Positions 1 to 64,000 of a DNA stretch of 64,000 bases are shown here, one piece after another (within the stretch, counting starts at the first letter, position 1; the number at the start of each line of letters is the position of its first letter). The position numbers were made by a program, and so were the translations under genes. A model generated the notes under the pieces. That model worked only from the letters and a program-made list of their open reading frames with translations, had not been told where the DNA came from and ran no database searches. Source of the stretch: Xestospongia bergquistia (Eukaryota; Porifera; Demospongiae; Haplosclerida; Petrosiidae); the NCBI GenBank assembly GCA_963965975.1, contig OZ014422.1:3991155-4055154 (forward strand), in the 5' to 3' direction.

Positions 1-250
1 TGAGAGTTATAAACCTAATAATTTAAATGATACTTTCTTTTAGGATTGGAGATGATTGTCCTACTTCTAGTAAGTTAATAGAAACACTTATATTAAATAA
101 TGTTTTTACTGTTTGTTCTCTTCTATTATAATAGTAATTTATTCTACATCAACATGTGATGATCTAGATCTAGCATAGTCCTATGATATACTATATATGA
201 CTAGACTGGAGATGATGTAGTGAAGTTCTCTAATAGCTACTCTATGTAAG
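1..250. repeat. Truncated copy of repeat R
   Basis: Nearly the same sequence occurs at about 405-715 and 3,265-3,560, including the runs gatgatctagatctagca and gaagttctctaatag. The copy stops near 'aaactgccca' and is joined directly to the start of R1. No coding signal is seen. Confidence 0.85.
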
Positions 251-271
251 ATTGAAAATCAAACTGCCCAT

Positions 272-1475
272 TACACTAGAATTATTAAGTAATTTAATAT
301 ACAACAGACTCTTGTCAATTTATAATAATTATTATTGCTCTGTTATAATAAGTATTTTTCATTTTATAGTAGGACTGTTTTCTACTGGAGATGATCAACT
401 AATTGAGAGTTATAAACTCAATAATTTAAATGATACCTTCTTTTAGGATAAGAGTAGAATAGGTCTGTTTACTGACTGGTCTATTGGAGATGATTGTCCT
501 ACTTCTAGTAAGTTAATAGAAACGCTTATATTAAATAATGTTTTTACTGTTTATTCTCTTCTATTATAATAGTAATTTATTCTACATCAACATGTGATGA
601 TCTAGATCTAGCATAGTCCTATGATATACTATATATGACTAGACTGGAGATGATGTAGTGAAGTTCTCTAATAGCTACTCTATGTAAGATTGAAAATCAA
701 ACTGCCTATTTTTATTCTCTAGATGTTTTTATTGTCTAGTTGCAACATGTTCTAGTTGAGTGCTGGGAATCATGACAGCTGTATCATAATACTTATACTA
801 TGTTATAAGTACAATCACTTTTGTCACTCTAATAGGTTTATGATCTAATCTACATTATCTTATGACTACTGTAAGTTGACTTATTAAATAGTAGAATTTT
901 CTACTGAATGAACTATTTAATAGGATGGACAGGTTTAATGATCACTGGTAGTGATGATCTGATGTACCAGATGACAAACGTCAAGTATTACTATTGTTTT
1001 CCATGTGGATAAAGAGCTGTAAATCTACCAATTCATCTTATCCTTTGAGTTAATGTCTTTAGCCAAAGAATTTGTTTAAAGCTTTCGTTATTATCCAGAA
1101 AGATGAGAATTACTTTATTACTAGAATTACTTTATTACTGGCATTTAAAAATTTACTGGCATGTAGAATTTTACTTCAGTATTTTTACTGGTATCTAAAA
1201 ATTTACTTCAGTATGGGATCTAGAATTTTTCATGTCCTGTTCATTAGCATCAGGGCTTTTGGTAAGTTTTCATTCATGGTTTGTATCAGCCTGGAGGGTT
1301 CGAAAGTTAATGTTTATTGTACACTAGAATTACAAGTAATAATTGTTATTGGTGCTCTGTTGTAATAGCTATTTTTCATTTTATACTTGTTCTGTAGTGT
1401 AATGATATAATGTTGTAATGGTTGTGTGTTGTATAGTAAGAATAATGTTAGAACAAAACAAATTCTGTTACATTT
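272..1475. repeat. Repeat R1 (1.2 kb)
   Basis: This 1.2-kb segment, from 'acactagaattattaag' to 'aacaaaacaaattctg', recurs in direct orientation as R2 at 3,130-4,345 and inverted at about 60,110-61,310 and 62,940-64,000. It contains an internal sub-repeat: its own beginning resembles 1,320-1,400. The ends are not TG...CA, so I do not call it an LTR. Open frames in it (for example 1,072-1,365) recur in R2 with length changes and match no family I know. Confidence 0.85.
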
Positions 1476-1479
1476 AGTA

Positions 1480-1880
1480 GACCTATCAAGAAACTAAAAG
1501 AGATGATCTGATAACAATTGTTAATATACCTAATGTAAGTTGAATTATTAAATAGTAGAATGTCTACTAAATGAACCTCAATGTTCTATAATAGGATAGA
1601 AAGGTTAATGTCACTGGTAATGATGATCTTATGTACATTAACTGATGACTAATGTAAGTTATCTGTTATAATAATATGGAGATTTCTTTACTAAACATGT
1701 ATTTTAATAATTTTTAGATGGACTTTAGTCTATTATATAGGCGTATCATTAACTCTATGCGTGACTAGACTGGACTGGAGGTGATGCAGTGATGTTCTCT
1801 AATAATCACTCTATGTAAGATTGATCTTTATATACATTTTGTTAAACTTTTCATTCTGTAGTGATGTTCAAGTTGAGTGT
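1480..1880. other. AT-rich spacer, nothing recognised
   Basis: The interval between R1 and the GAT-rich tract is AT-rich and present in the right arm (about 62,570-62,940). I see no coding, RNA or transposon signal. Confidence 0.6.
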
Positions 1881-2012
1881 ACTGAGATGGTGGAGATGAT
1901 GAATGAGATGACGATGGAGACAATGATTGAGATGGTGATGGAAATGATGATGGAGATGGTGGTGATGGTGATTGTGATGATTGAGATGGTGATGGTGATA
2001 ATGGTTGCATAT
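1880..2012. repeat. GAT/ATG-rich minisatellite
   Basis: Imperfect repeats of gatgatggagatggtg fill this tract; the inverted copy is at about 62,405-62,515. The apparent reading frames (Met/Glu-rich on one strand, Ser/Pro-rich on the other) are by-products of the repeat. Confidence 0.9.
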
Positions 2013-2430
2013 GAATAGTTACACTATATATAGTACAATTATAAACTGTTTTGGTCTCCTTTAATTGGTTTATCTACTACTAACACTGTGTGGACATCAA
2101 TAATTGTTCATGGGTCTGGAAAAATATTCAACATTGCTGGTTGTGGCTCTTTATCTTTGTTCTTGAGGTTGACAGTCTTTGTGTGTTGAGTATGGTCAGG
2201 GATCAGTTTGTGGGTTGTGTATATGGACATCATAATGTGTGGTTGATGAGTCTGGGGTATTAATAGGTGGATTTGGACATGGAAGAACTGTTTGTATGTT
2301 ATTTTGTCAATACTTTCTAATATTGTATCCTCTTCCTTGTCTTGAGGTACCTCACATCTCATTCATCTTTGTCTTTTGTGTATCTATATATAAACTCTCC
2401 CTGTATAACCTTCTAGGTGTTATTGATGTA
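2012..2430. other. Unique AT-rich stretch, nothing recognised
   Basis: Open frames exist on both strands (2,108-2,362 minus, 2,239-2,433 plus). They are disrupted by substitutions and indels in the right-arm copy (62,040-62,400) and show no recognisable domain, so I leave them uncalled. Confidence 0.5.
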
Positions 2431-2965
2431 TAACGGTGACCATTTCTCTTGATATTAAACCTGATGTCAGACCTTCTGTATTTATTTTAATCCCTTTGCG
2501 TGTGTCTGTTAGTGTATAATGGTGACCCTTTCTTTTGATATTAAACCTGACGTCAGACCCTTCCATATTTATTTTAGTCCCTTTGTGTGTGTCTGTTACT
2601 GTGTCATAATGTTCTATAACTTATGTCTGGCATATTAAATCCCTTTGTGTTGTGTAATCCTGAATTATTTAACCCCTTGTGTGTGTCATATAATCCTGAA
2701 TAATTTAACCCCTCTGTTTTTAATTGTTGCCCATTGAGTGTGTTGTGTATTAACCCCTTGTGTGTGTCGTATAATCTTGAATTATTTAACCCTCCATTTC
2801 ATAATTGTTACCATTGTGTTGCATATTTATCCCTTTATGTGTGCTTTATAATCCTGAATAATTTAACCCCTTCTGTTTCGTAATTGTTAACCATTGAGTG
2901 TGTTGCATATTTACCCCTTATGTGTGCTGTATAAGGCTAAATTATTTAACTCCCTTTATAATTTT
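2430..2965. repeat. Minisatellite of about 60-bp units
   Basis: Diverged tandem units built around 'aaccccttgtgtgtgt', 'ataatcctgaattattt' and 'aattgttaccattgagtgtg' run through this interval; the inverted copy is at about 61,465-62,000. Two units near 2,430-2,580 share 'ggtgaccctttcttttga'. No gene is seen. Confidence 0.85.
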
Positions 2966-3129
2966 TTGTAAATTAATGCTGACATCTCATTGTCATTGTA
3001 TTACTGGTATCTGGCTTGGTTTTGAAGGTTAGGTTTGTGGTGGTCTGGAAGGGTTACATTTTATTAACTGGTGTTTGTGAAGTCTAGGCTCTTCTACTCT
3101 TTATCTCTAATAAGTGACATGGACTGTTG

Positions 3130-4345
3130 TACACTAGAATTATTAAGTAATTTAATATACAACAGACTCTTGTCGATTTATAATAATTATTATTGCTCTG
3201 TTATAATAAGTATTTTTCATTTTATAGTAGGACTGTTTTCTACTTGAGATGACCATCTACTAATTGAGAGTTATAAACTCAACAATTTAAATGATACCTT
3301 CTTTTAGGATAAGAGTAGAATAGGTCTGTTAACTGACTGGTCTATTGGAGATGATTGTCCTACTTCTAGTAAGTTAATAGAAACACTTATATTAAATAAT
3401 GTTTTTACTGTTTGTTCTCTTCTATTATAATAGTAATTTATTCTACATCAACATGTGATGATCTAGATCTAGTATAGTCCTATGATGTACTATATATGAC
3501 TAGACTGGAGATGATGTAGTGAAGTTCTCTAATAACTACTCTATGTAAGATTGAAAATCAAACTGCCCATTTTTATTTTCTAGTTGTTTTTATTGTCTAG
3601 TTGCAACATGTTCTAGTTGAGTGCTGGGAATCATGACAGCTGTATCATAATACTTATACTATGTTATAAGTACAATCACTTTTGTCACTCTAATAGGTTT
3701 ATGATCTAATCTACATTATCTTATGACTACTGTAAGTTGACTTATTAAATAGTAGAATTTTGTACTGAATGAACTATTTAATAGGATGGACAGGTTTAAT
3801 GATCACTGGTAGTGATGATCTGATGTACCAGATGACAAACGTCAAGTATTACTATTGTTTTCCATGTGGATAAAGAGCTGTAAATCTACCAATTCATCTT
3901 ATCCTTTGAGTTAATGTCTTTAGCCAAAGAATTTGTTTAAAGCTTTCGTTATTATCCAGAAAGATGAGAATTACTTTATTACTAGAATTACTTTATTACT
4001 GGCATCTAAAAATTTACTACAGTATTTTTACTGGCATGTAGAATTTTACTTCAGTATTTTTTACTGGCATCTAAAAATTTACTTCAGTATGGGATCTAAT
4101 ATTTTTTGTGTCCTGTTCATTGGCATCAGGGCTTTTGGTAAGTTTTCATTCATGGTTTTTATTAGCCTGGAGGGTTCGAAAGTTAATGTTTATTGTACAC
4201 TAGAATTACAAGTAATAATTGTTATTGGTGCTCTGTTGTAATAGCTATTTTTCATTTTATACTTGTTCTGTAGTGTAATGATATAATGTTGTAATGGTTG
4301 TGTGTTGTATAGTAAGAATAATGTTAGAACAAAACAAATTCTGCA
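3130..4345. repeat. Repeat R2 (1.2 kb)
   Basis: Direct repeat of R1 with an extra duplicated 'actggcat..aatttacttcagtat' stretch near 4,010-4,090. It ends at 'aacaaaacaaattctg', after which the HMG-CoA reductase remnant region begins. Its inverted counterpart is about 60,110-61,310. Confidence 0.85.
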
Positions 4346-4423
4346 AATAACTTTTGTCATTTTAATAGATTTATGATCTTTCTAAAGCAACTTTGCTAGC
4401 ACAATTTGCCTCACAGTTTGCCA

Positions 4424-4953
4424 ACATAGTTACTGCTACTTTATTGCAACTGGTCAAGTAAGGTTGTTCACTTAGCTTTTGTTTGTATGAAGACTTGTGT
4501 AATATATATTGTTAGGACCCTGCTCAAGTAGTTGGTAGCTCCAATTGTATCACACTTATGGAGAGAGGACGACTTTATAATAAAGATTTATATATTAGCT
4601 GTACTATGCCATCATTGGAAGTAGGAACTGTAGGAGGAGGTACAAGTAAGCTTATGACAAAAACACCTCACTCAAACAAGACACTTTTTGTGTGATAGAT
4701 CTTAGGTATTCATGGCCCATCCTTCAAAGGATAACCAGGTGACAATGCAGGACGAATTAGCTCGTATCATTTGTGGGACAGTGTTGTCTGGTGAACTCTC
4801 TCTTGTTTCTGCTCTTGCTGCATGTCACTTAGTTAAAAGTCATTTAACTTTAAACAGGTAAAGCATGTTTATAGCTATTATGTCATTGTATCTCAATCTC
4901 TTGTTCATAGATCACGTCTTGCTCTTTCGACAATAGAAGATAATGAAAAATAA
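4424..4953 (+). pseudogene. HMG-CoA reductase, C-terminal exons only (pseudogene)
   Basis: HMG-CoA reductase makes mevalonate in sterol and isoprenoid synthesis. Four short exons separated by small GT-AG introns match the end of the catalytic domain. They are the tail of one exon ending [10 protein letters not shown] (to about 4,458), then [16 protein letters not shown] and [20 protein letters not shown] (4,516-4,645), then [10 protein letters not shown] and [15 protein letters not shown] (4,699-4,857), and a short last exon ending at TAA 4,951-4,953. The third exon has an in-frame TAA after SFKG, a frameshift near 4,752, and lacks the usual stretch between GGGT and the LG motif. All upstream exons are missing: the sequence jumps at about 4,395-4,425 to repeat-block DNA. 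The right-arm copy (46,828-47,774) shares the stop and frameshift, so this copy is a duplicate of an already dead gene. Confidence 0.88.
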
Positions 4954-5099
4954 TTGTTAATATGATAAATGATGTCTGCATTGTACTATTTTATTTATAA
5001 CTATAAATTTTCTCTCATGATTCTGTTTTTAATATTACATAAACCAATTACTTCTAGATATCAGGTCTAACATTTAAAATTACATAACATAATAGATGC

Positions 5100-7508
5100 T
5101 AATAAAATATTCTGTAAAAACTAAAGTGAATACTGCACAACATATTTATACAAATTATGTCTTTATTATAATAGCAGGCAACTATACTAATTAAACATCC
5201 AGTCATTAATACTATCAAAAGTATGCAAACAAAACCAAAAACAGCACTCGATGCTATCACTATAAAATCAACAGATAACAAAATGATACAGTTATTAAGC
5301 AATCTAACCTTGTGTTTCATTTTGAACAGAGAGTATAAAATGGAGATATAGGTGTAACAAGTCCACAATACTCAACTAAAGATCTTCAGTCAGGTTGCTT
5401 AATTGTCTATACAATAATACTAATATGTGAGTTTAGTTAGTATCACAGTGATATATAGGGATAATGACATAATAATAGAAACATTATAGACTTACTAGTT
5501 CACTACAAAAAAAAAGATAAATCTAGTGCATACTTTTGTATTTCATTTAAGGAACAAAGATTATAACAATCAGGATGTGAAGTAATTAATGAAAATTATC
5601 CTTCCATGTTTCATTGTGACAGAGAAATTTCACATAATAGTGACATAATAATACTCAATGAAATGATAAAAGCATGCAAACTGTTTACATACCCATTATT
5701 ATAGTACAATTCAATGACAAATGCTGCAGTGTAGGTTGGTTGAATACCATCAAATGTACTTAAAAATTCTGATACTGTTGTATCATGCTGAAAACAATGT
5801 CAGATTAGTTACAACAGAATACAAGGCCAATTTTAGATCTCTCACACTGTCACTGTTAATAGCTTTTATTTCCATATCAGACAATACTTTATCAGTCCAT
5901 AAACCTACGACATCAGTCACATTATATAAATTACACTCCAATCAAAATAGTTATCACCTCCCATTATTTGTTTTTTGGTGAAGGTGTCAGAGAATAAACT
6001 AGATGAAAAGTCAGTATAGGCTTAAGAGACATTAACAAATCTACTGAGAACCAAGGTGGCATTGTCAGATTATAAATATACTAAAAAACAAAGTATCTAT
6101 ATAATTACAATTGCAATGAGTTTAACATTCACCTCTATAAATAAGGCATCTCTAATACTCCAGGCATTCAAAGTGTCAATCTTTTTCCCAGTGTACTATC
6201 CAAGCTCTTCATACAAATGCTAAATAAATCTAATCACTTTAATTGTCAATAAATGTGATGGTTTACTTGATGTTGTTGCTCCATTTCTTTGTATTTTGTA
6301 GTGTTTTTATCATTATCTCATAATTTTGTATACTCAGGACAATATGTAGAGTATGCCTTTAATAACTGCATTAAAATAACTTAGTTGTCACAAAAAAATA
6401 ATACAACAATACAGAAAAATGCATGGAATACAGGGACGGAACTTTGTAGCCATGTTGTAAGAGCTATGAATATTCTATTTAATGTTTCATTAATTAGATG
6501 CAAGAACTTTCACGAATGCTTGGCTATGTGTGAGGGCTGTCACTATGGAATTTATAACAGGACAGTCTTATATACCACATACTTGTCCTTTCTGAGAAGT
6601 TGTTTGTTGAAAAAAATGAGCTGTCAATTCCATAGTATTAGTAATCAGATTATCATATATTGTTAATACATTTCAATGCAGTATATAATGCCCAATGCAA
6701 TCTATAATACCTAGTGACAATGATTTGGTTTAAAACAAGCAATCAATTTTATCAGTAATGCATACAGTATTTCACTATAAAATCAGTATCTTCTAAAACA
6801 GTTTATAGGATGATTTTTTAGATTATAATCTTGTCTTACAGTCTATAACTAATTTTTTATTGTCAATACAAAACATTAAATTAACCTTAAACCAACCTTG
6901 ACTCAGTAATAGCATTAATATATTCATCAAAGTGGACTTAGTAGGGGTTGATGTCATTTGGAGGAGGCTTAAAATTAGCTATCATAATGGAAACTTTGGA
7001 CACATCACATTTATTTTAATAAATTTGCCACCTTATCATCTTCTTTTAGTACAGTATATGGACAGGAATAGGCTACCGGTATAAATCAGTCTTAAATTTT
7101 TACAATAGAAATTACTTATTATGGATGTTAAAATAAAATTGTATACTTGTGATTCATCAGGTGGGTACAATCCAGCTAGCAGACTCTCTGCACTCATTAA
7201 TGTTCTATCTAAATCTGTGCTCCGGATATATACCTTAATGTATATTTTTATGCATGAAAAAATCCCTCATAAACTAAATTCACCTGGTTTCTGGAATAGT
7301 TTTTATACACGTAACCAAATTTAATGTATTTCGACTTCAATATAAGTCTAAGCTTCTTTCATTCGAAGCTATGAAATATGAGAATAGACAGACGGCAATG
7401 TATTCAACTTACAGTTGTTAGTTGTCCAAATCCTTGAGGCCATTCATCTTCCTGTTATGGGTCATTAGGATAAGTTTCAACAGGGCTTCAATCACCATGT
7501 CGAAATAC
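5100..7508 (-). pseudogene. Histidine acid phosphatase (lysosomal/prostatic type), pseudogene, left copy
   Basis: Reading the minus strand from 7,508, the first exon encodes VFRHGD followed by a stop where the catalytic RHGDR arginine should be, then SPVETYPNDP, a stop, and EDEWPQGFGQLT. Later exons encode [23 protein letters not shown] (about 7,120-7,260), a WQPIPVH-like motif with Gln changed to stop (near 7,070), CPEYTKLRDND (near 6,330), the catalytic-loop motif HDTTVSAFLSTFDGIQPSYTA (5,720-5,800), and a final exon with a hydrophobic membrane anchor (about 5,180-5,300). The order and the C-terminal anchor match lysosomal acid phosphatase, which hydrolyses phosphomonoesters. The signal-peptide exon is not found. 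The right copy carries the same stops at the RHGD, DP and WQP sites. Confidence 0.85.
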
Positions 7509-7754
7509 CTAATTTGAGACAAAGACTTTTGAAATGAAATTCATAAACATTGCATAAATTAATTGACATGTATACTACTTAACACTCTTCTCTCAAAGGC
7601 AGTCATGAGACTAAGACTAACCTGGGCTGGAGATATATTTATTATTGACAACATAGTCAAAGATCCCTTAATGAGATATCTTACATGTTCATACTCATAG
7701 ACATCTACTTATATCATGGTAATTCACAATATATATTAATTGCCATAGATATTG

Positions 7755-8533
7755 ATAAGACTGCTTCTGATACTGTTAAAAACTCAAGTGAGATGTCCCA
7801 AGTGCTCACTCCAGCTGTCACTGAAAATCACTACATCATCCAAGTAGGCTGCTGCAAATTATTCCATACCATGTATATTGTAAAACCTTATCCATTGATC
7901 GTTGAAATGTCGCCGGAGCACCTTGGAGACCAAGTAGCATAACATTGAACTGAAATAGTCCGAAGGGCGTCACAAATACTGTCTTGGTTCGGCCATCCTT
8001 GGCAACTGGAACCTGCCAATAACCACGAGTAAGGTCCAATGCTGAGATGAATTTGGCCTTGCCAACTTGGTTGATCAGCTCGTCCACTCGGGGCATTAGA
8101 TATGCATTGGATATTCCAAGAGTTCGTTTAAACACTGGTAATCAACACATAGCTGTAATGATCTGTCCTTCTTCTTTAACAGTACCACTCGAGCACTCCA
8201 AGCAATTTCTGGTGGAGCATTTGATCCAATTCTTGTTTCACAGTGTCTCGATAGGAGTGTGGTAGGCAATAAGCCGGCAGTCGTACTGGATGAGCATCTC
8301 TAGTGAGAACATGGTGTTCCACCAAATCTGTACGATCAGGAGTATTACTAATCACATCACTAAATCTCTCTAACCACTGCATCAGGTCCTCCTGTTGGAA
8401 TTGGATGAGATTATTTCCAAAAATTGGTTGACCTTTTGACTGTGTTTTACCACTCTCTGTCCAGGTAGATTTGTCCTGCTCCCAGTCCAATACTTCTGAA
8501 CTATATAGAGCTCTGCTTGACGGGGCATACCAT
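7755..8533 (-). pseudogene. Ty3/gypsy reverse transcriptase, 3'-truncated
   Basis: The N-terminal RT motif FSDVISNTPDRTDLVEHH, the PVRLPAY segment, then DAYPMPRVDEL-like, SALDLTRGYWQVPVA and TPFGLFQF...GAPATFQR are read on the minus strand across frames 8,176-8,613 and 7,836-8,135. The catalytic YLDDVVIFS segment follows at about 7,800-7,860 in another frame. These are diagnostic of gypsy RT. The first part is in one open frame with the integrase C-terminus, so IN precedes RT. The sequence ends after the palm domain (near 7,755); no RNase H follows. Confidence 0.87.
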
Positions 8534-9216
8534 TCACATAACATGTTGACATGGAATAATTGTTTCCTTTTCCTGTGATCACGCATGTCCACAATATAAT
8601 TGACTTCTCCCATGCGTTAGTTAAACACTTGGGAGAAGGCAATTACCTCACATGGCCCTTGCCATTGAGCAAGCAGTTTACTACTGGATGTGTGAAGAAG
8701 CACCAGCACTTGCTGTCCTGGCTTAAACTCACAAGTACAGGCATTGCGGTTATACCATTTACGTTGTCACTCCTGGGCATTAGATAAATTACTCTTCACC
8801 AGCTCTGTCATTTTTGCTAGCTTGTCAGAAATTGAGAGGATATGAGATACCACACTGTGTTCTCCAGGCCCTCCAGCTTCCCAGGTATTCTTCAGCATAT
8901 CCAAAGGACCATTCACAACTCTCCCATACAAAGGAGAGAACCCTGTGGATGCCTGAGGCACCTCCTGATAAGCAAACAGGAGATTGGGCAACATTTTGTC
9001 ACAGTCCTTGCCTTCACTATTGCCGCCTTTTTTAACATGGACTTTAGAGCTTGATTAAAACAATGCACGAGTCTGTCCATTTGAGGATGGTAGGGGCTTG
9101 TTTGTAACTGATGGATGTGAAGCATTTTGTATAATTCTGATAGGAGTTAGATGTAAAGTTATCCTCTTGGTCTGCGAGAATCTCATATGGGATGCCCACA
9201 TGAGCAAAAATGAGGA
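8534..9216 (-). pseudogene. Gypsy integrase, second half (core end and C-terminal domain)
   Basis: Minus-strand frames give GIPYEILADQEDNFTS, then TSPYHPQMD (normally the conserved HPQTDG region), FNQALKSMLKKA, PNLLFAYQEVPQASTGFSP (8,767-8,994), and the C-terminal VNYIVDMRDHRKRKQLFHVNML (about 8,540-8,613), typical of the GPY/F domain of gypsy integrase. Frameshifts interrupt it. It is separated from the first half by the DDE element, which was inserted after the codons for the AEEL motif. Confidence 0.85.
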
Positions 9217-10267
9217 CTATACCATGTCCAAGTTGAGAAGAGCCACCCAGACATGTGAATAACTTTGCCATTTTACTTGCTATCGACATGAAACTTGCAC
9301 AATCAATTTATCTTGCAAATGCGCATTTTATATATAAAAATTGGCTCTCTAGCACTACGAGAAAGTACCAAACTAGAAAACTCCATACGTTTTCAATGGC
9401 ATACCTTTCACATACTTCGAATTGCACACCTTCGAGGGTTTAATAAAAAAAAAATTTGCCTTGAGAAGTCAGCCATCTATCACGTGGCCATTCAAAATTA
9501 CAATTCTAATTATATGAACAAATGGTATATTATAACAATTATTATTAAAATAATAACCAGGTATCATATTTTGTGATTTGAGGCAGCTATAAAGCCACCG
9601 TGGTTTTGAAAAAAACTTTCGACAAAGAAGGAAGACCAAGAATGCCTAGCACTAAACGTCATCAGAACTGGAACAGGGTCACTACGATGGCTATCATATG
9701 AGGCATTATCCATGACAATTAGACTGTTAGGTGGAACATTTGGGAGAAGTTTGGTACCAAACCACTCCTCAAAATGATCAGCAGTCATCTCATCATGGTA
9801 ATCACCAGTATTTTTTTGGATCTGAATATGAGAGTGGTATTGGGAATCCAACAGGCGTCTGGAGAATCTGTACCTCTTTGTTGGAGTTGAAAAGGCTGCT
9901 CCCCCTGTGCTAAGTTTCTCCTTCTGTAACCTCTTGATGCTGGTACGTGAAAGATTTTTAGCATCAGAGGTTCATTTCAGAGATCCTTTAGTCCGTTTAC
10001 ACCTGCCAAGTTCCTCAAAATATTCATAGACATTCACAACAACCTCCTTTGTTTGCGCTCTCAATCTCTTTCCAGTTAGCATGTTCACAAACATAAGAGA
10101 AAACGTGGTGTGTTCGCATGACATTCACGTGACAAAATAATGAATATAATCAAAATGTGCTTCAGCGCTAATTGTGTATAATAGGGAAGGAAATTCCTCA
10201 CCTTACATTCCATGCATAAAACACCTTTTTGTAATGAAGGGCTCTTCTCAACTTGGAAATGGTATAG
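9217..10267 (-). mobile_element. Tc1/IS630-like DDE transposon, internally deleted (left copy)
   Basis: The element interrupts gypsy integrase. Its two ends carry an inverted repeat of about 28 bp, beginning ctatacca and continuing to aagttgagaagagcc, next to a TA. On the minus strand it encodes a transposase remnant. The N-terminal part (about 9,900-10,110) is Lys/Arg-rich and joins abruptly to the C-terminal catalytic region DYHDEMTADHFEEWFGTKLL and SLIVMDNASYDSHRSDPV (9,564-9,851), which contains the central DDE-superfamily VMDNASY motif. The missing middle would hold the helix-turn-helix region and the first Asp, so it is non-autonomous. The right-arm copy is at 41,701-42,737. Confidence 0.8.
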
Positions 10268-10950
10268 TTCCTCAGCAATTTCTTCAGTATTAATTGAGCA
10301 TAAGGCAACAGCCTCAGGATACCGAGTTGCATTGTCTCACAAGAGCAGAATGTATCATTTTTCTGACCGACTGCGAGAGAGAGGTCCGACAATATCCATA
10401 GGAACTCTCTTAAATGGAGTATCGATAATAGGGAGGGGAATGAGTGGTGCTGGTTGCATATGATGTTGAGCAATCTTCTGGCATGATCCACAAGTCCGGC
10501 AGTACTCCACAACATCTCTGTATATAGTTGGCCAATAGAATTGCTGTAAGATACATTGAGTCATCTTGTCTCAGCCCAAATGACCAGCTAGGGAATGGAA
10601 TGTGCCAGACTTATAACTCTGTCACAACATTCCTTTGGAAGCACAAGTTGTTCTATAGTCATGTCTTCACCATCTCTACCAGATGGCATCCAAGATCTTT
10701 CCAGTAGAATTGTATTCCACTACCAGTTGTACAATCTGCATAAGCTTTATTCCTGACTGATTCCAATAATGGGTCAATACTTCTGAGTCAATCCTTCGAA
10801 TATGGTTGTCACCTGATCCTCCACTTCTGTTGTGCTGTTTCTTGTTTGCTCTCTTCATTTTTCTGCTTAATCTTCTCTTCTCTCGAGATTTCCCAAACAA
10901 GTCATCATCTATTATTGTCATCTAATCTGTCTCTTCACTCTTGTCTTCTT
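10268..10950 (-). pseudogene. Gypsy integrase, first half (zinc-binding domain and start of core)
   Basis: Minus-strand frames encode IDSEVL (10,676-10,921), the GIRFYWKDGLL-like segment, then TQCILQQFYWPTIYRDVVEYCRTCGSCQK with the C-x2-C pair of the HHCC zinc domain, and PLIPLPIIDTPFKRVPMDIVGPLSRSRS, the start of the catalytic core with its first Asp (MDIVGP). The core continues to the AEEL motif and is then cut by the DDE element. It follows the protease directly, so no RT lies between protease and integrase. Confidence 0.87.
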
Positions 10951-11094
10951 CCTCCTCATTTTGATCATTGCCCTTTGCTTCGGTTCTCTGCTCCTCTTCA
11001 TTAATGGGTATGATGTCACTCCGTATTTCTCCTCCAATTGTTTCTCCTCAACCTTTTGTTCCTTCTGTTTCCGTACTGCGGCTCTTGTCATTAT

Positions 11095-11481
11095 TCACAT
11101 GGCCTTCTCTGGTTCCCCTACTCCAGAGTTCTGTTCAGTTAATAGCTTGGGTAGTTGGGACACATCTGTACCCAACAGTACTCCCACAGGTAAACGATCT
11201 GAGACAGCAGCCTCAACTTCTATTGGTTTTCCCTCGACTTCCATGTGCACCTTTGCCAAGTGATACAACACTGTGTCTCCATGTGCACAACACACCATAG
11301 TAGCATTTCCTTCAAGGAACGCCTCTTCAGGTACTAGCTTCCGATGCACTAGAGTCCTTGAGCTACCTGTGTCTAATAGAATATTTTTCACATATTTACC
11401 CTCTACTCTCCCAGATCTCATTATTCCAGACTCCTGCTGAGTGTTGTTCTGCCCACAGAACATGGCATTATATGAGGGCAA
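11095..11481 (-). pseudogene. Gypsy aspartic protease (retropepsin)
   Basis: The frame encodes ILLDTGSSRTLVHRKLVPEEAF, with the DTGSS active-site motif. AVSDRLPVGVLLGTDVSQL follows, with the hydrophobic flap and the second conserved region of gypsy retropepsins. It would cleave the polyprotein. It lies between the second CCHC knuckle and integrase. This is one of the better preserved parts and the right arm has a nearly identical frame (40,451-40,837). Confidence 0.88.
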
Positions 11482-12007
11482 TGTGAAGAGTAGTGTCCTT
11501 ACTCATCACAGTTGTAGCATTCAATATCCTTCATTCCTCTTTCTCTCCTTCTACTACTTGAGCTTCTGTTTCCAGTACTAGTTGTTGCCAATATGCCAGC
11601 TGTTTTAGTAGTAGGACAATCCTTCATCTTATGTCCAGGTTACCACATCCATGACACAGTCCACGTACTCCTCCAGATGTGCCACAGATTGCTTTCCATT
11701 TGACGAGTCCAGTTGGGGTCCTCTAGCCTGGAAGTAATCATCAGCATACTCCCCAGCCTCCTTGCTTGTCTTAGGCTTACACTCCTTCACCCATATATGT
11801 ACATAAGGAGAGTAGAAAATGACTTTTGTGACCTCCGTCGAAAATCAGCTTGAGCTTCAGCGTTTGCTTCCTCGTCAAGTTCTTCTGTACCATCTACAAA
11901 ACCCCATAGTCCCTTAGCCACAGCATATGTCACATCTGGAACTTCAATGTAGTCCAGTTCATGCTATCTAACTTGTTAATCGACCATTTCTCGTCTACAG
12001 CCGTCAT
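11482..12007 (-). pseudogene. Chimeric gag: copia-type N-terminus, gypsy-type C-terminus with two zinc knuckles
   Basis: From ATG at 12,007 the minus strand reads MTAVDEKWSINKLDSMNWTT, then LKFQM, a TGA stop, and DFRRRSQKSFSTLLMYI, the DUF4219/UBN2-like gag of copia elements. It then switches to KECKPKTSKEAGEYADDYFQARGP, a gypsy gag motif. Two CCHC knuckles follow. CHGCGNL with GHKMKDC is split by a frameshift, and CYNCDE, a TAA stop, then GHYSSHC is interrupted by the stop. Both breaks recur in the right arm. It could also be two elements joined by deletion. Confidence 0.75.
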
Positions 12008-12099
12008 TTTGACTCTTGCTAATTCGTGGTCCAAAAAAAGATTATATACAGATCAGCACAACTTCAAACCTGGGTCTAGTGTGATGAATTTAGTTGGAC

Positions 12100-12114
12100 A
12101 CTGGGCTCATAACC
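12100..12114 (-). promoter_or_regulatory. Primer-binding site, internal initiator-Met tRNA type
   Basis: Directly after the LTR end the minus strand reads ggttatgagcccagt. This resembles the primer site of Drosophila copia, which pairs with the anticodon arm of initiator tRNA-Met rather than the tRNA 3' end. The same sequence follows the right-arm LTR at 39,816. Confidence 0.7.
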
Positions 12115-12455
12115 TGTTGAAAGTTTTTGCATAGTTCTATGGTCAGACTGCAGCTGAGTACACAGCTCTGTTCTTGTCACAACTAAGTTTAAGTAGAACT
12201 TGTATTTAAATGAAATCAATACGGTTAAGAACTAACAATCTGAACAAAAATCAGGTATTTATAACAGAAATCAAACAAAGAACAAAGATCAAACTAAATG
12301 GACAAAGATAAGGACTATCACAGAAATCATGAATGAGAAAGTTTACACACACTTAATTCACACTTAAATGATTCAAACAAAATAGACTTACAGATAGACT
12401 AATTTACACACAAATAAACAGAGATAAACAACCTAACCAATTACCTCTTTCAACA
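12115..12455 (-). repeat. 5' LTR (341 bp), left arm
   Basis: The LTR starts TGTTGAAAG and ends CTTTCAACA on the minus strand, a perfect short inverted terminal repeat with TG/CA ends. It is followed by the primer-binding site. Outside it the GA-region block P continues with 'gctcaatcactatta', so the element was inserted into a copy of block P. No second LTR is found in the arm, hence no target duplication can be confirmed. Confidence 0.88.
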
Positions 12456-12640
12456 GCTCAATCACTATTACCATGTGACATGACTTGTTACATAAATAAG
12501 GCATTGTTATACATCATAAATGTGGGCATTAATTAAGAATATGAGACCAAAGTGTCTCATATTCTAATTAATTTGTGGTTTAACAGAATTTTGTGTATAA
12601 TATGTTTAATGAATGAGAGAGTATTTTGTTCTGTCAAGGT
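12456..12640. repeat. Block P fragment (AT-rich spacer of GA complex)
   Basis: Starts 'gctcaatcactattaccatg' and includes 'aaatgtgggcattaatta'; related copies lie at 16,240-16,500, 22,360-22,640, 29,890-30,245 and 31,205-31,510. It leads into the GA-rich array through 'gagagtattttgttctg'. Confidence 0.8.
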
Positions 12641-13975
12641 ACTACAAGAATAAGAGAAGCGAGAGACTCTGAAAAGAAATAGATAGAGAGACACTGACTG
12701 TAAGAGAGAGGATCCTGATGTAAGGGAGAGAGACAGACAGCAAGAAAGACTGAGAGACTGTATGAGTGTGTGAGAGAGAAAAAGAGAAAGAATGAAAGGA
12801 ACTGAGAGTGTGGGTCTATGAGAGAGAGGAAAAGATAGAGATAGCTTCTGACAGTGATGCTCTATGAATGAGACAGAGAGAGAGAGAGAGAGTGAAAAAA
12901 GAAAGAGACAATGAGAGACTCTGAGAGTTTCTGTGTGTGTGTGAGAGAGAGGGACAGAGAGACAAAGAGAAAATTAGAGAGAAAGAAGGAGAAATAGAAA
13001 CTGATAGGGAGACTCTGAGAGAAAGAGAGAGACTAATAGACTGAGCAAGGAGAAGGTGAGAGAGAGAGAGAGACTGACAGACTCTGAGTGTGTGTTTGTG
13101 TGTAAGAGAGATTCTAACAGTGATAAACTATGAGAGAGAGAGAGACAGAGAGAAAGAGAGCCAGACAGAGACTCTGACAGTCTCTCTGCATGGGTCAGAG
13201 AAGGACAGACACACAGAGAGAAAATAAGTGAAAGAGAAAGAGATATAGAAAATGATAAAGAGAGACATTTCCAAAGTGAGAGAGACAATCCTATTGCGAG
13301 GGAGGAGAGAGACTGACAGAATTTAAGTTTGTGTGTGTGTGAATGACAGAGAGACTCTGAGAGTGAAAGACTATGAAAGAGAGACAGATACTCTGAGAGA
13401 GAGTAAGGACTTCTGTTGTAAGGGAGGATAGAGAAAGAGAAAGAGAGAGAGGGAGAGAGCAACTGAAAGACTCTATGAATGTTTCTGTGACAGAGAAAGT
13501 GAGAGAGAAAGTGACACAATCTGAGCGTGAGTGTGTTAGAGAGAGGGTTTATGTGTGATATCTTATCTGAGAGATAGAGACACACACACTAACACAAAAA
13601 GGACAAAGTGAGACTCTAAGAGTGTGTGTGTTGTGATTGTATGTGTGTGAGAGAGAGAGATATAGAGAATTTGATAAGGAATGTGAGACTCTTAATGAGA
13701 GAGTTCTAAAGTGAGGGAAGGAGAGACAGATAGACTGAGAGAATCTGTGTTTGTTTCTATGAGAGAGAAAGACTTTTAAATTTAGAGAGTGAGAGAGAAA
13801 AAGTGAAAGAATTTGATAGTGTATGTCTCTGTTTAATAGAGAAAGAAAGGGACTCTGAGAGTGATGAACTATGACATAAAGAGAGAGGGATCGGGACTCA
13901 GAGAGTGACAGAGAGAGAGTGTAAGGAAGGTGAGAGACTATGAGATAGAAACTCTAACGCATGTTCTCTGAGAGA
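12641..13975. repeat. Degenerate GA-rich array, unit 1 part a
   Basis: The tract is built of imperfect gagactctgagagtgagaga-like units, nearly free of C and T on the + strand. Predicted Ser/Leu-rich frames on the minus strand are artefacts of the CT complement. The first 400 bp are repeated inverted at 38,861-39,290. Confidence 0.92.
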
Positions 13976-13984
13976 GACATTAAG
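13976..13984. repeat. MULE target-site duplication, left copy
   Basis: gacattaag, identical to 14,676-14,684; the paralogous uninterrupted site at 21,658-21,666 reads gatattaag. Confidence 0.88.
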
Positions 13985-14675
13985 GTTTATAGCCATTTCG
14001 TCTAATCCTATTTCGTCTAACAAAATGTACAATCCCATATCGTCTAAAAAATAAATTGATTTATATAACAGTAATTACAAAGATACCCAATGGGTATATG
14101 CTTTAAGTTCTTGTAACATATAGTGTCCTACTTCATGCTTTTCCTTAATACTTTTCAGTCTGTTCTCGTGGTTTCTGTACCTTCTTCTTCTTCCTGGAAG
14201 CCCTCCTGCAGCCTGATATCACTTGATGGATGTACAACTTGAAGTCAGCATCTTCCCTGATCAACTCCACTACTGTCTCTGTTACATTTTAGAGGTGGGA
14301 GTGATTCTCATTGCAAGAGACTAGCTGATCATGAATGTCAGTGACAACTTATGTCTGGACATCTCCAACATATCTCTCCATCTGCTGTTCTTCGATTGAG
14401 TGTGTACCTATAACCTGGAGTATGAGTGACTTAGCTTCTCTTGCTGTTGTAACAAACTCCATTAATTCAATATATTGTATGTATGAAATTGCTCCTGTTA
14501 AGTACTCTACCTTTCAAGACATCAAAGCCTTTACATTATTAGTTCTTTTGAATTAGAATTCCATCACCTTTACTGGCCTTAAGCCACTTATCTTAAAACG
14601 TTTACACTATTAGACAAGATGGGACAAAAGTCCATTTTGTTAAAAAAATGGGATTAGATGAAATGGCATGACACC
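13985..14675 (-). mobile_element. Non-autonomous MULE derivative, 691 bp
   Basis: Both ends carry inverted repeats containing gccatttcgtctaatcc and aacaaaatg, and a 9-bp target duplication flanks the element, as expected for Mutator-like elements. Inside, on the minus strand, are short pieces of MULE transposase: EDADFKLYIHQVI joined directly to the terminal basic segment RKKKKVQKPREQ. The catalytic middle is deleted. A longer relative with the transposase region retained lies at 38,040-38,858. Confidence 0.88.
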
Positions 14676-14684
14676 GACATTAAG
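14676..14684. repeat. MULE target-site duplication, right copy
   Basis: gacattaag, exact repeat of 13,976-13,984. Confidence 0.88.
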
Positions 14685-14689
14685 GGACT

Positions 14690-15325
14690 ATCAATGTGAG
14701 TGTGTGAGAGAGGAGGAAGTGACAGACACTCTGACAGAGAGAAAGAGATTTAGAGAGAGAGAGATAGAGAAACTCTGAGGGTGTGTGTGTTTGTATGTGA
14801 GAGGATGACATGCATATAGGCAAATAGAGAGACTGTGTGAGTGGGAGAATGTAAAAGACTCTCCAAAAGATAGACTCAGAGAGAAAGACTCCTAAAGTAA
14901 GGAAGAGAGAGGCAGAGACAGAGAGACAAGCAGAAAATCTCTGTGTGAGATAGGGAATGACACACAGAGATAAAATAAATGAGAGAAAAAGAGAAATAGA
15001 GACTGATCAGGAGAGAGATGGGGAGAGTGAGAAAAACAAAAAGAGTGAGAGACTGAGAGTTTGTGTGTATGAAGAAGAAAAAGAGAGACTATAAGAGTGA
15101 GGATAAGAGAGAGACTCTGAGAGAAGGAGGGACTATAAGATAGTGAGAGCAGAGAGAGAGAGAGAGAGAGAGAAAGGGAGGGAGAAAGGAGAGAGAGTGA
15201 GAGAGATAGAGAGACAAACATAGGGAGATAGACTTCTATAATGTGGCATGAGAGAGAGACAAAGAAAACGACTGAGAAACTCTGAGAGTGTGTTCATGTG
15301 AGAGAGACTGTGAGAGTTAAAGATT
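14690..15325. repeat. GA-rich array, unit 1 part b
   Basis: Continues the array after the MULE. Its succession (for example gaggatgacatgcat) is repeated at 21,670-22,000, proving a long-range tandem duplication rather than random GA sequence. Confidence 0.9.
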
Positions 15326-15915
15326 ATGAGATAGTTGGACATGTGCCTAGAAAGCTGTCTGCTATATGCTCTCTATTCTTGAGAGCAAGAGGTTCTATAG
15401 CGTGTAAAGTCAGAATGCAGTAAAAGATACTCATACAACCTTCCTCAGGGAGGACTTGAAATACCTTGTACACTAATATTTTCTGGTGAGCAACTAAATT
15501 TTTAAAAATAAAAGGACTTATTAAGGATATAATGCTAGCTGATAAAAGCAAGAAGAAAGATGAAAGTGGAGAATCAAGGAGTGAAGATAAGGTGGATTAT
15601 CTGAATTGTGGATCTGTTGTAATAAGAGGGAATATGTAGCATGCAAATAATGGGATGTTTCATCTGAGTAGCAGAGTATTTTATTCCACCAATTCTTATA
15701 TGGAATCTTCTTTGTGTCCTGCTACTAAAATTAATAATATTTTGTGCACTCTTTTCCAACATATATATATATTATATATATTTATTAATAACAAAATTGA
15801 AATGAGACAATCATAACCTTACATGAGTGTACTAAATGTGGTGCATTGTATTTGTCATCATCTTTGATTAATTTAGAACAACCATATATCTTATAAAAAG
15901 GCATATATTATGTTC
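15326..15915. other. Unique AT-rich insert between GA arrays
   Basis: About 590 bp of ordinary AT-rich DNA with an (AT)n run near 15,763-15,780. I found no counterpart in unit 2. Small minus-strand frames (15,324-15,551, 15,574-15,762) match nothing I recognise. Confidence 0.5.
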
Positions 15916-16240
15916 TCTGAACTATTCTTGAGATAGAGACTCCAAGATATCAGATGGAATCTAAGAGAATAAAGACTGTGTGGGTGAGAGAGAGAGACTG
16001 CGAGAGAGGAAACATTAAGAGAGAAAGTGATTACAGACAAAAAAAACTCCATGAGTGAGAGAGAGAGAGACTGTGAAAAGGAGAGACTTTGAGACAGAGA
16101 AACTCTGAGAGAGAGAGAGAGACTCTAAATAGTGAGAGAGAGAGAGAGAACAATAGTGAGAAACTATGAGAGAGAGAGAGAGAGGTTTGTAGGGAGGCAG
16201 AAGAGAGAGAAAGAAAGGGATATAATCTCTGAGTGTGAGT
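15916..16240. repeat. GA-rich array, unit 1 part c
   Basis: Degenerate GA units, purine-rich on the + strand; no gene. Confidence 0.88.
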
Positions 16241-16500
16241 TCATCAGCTGTTTCAGTTTCAGTCTCTTACACTGGATTGTTTTGGAAGTTCTTGAGTTGT
16301 TTTCTTTCTTGATAATAACTACAATAACAACTACTAATACACTACTAACAGACTAGCTCAATCATTATTATCATATGATGTAATTTATTACATAAATTAA
16401 TAATACATTGTTATATGCCATAAATGTGGGCATTAATTAGAATAAGATGTGGAAAAGATAATAGAGTTTGCACATAATCGTTTAAAAGAAGAGATACAGA
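16240..16500. repeat. Block P copy
   Basis: Contains ttacactggattgttttgga, the ctactaatacactac segment and ctcaatcattattatcat shared with 22,440-22,640 and 30,005-30,150. Not coding. Confidence 0.82.
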
Positions 16501-16919
16501 GAAAAGGAATGAGAAACACACGAAAAGTGAGACAAGGACTGAGAGAGAGAGTGGGAAAGAGAGACTGTGAGAGAGAGAGAGAGAAAGAGAAAAACACACT
16601 CTTATAGAGAGATATAGTGACAGAGAAAGAAGAAAGAGAGACTCTGAGGATAAGAGAAAGAGTAAGAGGTACTGCTTGAGAGAGACAGAGACTCTGAGTG
16701 CATGTCAGTGAGAGAGAGGGTCTGACTGAGAGAAAAGATTCTGAGAGAGACTTTGAGAGAGAGAAAGAGAGACTGCTAGAAAGAGTGACTGTAAGAGAGA
16801 TACTCAGATAGAGACTCCTAAAGTAAGGAAGAGAGTGAAAGAGAAAACATTTAAGAGACTTTAAGAAGGTATGTATGTGTGAGAAAGACTCTGAGAGTGA
16901 GACACTATGAAAGAGTGAA

Positions 16920-16962
<43 letters not shown>

Positions 16963-17235
16963 AAGAGAGACTGAAAGACACCAAGAGAGCATAAATGTGT
17001 GGGTGGATGTTAGAAAGAGAGGCACAGATTTAGAGTGAGAAACTATGATAGAGAAGGAGAGAAAGAGAGAGACAGAGACTGACAGACTTTAAGAGAGTGT
17101 GCGTGAGAGAGAGAGAGAAAGACAGACTCTTTGAGTGAAACACAATGAGAGAGAGAGAAAAGACTCTAAATGAGTGTGAGACAGAGAGAGATAGAGAAAG
17201 ATAAATAAAGAGCAATAGATAGAGAGAGAGAGAGA
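16500..17235. repeat. GA-rich array, unit 1 part d, with (GT)n
   Basis: GA units with a pure (GT)n run at 16,921-16,959. In unit 2 the corresponding position (24,190-24,240) carries (AT)n instead, a microsatellite change of motif after duplication. Confidence 0.88.
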
Positions 17236-17320
17236 AACCAATATACTTGAGTAGTCTAACTATTGTCAATATTAAAATAATGTGATATATACAGCTGATC
17301 AATGTGCCTCCTGTCTTACA
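17236..17320. repeat. Block Q, first part (interrupted by hAT1)
   Basis: Starts 'aatatacttgagtagtcta'; the block resumes after hAT1 at 20,051. Other copies: 24,510-24,670, 29,520-29,850, 33,805-34,020 with 36,341-36,590, and part at 36,870-37,080. Confidence 0.85.
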
Positions 17321-20050
17321 CAGGGGCGTAGCCAGAGGGGGGCTGAGGGGGCTCAAGCACCCCTCTTTTCTCTATTATGCTTGCGCGCATAATCTAATTA
17401 TACGCAAAAAGCAGGCGATGTTCATAGAAGTGAGCATGCATGTGATGACAGCTGCAGGACGTACATACAAGATGTCTCTACTGAAGTACTTTAGCAAAGC
17501 TCCTGCTGTTCAAGAGCAATGTGCTGGTCCATCAAGGTATATACCTAAGACAGCCAATAGTAAAATAAGGCAGTTTCACACCAGGAGTGAAGAAACGGTG
17601 AAAATGGACCTCCCTCTAAACTAGCAAGAGTGTTTGCTGGATATCAAGATGATATCGCCGAGTTTTCTTCCTGTAATGCTACAGATGAGGTGAAATATCA
17701 TTTTATAACACACATCTTTGCACCGGATTCACAATACCAGTTTCCTAGGAACAATGATGGTCGAAGCTTTCTATTTTCATGGTTGTCTGAGTATCCATGG
17801 CTCAAGTACAGTCAACAAAAAGTGGAGGTTACTGCCTACCTTGTGTAATATTTGCTAAAGGCATTGGTCTTAATGCTGATCCTGGCATACTAGTGAACAA
17901 TCCACTGACCAATTTTAAGAAGGCACTTGAGATATTGGAAAGGCACTGTACAAAATTGTACCACAAAGATGCTCTTGTAAAAATGGATGGTTTTGTTAGT
18001 GTTATGACTGGGAAACAGTCAAGTATTTGTGCCCAGCTAACTGATTGTGCTGCAAAAACAATAGCAATGAATGAATGAAACTTAAATCTGTTATTGAAAC
18101 CATAATTCTTTGTGCAAAACAGAATATTCCACTTTGTGGTCAACATGATAGTGGGTGTGATGTGGAGCAGCACCTTAGTGAAGGGCACGGGAACTTTCGG
18201 GCTCTGCTACAATTTCGCATATCAGCTGATGACACAGTGCTAAGTGAGCATCTTGCTAGTTCACCTAGAAATGCTACTCACACCTCTCCGCAAATTCAAA
18301 ATGAGGTGATTGATATTCTAGGAGATTATGTAAGAAAACAAATTATTCTAAGAGTAAATAAAGCAAAAGTTTTTACTTAAGTTGCTGATGAAGTTACGGA
18401 CATAGAGAGCAACTTAGTCTTGTAGTGAGTTATGTAAATGAAGATGATTCTCAGATTTGTGAGGACTATATAACTTTCCTGGAATGTGAGAGTGGAGTTT
18501 CAGGACAAGCTATTGCAGACATGATGGTCAGTGTTCTAAAAGCACATGGGTTAAATCCTGCAAACCTATGTGGTCAAGCTTATGATGGGGCAGATAATAT
18601 GTCAGGGAAAACTAATGGTGCTGCAGCCCTTATTACCTCTCAATATCCACTAGCTCTTTTTGTTCATTGTGCCTCGCATCGCCTTAACCTTCCTGTAGTA
18701 AAGTCACTGGAGGAAGTTTACATAAGGAACATGATTGGGGTAGTAAACAGGGTATACCTTTTCTTTTCTGCTCATCCCAAATGCCAGAAAAAACTTGAGG
18801 AGACCATTGCTAAATATCAGCCTGACTCATCAATACACAAGCTTAAGGATCTGTGTCAAACCCATTGGATTGAACGAATTGATGTTTTTGATCGCTTTTG
18901 TGTGTTGCATTCTTCACTAGTAGCATGTATGGAAAGTATTGCTTTTGAAGGAGCTAGTAAATGGTCTGCAGATTCTCTTACTGATGCAAGCACACTACTA
19001 TTGGCTATTACCACAACTGAATTTCTTAGTGCTCTAGTTATTGTAACAGAAAGCTTGAGGTACCTGCTCGGATTAACACAGAGTCTCCAGGCTGAATCTA
19101 AAGATATTGTTCAGGCCATGTGTGAAGTAAATACTCTGAAAATACATTGAAAGATTTAAGGGCAAATGTTGATGTCAATCATAGTAAGCGGTTTTCTGAA
19201 GTAAAGCTTATGTGCAAGAAAGTTGGTACTGTGCCATCATTACCCAGACTATGTGGACGCCAGTGCCACAAACCCAACATTCCTGCCCAGAGCCCATCTG
19301 ACTACTATTGTTGCACAATCACGATACCACTACTGGATCATCTAATTTCAGAGATTGAGAATCGTTTCAGTAAACAACATCTAAAAGTGTTACAAGGTTT
19401 TTACTTGATTCACGCAATATTGAAGAATAAGACCATGGAAGAGATTTCTCCTATAATATGTGAGTTAGGAGATATATATCAGACTGATCTTCCTTATCCA
19501 TCAAGTCTTGAGAGTGAATTTCACTGTTGGTACATAAAATGGAAAGAGTACGAAAAAAGTCATGGACCCTCTTCCCTCCCTACAATGCTATCACACACTG
19601 TGCCTCATGCTTCTTCCCTGTTTCCTAATATCCGCATCCTTCTCCTTATTTTATGTACACTACAAGTCACTTCTTGCTCTTCAGAAAGATCATTTAGTGG
19701 ACTTAAAAGAATAAAGACAAACTTAAGGTCTACAATGTCTAATGACAGACTCTCTTCCTTGTCTTTGCTTCATTTACATCGAGATATTGACATAAATGTC
19801 TCTTACATAGTTGATGAGTTTGCAAGGCCTCATCCACGTTGTCTGAAACTTTCAAACATATTTACATTTTAATCAATAAAACTTTGTGTTTATATTTACG
19901 GATTTTGAACAAAATTAATATAAATTGGTAATATGCAGCAACACAATGTTACCATTGCTGAAATGCCCTATAATCCCCTGTTTGTCTGGGAATTTTTATT
20001 CCTCTGCTACATGTGAGCACCCCTTAGCCAAATTTCTAGCTACACCCCTG
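17321..20050 (+). mobile_element. hAT transposon 1 (ZMYM1-like transposase), 2.73 kb
   Basis: The ends are caggggcgtagccag and ctagctacacccctg, imperfect inverted repeats with the CAGGG start usual for hAT. ttacacag occurs after the right end and overlaps the left end (17,316-17,323). The block-Q paralogue at 24,592-24,599 shows the empty site. The element is oriented + and carries one broken transposase gene. Confidence 0.92.
17470..19872 (+). pseudogene. hAT transposase, ZMYM1/TTF-finger type, with frameshifts
   Basis: Consecutive + frames, broken by stops or frameshifts near 17,625, 17,848, 18,078, 18,380 and 19,150, give a colinear protein. It opens with MSLLKYFSKAPAVQ and a TTF-type finger region with YPWLKYS and GYCLPCVIFAKG. 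NFRALLQFRISADD follows, then VADEVTD (in the link near 18,380-18,400), the catalytic-region LCGQAYDGADNMSG and FVHCASHRLNL, and a C-terminal hAT dimerisation motif TSCSSERSFSGLKRIKTNLR near 19,670-19,730. This is the DUF4371/hAT arrangement of ZMYM1-like transposases in animals. The two last frames are long and clean, so decay is recent. It ends at TAA 19,870-19,872. Confidence 0.9.
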
Positions 20051-20480
20051 TTACACAGCCTTCCTCAATACTATAAGATATGATGTAATTAGTAAAAGGG
20101 TGTGGTCTCACAACATAGAGGTTGCAGAGGCATAACTAGCAACTAATTAATTATTAATAAGCTCCAACCATTGACTTAAAGTGTAAGAGCTCTTCAAGAT
20201 TATTGGTCGTGTTTTTAAACCAATCATAAATTTTGCAGGATTATTGGTAGGGTCTCCCTCACCATACGTATATGTAGCCATACAAACTATCATTTAAGAA
20301 TCTTCTATCTCTTGACCTAGTTTACCAAATCCTCCATTGAGAAGACCAACCCCTATAATTAAGTACAATTAATTGGTATTAATTACTGGTCACTGCAGTC
20401 CTCAGAGTGGCAAGCTCATTAGCTGTCTCAGTTTGAGATGATCCATAACGGATGATTTTGTGTATAATTAATAATTTTGG
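20051..20480. repeat. Block Q, remainder
   Basis: Begins ttacacagccttcctc and includes taagctccaaccattgac and ctcagtttgagatgatcca. It is shared with 29,520-29,850 and 36,341-36,590. No coding signal. Confidence 0.82.
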
Positions 20481-21078
20481 GTATGATAAGTTAAAAGAAT
20501 GAGAGAGTATTTTGTTCTGCAAGATACTACAAGAAAAAAAGAAGCGAGAGACTCTGAAAAGAAATAGATTGAGAGATACCGAGTGTGAGAGAGAGACTCC
20601 TAATGTGAGGGAGAAGAGACAGAGAGCAAGAAAGACTGAGAGACATGAGTGTGTGAGTGAGAAAAAAAGAGAGAGAAAAGGAATTAAAGGAACTGGGAGT
20701 GTGGGTGTGTGAGAAAGAGGCACTCTAACAGTGATAAACTATGAGAGAGAGAGAGAGAGTAAGAGAAAGAAAGAGATATAGACAGAGACAAAGACACAGA
20801 GAAAAAGAGATAGGGAAAGACTCTGACAGTCTCTGTGGATGGGTGAGAGAAAGGGAGAGAGAGTACAGAGAGGGAAAAAGTGAAAGAGAAAGAGATATAC
20901 AAAATAATAAGAAGAGAGAGACATTTTTAAAATGAGGGAAAGAGAGACATAGAGACTCCAAGAGTGATATAGAGAGACACTCTGACAAGGAAATACTATG
21001 AAAGAAAGAGAGATACTCTGAAAGATAGTGGGAGAGTGAGGGAGAACTTCTGTTGTAAGGGAGGATAGACAGAAAGAC

Positions 21079-21109
<31 letters not shown>

Positions 21110-22230
21110 CTCTATGATTGTTTCTTTGACAGAGAAAGTGAAAGTGAGAGAAAGAGTGAGAGAACGTGAGTATGTGTGTGCTAGAGAAAGCGTTTATGTG
21201 TGATACCGTATGAGAGAGAGACACACACATACTAACACATACAGACAGATTGAGACTCTGAGAGTGTGTGTGTGTGTGTGTGTATGTTTGTGTGTGTGTG
21301 AGGGAGAGAGACACAGACAGATAGAGTATAATAAGAGAGAGATACAGAGACATTGATAAGGAATGTGAGACTCTAAGAGAGAGAGTTCTAAAGTAAGGGA
21401 AGGAGAGACAGATAGACTGAGATAATCTGTGTTTGTGAGTATGAGAGAGAGAGACTTCTAAAGTGAGAGAGTGAGAGAGAGAAAAAGTGAAAGAATTTGA
21501 TAGTGTATCTCTGTGCTTAATAGAGAAAGAAGAGACTCCGAGAGTGATCGACTATGAGATAGAGAGAGAGGGATAGGGACTCAGAGAGTGAGAAAGAGAG
21601 AGACTGTGAGGGTGACAGACTATGAGATAGAATCTCTAACAGAGATTCTCCGAGAAAGATATTAAGAGACTATGAAAGTGTGTGTGAGAAAGGAGGGAGT
21701 GAGAGATACTTTGACTGAGAGAAAGAGATTTTGAGAGAGAGAGATAGAGAAACTCTGAGGATGTTTGTGTTTGTATGTGAGAGGATGACATGCATGTAGG
21801 GAAATAGAGAGACTGTGTGAGTGGGAGAAAGTAAAAGAGAGACACTCCAAGAGATAGACTGTGAGAGAGAGATTCCTAAAATAAGAGAGACATAGGCACA
21901 GAGAGATAGCCAAGCAGAAACTCTGAGAAAATCTGCGTGTGAGATAGGGAGAAAGAGAAATAGAGACTGATCAGGAGAGAGATTGTGAGAGTGAGAAAAA
22001 CAGAGAGAGAGTCTGAGAGTGAGAGAGAAAGATAAAGACAGAGAGAGAGACTGAGAGACTTTGTGTGAGAGAGACCCTTGAGTAAAACTCAACAACAAAA
22101 ACACTCTAAGAGAGATGCAGAGATAAAAGAGAGGGACTGACTCTGAGATAAAGAGAGGGAGAGTGAAAAAAGATAAAGAGGGATAGAGATATAGATAGAG
22201 ACAGAGAGAGAGATGAATACAGTCTCTCAG
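20481..22230. repeat. GA-rich array, unit 2 part a
   Basis: Repeats the order of landmarks of 12,590-14,980: gagagtattttgttctg, a (GT)n near 21,265-21,300, the MULE empty site at 21,658-21,666, and gaggatgacatgcat. Unit 2 lacks the MULE. No gene. Confidence 0.9.
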
Positions 22231-22359
22231 AGCAAGTGCATCAGCCGAGTAGTTTGAGGTCCATAAAAATAACCCTAATATTTCATTCAAAAAATAATGT
22301 AACCTGTTAAACTAACAGATCAAGTCAAAGGTCAACCAAAAATGCTACATCGAAACATA

Positions 22360-22640
22360 TTACACGTTATATCACACCAATGACTCTGGTACATTATATT
22401 AGAATATGTTTTAGTAAATCACACATAGGAATGGATTGATTTGCAAGTTCTTGAGTTGTTCATTTGTTGTCTTCTTACTAGTAGATTTATTGATAATCAG
22501 TATAATAACTACTACTAATTAACCACTAATAGACTAGTTCAATCATTATTATCACATGATATAATTTGTCATATAAAAAAACTATTTCATACATCATGAC
22601 TATGGGCAATAATTAGAGTAGGAGACAGAAGGATCTTTTT
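22360..22640. repeat. Block P copy
   Basis: Contains tagtaaatcacacatagga, ttgcaagttcttgagttgt and ctcaatcatt-like segments shared with 29,930-30,220 and 31,215-31,480. Confidence 0.82.
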
Positions 22641-22995
22641 TTTCCATAATTAAATTTTGTTCAAGAAGTTCTTTCGTTATAGCTAACCAAAAGTCTAAGT
22701 GAGTCATTGGTTTCTCAGCAGCTATATTATGTAGTATCCATGCATTCACTAGACTGAGATCTACTAGGTGAAAGAACACTCGCTTCCACCATTTCACTGT
22801 CCTATTTTAGTACTATAATAATCTGTGAATGCTACATAATTGGCTAGCATATGTGAATAGACATAAGACTGCAATATTTGATCACTTAGATCGACCACAC
22901 CTATGTATTGATTTTAGTTCTCTATCATCACAGGTTTAGTGATTTCTTCAACACCAGTGTGAGCTCTTCTTGTTCTCCTCTGTTTGACTAACATA
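22600..22995 (-). pseudogene. piggyBac transposase fragment
   Basis: The minus strand encodes NQYIGVVDLSDQ (about 22,880-22,920), then VKWWKRVFFHLVDLSLVNAWIL (22,735-22,800). These are the conserved D-S-D-Q and KWWKKVFFHLVDLALVNA regions of the DDE_Tnp_1_7 (piggyBac) catalytic domain, in the right order. The upstream part holds a stop and frameshifts, and N- and C-terminal parts are absent, so it is a fossil. It ends in a Block P junction ('gagtaggagacagaagg') that also occurs at 30,198 and in weaker form at 31,467. Confidence 0.85.
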
Positions 22996-23335
22996 TCATC
23001 ATTGTTAAATGTGATAGAGAGAGGGAGACACACTGACAGAGAGAGAAAGACTGACAGAGAGAGACTATTAAAGCGAAGGAAAGAAAGATAGATAGATAGA
23101 TGGACTCACAGTCACTCTGTGTGTCTCTCTCATGCACGCACACACAGACACACTCTGACACAGATAATCTGAGATAGATAGATAAAGTGAGAGTGAGAGA
23201 AGCCTCAAAGAGAGAGAGAGAAACAGAGAGAGAGAGACAGAGAGAGAGAGAGACAAAGAAATAGAGATAGAGAGACAGACAGATAGACACAGAGACAGAG
23301 AGACAATATGAGAGACAGAGAGAGAATCTCTGGGT
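22996..23335. repeat. GA-rich array, unit 2 part b
   Basis: GA/GACA-rich tract with gagatagatagata runs. Ser/Leu-rich frames on the minus strand are repeat artefacts. Confidence 0.88.
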
Positions 23336-23500
23336 GCAGGTTTATCAGCTATCTCAGTTTGAATCTCTTGCACTGGATTGATTTGCAAGTTCTTGTGTTG
23401 TTTATTTGTTGTCTTCTTACTTGTAGATTTCTTCATAACAATTAATTAAAAAATGAGGTAGAGGGTGTGGCTTATGGTACAATAGAAGTTCAATTATAAT
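23336..23500. repeat. Partial Block P copy
   Basis: Shares ttgcactggattgatttgca and gttgtttatttgttgtcttc with the other P copies. Confidence 0.75.
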
Positions 23501-24199
23501 CAGAGACAGAAACAAAGACTCAAGGAGAGAGAGACTCCATGAGTTAGCGAGTGTGAGAGTGAGAGACCATGACAGAGACACTCTGAGAGAGAGTCAAAGG
23601 GAGACAGAGAGAAAGAGAGAGAGACAAAAAGACAGAGAGAAAGAGGGAGAGACACATTAGTGAAACAGAGAGAGGTACTGTGAAAGTAAGATATTCTAGG
23701 AGAGAGAGAGACAGAAAGACTCTCAGAGTGTGTGCATAAAAAAGGAGGCACAAACAATGTGAAAATGTGAGAGATACATTGACTGCAAGTAAGAGACATA
23801 CTACAAGAGAGCAAGAAAATGACAGATAGAAAAAAAGAGAATCCTAAAGTGAGAGAGGGACTGAGAAACAGAAAGAGTGGGAGAGAGACTGTGACAGTGA
23901 GAAAAAGAGACAGAGAGACTCTTCTGATAGAGAGAAAGAAATAGTGACAGAGAAAGAAAAAAGAGAGAGAGAAGACTCTGAGGGTTAGAGAAACTTGAGA
24001 GAGACAGAGACTCTTGAGTGTATTTGTGCATGTTAGTGAGAGAGGGGCTCTGACTGAAAGAAAAAGATTCTGAAAGAGAAAGAGAGAGTTAGAGTTTGAG
24101 AGAAAGAAAGAGAAAGAGAAACTGTTAGAGAGAGAGTGACTAAGTGGCAGAAAGACTCTAAGAGTGAGACACTATGAAAGAGTGAAAGATATATTTATA

Positions 24200-24242
<43 letters not shown>

Positions 24243-24508
24243 AGAGATTGAAAGACTCCAAAAGTGTAAATGTGTGAGTGGGCGTTAGAGAGAGAGAGAG
24301 AGACACTTAGAGTGAAGAAGCTATGATAGAGAAGGAGATAAAGAGAGACACAGAGATTCTAAGAGAGTGTGTGTGTGTGTGTGTGGGACAGACAGACAGT
24401 TCTGTGAGTGAAACAGAATGAGAGAGAGAGAATAGACTCTAAGAGAGTGTGAGATAGAGAGAGATAGAGAAAGAGAAATAAAGAGAGATAGATAGAGAGA
24501 GAGAGAGA
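23501..24508. repeat. GA-rich array, unit 2 part c, with (AT)n
   Basis: Landmarks parallel 16,500-17,235. The (AT)n at 24,188-24,240 stands where unit 1 has (GT)n. No gene. Confidence 0.88.
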
Positions 24509-24670
24509 AAACAATACACTTGAGTAATGTAACTATTGTCAATATTAAAATAATGTGACACATACAGCTGATCAATGTGCCTCCTTCTGTCTTACACAGT
24601 CTTCCTCAATACTATAAGATATGATGTAATTAGTAAAAGGGTGCAGTCTCACAACATAGTGGTTGCAAAT
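24509..24670. repeat. Block Q copy, uninterrupted (hAT1 empty site)
   Basis: Reads ctgtcttacacagtcttc where unit 1 has hAT1 inserted. This supplies the pre-insertion sequence for 17,316-20,058. Confidence 0.88.
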
Positions 24671-24699
24671 CTTATGTGTGTGATGGCCTGGCATAAACA

Positions 24700-25640
24700 A
24701 AGACTTAGAGGAGGTTCCTAATGAATGTGAAGAGTTCCAGCAAAACCAGAAGGAGGACCAAAGAACTCCCTTCATCCGTTCGAACAACCCAACAAACCAT
24801 GGCAAAGAGTACAGTTAGATTTTGCTGGACCTTTCTTCGGTCAGATGTGTTTAATTGTGGTTGATGTCTTTCTAAATGGTCTGGAGTAACACCAATGTCA
24901 ACCACAACAGCAAAACATACCATACAAGAGCTGAGGTTAATATTCTGACCTGTCAGAGGATACTGTCACAGACAATGGACCACAATTTCTTTCAAAGGAG
25001 TTTCAAGACGTCACTAGTCAAAATGGTATCAGATATAGCAAGGTAGCAAGCACCCTGCCATCCCAGATCAAATGGATTAGCAGAATGATTACGTTCAAAA
25101 CGGAAATTAAGAAGATGTCAAGAGGAGGAGGTAACATTAACCAAAAGCTAACAACTTTTTATTAAATTATCAGAAAACATCACAATCAACAGTCAAGGAA
25201 GCACCAGCTATGTTATTGATGAAGAGGATACCAAGGAGTAGATTACACTTACTGGTTCCAAATTTAAATAGGAAGATCATTGAAAGACAAGAGAAGCAAA
25301 AGAAATGTTTCGACAAAAAGGCCAGGGAAAAGAGTTTTCAGGAACAAGAAGTAGTTTGGTTGAGAGACTACTGAGGGACTACCAAGTGGGTGCCTGGTAT
25401 TATAGGGAAGAAAACCGGCCCTGTCTCTTATCGTGTAAAAGTTTGAGAAATGGTTTGGAGGAGACATGCAGAACAATTACATCCTCAAAATAAGGAAAGT
25501 TACCCAGCACCAGTTAGCAGTGACCCCACTTAGATTGAATTACTTCCTGCAGAGCCAGACACAGAGAATGACCTACAAATATTGTACATGGACCCACAAG
25601 GAGATTCTGTTATGTATCGCAATTAATGGTGAAGGAGATG
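24700..25640 (+). pseudogene. Ty3/gypsy integrase fragment
   Basis: The + strand encodes NKPWQRVQLDFAGPFFGQMCL (about 24,800-24,870), the integrase core start with its first Asp (LDFAGP), then LSDTVTDNGPQFLSKEFQ with the second Asp (TDNGPQF), GIRYSKVAS, and a C-terminal region with RVFRNKK and a YRG-like segment. Frameshifts and stops occur throughout, and the HPQTNG-Glu region is degraded to LPSQIKWISRM. It is a different gypsy lineage from the arm elements. It abuts, tail to tail, gag/protease remnants on the other strand (25,865-27,060). Confidence 0.78.
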
Positions 25641-25864
25641 TTATGTTCAACTAATTGCACAATCATTACGTCATTGTTTATTCAGTAAATATGCATCTAT
25701 AATTACAGTACTGTATAAATAGTCTTGACTTTTCTGATTTTTGTAGTATTATTATCATCTGAGTATCTTAACAAAAAATATAATATTTGTTAACATACAC
25801 CATCATGCTGCTAGGGTTGATAACAAAATTTAGTGCTAGTCATATACGTTAGCTCTGGTAATTA

Positions 25865-27060
25865 TTAAATGGAATGGATAGCTTCGTTATCAACTGTACA
25901 GTCATTTTCTTTCAAGAAGTTCATCCCCATTATCGCCTCTGTGGTAAGGGAATCAACAATAATTACTCTCATGTTAAATGTATCTTTTTCCAATTTGACT
26001 GGAATGTTGGCATAACCATGGATATGGAGTGGCATTCCCTCTAGTCCAATAAGTCGTGGGCCAGTCCAAGGTGTCAAGTGATAGTCTGAAGGTTTTGCTG
26101 CCTCCCAGACATCTTTTCTAATCAGAGAAAGGCTGCAGAAATTTTGTAAGTTGAAGTTGAAGTAATTGGAGATATTCTATAGTCTGTTGAGTCCTTTGGT
26201 GGTGATCCTTCCTGGCTCTATTCAGCTGCAAGAGTGTCTCTTTTCCCTTTGGCTCCCAGATAGTTGAACTGCAAACCCCCGAGCATAATAACCCTTGTTT
26301 CCACACTTTCTACAAACTACTTCTGTAGGAAGCACAAAACGTTTCTGCTCCTGTGTGGGCGGGGCTCGTCTCACATTATGATCTCTGCTTCAATCACTGG
26401 ATGATATCTTTTGTTCAAGTTTCTCCACTCTCTCCATCATCTGCTTCATCATAGACATAAGGTTATTGGAAGAGACTTTTGTAACCGATGCTATGAGATC
26501 ACTATCTTGTTCTATCTGGGCTACTCTACCCACTTTAAATGACTCCATCTCAAGAGTGGCGGTTACTGGCTAGTCTAACTTCTTTGGACGCGACTTCTTG
26601 ACACTAAAAGCCACCTGGGAATTATCTAGTTGACTTAAGAAATGATTCATTGCTAGTAGATCTTTAGCTTCTTCTTGTAAGTCAGGGAAAGGTTTATTGA
26701 CCAAGATCGTGAGGTCTTCAACATAATTGGCCCAACCTTCTGTCTTCTGCTTCCTTCAGGTCTGGAACTCTGTCTGGTACAGTTCTTGTTTGCATTTATG
26801 ATCAAATCTTACTTCCAAACCCTTCTTAGATTCTTCATAACTAGCTTTCGGTTCTTCTGTGAACTTCTGATATGCAGATTGAGCTCTCTTGGGTAGTCTG
26901 GCTCTCAGCCAGAAGAGCTTAGCTGCATCATCCCAAGCACTGACTACAGCAATGTTTTAAAAATGAGCAATACACTGGTCCCAACTGCCTTCTCCTGTGA
27001 AAGGCTCCGGTAGGACTAAAGGTCAAGCTGCCATAATTCAACAAGTAGACTAGTTGGAGA
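25865..27060 (-). pseudogene. Ty3/gypsy gag-protease remnant
   Basis: The minus strand from about 27,000 carries gag-like text in broken frames: AKLFWLRARLPKRAQSAYQ, EEPKASYEESKKGLEVRFDHKCKQELYQTEFQ and NKPFPDLQEEAKDLLAMNHFL. A basic linker and a Cys-rich stretch follow. At 25,865-26,077 comes a protease-like part with MRVIIVDSLTTEAIMGMNFLKEND, the second conserved loop of gypsy retropepsin. The DTG motif itself is not seen. It may belong to the same inserted element as 24,700-25,640 after an inversion. Confidence 0.65.
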
Positions 27061-28441
27061 TCCTAGCCACAGCGCCAATGTAATGCAATTGTAACAACGG
27101 ACAGTATCATGTTGAAAGCATATCATAATAACAAATTACTGAGCTTAAATAGAGCAAAATACAATAGACAAAGTAATGTAACCACACAACAAAGTAGTAC
27201 AAAGTAAGTATGACAAGATCCAATTAACATGCATACACTAATTAATAAGGCATTCAGTAGAACAAATACTGATTGACAAGATATTCAGTAGCACAATCAA
27301 CAAGGTGAGGTATTGAGTGATCTCTGTTACAAAATCATAATGACTCTAGTTTGTTAATCATAATGTATTTAATTATAAAATATTCATGATCACTGCTGGT
27401 GTCCATATATTGTACATATTTTTTTACTAGTCACAACTTCCATAATCTTCTAATAATTTTAATTTATACGATAACAATTATAATAACCATATGAACATTA
27501 ACAGTCTATAAGAATATTAAAGTGCTATAAACTTAGATCTAAATCTGGTAGCAAAATGGCTGTTACCTACTACAATATTGATTGGCATAAGTGTGCCTGG
27601 TAACAATATTAATAATTGGTAACAATATTTTCTTTGTTCTAATAAAGCAATACAGTATCTTTTTGCTTGACAAAATTGTATTGAAAAGATGATTCTTAAT
27701 TTTTGGGTCAAAAATGAAACCACATGAGTAGTTGCAGACTATGTGTCTCTTGCTGCTAACATACCTGACCTCTTAAGCTTGTTTGTATACAATTCACAAC
27801 TTCACCTGGAATTGCATATCAATGTCTGCAATCCTTTAAACTGATAAAGCTAAAGTAAAGAGAGAATGAGAAAGAGATTAAACATACAAGAGGTTAAAAC
27901 CTGTGATGTTCATACAGTATATGGCAAAGCAGTAAGCATTGAGAATGTACTCACAGTTCAATATATTCTGTATAGCAAAAAATAGAACCGTCCCCCTTAT
28001 GTGATTTGTATAGTGGTTTGATTAAAGGTGGTTGTCAAATGTTTAATGTTTCAGTCATATGTTACAGATTGTTTATCTCATAACAACAAATATTCATAGT
28101 AACACTAGGTGTCTAAATTAAAGATAATCTACTTTGTTTATCATAATATATTTCATTTTATATTCATAGTCAATGAATATGGTACATGATTATTAGTCTT
28201 GTGATTTATGACAACATGTAATAACAAAAACTATAGGAGAACTGACAGCATAAATAAGTCACTTAAACTAAAGAAGTCAATCTGAATTTAAGCTAAAATA
28301 ATACCTTTAAAATTAACACAGCATATACAAGACAGTGACTAAGATGAGGAAATGGAACAGAGAAACAAAGCATAAGCAAACAGACTATGATGGATGTATA
28401 TATTATTATACTTGTACAGGTATATATACATGTATAATAAA

Positions 28442-28475
<34 letters not shown>

Positions 28476-29519
28476 TCAACATCAATATTATTTTGCATTT
28501 ATAAAACAGATTAAAATACACAATATAGTCCAATCCTAATTGTTTATTAATTAGCCTCTGTACAAAGAAAAGTCAACAATGTCTCTAAAGGCACATAATA
28601 TACATGTATTAATATATACAACATAATCTCATAGATATCATACAAAATATATAATTATAATATATTATACAGCATATTACACACCAATATTATAGTACCA
28701 CATCTACTTTCAACAATTTGAGTGGCTTTTTTACATATTTTATGTATTTTCAATTTTCAATAACAAGTATTTACTAATATATATTCTGGCTACAGTACAT
28801 CCCCTATAATGACAGCACACAAACTAGTCATAACAATATGTACACATTAATATAAACTGGAATGGACTAAAGGAAGTCAATATGAGGTACTCGCACTCCA
28901 GTATACTAAAGTATAAATTATAAATACATGTATGCACACATGTAAATATCTATAAATGTACTAATAGTATGTAATATGAATTTTCCAACTTTTCAATTAC
29001 AAGTTTCAATACGTTGTGAAAAGTTTATATATTATTGTGATTTACTGTCAGCTAATATCTTAGTATGTGATTAATAAATGGATAAACGAACAGACAAATT
29101 AAACGCTATAACAAAATTGGTTAACTAATAATGCTGACTATGATTTTGTCATAAATGATCATTAGGTCACCTGGTTAAAGGAGAACTAGGTAATAAATAA
29201 TGTAACAGGAACTAGTAACCTTTAATACAATGCATATTACTGAAGGAAATAAAAAATAGAACAGATGTAATGTTAAAGAAAAAGTAACATGAACAGACAG
29301 ATATTACAATCCAGGATTAATTAATATCTGAAGAATACATGTGAGTACAATCCAATAATTATATGACTGATTACATGAACATCTATTAATTTCAAATAAT
29401 CTTGCCAGATTGTATAGTGTTACATGATAAATGTAACAGTACAATAACAAATAGTATGTCATTTGTAACTACCTATTTTTGCATCCCTATAATACTGGAA
29501 ACACTAAAGAGTTATACTA
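27061..29519. other. AT-rich region without recognisable gene
   Basis: About 2.5 kb of AT-rich DNA with a (CA)n run at 28,441-28,463 followed by (TA)n, and scattered poly-A/T. Short open frames (27,517-27,723 and 28,339-28,533, both minus) show no domain and are probably chance. No tRNA or other RNA gene is seen. Confidence 0.6.
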
Positions 29520-30245
29520 AACCAGCAATTAATTAATTATTAATAAGCTCCATGCATTGATTTAAAGTGTAAGAGTTTGTCAAGATTATTGGTTGTGTTT
29601 CTAAATCCATTGTAAATTTTGCAGGGTTATCAGTAGGGTCTCCCTCACCATAAGTATACGTAGCCATACAAACTATCACTTAAGAATCTTCTATCTCTTG
29701 ACCTAATTTACCAAATCCTCCATTAACAAGCCCAACCCTTATAATTTAGTACAATTAATTAGTATTGCTTACTGGTCATTGCAGTCCTCAGACTAGTGGC
29801 AAGTTCATCAGCTGTCTCAGTTTGAGATGATCCATAATGGTTAATCTTCTCTTTATGAGATATCATCTAATCCAGAAAGTCACCTGTGAAATATATATTA
29901 AAACATTACACATTATCACAGCAATGAGTCTGGTACATCACATCAAAATATGTTTAGTAAATCACACATAGGAATGAGTCTAATAAGAAACAGAGTATGG
30001 AGTCTCTCTTGCACTGGATTGTTTGGCAAGTTCTTGAGTTGTTTATTTGTTGTCTTCTTACTAATAGATTTATTGATAATAAGTACAATAACTACTACTA
30101 ATACACTACTAATAGACTAGATCAATCATTATTATCATATGACATATTTGGTTCTATAAAAGACATATTATCATACATTATGAATATGGGCATTATTAGA
30201 GTAGGAGACAGAAGGGTCTGTTTTTCTGTTCCATAATTAAATTTT
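29520..30245. repeat. Block Q copy followed by Block P copy
   Basis: 29,520-29,850 matches 20,140-20,455 (taagctcca, gggtctccctcaccata, ctcagtttgagatgatcca). 29,890-30,245 matches 22,360-22,640. Not coding. Confidence 0.83.
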
Positions 30246-30318
30246 ATCCATAATTAGTGAAAAGGATGAAAGAGAAGAAAACATGAGACAGAAAGAGAAA
30301 ATGAGGAAGAGACACCAC

Positions 30319-30390
<72 letters not shown>

Positions 30391-31205
30391 AGAGACAGAG
30401 AGACATAGAGAGAGACAGAGACAGAGATACAGAGACTTTGAAGAAGTGAGAAAGTGAGAAACTGATAAACCCACAAAGAGACTGAAAGAGAGGAATATCT
30501 CTAAGAATGAGAGAGAAGGAGAGAGAGAGAAGGAGAGAGAGAGAAAGAGAGACAGACAGACAGACAAACAGAAGAGAGAGAGAGAGACAGACAGAGAGAG
30601 TCTGTCAGAAAAATAGAGGGAAACAAAGAGAGAAATAGAGATACTTTGAGCATAACAAAAAAAGAGAGAGATTAAGAGACTCTCCGAATGTTTGTGTGTG
30701 TGTGAGAGAGACTATTAAAGAGAGTGACTCATGAGAAAAAGAAAGAAAGAGATATGGTTACAGAAAGAATGTCTCTGAGAGACAGTCCAAGAGAGAAAGA
30801 CACCTAAAGTAAGAGAGAGAAAGAGAGAAAGTTTGAGACACTAAAAGAGTATGGGTGTGTTGTGTGATAGAGACTCTGAGAGTGAGAGACAATTAGATAG
30901 TGAGAGTGATGATGTAAAAGACTCTAAGATGAGAGAGATACTTTGAGAGTGAGAGACTATGAGAGAGGGAAAGAGAGAAAGAGAAAGTGATAAGGAGAAA
31001 GGCTGAGAGACTCTAAGAGAGTAGTGAGTGTGAAAGAGAGATTCTTCGAGTGAAATGAAATGAGAGAGAGAGACTCAAAGAGAATATATGTGAAAGAGAG
31101 AAAGAGAGAGAAATCAAAATAGAGAGTCATAGAGAGTGAGACTCTGAGGGACAGAGAAACCCTGAGAAGGTGCTCAGATATGCAGGGAAACAGAGAGAGA
31201 GTCTA
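30246..31205. repeat. GA-rich array with (GT)n
   Basis: (GT)n at 30,319-30,352 passes into (GA)n and GACA repeats, then degenerate GA units. Minus-strand Ser/Leu/His frames are artefacts. Confidence 0.9.
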
Positions 31206-31510
31206 CGAAAGCAACTTCAGATATGTTTAGCAAATCACACTTAGGAATAAGTCTAATAAGAAACACAGTATGGAGTCTCTTTTACACTAGACTGTATTGC
31301 ATGATATGGAGTTGTTCGTTTGTTGTCATCATACAACTAGATTTCTTGATAGTAAGAACAGTAACTACTACTAACACACCAGCTCAATCATTATTATCAT
31401 ATGACATTATTTTTTTACTTAGAAAATACATTATCACATATCATTAACGTAGGCATTAATTAGAATAGGAGATGCAAGGATCACTTTTGTCTTTTTGAGT
31501 ATAGTTAGTT
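31205..31510. repeat. Block P copy
   Basis: Shares atgtttagcaaatcacac, aggaataagtctaataag and ctcaatcattattatcatat with 29,940-30,150. Confidence 0.82.
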
Positions 31511-31805
31511 AAAAGGATGAGAGAGAGTGATAAAGAAAGACTCTAAGAATAAGAGAGAAAAAGAAAGAGACTGTGAGAAAGACAGGAAATGAATAAGAGA
31601 AAGACAGAGGAAAAGACATAGTGAGAAATAAACAGATAGATAGAAAGAGGAGACATAAAGAGAGAGAGAAACTCTGATTGAGAGGCTCAGAGAGAAAGTT
31701 AGATTGTGAGAGTGAGAGACTTTGAGAGAGAAAGAGACTCCAAGAATGAGAGACTGTGAAAGAGGGAGACAAACCAAGAGACTTTGAGAGTGACAAAGAT
31801 AGAGA
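31511..31805. repeat. GA-rich array
   Basis: Degenerate gagactctaagaatgaga-like units, interrupted at about 31,808 by hAT2. Confidence 0.88.
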
Positions 31806-31807
31806 GC

Positions 31808-33110
31808 ATACCCTCCAAGTATCACGCTTATGGCGTGAGTCTCATGCATAGGTATGTATTCACATGCTCACATGCCCAGCATTGCAAATCCACACCCCCA
31901 GCATGCATCCACTCAGTTATTGGGCCACATCCTTGGCTTAACCACTACCTACAACGTGATAATGGTTGCCAATAGTTGAGTGGACAGTGATAGTGAACAA
32001 AGCCCGAGTGAGAGTGAGTGATCTGTCAGGTCACAGCTCTTCTAAAAGAATGAAGCTCGGTGCTGCTGTTTATCAAACGAAGTTTAATCATGCCTGGAAA
32101 GGCATATACCCTTTTATCAGCAAAGTGAAGGGAGATCCCTATAAGTTTTTTTGTCAAACCTGTTCACGTAACGTATCTTGTAAACACCAAGGCAGAAGAG
32201 ACGTAGAAAGGCACATAAGTAGGGCCTTACATGAAAGTAATTCCAAGAGCTTGAAATCGCAGTCTCTCATCAGCTTTCCTAGAGAATCAAGTTCTTCTAA
32301 TACAGAGAAGGTAAATGGCTTTTTTTTAGGATACATCCATAATATACCTTTTCCAGGTTATTCGTGCTGAGGTCAAAGTAGCCAAAATGTTTGTCCAGCA
32401 CAACATCCCACTCTCTCTTGTTGGTGAGCTCACTCCTTTGTTCAGTGATATATTTCCAGATAGTGATATTGCTAAATGCTATGCATCTCAGAGGACTAAA
32501 ACAACCTGTATCGTTAATGGTGCAATTGCCCCAGCAAGCTCTTTTTGAACGTATGAGAGTGAAGCCATTTTCTATCGCTGTTGATGGTTCATCAGACAAT
32601 GGTTTAGAGAAAATGAACCCATTGACTGTTCGTGTAATTTCTGACAGTGTGGATATCATTTGGCACTAACTATATGTACAGTTAAGGCTCCTGACAGTAG
32701 TTTCCGCTTCAATCGACTTTCCCAAGTGGCTCAGTTAGTTTTGCTTATTCCTCACTCCAATGCAACGGAAGAGCATATATTCTCAATGGTATGTAAGAAT
32801 AAAACTGCCTTTCGTCCAAGTCTAGACCCAAAAAGAGCTCTTTCAAGTGTTGTAACCATTAAAGTAGCTAGTCAAGAGGCAGCACACAGATATGAGCCTT
32901 CAAAAGAAGTTTTAAGAAAGACTAAATCTGCTACATGGGAATATAATGAAACCCATAGTAGGTCTAAGTAATGAAAATATTAATATTATTATTGTAAAAT
33001 TTTTTGTATAAGTAGTTTTTCTTTGAAAAATTTACACTCCTCACTACTTAGGTGCCCCAACCCACTCCCCAAAATTTATTTGCTCACTCCCAGCATCTCA
33101 ATGCCTTGGC
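31808..33110 (+). mobile_element. hAT transposon 2, internally deleted
   Basis: A block of non-repeat DNA inside the GA array, beginning cataccctccaagtatcac and ending near atgccttggcag. It carries hAT-type coding remnants (32,040-32,971). I could not define terminal repeats or a target duplication with confidence, so the limits are set by where GA sequence stops and resumes. Confidence 0.7.
32010..32971 (+). pseudogene. hAT-like transposase remnant, zinc finger plus C-terminal end
   Basis: The first part (31,966-32,370) encodes TKFNHAWKGIYPFISKVKGDPYKFFC followed by TCSRNVSCKHQGRRDVERHI, a BED-like C2HH finger typical of one hAT-derived family. The next frames give KVAKMFVQHNIPLSLVGELTPLFSDIFPDSDIAK and KTTCIVNG, then a block with AVDGSSDNGLEKMNPLTVRV on which stops intrude. 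After a deletion the last frame (32,660-32,971) shows LVLLIPHSNATEEHIFSMVCKNKT, the hAT C-terminal dimerisation region with its conserved N-A-E-R-like motif changed to NATEEH. The central catalytic domain is mostly missing. Confidence 0.78.
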
Positions 33111-33114
33111 AGCT

Positions 33115-33690
33115 ATGAGAGAGACTTTGAAAAAGTGAGAAGTGAGAAAGTGAGAAACTGATAAACCCAGAAAGAGTCTGAAAGAGAGGGATATCTCTAA
33201 GAATGAAAGACAAAGAGAGAGAGAAACACACTGAGAGAAAGAGAGGGATAGATAGAGACTGTGAGAGAGAAAGAGAGAATGAGAGAGAGACAGAATCTCA
33301 GAAAGAGGGAGAAAGAGAGGAAGAGAGTCTCTGGGAGTAAGGGAGAGAGAGACACTGGTAGAGCTCTAAGAGAACAATAGTCCCATAGAAAGAGAGACAC
33401 TTCATGAGAGAGAAAGACAGAGTGACACTGTGACACTAATAGACTTTGAGAGTGAGATAGAGATTCAGAGAAAGACTCAAAGAGAGGGAGAGAGAGTCTG
33501 AGAGTGAGAGATGGTGGAGAGTGTTATATATATAGAGAGAGAGAGGGAGACACTGAGAGAAACTGAGAGACGGTGAAAGTGTGAGAGACAGAGAGACTTT
33601 GAAAGAATGAGAAGTGAGAAAGAGAGATAGACTGTAAGAGAGAGAGAGACTCAGAGAAAGAGTAAGAGAGAGGGAGAGAGAGTGTACAAA
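33115..33690. repeat. GA-rich array
   Basis: Degenerate GA units. The beginning repeats 30,435-30,500 (gagaaactgataaaccca), so it is a duplicated piece of the same array. Confidence 0.88.
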
Positions 33691-34025
33691 TTCAGCTTTT
33701 CAAATGGATGGCTTGATGGTTCCTGATTCTGTCAAGATCCTAGTCTATGATGTTCTCTTATAAATATCTTCTCTTTAGTTAAGTCATCATATAATTGTTA
33801 ATTCATCCTGACAATATACTTGAGTAGTCTAACCATTGTCAATATTAAAATAATGTGATACATATTGCTGATCAATGTGCATCCTTCTGTCTCACAAAGA
33901 CTTCTTCGATACCACAAGACATGACGTAATTAGTAAAAGGGTGTGGTCTCACAACATAGTAGTGCAGATGCATAACTAGCGAATAATTAAGTATTAGTAG
34001 AGTAGGTCTCCCTTACCAATATAGT
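33691..34025. repeat. Unique spacer and Block Q first part (interrupted by hAT3)
   Basis: 33,805-34,020 matches 17,236-17,320 with 20,051-20,130. It is cut by hAT3 and continues at 36,341. The preceding 33,691-33,800 holds nothing recognisable. Confidence 0.8.
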
Positions 34026-36340
34026 CAGGGACATAACCACCAGTACAGTTGGTATGGTTTTAACCTGACTACTTGTTTTGAATGATTAATAAATTTTATT
34101 AAATGTCGGTCACACCTGGCTGCCAGTGGGTGGGAAAGAAATCAATTTGTGAATGACGAACTGTATGATATCAATGGCAGCAAGCAGTTTGAAAGATTGT
34201 CTTCCCAGCCTTCCAGAAAAACCTAATCAGCCCCGAAATTTCTTGTTTTGGAAAGGCAAAGCCTGTGAAGTGCTCTGATCAGCCCCAGTGGTTTAAATCT
34301 TGGCCGTTTCTCCACTGTGATGAGTGTCAAGATGTGGTTTTCTGTCACACGTGTGTTGCAGCTGTGAAACAAGGAAAGATTTTGTTCAGCAACAATATTT
34401 CTAATGCATTTGTAAGCTTTTAAACATTTATTATTCAATTATATTAAATTCATGAAGGATCAACAATCTAAAGCCCACCATGAAGCCGTTGAAGCCATTG
34501 TAACACTACCAAAGTCGATAAAAGACGTAGTAGAGCAGCTCAACAGAGCTCATAAAGCTGATAAAGAGCGTGCAAGGGATATGCTTGTTTGATATTGGCA
34601 AGTATCTGCTTTCTTGCTCGACAAGAGCTTGCACTTTGTGGAAATGTAGAGGAGTCATCAAATTTAATCCAGATACTTGGGTTGAGGGCAGAAGATAAGC
34701 CTGAAATTTTACAATGGATAGAGAAGTCTGCACGCAAGCATACTTCTCCAGAGAACCAAAGCAAAATGTTAGAGATGTTGGCTCACCATAGTCTGAGAAA
34801 GATTTTCGAGAATATCCACAGTTCTCCTTTTGTAGCAGTCATGGTTGATCAAACAACAGACAAGTCAAATAAAGAACAGTTGACCTAAGTCTTGAGATGG
34901 ATGAGTGAAGACTTTGTTGTGTCTGAAGAGTTTGTAGGCCTCTATTATCTTTCAGCAATTGATGCACAGAGTATTGTGGAAGTCATGAAGGATGCCTTCA
35001 TAAGATTCCAGATTCCCCTGACAAAGATTCATGGGCAGTGCTATGATGGAAGCAGCATTATGGCTGGAGCAAAAGCGGCTGTATCCACCAAGATGCAGGA
35101 ACTAGAGCCCAGAGCAGTGTTCCTACATTGTTATGGCCATGCCCTCAACCTGGCTGTAAGTGACATAATCAAACAGTCATGTTCTAGACATATATTATGA
35201 AATTATTCAAGTTCTCTCGAAAGAGAGAAGCCATGCTACAAGATGTGAAAAAAGAGAGTGGCAATGATGCTTCTGGTGTATGCACCTTATGTCCAGCACA
35301 ATGGACTGTCCGTGCAGAGCCACTTGCCAGCATAATCACTAATTATGAAAGCATTCAATCATTATGGGAAGTTGCCATACCTGCTACATCTGACACTGAA
35401 ATCAAGGCTAGGATTCGTGGAGTGGCAAGTCAAATGTAGACCTTCAAGTTCCTGTGTGGCATTTCACTTTCAGAAATGATCCTGCGACACGCTGACAAAC
35501 TAAGTCAGACTTTGCAGATGCCTAAACTTACAAGTGTTGAAGGACAAGGTATAGCTATGGTGACAGTAAGGACTCTTGAAAGCATGCATACAGCTGAAAA
35601 CTTCAACCTATTTTGACAGAAGGTTGAGAAGGAACGCTCCAAGATGCTTTGAAGAAGGCAGTGCTCCAAGTGAGTTTCCTATATCTGTTGAAAATGAACA
35701 TCATTGTGAATATTTTGAAGCAATTGATCTCTCTGTGATGAGCATTCATAACAGATTTGACCAAAAAGGCTTCCAAACATTCTCCAATGTGGAACAGCTC
35801 CTTTTAAAGGCATGTACAGGGTAGTGTTTCAAAGAAGAATTAGATTCAGTGTGTTCTTTCTTTTTTGATGACTTTGATAAGGTTGAACTGGAGTCTCAGC
35901 TATGTACTCTTCATCAACTCTATTCATCAGTTGTAGTTGAAGAAATGTCATCAAATGATAGCATTAAACTGCAGTGTTAAGCCTCTTCGCAACACAGAAA
36001 TGCTAGTTAGTGCAGTTTCCCATCTTTTTCATCAAGTCCTATCTCACATGCACGATGACCCAAGCAAGATTGAACCACCTGATGATTCTTCATTATCACC
36101 AACATGTATGTGATCATCTTGATTTAAATGTGATAGGCAATGAATACATTTCTAAATATGAGTCAAGAAAAAGCAAAAATTTGCTAAATTTAACTAACTC
36201 TTTATTTTAAGTGTCCAACCATTTCAGTACTATTATCATTCATTTTCATTTTATCATTTAGCCAATCTCATGCCAAGTTTTCATCATTCATACAAAATGA
36301 AATCAACCTGACCACTTAAAATTTTGTGGCTACAGCCCTG
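34026..36340 (+). mobile_element. hAT transposon 3 (ZMYM1-like), 2.3 kb
   Basis: Ends are cagggacataaccac and gtggctacagccctg, imperfect inverted repeats. tatagtca occurs at 34,020-34,027 and at 36,341-36,348, as an 8-bp target duplication sharing CA with the left end. The flanking Block Q sequence is continuous if the element is removed. Confidence 0.88.
34200..36210 (+). pseudogene. hAT transposase, ZMYM1/TTF-finger type, heavily mutated
   Basis: Frames in order: PVKCSDQPQWFKSWPFLHCDE and VVFCHTCVAAVKQGK (34,250-34,385, TTF-type finger), then ARQELALCGNVEESSNLIQIL (34,589-34,888) with FVAVMVDQTTDKSNKEQL (the VDETTD-type first catalytic motif). GLYYLSAIDAQSIVEVMKDAF, IHGQCYDGSSIMAG (the GQxYDGASNM motif) and VFLHCYGHALNLAVSD (34,892-35,200, the HCxxHxLNL motif) follow. 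After that come LCPAQWTVRAEPLASIITNYESI and more decayed text to about 36,200. The C-terminal dimerisation motif is not found. It is more decayed than hAT1 and of a different subfamily. Confidence 0.88.
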
Positions 36341-36815
36341 TATAGTCATACGAACTATCCATTATGAATGTTCTATCTCTTGACCTACTTTATCAAATCT
36401 TCCATCAAGAAGACCAACCCCTATAATTAATTAAATTAATTAGTATGACACACCTGTCACTGCAGTCCTCAGGGTCAAATGACAAGTTGGTCATTCCCAT
36501 ACAAGTGGTGTCTTTAACGAGATGAGTGGCAAGTTTGTCAGCTGTCTCACTTCGAGATGATCTATAAAAGATAATCTTTTAAAGAGATATTAGTTTAACA
36601 AAAATTTATACGTTCATTATGATCTTTTACGCCAAGGGATTGTCCCTAATTCAGTGTCTGAAAAGATGGCAAGTCATCAAGAGAGTGTGAGTGTCTTCTA
36701 TACATTCTACCTAAAGCATAAATAAAATGATAGTGTCAGTCTTAGATAAATATATCTTACATCATTTGCTGCCATTTCATGTATAGTCTTAAGATTTTGA
36801 TTTACTTCACTAGTG
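36341..36815. repeat. Block Q remainder and unrecognised spacer
   Basis: 36,341-36,590 continues Block Q (tcttgacctactttatcaaa, ctcacttcgagatgat). 36,590-36,815 is AT-rich with nothing recognised. Confidence 0.75.
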
Positions 36816-38040
36816 GAGAGAGAAAAAGAGAGAGACTGAGAGAAAGTCAGAGAGAGTGACTATAAGAGAGAATACTACAATATATGGTGTAAGTAGTAAA
36901 AGGGTGTGGTATCGCAACATAGTGGTTGAAGAGGCATAACTAACTGTAGCAACTAATTGATTATTAATAAGCTCCACCCATTGACTTACAGTGTAACAGA
37001 GTTCTTAAAGATTATTACCTGTGTATTTTAACCAATTGTAAAATTTTGAACTATTATTATATTTTCCCTCACTATACAGAGAGAGACTGTGAGAGAAAGA
37101 GAACATCTGATAAAAAGAGACACAGGGACAAACATGGAGTGGGAGAGAGTCTAAGAAAGATCAAGAAACCTGAGAGAGGTATAGAAAAAAAGAGAAACAG
37201 AGAGAGTCTCTGTAAGTGACATTGTCTCTCTTTCTCTCTTGTGAGGCTCTCAAGAGTGAGAGAGACTCTGAGAATGAAAGATAGAGAAAGTCTCAGAGAC
37301 TTTCCAAAAGGAGAGACAGACTTTGAGAGAGAATGACAGACAGAGAGAGATCATGAGTGAGAGACTTTGAGAGTGAGAGAGAGAGATTTAGAGCAGTTAG
37401 ATACTGAGAGAGAGAATGAGAATGAAAGAGACACTAAGACTACAAGAGAGAGAGACACTCTGAACTCTGAAAGAGAGAGAGAGAGAGACAGAGAGAGACA
37501 GAGAGAGAAACAGAGAGAGAGACAGAGAGAGACAGAGAGAGACAGAGAGAGACAGAGAGACAGAGAGAGACAGAGACAGAGAGAGACAGAGACAGAGAGA
37601 AACAGAGAGAGACAGAGACAGAGAGAGAGAGAGAGAGAATGAGAAAAAAAAGATAAAGAGAGAGAGACTCCAAGATATGAGAGAGTCTGTGAATGAGAGA
37701 GAGACTGTGAAAATGAGAAATGCTGAAAGAGACAGATAAAGAGAGAAAGAGACTCCTTGAGTGAGAGAGAGAAAGACTCAAAATGAGAGACTTTAAGAGA
37801 GTGACTGTGAGACAGAGAGAGAGACAAAGTGTGAGAGAGAGTAAGAGGGAGAGACAGAGAGCACAAGAGGGAGATACTTTGAGATTGAGAGAGAAAGAGA
37901 GACTCCTAGATTTTAGAAGGAGAGACTGTGAAGAGAGAGAGAGAGGCTGAAAGACTCTGAGAGTGTGAATGTACAAGAGAGATAGAGACATTCTGAGTAT
38001 GGGAGACTATTAGAGCTAGAGAGAGGCAAAGATTGAGAGT
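36815..38040. repeat. GA-rich array with embedded Block Q piece
   Basis: GA-rich from 36,815; a Block Q piece lies at 36,870-37,080, then GA units run to the MULE at about 38,040, with GACA-rich tandem repeats at 37,475-37,625. Long frames on both strands (Arg/Glu on +, Ser/Leu on -) follow from the repeat and are not genes. Confidence 0.88.
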
Positions 38041-38858
38041 GAAAGACTCCAGCTTCATGCTACTTAAAGAAACAGCACAGAACTTAGGTCTACAAGTTGA
38101 ACCCCAGAATGTGCTTATTGACTTTGAAGTAGCATTACAACAGTCTGTTACCATTTGCTTTCCACAAGCAGAGAGAAAAGGATGCTACTTCCATTATACT
38201 CAAGCCATTTGGAGGAAAGTGCTGACTCTCGGGCTCCAACAAATTTACAGGGAAGATGCTGACTTCAAATTATACATCCATCAAGTGATAGCACTTGCCT
38301 TTGTTCCTCCAGCTTTTGTTAGGTTAGCTTGGAGTGGACTACAAGAAAATTCTCCAGAATTTGACAACAAGGAGAGTTTTGTTCAATACTTTGAAAGTAC
38401 ATGGATAAATGGCAACTTTCCTATTCGATCATGGAATGTTTATGCACAAGAGGGTCCTCGCACTAATAACAGCGCTGAAGGATGGCACAGTAAAATGAAG
38501 AAACTTGCTGGGAAATCACACCCAAACATTTTTGAGGCAGTCACCCTTTTCAAGTCTGAACAAGCTGTGACAGAAGTCACTTTAATGCAGCTGACTGCAG
38601 GAGGACTTCCAAGAAGAAAGACAAGAAAGTACAGAACCATGAGAACAGACTGAAAATTATTAAAGAAAAGCATGAAGCAGGAGATTATACATTACAAGAA
38701 CTTCTCAGGGCGTATAGCCACTGGGTATCTTTGTAATTACTGTTATTTAAATCATTATTTAAATCAATTAAAAGTTTTTAGACGAAATGGGACAATTGTG
38801 CATTTTGTTAGACGAAATGGGATGAGACGAAATGGGATTAGACGAAATGGCTATAAAC
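38040..38858 (+). mobile_element. MULE transposon, 5'-truncated, transposase half retained
   Basis: The right end contains four copies of the (a/t)gacgaaatgg motif (38,780-38,850) like the ends of the element at 13,985, ending ggctataaac. The left end is lost: transposase sequence begins abruptly within GA repeat. It is oriented opposite to the left-arm derivative, as expected for the inverted arm, but the 0.9 kb of GA array lying next to it in the left arm is absent here. Confidence 0.82.
38048..38653 (+). pseudogene. MULE transposase, C-terminal half
   Basis: The open frame 38,033-38,653 encodes NVLIDFEVALQQSV (second catalytic Asp of the MULE domain), GCYFHYTQAIWRKV (the C-x2-H-like motif after it), AFVPPAFVRLAWSGL, then NVYAQEGPRTNNSAEGWHSKMKK, which includes the R-T-N-N-x-x-E-G-W-H motif with the catalytic Glu. 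It ends with the basic GGLPRRKTRKYR. This is one uninterrupted frame of about 200 residues. The N-terminal third, with the first Asp, is missing, and the first few codons belong to the GA repeat. The deletion derivative at 13,985-14,675 keeps only the pieces on either side of this region. Confidence 0.88.
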
Positions 38859-38860
38859 CC

Positions 38861-39290
38861 TCTCTCCTCACCTTCTCCTTGCTCAGTCTATTAGTCTCTC
38901 TCTTTCTCTTAGAGTCTCCCTATCAGTTTCTACTTCTCCTTCTTTCTCTCTAATTTTCTCTTTGTCTCTCTGTCCCTCTCTCTCTCACACACACAGACAC
39001 TCTCAGAGTTTCTCATTGTCTCTTTCTTTTTTCACTCTCTCTCTCTCTCTGTCTCATTCATAGAGCATCACTGTCAGAAGCTATCTCTATCTTTTCCTCT
39101 CTCTCATAGACCCACACTCTCAGTTCCTTTCATTCTTTTTCTTTCTCTTTTTCTCTCACACACACTCATAGAGTCTCTCAGTCTTTCTTGCTGTCTGTCT
39201 CTCTCCCTTACATTAGGAGTCTCTCTCTCACACTTGGTATCTCTCAATCTATTTCTTTTCAGAGTCTCTCGCTTCTCTTATTCTTGTAGT
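38861..39290. repeat. CT-rich array (inverted GA array of the left arm)
   Basis: Mirrors 12,640-13,060. It is the only long stretch of the complex that is pyrimidine-rich on the + strand. Confidence 0.9.
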
Positions 39291-39474
39291 ACCTTGACAG
39301 AACAAAATACTCTCTCATTCATTAAACGTATTATAGACAACATTCTGTTAAACCACAAATTAATTAGAATATGTGACACTTTGGTCTCATATTCTAATTA
39401 ATGCCCACATTTATGATGTATAGCAATGTCTTATTTATGTAACAAGTCATGTCACATGGTAATAATGATTGACC
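39291..39474. repeat. Block P fragment, inverted
   Basis: Inverted counterpart of 12,456-12,640, adjoining the LTR. Confidence 0.8.
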
Positions 39475-39815
39475 TGTTGAAAGAGGTAATTGGTTAGGTT
39501 GTTTATCTCTGTTTATTTGTGTGTAAATTAGTCTATCTGTAAGTCTATTTACTTTGAATCATTTAAGTGTGAATTAAGTGTGTGTAAAGTTTCTCATTCA
39601 TGATTTCTGTGATAGTCCTTATCTTTGTCCATTTAGTTTGATCTCTGTTCTTTGTTTGATTTCTGTTATAAATACCTGATTTTTGTTCAGATTGTTAGTT
39701 CTTAACCGTATTGATTTCATTTAAATACAAGTTCTACTTAAACTTAGTTGTGACAAGAACAGAGCTGTGTACTCAGCTGCAGTCTGACCATAGAACTATA
39801 CAAAAACTTTCAACA
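39475..39815 (+). repeat. 5' LTR (341 bp), right arm
   Basis: Begins TGTTGAAAG, ends CTTTCAACA. It has the same length as the left-arm LTR with about five mismatches by eye. Confidence 0.88.
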
Positions 39816-39831
39816 GGTTATGAGCCCAGTC
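39816..39831 (+). promoter_or_regulatory. Primer-binding site, internal initiator-Met tRNA type
   Basis: ggttatgagcccagtc directly follows the LTR; see 12,100-12,114. Confidence 0.7.
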
Positions 39832-39923
39832 TCCAACTAAATTCATCACACTAGACCCAGGTTTGTAGTTGTGCTGATCTGTATATAATCTTTTTTTTGG
39901 ACCACGAATTAGCAAGAGTCAAA

Positions 39924-40450
39924 ATGACGGCTGTAGATGATAAATGGTCGATTAACAAGTTAGATAGCACGAACTGCAGTACATGGAAGTTCCAGATGTG
40001 ACATATGCTGTTGGCTAAGGGACTATGGGGTTTTGTAGATGGTACAGAAGAACTTGACGAGGAAGCAAACGCTCAAGCTCAAGCTGATTTTTGATGGAGG
40101 TCACAAAAGTCATTTTCTACTCTCCTTATGTACATATATGGATGAAGGAGTGTAAGCCTAAGACAAGCAAGGAGGCTAAAGAGTATGCTGATGATTACTT
40201 CCAGGCTAGAGGACCCCGACTGGACTCGTCAAATGGAAAGCAATCTGTGGCACATCTGGAGGAGTACGTGGACTGTGTCATGGATGTGGTAACCTGGACA
40301 TAAGATGAAGGATTGTCCTACTACTAAAACAGCTGGCATATTGGCAACAACTAGTACTGGAAACAGAAGCTCAAGTAGTAGAAGGAGAGAAAGAGGAATG
40401 AAGGATATTGAATGCTACAACTGTGATGAGTAAGGACACTACTCTTCACA
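39924..40450 (+). pseudogene. Chimeric copia/gypsy gag (right copy)
   Basis: From ATG 39,924 one frame reads MTAVDDKWSINKLD, then WKFQM, TGA, HMLLAKGLWGFVDGTEELDE, AQADF, TGA, and WRSQKSFSTLLMYI; these are copia-type gag motifs. It passes directly into WMKECKPKTSKEAKEYADDYFQARGP of gypsy gag at about 40,138, then two broken CCHC knuckles (about 40,275-40,320 and 40,410-40,450). The second TGA is CGA in the left copy (CpG to TpG). Keeping both gag halves in one frame across the junction is the main reason to think of a real chimera. Confidence 0.75.
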
Positions 40451-40837
40451 TTGCCCTCATATAATGCCATGTTCTGTGGGCAGAACAACACTCAGGAGGA
40501 GTCTGGAATAATGACATCTAGGACAGTAGAGGGTAAATATGTGAAAAATATTCTATTAGACACAGGTAGCTCAAGGACTCTAGTGCATCAGATACTAGTA
40601 CCTGAAGAGGCTTTCCTTGAAGGAAATGCTACTACGGTGTGTTGTGCACATGGAGACACAGTGTTGTATCACTTGGCAAAGGTGCACATGGAAGTCGAGA
40701 GAAAACCAATAGAAGTTGAGGCTGCTGTCTCAGATCATTTACCTGTGGGAGTACTGTTGGGTACAGATGTGTCCCAACTACCCAAGCTATTAACTGAACA
40801 GAACTCTGGAGTAGGGGAACCAGAGAAGGCCATGTGA
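40451..40837 (+). pseudogene. Gypsy aspartic protease (right copy)
   Basis: Encodes ILLDTGSSRTLVHQILVPEEAF and AVSDHLPVGVLLGTDVSQL; it is almost identical to 11,095-11,481 and intact over the domain. It lies between gag and integrase. Confidence 0.87.
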
Positions 40838-41029
40838 ATAACGACAAGAGCCGCAGTACGGAAACAGAAGGAACAAAAGGTTGAGGAGAAACAATTAGAG
40901 GAGAAATGCGGAGTGACATCATACCCATTAATGAAGAGGAGCAGAGAACCGAAGCAAAGGGCAATGCTCATAATGAGGAGGAAGAAGACAAGAGTGAAGA
41001 GACAAATTAGATGACGATGATAGATGATG

Positions 41030-41700
41030 ACCTGTTTGGGAAATCTTGAGAGAAGAGAAGATTAAGCAGAAAAATGAAGAGAGCAAACAAGAAACAGCAC
41101 AACAGAAGTGGAGGATCAGGTGACAACCATATTCGAAGGATTGACTCAGAAGTATTGAAGACGCTACAGAAGACTGACCCATCATTGGAATCAGTCAGGA
41201 ATAAAGCTTATGCAGATTGTACAACTGGTAGTGGAATACGATTCTACTGGAAAGATGGTCTACTGTAAAGATATTTGGATGCCATCTGGTAGAGATGGTG
41301 AAGACATGACTATAGAACAACTTGTGCTTCCAAAGTAATGTCGTGACAGAGTTATAAATCTGGCACATTCCATTCCCCAGCTGGTCATTTGGGCTGAGAC
41401 AAGATGACTCAATGTATCTTACAGCAATTCTATTGGCCAACTATATACAGAGATGTTGTGGAGTACTGCCGGACTTGTGGATCATGCCAGAAGATTGCTC
41501 AACATCATATGCAACCAGCACCACTCATTCCCCTCCCTATTATCGATACTACATTTAAGAGAGTTGCTATGGATATTTTCGGACCTCTCTCTCGCAGTTG
41601 GTCAGAAAAATGATACATTCTGATCTTGTGAGACAATGCAACTCAGTATCCTGAGGCTGTTGCCTTATGCTTAATTATTACTGAAGACATTGCTGAGGAA
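41030..41700 (+). pseudogene. Gypsy integrase, first half (right copy)
   Basis: Encodes IDSEVLKTLQKTDPSLESVRNKAY and GIRFYWKDGLL (41,074-41,268), then after frameshifts TQCILQQFYWPTIYRDVVEY, CRTCGSCQK and the core start FKRVAMDIFGPLSRS (41,404-41,613). It stops at the DDE-element boundary within the AEEL motif codons. Confidence 0.86.
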
Positions 41701-42737
41701 CTATATCATGTCCAAGTTGAGAAGAGCCCTTCATTAAAAAAAGGTGTTTTATGCATGAAATGTAAGGTGAGGAATTTCCTTCCCTATTATACAGAATTAG
41801 CGCTGAAGCACATTTTGATTATATTCATTATTTTTTCATGATAATGTCATGCGAACACACCACGTTTTCTCTCATGTTTGTGAACATGCTAACTGGAAAG
41901 AGATTGAGAGCGCAAACAAAGGAGGTTGTTGTTAATGTCTATGAATATTTTGAGGAACTTGGCAGGTGTAAACGGACTGAAGGATCTCTGAAACGAACCT
42001 CTGATGCTAAAAAACTTTCACGTACCAGCATCAAGAGGTTACGGAAGGAGAAACTTAGCACAGGGGGAGCGGCCTTTTCAACTCCAACAAAGAGGTACAG
42101 ATTCTCCAGACGCCTGTTGGATTCCCAATACCACTCTCATATTCAGATCCAAAAAAATACTGGTGATTACCATGATGAGATGACTGCTGATCATTTTGAG
42201 GAGTGGTTTGGTACCAAACTTCTCCCAAATGTTCCACCTAACAGTCTAATTGTCATGGATAATGCCTCATATAATAGCCATCGTAGTGACCCTGTTCCAG
42301 TTCTGATGACAATTAGTGCTAGGCATTCTTGGTCTTCCTTCTTTGTCGAAAGTTTTTTTTTCAAAACCACAGTGGCTTTATAGCTGCCTCAAATCACAAA
42401 ATATGATACCTGGTTATTATTTTAATAATAATTGTTATAATATACCATTTGTTCATATAATTAGAATTGTAATTTTGAATGGCCACGTGAAAGATGGCTG
42501 ACTTCTCAAGGTAAAATGTTTTTTCATTAAACCCTTAAAGGTGTGCAATTTGAAGTATGTGAAAGGTATGCAATTGAAAACGTATGGCGTTTTCTAGTTT
42601 GGTACTTTCTCATAGTGCTAGAGAGCCAATTTTTATATATAAAATGCGCATTTGCAAGATAAATTGATTGTGCAAGTTTCATGTCGATAGCAAGTAAAAT
42701 GGCAAAGTTATTCATATGTCTGGATGACATGGTATAG
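41701..42737 (+). mobile_element. Tc1/IS630-like DDE transposon, internally deleted (right copy)
   Basis: Inserted in gypsy integrase at the same TA as in the left arm. Its frame 41,838-42,383 is open for about 180 residues. The N-terminal basic part (KRLRKEKLSTGGAAFSTPTK) is fused by internal deletion to DYHDEMTADHFEEWFGTKLL and SLIVMDNASYNSHRSDPV. The first Asp and the helix-turn-helix region are missing. Confidence 0.8.
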
Positions 42738-43615
42738 TCCTCATTTTTGCTTATGTGGGCATCCCATATGAGATTCTCACAGACCAAGAGGATATCTTCA
42801 CATCTAACTCCTATCAGAATTATACAAAATGCTTCACATCCATCAGTTACAAACAAGCCCCTACCATCCTCAAACGGACAGACTCATGCATTGTTTAATC
42901 AAGCTCTAAAGTCCATGTTAAAGAAGGCGGCAATAAGTGAAGGCAAGGACTGTAACAAATGTTGGCCAATCTCCTGTTTGCTTATCAGGAGGTGCCTCAG
43001 GCATCCACAGGGTTCTCTCCTTTTGACCTTTTGTATGGGAGAGCTGTGAATGGTCCTTTGGATATGCTGAAGAATACCTAGGAAGCTGGAGGGTCTGTAG
43101 AACACAGTGTGGTACCAAACTTCTCCCAAATGTTCCACCTAACAGTCTAATTGTCATGGATAATGCCTCATATAATAGCCATCGTAGTGACCCTGTTCCA
43201 GTTCTGATGACAATTAGTGCTAGGCATTCTTGGTCTTCCTTCTTTGTCGAAAATTTTTTTTTCAAAACCACGGTGGCTTTATAGCTGCCTCAAATCACAA
43301 AATATGATACCTGGTTATTATTTTAATAATAATTGTTATAGTACCCCATTTGTTCATATAATTAGAATTGTAATTTTGAATGACCACGTGATAGATGGCT
43401 GACTTCTCAAGGCAAAAATTTTTTTCATTAAGCCAGGACAGCAAGTGCGGGTACTTCTTCACACATCCAGTAGTGAACTGCTTGCCAATGGCAAGGGCCA
43501 TGTGAGGTAATTGCCTTTTCCCATGTGTTTAACTAACGCATGGGAGAAGTCAATTATATTGTGGACACGCGTGATCACAAGAAAAGGAAACAATTGTTCT
43601 ATGTCAACATGTTAT
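42738..43615 (+). pseudogene. Gypsy integrase, second half, with a foreign patch (right copy)
   Basis: Gypsy sequence runs from about 42,738 to 43,108 (IPYEILTDQED-like, FNQALKSMLKKAA, LFAYQEVPQAS in shifted frames, YGRAVNGPLDMLK) and again from 43,431 to 43,615 (GQQVRVLLHTSSS-like, VNYIVDTRDHKKRKQLFYVNML). The part between is a second copy of the 3' part of the DDE element (43,109-43,430). The left arm keeps about 130 bp of genuine integrase there (8,725-8,855). Confidence 0.8.
43109..43430 (+). mobile_element. Duplicated 3' fragment of the DDE element inside gypsy integrase
   Basis: From gtaccaaacttctccc to about 43,430 this repeats 42,210-42,530, including the VMDNASYNSHRS codons and the AT-rich 3' tail, with only a few mismatches. 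It is absent from the left arm. The joins lie at gtggta, a short string present in both sequences. Confidence 0.85.
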
Positions 43616-44010
43616 GTGTTGATTACCAGTGTTTAAACGGACTCTTGGAAGGTGATGCATATCCAATGCCCCGAGTGGACGAGCTGATCAAGCAAGTTGG
43701 CAGGCCAAATTCATCTCAGCATTGGACCTTACTCGTGGTTATTGGCAGGTTCCAGTTGCCAAGGATGGCCGACCCAAGACAGTATTTGTGACGCCCTTCG
43801 GACTATTTCAGTTCAATATTATGCTACTTGGTCTCCAAGGTGCTCCAGCGACATTTCAATGATTAATGGATAAGGTTTTACAATATACATGGTATGGAAT
43901 AATTTGCAGCAGCCTACTTGGATGATGTAGTGATTTTCAGTGACAGCTGGAGTGAGCACTTGGGACATCTCACTCGAGTTTTTAACAGTATCAGAAGCAG
44001 TCTTATCAAT
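43616..44010 (+). pseudogene. Gypsy reverse transcriptase remnant (right copy)
   Basis: The sequence resumes at VDYQCLNG and DAYPMPRVDELIKQVG, then shifted-frame SALDLTRGYWQVPVAKD, TPFGLFQFNIMLLGLQGAPATFQ, and AAYLDDVVIFSDSW with the catalytic DD. The preceding 0.4 kb (RT N-terminus, 8,145-8,535 in the left arm) was lost at a short atgttatgtg repeat. Confidence 0.83.
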
Positions 44011-44252
44011 ATTTATGCCAATTAATATATATTGTGAATTACCATGATATAAGTAGATGTCTATGAGTATGAACATGTAAGATATCTCATTAAGAGATCT
44101 TTGACTATGTCGTCAATAATAAATAGATCTCCAGCCCAGGTTAGTCTTAGTCTCATAACTGCCTTTGAGAGAAGAGTGTTAATGAGTATACATGTCAATT
44201 AATTTATGCAATGTTTATGAATTTCATTTCAAAAGTCTTTGTCTTAAATTAG

Positions 44253-46598
44253 GTATTTCGACATGGTGATTGAAGCTCCGTTGAAACTTATCCTAATGAC
44301 CCATAACAGGAAGATGAATGGCCTCAAGGATTTGGACAACTAACAACTGTAAGTTGAATACATTGCAGTCTGTCTATTTTCATATTTCATAGCTTAGAAT
44401 GGAAGAAGCTTATAATCTTAGACTTATATTGAAGTCGAAATACATTAAATTTGGTTACATGTATAAAAATTATTCCAGAAACTAGGTGAATTTAGTTTAT
44501 GAGGGATTTTTTCATGCATAAAAATATACATTAAGGTATATATCCGGAGCACATATTTAGATAAAACATTAATGAGTGCAGAGAGTCTGCTAGCTGGATT
44601 GTACCCACCTGATGAATCACAAGTATACAATTTTATTTTAACATCCATAATAAGTAATTTCTATTGTAAAAATTTAAGACTGATTTATACTGGTAGCCTA
44701 TTCCTGTCCATATATTGTACTAAAAGAAGATGATAAGGTGTCAAATTTATTAAAATAAATGTGATGTGTCCAAAGTCTCCATTATGATAGCTAATTTTAT
44801 GCCTCCTCCAAATGACATCAACCCCTACTAAGTCCACTTTGATGAATATATTAATGCATTACTGAGTCAAGGTTGGTTTAAGGTTAATTTAATGTTTTCT
44901 ATTGACAATAAAAAATTAGTTATAGACTGTAAGACAAGATTATAATCTAAAAAAAATCATCCTATTAACTGTTTTAGAAGATACTGATTTCATAGTGAAA
45001 TACTGTATGCATTACTGATAAAATTGATTGCTTGTATTAAACCAAATCATTGTCACTAGGTATTATAGATTGCATTGGGCATTATATACTGCATTGAAAT
45101 GTATTAACAATATATGATAATCTGATTACTAATACTATGGAATTGACAGCTCATATACTTCAACAAACAACTTCTCAGAAAGGACAAGTATGTGGTATAT
45201 AAGACTGTCCTGTTATAAATTCCATAGTGACAGCCCTCACACATAGCCAAGCATTCGTGAAAGTTCTTGCATCTAATTAATGAAACATTAAATAGAATAT
45301 TCATAGCTCTTACAACTAGGCTACAAAGTTCCATCCCTGTATTCCATGTATTTTTCTGTATTGTTGTATTATTATTTTTGTGACAACTAAGTTATTTTAT
45401 TGCAGTTATTAAAGGCATACTCTACATATTGTCCAGAGTATACAAAATTACGAGATAATGATAAAAACACTACAAAATACAAAGAAATGGAGCAACAACA
45501 TCAAGTAAACCATCACATTTATTGACAATTAAAGTGATTAGATTTATTTAGCATTTGTATGAAGAGCTTGGATAGTACACTGGGAAAAAGATTGACACTT
45601 TGAATGCCTGGAGTATTAGAGATGCCTTAATTATAGAGGTGAATGTTAAACTCATTGCAATTGTAATTATATAGATACTTTGTTTTTTAGTATATTTATA
45701 ATCTGACAATGCCACCTTGGTTCTCAGTAGATTTGTTAATGTCTCTTAAGCCTATACTGACTTTTCATTAAGTTTATTCTCTGACACCTGCACCAAAAAA
45801 CAAATAATGGGAGGTAATAACTATTTTGATTGGAGTGTAGTTTATATGATGTGACTGATGTCGTAGGTTTATGGACTGATAAAGTATTGTCTGATATGGA
45901 AATAAAAGCTATTAACAGTGACAGTGTGAGAGATTTAAAATTGGCCTTGTATTCTGCTGTAACTAATCTGACAATGTTTTCAGCATGATACAACAGTATC
46001 AGCATTTTTAAGTACATTTGATGGTATTCAACCATCCTACACTGCAGCATTTGTCATTGAATTGTACTATAATAATGGGTATGTAAACAGTTTGCATGCT
46101 TTTATCATTTCATGGAGTATTATTATATAAAGTCATTATTATGTGAAATTTCTCTGTCACAATGAAACATGGAATGATAGTTTTCATTAATTACTTCACA
46201 TCCTGATTGTTATAATCTTTGTTCCTTAGATGAAATACAAAAGTATGCACTAGATTTATCTTTTTTATAATTATTTTTTTAGTGAACTAGTAAGTCTATA
46301 ATGTTTCTATTATTATGTCATTATCCCTATATATCACTGTGATACTAACTAAACTCACATATTAGTATTATTGTATAGACAATTAAGCAACCTGACTGAA
46401 GATCTTTAGTTGAGTATTGTGGACTTGTGACACCTATATCTCCATCTATTCTCTCTGTTCAAAATGAAACACAAGGTTAGATTGCTTAATAACTGTATCA
46501 TTTTGTTATCTGTTGATTTCATAGTGATAGCATCGAGTGCTGTTTTTGGTTTTGTTTGCATACTTTTGATAGTATTAATGACTGGATGTTTAGTATAG
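44253..46598 (+). pseudogene. Histidine acid phosphatase (lysosomal/prostatic type), pseudogene, right copy
   Basis: Exons in order: VFRHGD, TGA, SSVETYPNDP, TAA, EDEWPQGFGQLT (44,253-44,346); [25 protein letters not shown] (44,545-44,620); [12 protein letters not shown] (about 44,690-44,720); FDEYINALLSQG (near 44,840); CPEYTKLRDNDKNTTKYKEM (45,430-45,500); LNAWSIRDALIIE (near 45,610); DVVGLWTDKVLSDMEIKAINSD (45,860-45,970); HDTTVSAFLSTFDGIQPSYT (45,988-46,050). A final exon holds a membrane segment CIILLSVDFIVIASSAVFG and ends at TAG 46,596-46,598. The RHGDR arginine is replaced by TGA, so the enzyme is dead even if transcribed. The left copy has a longer C-terminal frame because its stop is absent. 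Confidence 0.85.
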
Positions 46599-46827
46599 TT
46601 GCCTGCTATTATAATAAAGACGTAATTTGTATAAATATGTTGTGCAGTATTCACTTTAGTTTTTACAGAATATTTTATTAGCATCTATTATGTTATGTAA
46701 CTTTTAAATGTTAGACCTGATATCTAGAAGTAATTGGTTTATGTATTATTAAAAACAGAGCAATGAGAGAAAATTTATAGTTATAAATAAAATAGTACAA
46801 TGCAGGCATCATTTATCATATTAACAA

Positions 46828-47774
46828 TTATTTTTCATTATCTTCTATTGTCGAAAGAGCAAGACGTGATCTATGAACAAGAGACTGAGATCCAATGACA
46901 TAATAGCTATAAACATGCTTTACCTGTTTAAAGTTAAATGACTTTTAACTAAGTGACATGCAGCAAGAGCAGAAACAAGAGAGAGTTCACCAGACAACAC
47001 TGTCCCACAAATGATACAAGCTAATTTGTCCTGCATTGTCACCTGGTTATCCTTTGAAGGATGGGCCATGAATACCTAAGATCTATCACACAAAAAGTGT
47101 CTTATTTGAGTGAGGTGTTTTTGTCATAAGCTTACTTGTACCTCTTCCTACAGTTCCTACTTCCAATGATGGCATAGTACAGCTAATATATAAATATTTA
47201 TAATAAAGTCCTCCTCTCTCCATAAGTGTGATACAATTGGAGCTACCAACTACTTGAGCAGGGTCCTAACAATATATCACACAAGTCTTCATACAAACAA
47301 AAGCTAAGTGAACAACCTTACTTGACCAGTTGCAATAAAGTAGCAGTAACTACGTTGGCAGCATGTGCGTTGAAACCAACAATTGAGCCTGCCATTGGTG
47401 ACCCCACAAGGTTCTTATTGGTATTAACATCAACGAGAGCATCTCTTGAAGTTTTGAGAATCTGATGTCCCAAGAATAGAGTTATTGCATATATTAATAT
47501 TAACATACATTTTCAACTACTTGAGCAGGTATTGTTGCATCACACACAACACGACCTTCAATCCAATTAACAGCAGAAGGTTTCTTGTCTTAATTACCAC
47601 TAAGACTAATTACTTACTCTGGAAACTGCTTCTGAAGAAACCTCAAGGAATTCTCAACACCCTAAACAATAATTATCAAAATTGATAAGCAACTAAAATT
47701 TTTTAAAAATTGCAGGCATAGTACATAAAATGTTTACCTTTGACAACATATTCATTCCCATAGCATCTCCAGTA
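46828..47774 (-). pseudogene. HMG-CoA reductase, C-terminal two thirds of catalytic domain (right copy)
   Basis: Minus-strand exons: TGDAMGMNMLSK (47,738-47,774), GVENSLRFLQKQFPE (47,618-47,661), [26 protein letters not shown] (47,509-47,588), [20 protein letters not shown] and [20 protein letters not shown] (to about 47,322), [16 protein letters not shown] to [14 protein letters not shown] with the TAA stop and frameshift shared with the left copy, and a last short exon with TAA at 46,828-46,830. Signature motifs of class I reductase (GDAMGMNM, NKNLVGSxMAGSIxGxNAHAAN, GTVGGGT) are all visible. The GDAMGMNM exon is interrupted by the HECT transposon; its upstream part is at 59,632-59,769. Confidence 0.9.
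47773..47774. repeat. TA target site, left side of HECT transposon
   Basis: The host exon is restored to ADTSTGDAMG if one TA and the element are removed; the other TA is 59,630-59,631. Confidence 0.75.
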
Positions 47775-48752
47775 TATGAGAGGTGATTAGTGCCAAAATA
47801 GTCACATTAAAGAGAGACTAGTGAAATCTTAGAGAGGGTAGTAAAGTCTTAAATAGGGTGGTGGTTTTTTAAAATAAGGTAGTGACTTTTTAAAATAGGG
47901 TAGTGACTTTCTCATAATATGAGAGGTGATTAGTGCCAAAATAGTCACATTAAAGAGAGACTAGTGAAATCTTAGAGAGGGTAGTAAAGTCTTAAATAGG
48001 GTGGTGGTTTTTTAAAATAAGGTAGTGACTTTTGAAAATAGGGTAGTGACTTTTTTAAAATAGGGCAGTGGTTTTAAATGTAGTAGCATTTAAATAGTAT
48101 AGTCCTTTTGAGCAAAATGGGTAGTGTCTTTAGGATAGTGTCTTTTAAAGTGATAACATTCTAATAGGGTTGTGTTTTTTAAATTAGATAGTATCTTTCA
48201 ATGTAAAATATTGTCTTTTGTGCAAAATGATAGTCTATTTAAAAAAGAGTAGTGTTTTTACAAATACAATACTGAGCTTGAGTTCTTTTACTGAGTGATA
48301 ACATTCAAAATAGGATATAGTCTATCGGAAACATAGGGAAGTGTTTTTTGAAATCAGGATAATGCTTTCAAAGTGATAAGATAGTAGTTTTTAGATATAG
48401 GATAAAGTCTTTGGAACAAAGTAAGACTGCTACAAGATTGTATGGTTGATAAATACAAGGGTTGGGTCGAGGGCTGGCTCTAGAAATTAGGGAAATTGAA
48501 TGTCTTCATAGTGCTTCCATTATGCATAAAAAGACAATGACTTATAAATTAACTAGCGAGGTGAGTTCAAAACTGATGACTTCCCTTGTTAAAAATCTTC
48601 AAATCTATTTTTTCAAGGGTTTGGAGTGCTGCAAAGATTCCCAAAGAAGAACCTGTTCTGAACAAGCAATGAAGTATAAATTAAATACAGAATGTTATCA
48701 CCACATTCTCTTTATCATGGCAATTTGAAGTTGATCATACTTATAATACCAC
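47775..48752 (+). repeat. Left terminal inverted repeat of HECT transposon
   Basis: Pairs with 58,582-59,631. The outer 700 bp is a series of short units of the form gggtagtgactttttaaaat. The first 143 bp are tandemly duplicated (47,775-47,917 and again from 47,918), joined through ctcataatatgag. The inner part includes gcataaaaagacaatgactt and ggcaatttgaagttgatca, both matched inverted at the other end. Confidence 0.9.
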
Positions 48753-48812
48753 CAGAGTCTACTACATTATCAGCTCCTCGTTATCTCTATAGCCCGCTTT
48801 GTCTTTATTTCT

Positions 48813-48819
<7 letters not shown>

Positions 48820-48850
<31 letters not shown>

Positions 48851-48860
48851 TCCTCTCTCT
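48820..48860. repeat. (TC)n microsatellite
   Basis: Nearly pure tctctctc run just inside the left inverted repeat. Confidence 0.9.
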
Positions 48861-49139
48861 TCTATTCACACATCCAACAATTTTCCTTCAGTATATTTTC
48901 CTTTTTCCCACTTGAACTCTGTGCTAATATCTCAGCCTTCATACAACCATGATTCTCTTTATTTGTCTCTTGAGTATCTATCCATCTAATCTGTCCATCA
49001 GTCCTTTCTGTCTGTTTATGTTACCATTCCTACTCTCATCTCGTTTAAGATGTTTTTGCCAAATGTAATAAATTCTTTAGAATTTTTAAATTTACTTCTT
49101 TTATTCCAAATTTTGTTTCTCTATCATTTATACATATGG

Positions 49140-50205
49140 TCAATAATATTGCTTACTATGGTTGGTCAGTCAGTATGGTCAGTATGGTTAATCAGTGTTG
49201 TTGCTCACAATGGACGTTCAATCAGTATGGTCAGTATGGTTAGAATGATCAATTGGTCAGTGTTGGTCAGCATGGTCAGTCAGGTGCATCAGTATGGTCA
49301 ATAGAGTTGCCCAGTTAATATGGTCTGAATGGTCAATCAGTCAGTGTTTGTTCAAAATGAGTATGATAAGTCAGTTTTTGTCATTATGGTCAATTAGCAT
49401 TTTGTCAATATGCTGATTTGATCAATATATGGTTGGTCAGTGTTTGGTCAATATGGTCAGTAGTGTTACTTACTATGGTCGTTCAGTCAGTACAGTTGGT
49501 TAGTACGGTTGGTCAGTTTTGGTCAATATCAGTGTTAGTCTCACTATGGTCAGTTGAGTTGGTTGGTCAAAATTGGTCAGTATCCCTAGTATGGTCAAAT
49601 GGTCAGTGTTGGTCAGTATAGTTGTAGTGTTACTTATTATGGCTGGTCAGTCAGTTTGGTCAGTTAGTTATCTTCAGCTGGTAAATATAGTTGATCAGTG
49701 TACTGTCATTCAGTGTTGTTCAGTATTATCAATAGTGTTGCCTATTATGATCAGTTAGTCAGTACAGTCAGCAGTTGGTCATTACTGTATGGTAAGTATG
49801 GTCATTATGGTCAATTGGTCAGTATGATCTGCCAATGTTCTTCAGTATTTTCAGTGTTTGGTCGGTATGTTCATGTAAGTCAGTGTATGGTCAGTATGAT
49901 CATTTCATCTGTATGTTTGGTCAGTTTTAGTCAATATGATCAGTAGTGTCGCTTATAATGGACATTCAGTAATTGTGGTTGGTCAGTCTTTTGTCAGTTT
50001 GTCAGTATGGTTGGTTCAGTCAGTATGCTCAGTATGCATGGTCAAAAGGTCATTGTTGGTCAGTATGATTAATAGCATTGCTTACTATGATTTGTCAGTT
50101 GATATGAGTGGTCAGTGTTTGGAAAGTATGGTCAGTATGGTAAGTTGGTCAGTAGTCAGTACAGTCTGTCAGAGTTGGTTAGTATAGTATTACTTACTGT
50201 GAATA
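49140..50205. repeat. Minisatellite with ggtcagtatggtcagtgtt-type units
   Basis: About 1.06 kb of diverged 9-12 bp units around tatggtcag / ttggtcagt. Open frames rich in Trp, Ser, Val across it are artefacts. It lies between the left inverted repeat and the HECT gene. Confidence 0.9.
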
Positions 50206-51472
50206 TTGTTAGAGTACTTAGAACTCATTACATATAGAACATACATTTATTACATACAGATGATGTGATGGATAACATATACAATACTTATATAATTACT
50301 TATATATCACTGATGATTGAAGATTAGCAGGTGATGTAAATATGGCCAACAGTAACACTCTTTAACATCTTCGTTAAAGCATGTACAAGTGTATCTGTGA
50401 CCTTTTTTTATTATTGTTACTTGTATTAAGAGAGGGGCTTCTATTAATGTGCAGCCTTTCAAAGTGTTTCTTACTTGTTTATATTTGTTATCTTTCAAGG
50501 AGACCTGTTTTGCATATGTACCCCACCATCATTGGACCGGACATAACTCTTTTCAAGCTAATACCAGGAGGATAAATTGTGCCTTTTGGTCACTTAACAT
50601 TTTAATATCGATGTTTTTTTTAAAATTGTTTTTAATATTTTCATCAAAGTATCTAATCTAGTTGTTGTCTCTTCATGCAGACCGTGAAGTCAAGCCATCG
50701 ATTATACCACTTGTATTACACATGTCTCACACTGGTTTTATTTCTATCAGAACACATTGTGTAAATATAATATGCTTAAATTATATTATAATAATGATAT
50801 CATTATCATTATCATTCCTCACCAAGAGCAAGTATAGTTGTTAAAGGTGAAGAGCAGGTTTCAGTGTGGATCATGTCAAAGAAATTGTTCAGACCAAAGT
50901 AAGTATGTATAGGTACAAAGAGACCAGGATCATGAGTTGAGACTTGAAACAATACTAAGGTCAATTGATAACCCAAACTATTGTTGGCACTATTGATGGA
51001 AAGATATAGTGTTGCTTGACAGTCGAGAGGTAAGTTGTATGCTGAAAGATTAGCCAAAAACTATTATAATTCCATAATGCTATCATTATCATTATTAGTG
51101 TTATTGTTATTACTAATATTAATATTACTATTATTATTTTGTTGTTGTTGTTGTCTCAGCTTAAACTTCATTCTTGCCTCTTTTGGTCTTCATAGTGCAA
51201 TGTATAGACTCTAGATGGAGTTTCAGTGAACGCATATATATGGTATTAAAGCTGTTTGTCATATATCTGTACTTCACATATATAATACTAACTCTAGCAT
51301 TGATTTAGCAATTTATGTCAATAATTGTATTGATAATTACATTTTTTAATAAGGTTGGCACGTCTTTTCATTGGCGGGAAATTAACGCAAAACTAGACTT
51401 AAGTTAAGGCTAGTAAGACTTAGAGAGAAGAGATCGTCATTTCAGTCATAGATACCGGAGAGTACAGTCGTC
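50206..51472. other. Upstream region of HECT gene, no gene recognised
   Basis: AT-rich, with att/gtt trinucleotide runs near 51,070-51,160. Promoter elements for the + strand HECT gene should lie here, but I see no motif I would defend. Short frames at 50,381-50,844 are unsupported. Confidence 0.5.
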
Positions 51473-54400
51473 ATGGCAGATCAGACGAGGACAGGAGACC
51501 TTAGGCAACAAGTGGTGTCAATATACAATAGTTTGTTGAACGCTGTCGATGCGCTGGAGAGTACTAGTCGACCTAGCGGTAGCGGGATCTCAAGTGTACC
51601 CAGTTGTCACGAAACTAGTAATAGTGGCATATCACGATTGTCAAGTGTTCTCGAACCTTCGCAGACTTCTTCCAGTTCCGAAATAAAACACTTATTCCAT
51701 TATAATACCAGCTTTGGGAAACGTAGGAATTCGAAGGGAAGTGAGAGCCTAAGCAAAAAGAAAAAAATAAAAACTTGGTCACATGCATTCGTTTGTTTAA
51801 GTTGTCCCGATCAAAATGAGCCACCTGACAGTAAGACTAGAGCTAAGTTGCAGCTAGCAGGTTTAGGAGAGAAGAGGTTGTCGTTATTTCACGATGGAGG
51901 CCCAGAAGAGCTTCATGAAGAACTCATGCAACAATATCCTAAACTGTCTTCTGGAGGAGGTTACGAGTTACTTCGTGCCAGTGGTAATCGTAAGCTTGAA
52001 ATTATTCCTGTGCCACATGAAGGATGCTCAGTCAATTTTCTGAGGAGTGTTGTACACAGTCCCAAGTGTATGTTCGTCCAATACAGAGAGATTTAGACAT
52101 GACCCCTTCTCTAATTAATGTAAGTTTTATATGATGTAAAAAACAATTGTTTAGTTTGCTTTATTAGCAATGGTTACCTATATCACGACAAGAAAAATGT
52201 CTAGAATGTGGCAATCTAGTTCCCCTTCACATGTTGAGAGAGCACATTCTGGCATGCAAGTCAACTCTTACTGGAGAGTGCATGTTTACACAAGCACACA
52301 CATAATAAGATTCACAGGCAGAATGGGAGGATCCGGTTTATATTAAGCATATAGCAGGTTTAAATTTTTGGGAGTTCTTTACTTTTTTGTGAAGAGGAAT
52401 AGTGGTAGTTTAATACAAGGATATGAGTCTGATCTATGCTTATGGACAATGGTGGATGGCTAGTATGCATTTCATTTTATGTCAGATATGTCATCGTTCA
52501 TTGGTCTATATGCATTATGCAAACCTACCAACTTGTGTAAAAAATATCATCTTCAGGCCTATTGAGGTTTGGTATAACATATGTAGACTTCACATCATGT
52601 TACACACACGTACACATGTGTATGTCATGTATCAGTACATCTAATATTCTATATATATTTCATATAATTATATAGATGAAGTTCAATTAGCTGATGAGTC
52701 TGATGATAAAGAGATGATCAGTGACAGTCCAGAAGACATGGTAATGAGCTTATAATTGCTATTTGTCAGCTACCTCATATACGTTGGCCTTTAGAGTAAT
52801 GATGATGATTCTATGCTGCAGTACGCAATCCAGTTAAGTCGCCAAGAGGCAAGTCTTACAGAGCCAAGGTTAGTTATTAATTGAGGTGATTCTTATATGA
52901 TTTATATAATTATTGATCAACTTTTATCTAGCTATTTTCAATCTTGTGAAATTAGTAGTATTGATGAAGTTATCACTATGCTTAGACAAAATTTAATGGA
53001 CAAATGCTTCACAATGGTAATTAGTAGAACCAATGTACTTGAAGAATTTTTTCGGAGGACTGATAAAAAGTCATTTGACCCATCAAAGAAGCTAAGAGTA
53101 AGTATGTACTTTGATTTCGTTGACTGTTCCCATTACATCCATATAGGTGGAGTTTGTTGGTGAAGAGGGGATCGATACAGGTGGTCTGACTAGGGAACTG
53201 TTTACACTACTTGTTAAGGCTATTTCTCCAAAATATATTCAAAATGGTTATCTTCTTCATGATTCCATTGCTCTTCGAGTAAGCACATACTAAGAATAAT
53301 TCAAGTAATTAAATTTTGTTTTGCAGGACAGGGTGTATTACAAAATGGGACAGCTTGCATCTATCTGTTTAGTGCAAGGAGGTGCTGGGTTTAATATTCT
53401 ATCTTTGACTGTATTTGAGTATGTATGTGGTAAAGACATCTCAAATATCATAATCCCTTTTGAAGACGTCATGCATCTTGAAGCAAAAGAACTGATTAAT
53501 GAAGTAAGTAGATACAGATACGTTCTTGTAAGATATGCATTTCATATTACTATTACTTGGTTCAGTTGTCTAAGTACGTATTTGTTTCTTGACAACAATT
53601 CACTTACTATAACTAGAACACATGTGGATCTGAACATATCATATATACCTTGATATGAGACTCACATAATAGCAATGTGCCACTATACCTAATATGAAGA
53701 TGCTACTCTTGTGAGGTTTCATGTTAAATGTAGCCTGTTGCAGCAGACATGCTCTTACTTTAAACATGTAAATTATGAGCTTGTTATAATACATGATGTC
53801 ATAATATTATTTTTCATTTAATTTCAGATACAATGTGTGTCAACTTTAGATGAACTGAAGGATGTATACTCTACACACATTGACAAACTAAGTGACTGTG
53901 GTATAACAAAGCCAACCAGCTTATTAACACTTGAAGACAAATGGGTAGTAGCCCATTCTATTGCACAGTATCATTGCCTATTAAGACATAAGGCAGAGCT
54001 CGACCAATTCAGTGATGGTCTGGTAACCTTAGGTACCAGAGATGCTATAAGAAAGTACCCAGTTCTATTGTCAGAGTTTTTCACCAACTGTAAGGTCGTC
54101 ACACTTACAGCAGGTGAGACAATTCATATGCATGGTAAATCTATATAGACAGGAAGTGTTTGTATGTATTCTATAAGATCATTATGTTGTTATGTTAACT
54201 GTTATTATACTTTGCAGACTTGATAAAGAATCTCTTTAAGGTCATGTATTCTGAGGTTGGCTCCAATGAGAGGGCGAAAGAAGAATGTACATACATTTAT
54301 TTCATAGATTATTTGGAAGAATGTGAAGAAGGTATACAAGATTTACACTTTTTGTTTGCTACATATACAAATATTGATTGTGTAATGTATGTATATGGTC

Positions 54401-56008
54401 TTGTATATGAGTGTCTTATCTACATTCTCTTGCATGGTTGTAGCTGAATCCATTAAAGAAGATATCCATGAAAAGAGTAAGTTTGGGATATTTTTGTGTG
54501 GGAGGAGGAGTGATAAACCACATAAATAGGTCTAATGACTGCCAGACACAAGTGTAAAAAAGTCTTGGTGGTCTTTACCAGTGATTAGTTAGTACAGTAG
54601 TCCCTCTTTTGAGAGACCACTCCCGTGAAAGACCACCTCTTTTGAGAGACCATAATTTGCATGTACCCATGCATTGCAATACAAAACCACCTCTAGTCAA
54701 AGACCACCTCTTTTGTGAGCCCAGAGACCACTAACATTGTGCATTTTTAAGACCATTAGAAGTGTAAATTGCATGTAAAATTCAATGCATGCACATAATT
54801 GCAGCTGTAGTTAACTAAAGTAGAACTACCAACCAGAGATGTCTCTGACTACATTAATTAATAACAATTCTTCAGTACTTAATGCTTTTTTAAATACATG
54901 TACATACAAATTGATCCAACCCATTACCCCGCCCACCTCTTTTGGGAGACCACTTTTTGTTGGATACGAGGGTGGTCTCTCAAAAGAGGGACTACTGTAC
55001 TAGACTACTAGTGATATTATATTGGAGAGGTGAGCGAAAAAGCTTATAATTGAAACTATTTTACCAAGATTTTTTTAATGGTACTGTTGTTACTGTAAGG
55101 AAGTAACCTTTTGCTATGTTTCAAATGTTAAACTACCCAAATATGAAGTCAATAGCATTAATCAGTCATGCCCAATCATTCATCACAGTAGAAGTAATCA
55201 TATTAATTGGGTGCTATGTACATCAGCAGTTGTTTTATGTGTGTTAATTTCATTTGTCATCCCCAAAAGTCACTTACAAGAAACACGATGAAAGTATATA
55301 TATATACATGCACAGGTGGCCCAAAACAATCTTTGAACTGACTGGTACGCAGACAAATTATGGCATTTGAAGCTTTCATGTGAACATTTTTCCTAAACCT
55401 GTAGAACATAGAAGTACTAAACTCACTGTGCCACTTTGTTATTCTTAGAACAATATTTTGTCAAGAGACTAGAAATAATTGATAAGGTGCCATTTCTGGA
55501 CATTACAAACATTTTAGCGCTATATTATACTTTTATCTGGCTAGTAGTTGATTAAGGCACTACTTAAATTTGTTGATCACCTGTCTTATGTGTATGTTGC
55601 TAAAGAGACAAAAGAGAGTTCATTGCTGTATTATCAAATAACTAAAATCCCAACTTATGTATTGTTGTACTCATCAATTGACCTGATTTAATAAAATTAT
55701 TTAATCTATTTGTTATTACAATTACTGGGTTGACATAGCCATCACTTTACCATGACTGTTTCATTTTATAGAGATAAAGGTGACCTTACATTCTGTTCTT
55801 AACTTTTTTTTTTGGAGCAGAAGAAATTCCTCCCATGGGATTTCCATGTGATCCTGTACTGCGTTTTAATGCCAGTGATCTTTACCCAACAGCATCCACA
55901 TGTGCCATTGAGCTGACATTACCAACTCAATACAGTGGTGATTATGAGTCTTTTAAAAATGCAATGGATGTGGCACTCACATGTCATGATGGGTTTGGAA
56001 AAAGTTAA
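51473..56008 (+). CDS. Transposon-borne HECT-type E3 ubiquitin ligase, 11 or more exons
   Basis: HECT ligases carry ubiquitin as a thioester and pass it to a substrate lysine. Exons: 51,473-52,119 (Ser-rich start, SLSKKKKIKTWSHAFVCLSC, FHDGGPEELHEELMQQYP, a frameshift before VYVRPIQRDLDMTPS); 52,168 to about 52,300 (C2HC finger CLECGNLVPLHMLREHILAC); 52,676-52,740; 52,795-52,868 (UIM: DDSMLQYAIQLSRQEASL); 52,932-53,097; 53,147-53,278 (VEFVGEEGIDTGGLTRELF, HECT N-lobe); 53,327-53,503; 53,828-54,113; 54,218-54,331; 54,444-54,476; and 55,772-56,008 (C-lobe IPPMGFPCDPVLRF, catalytic Cys in YPTASTCAIELTLP, final TAA). About 680 residues. Introns are GT-AG, mostly 50-320 bp, with one of 1.3 kb holding a MITE. 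Two single-base shifts (near 52,062 and in a T10 run at 55,804-55,813) break the frame. It resembles animal G2E3-like HECT proteins. Confidence 0.85.
54593..54999. mobile_element. mariner-like MITE in HECT intron
   Basis: Ends are tacagtagtccctcttttga and its inverse, about 28 bp of near-perfect inverted repeat through gagagaccac, starting at TA dinucleotides. The interior repeats agaccacctcttttg several times and has no frame. 407 bp. Confidence 0.88.
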
Positions 56009-56192
56009 CTATCCTGTTACACAATGTACATGCTCATTATCTCTTAAACTGTATACTGTCAATATATCTCACAAACTGTGTATGATCAGTATTCATAATC
56101 AGCATTACTTCTATTGTCACTTGTCAGTACTTTCTGTCAGGTATTACAATGATTTAATGATCAAATTTATTTGATTTCTTTAATATTGATAC

Positions 56193-58376
56193 TCACAATT
56201 CTGGTGTAAAAATTAACAGATTTGGAAAGGGTGTTATTCTAATTACTGTCATAATCTGTTCTTCACAAAAATCAACTGTTGCCATATACAAGTCAATGCC
56301 ATAGTTGGTTGAGGGAGAAAGTACTTGAACTGTTTCCTCTAGTTCAGAGTAATCACTTTCATTCAGAGGACATTCTATAACAGGAACAATAATTTCATTG
56401 GAAGTACTCAGATCATCTTCTGTTGATAATGGACCATCCCAGTCAACTCCATATAGTTGTGCCTCCTCCTGTTGAAAGAAACAAGACTAGTCAAGTGCAT
56501 ATAGACATTTGTTAAGGCACAATGTGTAATAGATAATGTACTGTTACAGTACTATGTGGGTTATATGGCATGAGGAGTGTGGTCTCAACTCAAGACTGAT
56601 ACAGCACTCAGCTTTGTCTTCTGCTGTATTAGTCTCTTGACCACACCCCTCAGTGCCATATAACCTGTATAGCACTGTAACTGTACATTATCTGGTTTAT
56701 TATTACATTAACTGGACTTTTCTTTCTTGTCAGCTATACTGTTTGACATCATTCGTTGCCATGCGTTACTAAGCAGAAGCCAATGAAATTCAAGGTGACG
56801 AAAAAGAAGAGTTGACAAGGAAGAAAAACCCGAGCAGAAAAGGAAGATATGGTCAACTGAGATGACCAGCATGAAGCGTTCCTTGGAAAACGATCAATAA
56901 TCTCAATGACAATAATTAATGTTAGAATCATTATTGAATGTGCAATATCAGACATATTGAACGCTTCCTGGTTTATGGGAAAAATAGAATGGATGGTGTT
57001 TTTCATCCACCCACGTAAGTAACAATAAATATATATCTATATAATATGAAATACCTCTGTTTGCTCATCAGGTAAAGGTTGTCTACATAGTTCACTTATC
57101 CAAAGCTGCATTGGACTAAGATACCCTTCAGATGAAAGAGGATGATTGTTCCAAGCGTCCTGAAAGAGACGTAGTGCAGAGTTTATTCTTCGTCGTATGT
57201 ACACATAATGGAGACAAAAGAGATGTATATCATCATCAATATCCAATATGCCCTGATCCTCCATGTAGTGAAACAGTTGGTAGAAAAGAATAGTACATTG
57301 CAGAAACACATCACGCCAGAGCCTCTCAATTCTTTGGTTGTGGACACTCTGTCCAGTAATGAAGCTACCTCGACCTGGTCCTCTGAGGGGATGTTGAAGC
57401 ATGAATGCTGCAACACGTACATTTTCACCACCTCTATCTGAACGTACTCTACTTGGCAGTCCAGTGGCTCTTACTTGGTCAACAAACAGTTGTAGGACAG
57501 TTTCTGATCGATTATTGTCAGCGCAATGTAGGTATATTATTCTACGACTGAATCCATCAATACATCCATGAATGACAAACCTCCATCTATAAATTAAACA
57601 GAAAATGATTATAGACCCAATTATGATATAAATGTGATAGTTGTAACTGATTAACTAAATAATAACTTCACCTGATCAATTTATGATTACCATCTATGTG
57701 ATACAGAGACCCTTGGTGCTACCACTCTGTATTCTTGTCTACGAAGACATCTTAATTGACGCATCATTGTTCCTTCAGGACAGATTCTTCTTTGGGAGTC
57801 TCTGATTCTCCACTGTTGTATTCTAAACCCTTGAGATAATAGATGCCCATTCATTTGACGGTATCCACACATGGGGAATTGATCATGAATACTTTTTATC
57901 AGTCTGTCCAAGTCGTTGTCTGTTAGCTCTGAATACTGGGAGTGAATAGAAAGACCATACTGGGACAGCCTTCTGTGAAGAGTTCTCACAGACACCCCAA
58001 GCATCTCTGACATTTGGGGGACAGTGAAGTGATTCTCAACGAGATATAACAATTGCTGTCGTGGAATAACAAATCTAGGCCGGCCAATGAGTCCATTGTA
58101 CTCAACTGGGGGTGAACTTTGCTCTGTATTTTCTGAAGCACGATTCAGAAGCACGTTCGTAAGCATGTCCAGGGCAAATCTGATAAAGTTGAGTCCTGAC
58201 TGCTCATTTAAACTTAGTACTCTTATACTTTCTGCAACAACAAATTCTCGATAAACAAGCTCCAAAGAGAGTAAAGATGATTCTAAAGCATCACAGCATA
58301 TGTTTCTTCCGTCTAAGAGAGCTTCAAAGTTGCTAGTGATCCGCCTCAGAGCATTGATACTCCACTCAGAAGACAT
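56193..58376 (-). CDS. Integrase-like DDE transposase of the HECT transposon, 3 exons
   Basis: Minus-strand exons: 57,672-58,376, 57,055-57,586 and 56,193-56,468 (stop TGA at 56,193-56,195), GT-AG introns, phases consistent. Exon 1 has an alpha-rich N-terminus, [20 protein letters not shown] and a helix-turn-helix [20 protein letters not shown], then [19 protein letters not shown] as in IS3-type transposases. The first catalytic Asp is in [10 protein letters not shown] at the end of exon 1, after a one-base insertion near 57,715. Exon 2 has [19 protein letters not shown], the second Asp in [11 protein letters not shown] and Glu in [12 protein letters not shown], a DD36E spacing. Exon 3 is an acidic tail with [12 protein letters not shown]. 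About 500 residues. It would cut and join the element's long inverted repeats. It is convergent with the HECT gene. Confidence 0.88.
56533..56691. mobile_element. Hairpin MITE in transposase intron 2
   Basis: The 159-bp sequence is almost one long imperfect hairpin: ataatgtactgttacagtac...tctgctgtattagtctcttg folds back onto the second half. It lies within intron 56,469-57,054. The remaining intron sequence (56,700-57,050) contains nothing recognised. Confidence 0.85.
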
Positions 58377-58581
58377 AGCTCACTTATATTGAATTGGATA
58401 TTCTGGTATCGAGTATGTCTGACACAACACCTATTTTAATAAGCAATTGTGTAATAACAGTTAATAATTATAACAACCCACTGACAACCAGGTAATTTCA
58501 ATTAAATAAAGAGTTGATATGAAACTTAGTAAATATTATAAAGAAATGTTAAAGTTTAATATTATAATAATATGCCCTACC

Positions 58582-59631
58582 GTATTATAAGTCTGATCAA
58601 CTTCAGATTGCCATGATAGTGAGAGCATGGTGATGACATTCTGTATTCAATTTATACTTCATTGTTCCAAGATGTTTAGGAGCACTCCAAACACTTGAGA
58701 AAATGGATTAGAAGGTTTTTAGCAAGGGGAGTCCTCAGTCTTGAACTCACCTTGCTAGTTAATTTAAGTCATTGTCTTTTTATGCTTACTCTGACTGAAT
58801 GGAAACAACCAAATTTCTGACATTTGAGGAATAATGACGTGATATCATTAATTAGATGCAATATTGTTGTCTTGAAATAACAAATATACATGTACATGTA
58901 CCTGTGTGCTCAACTAGAGATGAACACTGCTCTTGAAACATTTACATTTCACTCTGAAGACATTCAAATTCCATAATCTCTAAAGCCAGCCCTTCAACCC
59001 AACCCTTGTATTTATCAACCATACAATCTTGTAGTATAGCAGTCTTACTTTGTTCCAAAGACTTTATCCTATTTCTAAAAGCTCCACCCTATTTAAAGTA
59101 GACATCATTTAAAAATTACTATCTTATCACTTTGAAAACACTAGTATCCTGATTTCTAAAAACACTTCCCTACATTTCTAATAAACTATATCCTATTTGA
59201 ATGTTATCACTCAGTAAAACTCAGTGTTGCATTTGTAAAAACACTACTCTTTTTTAAATAGACTATCATTTTACACAAAATACCAAATTTTACAATGAAA
59301 GATGCTATCCAATTTAAAAAACACTACTCAATTTACAATTTACTCAAAAAAGTACTACCCTCACTTAAATGTCACTAGACTGGCACTAATTGACTGCTCT
59401 ATTAGAATGTTATCACTTTAAGAGACACTATCCTACTTCTAAAGACACTACCCTTTTCGAAATAGACTATCATTTTGTACAAAAGGACTACACTATTTAA
59501 ATGCTACCTGTTTAAAAATCACTACCCTATTTTTAAAAAACCACTACCCTATTTAAGACTTTAGTACCCACTCCCAAGATTTCACTAGCCTCTCTTTCAT
59601 GTGGCTATTTTGGCACTAATCACCTCTCATA
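58582..59631 (-). repeat. Right terminal inverted repeat of HECT transposon
   Basis: Inverted copy of 47,775-48,752, with the short units here reading aaaaaccactaccctattt. Unlike the left end it is not duplicated at its tip. The end cacctctcata abuts TA and host exon sequence ctagtatcagcacgg. Confidence 0.9.
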
Positions 59632-59769
59632 CTAGTATCAGCACGGAACATAACATTTATTAATCTTCTGGCAACAGCAGTGTGGACAGACTTAAAATTA
59701 AGCATATCTACTGGTAGAATTGAATACCTCAGCTAGCTAACTTCATCCTTTAACAAAGAAGGGCCATCC
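59632..59769 (-). pseudogene. HMG-CoA reductase exon, upstream half (split by transposon)
   Basis: The minus strand reads EVFNSTSRYA, then after a one-base shift KSVHTAVARRLINVMFRADTS, matching the reductase segment that precedes TGDAMGMN. Together with 47,738-47,774 it forms one exon. A stop-containing start (near 59,735) and the frameshift show the gene was already damaged or is decaying. Weak further matches upstream (FASGSTNR near 60,030-60,050) may be the next exon, but I am not sure. Confidence 0.82.
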
Positions 59770-60047
59770 TACAGAAATAGCATATTGAATTGCGTATATA
59801 CTAATGTCTATAATTGTAACTTGGTTTCATTAACATGGAACAAACTCTTGATTAGTCTACTAACCTCCCCTTGTTCCCAGAATCTAATTCACTCAGAAAA
59901 TTATTTTGTTTGACATCATCAGGTGAAGAATCTTTGCGGCAAGTCGTTTCTATTTTTTTAATCATTTTGTTCATAATAATTTGTACAATAACAGCATATT
60001 TATGAAGATGTGACTGACTCTGTTAGTTGACCCAGAGGCAAACTGTG
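59770..60047. other. HMG-CoA reductase intron or upstream region, unique to right arm
   Basis: This stretch is missing from the left arm, where the sequence jumps from the counterpart of 60,048 to that of 47,363. A minus-strand frame with CRKDSSPDDVKQNNFLSELD followed by GT (59,870-59,960) could be an exon but I do not recognise it. Confidence 0.5.
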
Positions 60048-61464
60048 CTAGCGAAGTTGCTTTAGAAAGATCATAAATCTATTAGAATGACAAAAGTTAT
60101 TTGCAGAATTTGTTTTGTTCTAACATTATTCTTACTATACAACTCACAACCATTACAACATTATATCATTACACTACAGAACAAGTATAAAATGAAAAAG
60201 AGCTATTACAACAGAGCACCAATAACAATTATTACTTCTAATTCTAGTGTACAATAAACACTAACTGTTGAACCCTCCAGGCTGATACAAACCATGAATG
60301 AAAACTTACCAAAAGCCCTGATGCCAATGAACAGGACACGAAAAATTCTAGATGCCATACTGAAGTAAACTTTTAGATGCCAGTAAAAAATATTGAAGTA
60401 AAATTCTAAATGCCAGTAAAGATGCCAGTAATAAAGTAATTCTAGTAATAAAGTAATTCTGATCTTTCCAGATTATAACGAAAGCTTTAAACAAATTCTT
60501 TGACTTAAGACATTAACTCAAAGGATAAGATGAATTGGTAGATTTACAGCTCTTTATCCACATGGAAAACAATAGTAATACTTGACGTTTGTCATCTGGT
60601 ACATCAGATCATCACTACCAGTGATCATTAAACCTGTCCATCCTATTAAATAGTTCATTCAGTAGAAAATTCTACTATTTAATAAGTCAACTTACAGTAG
60701 TCATAAGATAATGTAGATTAGATCATAAACCTATTAGAGTAACAAAAGTGATTGTACTTATAACATAGTATAAGTATTATGATACAGCTGTCATGATTCC
60801 CAGCACTCAACTAGAACATGTTGCAACTAGACAATAAAAACAACTAGAGAATAAAAATGGGCAGTTTGATTTTCAATCTTACATAGAGTAGTTATTAGAG
60901 AACTTCACTACATCATCTCCAGTCTAGTCATAATATAGTATATCATAGGACTATACTAGATCTAGATCATCGCATATTGATGTAGAATAAATTACTATTA
61001 TAATAGAAGAGAACAAACTTTAAAAATATTATTTAATATAAGTCTTTTTATTAACTTACTAAAGTAGGACAATCATCTCCAATAGACCAGACAGTAAACA
61101 GACCTATTCTACTCTTATCCTAAAAGAAGGTATCATTTAAATTGTTGATTTTTTAACTCTCAATTAGTTGATGATCATCTCCAGTAGAAAACAGTACTAC
61201 TATAAAATGAAAAATACTTATTATAACAGAGCAATAATAATTATTATAAATTGACAAGAGTCTGTTGTATATTAAATTACTTAATAATTCTAGTGTAGAA
61301 CAGTCCATGTCACTTATCAGGGATAAAGAGAAGAAGAGCCTAGACTTCAAAAACACCAATAAAATGTAACCCTTCCAGACCACCACAAACCTAACCTTCA
61401 AAACCAAGCCAGATACCAGTAATACAATGACAATGAGATGTCAGCATTAATTTACAAAAAATTA

Positions 61465-62000
61465 TAAAGAAAGTTAAATAATTCAGCCTTATACAGCACA
61501 CATAAGGGGTAAATATGCAACACATTCAATGGTTAACAATTACGAAACAGAAGGGGTTAAATTATTCAGGATTATAAAGCACACATAAAGGGATAAATAT
61601 GCAACACAATGGTAACAATTATGAAATGGAGGGTTAAATAATTCAAGATTATACAACACACACAAGGGGTTAATACACAACACACTCAATGGGCAACAAT
61701 TAAAAACAGAAGGGGATAAATTATTCAAGATTATATGATACACACAAGGGGTTAAATAATTCAGGATTACACAACACAAAGGCACTTAATATGGCAGACA
61801 TAAGTTATAGAACATTATTACACAGTAACAGACACACACAAAGGGACTAAAGTAAGTATGGAAGGGTCTGACGTCAGGTTTAATATCAAAAGAAAGGGTC
61901 ACCATTATACACTAACATACACACACAAAGGGATTAAAATAAATACGGAAGGTCTGACGTCAGGTTTAATATCAAGAGAAAGGGTCACCGTTATACATCA
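61465..62000. repeat. Minisatellite of about 60-bp units, inverted copy
   Basis: Counterpart of 2,430-2,965, with units containing aaggggttaaataattcagg and cacacaaaggg. Confidence 0.85.
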
Positions 62001-62404
62001 ATAACACCTAGAAGGTTATACAGGGAGAGTTTATATATAGATACACAAAAGACAAAGATGAATGAGATGTAAGGTACCACAAGACAAGGAAGAGGATACA
62101 ATATTAGAAAGTATTCACAAAATAACATATTCTTCCATGTCCAAATCCACCTATTAATACCCCACACTCAACAACCACCCTATAATCACATTATGATGTC
62201 CATATACACAACCCACAAACTGATCCCTGACCATACTCAACACACAAAGACTTTCAACCTCAAGAACCAAGATAAAGAGCCACAACCAGCAATGTTGAAT
62301 ATTTTTCCAGACCCATGAACAATTATTGATGTCCACACAGCGTTAGTACTAGATAAACTAATTAAAGGAGACCAAAACACTTTATAATTATACTATAATG
62401 TAAC

Positions 62405-62515
62405 TATTCATATACAACCATTATCACCATCACCACCATCTCCATCATCATCGCCATCAACATCTCAATCATCGTCTACATCGTCATCTCATTCATCATC
62501 TCCACCATCTCAGTA
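62405..62515. repeat. ATC-rich tract, inverted copy
   Basis: Counterpart of 1,880-2,012; shorter and interrupted. Confidence 0.85.
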
Positions 62516-62939
62516 CACTCAACTTGAACATCACTACAGAATGAAAAGTTTAACAAAATGTATATAAAGATCAATCTTACATAGAGTGATTATTAGAGAA
62601 CATCACTGCATCACCTCCAGTCCAGTCTAGTCACGCATAGAGTTAATGATACGCCTATATAATACATTAAAGTCCATCTAAAAATTATTAAAATACATGT
62701 TTAGTAAAGAAATCTCCATATTATTACAACAGATAACTTACATTAGTCATCAGTTAATGTACATAAGATCATCATTACCAGTGACATTAACCTTTCTATC
62801 CTATTATAGAACACTGAGGTTCATTTAGTAGACATTGTACTATTTAATAATTCAACTTACATTAGGTATATTAACAATTGTTATCAGATCATCTCTTTTA
62901 GTTTCTTGATAGATCTACTAAATGTAACAGAATTTGTTT

Positions 62940-64000
62940 TGTTCTAACATTATTCTTACTATACAACTCACAACCATTACAACATTATATCATTACACTA
63001 CAGAACAAGTATAAAATGAAAAAGAGCTATTACAACAGAGCACCAATAACAATTATTACTTCTAATTCTAGTGTACAATAAACACTAACTGTTGAACCCT
63101 CCAGGCTGATACAAACCATGAATGAAAACTTACCAAAAGCCCTGATGCCAATGAACAGGACACGAAAAATTCTAGATGCCATACTGAAGTAAACTTTTAG
63201 ATGCCAGTAAAAAATATTGAAGTAAAATTCTAAATGCCAGTAAAGATGCCAGTAATAAAGTAATTCTAGTAATAAAGTAATTCTGATCTTTCCAGATTAT
63301 AACGAAAGCTTTAAACAAATTCTTTGACTTAAGACATTAACTCAAAGGATAAGATGAATTGGTAGATATACAGCTCTTTATCCACATGGAAAACAATAGT
63401 AATACTTGACATTTGTCATCTGGTACATCAGATCATCACTACCAGTGATCATTAAACCTGTCCATCCTATTAAATAGTTCATTCAGTACAAAATTCTACT
63501 ATCTAAAAGGTCAATTTACAGTAGTCGTAAGATAATGTAGATTAGATCATAAACCTATTAGAGTGACAAAAGTGATTGTACTTATAACATAGTATAAGTA
63601 TTATGATACAGCTGTCATGATTCCCAGCACTCAACTAGAACATGTTGCAACTAGACAATAAAAACAACTAGAGAATAAAAATGGGCAGTTTGATTTTCAA
63701 TCTTACATAGAGTAGTTATTAGAGAACTTCACTACATCATCTCCAGTCTAGTCATATATAGTATATCATAGGACTATACTAGATCTAGATCATCGCATGT
63801 TGATGTAGAATAAATTACTATTATAATAGAAGAGAACAAACTTTAAAAATATTATTTAATATAAGTCTTTTTATTAACTTACTAAAGTAGGACAATCATC
63901 TCCAATAGACCAGACAGTAAACAGACCTATTCTACTCTTATCCTAAAAGAAGGTATCATTTAAATTGTTGATTTTTTAACTCTCAATTAGTTGATCATCT
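62940..64000. repeat. Repeat R1, inverted and cut by the window end
   Basis: Starts at the complement of aacaaaacaaattctg and matches 60,110-61,170 almost base for base, so R1 and R2 within one arm are more alike than either is to some other repeats here. Confidence 0.85.

Follow-up and report, generated by a model that had tools for sequence, protein, structure and literature searches.

A HECT ubiquitin ligase gene as a probable standing accessory gene of an IS3EU-type transposon in a sponge genome

The MuDR element of maize has terminal inverted repeats (TIRs) that enclose two convergent genes, one encoding a MULE transposase and the other being the accessory gene mudrB, and it is flanked by 9-bp target-site duplications (TSDs). 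IS3EU elements are described in the literature with an IS3-like DDE transposase, TA..TA termini and, usually, a 6-bp TSD. In the TET+ IS3EU transposons of fungi, an alpha-kinase gene lies opposite the transposase gene with a TET/JBP gene between them, and the authors tie the TET/JBP gene to escape from silencing (PMC12730594).

Here, we analyzed a two-gene transposon within a 64,000-nucleotide stretch of the Xestospongia bergquistia genome (the window). The element spans positions 47775–59631 and has inverted repeats of about 1 kb and two convergent spliced genes (Table 1). With a probability of roughly 0.8, we regard it as a degenerate copy of an IS3EU-type cut-and-paste transposon whose standing accessory gene encodes a HECT ligase. 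Three distant families of the transposon in this genome, and apparently other genomes too, contain two genes that face each other in this way, so the ligase seems to belong permanently to the element rather than to be a chance passenger.

Table 1. Features of the element and its flanks, in window positions.
Feature	Position	Strand	Remarks
IS3EU-type two-gene transposon, lineage A copy	47775..59631	.	TIRs; termini TATGAGAGG..CCTCTCATA; sister copies
Left TSD, CCAGTA	47769..47774	.	5/6 match to 59632-59637
Right TSD, CTAGTA	59632..59637	.	5/6 match to 47769-47774
Left TIR	47775..48750	+	143-nt tandem duplication at outer end
~21-bp tandem repeats within left TIR	47851..48070	+
HECT exon 1, N-terminal domain	51473..52119	+	One-base frame change near 3' end relative to L012
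HECT C2HC/UBZ-like finger reading	52168..52302	+	QEKCLECGNLVPLHMLREHILACK; provisional 3' splice boundary
HECT exon, acidic linker	52676..52740	+
HECT exon, ubiquitin-interacting motif	52795..52868	+
HECT exon, start of N-lobe	52932..53097	+
HECT exon, N-lobe	53147..53278	+
HECT exon, N-lobe	53327..53503	+
HECT exon, N-lobe	53828..54113	+
HECT exon	54218..54331	+
HECT exon	54444..54476	+
MITE-like short inverted-repeat insertion	54590..55002	.	In last HECT intron; separate element
HECT last exon, C-lobe	55821..56008	+	Catalytic Cys codon 55901-55903 (YPTASTCAIEL)
Transposase exon 3, C-terminal part	56193..56468	-
Transposase exon 2, rva_4 integrase core	57055..57586	-	Second D (RSDRGGENV) and E
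Transposase exon 1, HTH and first catalytic D	57672..58376	-	One-base frame change near 3' end
Right TIR	58582..59631	-

The inverted repeats (47775 to ~48750 and ~58582 to 59631) contain in-register blocks that are 82–97% complementary; their size and the convergent genes, with splicing as predicted, agree with the preliminary description of the locus. That description had also named TA as the target, which was wrong because the TSDs are 6 bp long; TA..TA is found at the termini of the window copy and its sister copies. It had proposed collecting TSDs from other copies, and among the six copies with both ends located an exact 6-bp duplication was found in three (L009, L010 and L018). L011 has a 7-mer common to both flanks, L017 has no clear duplication, and the window copy matches at five of six positions. 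Judged by its rva_4/IS3-like DDE integrase transposase, its TA..TA termini and the usually 6-bp TSD, the element is classed as IS3EU-type. The TIRs measure about 1 kb in lineage A and at least 2.8 kb in lineage B (lineages are defined below), and the ~21-bp repeats of the left TIR are possible transposase binding sites. Other transposon-like frames and repeats also occur in the window.

In the transposase, Pfam identified the helix-turn-helix (PF02954, 6e-5) and the rva_4 integrase core (PF24764, 8.6e-69), and the D-D-E motifs were located; the helix-turn-helix and the D-D-E had been proposed previously. The HECT protein begins with an uncharacterised domain, followed by a C2HC/UBZ-like finger, a ubiquitin-interacting motif (UIM) and a HECT domain that has the catalytic Cys. 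The UIM is exactly at the Pfam cut-off (PF02809, 2.7e-4), and the HECT domain of the window copy is below it (PF00632, 3.1e-3). However, residues 271–607 match AREL1 in a PDB sequence comparison (1.1e-6) with the catalytic Cys aligned, and C-lobe matches to HECT are 2e-8 in lineage B and 1.6e-8 in lineage C. These Pfam and PDB matches point to a bilobed HECT domain. The catalytic motifs TASTC (lineages A and B) and VNAC (lineage C) align with the TxxTC of other HECTs. The finger, C-x2-C..H-x3-C, is below the cut-off for both zf_C2HC_14 (0.006) and zf_UBZ (0.069). The finger (as a sub-threshold reading), the UIM and the catalytic Cys reported before were recovered. The comparison with G2E3 was not borne out: G2E3 has N-terminal PHD/RING-type fingers, whereas Pfam gave only UIM and HECT on the spliced model, the finger exon is C2HC-like, and no PHD/RING-type finger was detected by Pfam in either.

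The window copy is probably inactive and degenerate because there are one-base frame changes in both genes. The transposase frame is off by one base relative to six other copies, and HECT exon 1 is off by one base relative to L012, the sole sister copy compared, which is itself interrupted by an in-frame stop. By eye, no GT-AG join from the finger exon to the UIM exon of the window copy was consistent in frame. Therefore, the earlier wording of a full-domain ligase is true of the domain content; it would be true of the reading frame only if splicing took place from an early donor or the assembly were in error.

We searched the host genome for other copies, as had been suggested, and found a convergent HECT gene within 3 kb at 43 of 65 transposase loci and a non-convergent one at a single locus. 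Random placement, computed with guessed lengths for contigs C2 and C14, put HECT near a transposase at a mean of 0.1 loci (maximum 2). The transposase loci were merged by hand from 112 matches, dropping second pieces and matches weaker than ~1e-22 except one weak lineage C match; the HECT loci were also merged by hand, without the weaker fragments. Because many of the copies counted sit in near-identical arrays, they are not independent. In lineage C, the convergent HECT was present at all four transposases. In a search with PF00632, 24 of 58 HECT clusters had a transposase no more than 10 kb away, in convergent orientation in 22 cases; the remaining 34 had none at that distance and are assumed to be host genes.

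The other 22 transposase loci had no convergent HECT within 3 kb, some being decayed or array copies. In at least one transposase lineage, the largely open-framed one of L056, no HECT was found within 400 kb, and the derivatives L011 and L018, without their own HECT, show target duplications. These three observations weigh against the HECT gene being required.

The transposase–HECT pairs fall into three old lineages, A, B and C, with transposases about 50% identical. Between A and B, the mean identity was 0.49 for the transposase and 0.51 for the HECT C-lobe. Transposase and HECT distances were highly correlated (Mantel r = 0.92, 14 pairs; p-values driven by the three lineage blocks). Fifteen pairs were aligned and L035 was dropped; L024, L025 and L027 lay outside the comparison. 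Thus the three lineages diverge together, which is the co-divergence that the preliminary description had named as a check. From the 34 unlinked HECT clusters, 16 were fetched and 15 C-lobes, several of them partial, were placed in the trees (L052 had no clear C-lobe). Against these, the C-lobes of A and B branched apart (UFBoot 85), and a clade of A, B and C was weakly supported (UFBoot 74, FastTree 0.926).

In lineage B, dN/dS was 0.34–0.38 for the HECT N-exon and 0.32–0.37 for the transposase; the HECT mid-exon (0.51–0.69, 80 codons) and C-lobe (0.71–0.86, 76 codons) gave a weak signal. In four young lineage B copies, the N-terminal half of HECT lies inside the inverted repeats and is therefore present twice. 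A fusion of this half to the lineage B transposase is unsupported: the strongest splice acceptor ahead of the transposase Met does not share the phase of the donor at the UIM exon. Some weaker AG sites do have the right phase. In lineage C, a tail resembling the N-domain precedes the HECT domain in the same order, by eye; a CUE-like stretch seen by eye was unconfirmed by Pfam.

Eight contig sizes of at least 6 kb were common to transposase and N-domain matches in a public protein set, with 0.007 expected, and the linkage is read from these equal sizes rather than from the contigs. The comparison covered the 120 of 1314 transposase matches listed and 119 of the 120 N-domain matches listed (of 412); the contig size of the omitted last one is absent from the listed transposase matches. 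Seven of the eight contigs probably come from other genomes. Transposase and HECT N-domain distances again co-varied (r = 0.79 for 9 pairs, 0.89 for 11 pairs). Together with the repeated convergent linkage and the co-divergence, the equal-size contigs support a two-gene transposon. No HECT protein was found among 7999 candidates scored in a 5.8-billion set, perhaps because the gene is split over many exons. Viral contigs gave 8 pattern stretches and zero relatives. Among prokaryote genome contigs, the transposase occurred on 3 contigs of a sponge-symbiont MAG, which are only 3.4–4.2 kb long and have a best HECT E-value not below 0.1.

Could the pair be a chance neighbourhood of unrelated genes in a repeat-rich region? 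The other transposon-like frames and repeats of the window would suit such an artefact, but it is already refuted here by the orientation-specific linkage at 43 loci against about 0.1 expected, and by the position of both genes inside one TIR pair. A single capture of a host HECT gene, then carried as neutral cargo, would agree with the frame change in the window copy, the survival of only HECT pieces in sister copies L009, L010 and L013, and the high dN/dS of the short C-lobe piece. However, three lineages with transposases about 50% apart hold HECT in the same place and orientation, there is apparent linkage with co-varying distances in other assemblies, and the N-exon has a dN/dS similar to that of the transposase. 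A single capture is strongly disfavoured, and a one-time event at this locus is rejected because the convergent linkage is repeated; other copies do not always lack HECT. HECT may also have been gained twice, once by A+B and once by lineage C, at a position favoured for accessory genes. Lineage C is a candidate for a separate gain because the single HECT clade is weakly supported, and its C-lobe is only 24–35% identical to those of A and B, against 43–54% for the transposases. Its N-domain-like tail and the same convergent position of its HECT speak for a common origin, and we think two gains unlikely.

In the standing accessory gene reading, the DDE transposase would act on the long TIRs and insert by a 6-bp staggered cut, as the observed TSDs and the chemistry of the family suggest, and both genes may be expressed from promoters in the two TIRs. 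The N-half of the ligase (N-domain, C2HC/UBZ-like finger and UIM) would bind substrate and ubiquitin, and the C-lobe Cys would pass the ubiquitin on. Most likely, the ligase would be a conserved accessory protein with host silencing or chromatin factors, or the transposase, as its targets. As the substrate we favour, at somewhat under even odds, a host protein of silencing, chromatin or repair that is present at the element, ahead of the transposase itself. The ligase might instead ubiquitinate the transposase or the post-integration complex, limiting copy number or freeing the ends for repair. Fixed convergent pairing and co-divergence would fit such a protein partner, and the duplicated N-half in lineage B TIRs could serve self-regulation; yet linkage alone also yields co-divergence, and the authors of the fungal report link the relatives' TET/JBP gene to silencing escape (PMC12730594). 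We consider this self-directed action rather doubtful.

If a transposon lineage permanently carries an E3 ligase of its own, DNA transposition or silencing escape would be linked directly to the ubiquitin system, and the pair offers a two-component system in which the purpose of the ligase can be addressed. HECT gene counts in such genomes can also be inflated by transposon genes, as the proportion of HECT clusters near a transposase indicates. A bolder extension, which we hold improbable, is that a large animal IS3EU clade consists of a transposase and a dedicated ligase essential for transposition or anti-silencing, that in the young lineage the TIRs at both ends encode the half binding substrate and ubiquitin, so that a free, ligase-dead N-half made opposite every full ligase acts as a dominant-negative brake, and that many orphan HECT/N-domain gene models of animals are transposon genes.

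Compared with known systems, the element resembles IS3EU as described in the literature in its transposase, termini and TSD, but that description contains the words ubiquitin and hect zero times each, and the TIRs here reach from about 1 kb to at least 2.8 kb. IS3EU and HECT were not found named together in any paper of the literature searched. The HECT region aligns with AREL1, HUWE1 and the NEDD4 family, and with AREL1 the catalytic Cys is aligned too, whereas Pfam gives only HECT and UIM here. MuDR shares TIRs around a convergent transposase and accessory gene, and differs in its MULE transposase, its 9-bp TSD and mudrB, which is not a ubiquitin ligase. An alpha-kinase is not the companion in this genome: no listed transposase match occurs within 900 kb of any of the 15 PF02816 matches (contigs C2, C5 and C13). 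The fungal TET+ IS3EU transposons share with the sponge element the superfamily, an enzyme gene opposite the transposase and the 6-bp TSD, but the companion there is an alpha-kinase and here a HECT ligase (PMC12730594).

The element is bounded by inverted repeats with the ends TATGAGAGGTGATTAGTGCC/GGCACTAATCACCTCTCATA, and its arms of about 1 kb each (in-register blocks 82–97% matching) are as the preliminary description had them. At its left end there are a 143-nt tandem duplication and sub-repeats of about 21 bp; the flanks, CCAGTA and CTAGTA, agree at 5/6 positions. Among six copies with both ends located, exact 6-bp target duplications were found in three (L009 CTATGA, L010 TATATA, L018 TTGTTG), the flanks of L011 have the 7-mer TTACTTG in common, and L017 has no clear target duplication. 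From these flanks, the rule of the family is therefore a 6-bp duplication with TA..TA as the element termini. The TA target proposed earlier is ruled out by the 6-bp duplications in sister copies.

Coordinates of the features (positions in the window unless a locus or contig is named)
Feature	Coordinates	Strand	Remarks
IS3EU-type element	47775-59631		bounded by inverted repeats
Transposase, three exons	58376-57672, 57586-57055, 56468-56193	minus	splice prediction
HECT gene	51473-56008	plus	predicted; towards transposase
HECT exon 1 end	52119		suggested by comparison with L012
C-x2-C..H-x3-C finger	52168-52302		suggested reading, after HECT exon 1
Short element in last HECT intron	54590-55002		37-bp inverted repeats (95%)
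Transposase-like ORFs	18392-19872, 37997-38653, 41766-42383		by eye hAT-like, MULE-like, further DDE type
Long open frames from CT-rich repeat	12974-24171	minus	Ser/Leu/His-rich; strong strand skew
HECT N-half copies in L028	2152-3408, 8361-9617	+, -	
631-aa open frame in L023	7376-9268		by eye pogo-like DDE; adjoins lineage-B element
Large palindromes	C10:3768395-3780421, C10:3377499-3393217		each arm with HECT/transposase pair or most thereof
Decayed lineage-B pairs	C6: 3424800, 3558852, 3697174, 3844381, 4045882, 4160726		about 115-200 kb apart, mostly mid-contig: large repeat units

Two spliced convergent genes had been claimed, and the predicted exons do lie on opposite strands with coding ends about 0.2 kb apart. 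The transposase has the expected N-terminal HTH (PF02954, 6e-5) and a DDE integrase core of the rva_4 family (PF24764, 8.6e-69). The HECT model comprises ten exons with GT-AG junctions and 609 aa. Its description as a full-domain HECT ligase with C2HC finger, UIM and catalytic Cys held in part. The ubiquitin-binding motif is present (UIM, PF02809, 2.7e-4, at the cut-off), and a PDB sequence search returned the HECT domains of AREL1, HUWE1, RSP5 and the NEDD4 family (best 1.1e-6, residues 271–607), the window's TASTC falling on the catalytic-Cys motif TAHTC of AREL1. The finger reading scored 0.006 with zf_C2HC_14 and 0.069 with zf_UBZ in Pfam, both below cut-off. The HECT domain itself stayed sub-threshold in the window model (PF00632, 0.0031), the reading frame is probably interrupted, and the N-domain matched no Pfam family.

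L012, the sole sister copy in which the beginning of the HECT gene survives, was the basis for the exon 1 comparison. It suggests a one-base frame change in the window's exon 1, near whose extended 3' end lies YVRPIQRDLDMTP, a motif also present in lineage B; the L012 gene is itself broken by an in-frame stop. Transposase exon 1 of the window also contains a one-base frame change, absent from six other copies. The window's copy has therefore probably lost its function; otherwise the assembly contains two errors, or an early HECT donor is used. The gene content of the family is clear from other copies.

The preliminary description had proposed seeking copies with both genes and comparing the divergence of HECT and transposase. 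In the 146 Mb of this genome (21 contigs), we found 39 matches to the left terminus and 112 to the transposase core. In L009 and L010 (97% to the window), the transposase survives with the last exon of the HECT gene; L012 has transposase exon 1 and the beginning of the HECT gene, and L011 a transposase without HECT. The HECT protein search, with 72/207 candidates scored, gave at least 79 matches, and 37/46 clusters were within 10 kb of a transposase match (34 convergent). With all 127/127 candidates scored, PF00632 gave 106 matches forming 58 clusters; a transposase lies within 10 kb of 24 of them (22 convergent), and the other 34 have none at this distance. We took most of these 34 as host genes for an internal contrast, reading 15 of them as C-lobes; at least one of the 34, C4:6538077 (89% to lineage B), is an orphan of transposon type. 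When HECT matches of these and two further searches were merged by hand, a convergent HECT lay within 3 kb of 43/65 transposase loci and a non-convergent one at 1, against 0.1 on average (maximum 2) under random placement. Conversely, 44/63 transposon-type HECT loci had a convergent transposase. L056, another rva_4 lineage, has no HECT match within 400 kb. Many copies lie in near-identical arrays, so lineages rather than loci are the independent units. A decayed lineage-B pair occurs in near-identical copies on contigs C4-C7, C11 and C13-C15.

Three lineages carry HECT pairs: A (window, L009-L013), B (L023-L028, L033-L038) and C (L031, L032), the last with a convergent C-lobe at 4/4 transposases. 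Mean identities of transposase/HECT C-lobe were 0.92/0.93, 0.84/0.86 and 0.95/0.97 within A, B and C, and 0.49/0.51 (A-B), 0.51/0.28 (A-C) and 0.47/0.31 (B-C) between them. The two genes co-diverge (Mantel r 0.92, 14 pairs). With the 15 unlinked C-lobes included, FastTree grouped A, B and C (0.926), and IQ-TREE gave 85 for A+B; its support for A+B+C was just 74, which leaves room for a separate gain of HECT in lineage C. Between L023 and L028, dN/dS was 0.32–0.37 for the transposase (390 codons), and 0.34–0.38 (177 codons), 0.51–0.69 (80) and 0.71–0.86 (76) for the HECT N-exon, mid piece and C-lobe piece.

In 4/4 well-covered lineage-B elements (L025-L028), the N-terminal HECT half, from the start through N-domain and finger to the UIM, is part of the TIR, and the remainder of the HECT domain lies in the unique middle. 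These young elements thus have a second N-half upstream of the transposase and co-oriented with it. Inner arm blocks are 98–99.8% identical and an outer block of L028 96%, as far as sequence was read, the outer ends lying beyond; two motifs went unmatched, the left finger motif in L027 and one exon motif in L025. The arrangement may serve to share promoters or to make a free N-half, or may simply reflect growth of the TIR; a splice of this N-half to the transposase finds no support in the phase of the best acceptor.

In the public protein set, 1314 proteins are related to the lineage-B transposase and 412 to the HECT N-domain. Between the best 120 of the former and 119 of the best 120 of the latter, eight longest-contig sizes (at least 6 kb) were common (6403, 14019, 93468, 113353, 113766, 656817, 1243036, 1579912), against 0.007 expected with jittered sizes among the matches listed. 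From equal size, we infer that both lie on one contig; by analogy with the window's genome, the N-domain would belong to a HECT gene. The 1579912 pair is probably from the same species, because its transposase equals that of L023. The other seven transposases differ by at least 40% from lineages A and B. For their N-domains (38–57% identity to lineage B), none of 34 own-genome matches is a counterpart, which makes other genomes the probable source. Distances of their transposases and N-domains co-vary (r 0.79 for 9 pairs and 0.89 for 11). A scan of prokaryote contigs found IS3EU-like transposase genes on three contigs (L057-L059), too short to speak for or against a HECT; they were deposited under a bacterial MAG, that of a sponge symbiont, and probably come from contaminating host DNA.

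It may be that inward promoters in the TIRs drive both genes, that the DDE enzyme carries out transposition and that the HECT protein acts as a ubiquitin ligase. Its substrate could be a host factor for silencing, chromatin or repair (probability about 0.4), a reading favored by the genes that fungal IS3EU elements carry. Ranked next, and rather unlikely, is that it targets the transposase itself or the complex formed by it.

No paper in the open literature was found to combine IS3EU and HECT, and a broader search, judged by titles and abstract starts, returned no such element. An IS3EU element whose constant second gene encodes a HECT ligase is apparently new; prior description is possible in subscription papers or Repbase. 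The IS481EU paper describes IS3EU/GingerRoot with TA..TA ends, 6-bp TSDs and an IS3-like transposase (PMC10045372), and the window's family has all three. Fungal IS3EU elements carry an alpha-kinase opposite the transposase, together with a TET/JBP dioxygenase that the authors of that study connect with evasion of silencing (PMC12730594).
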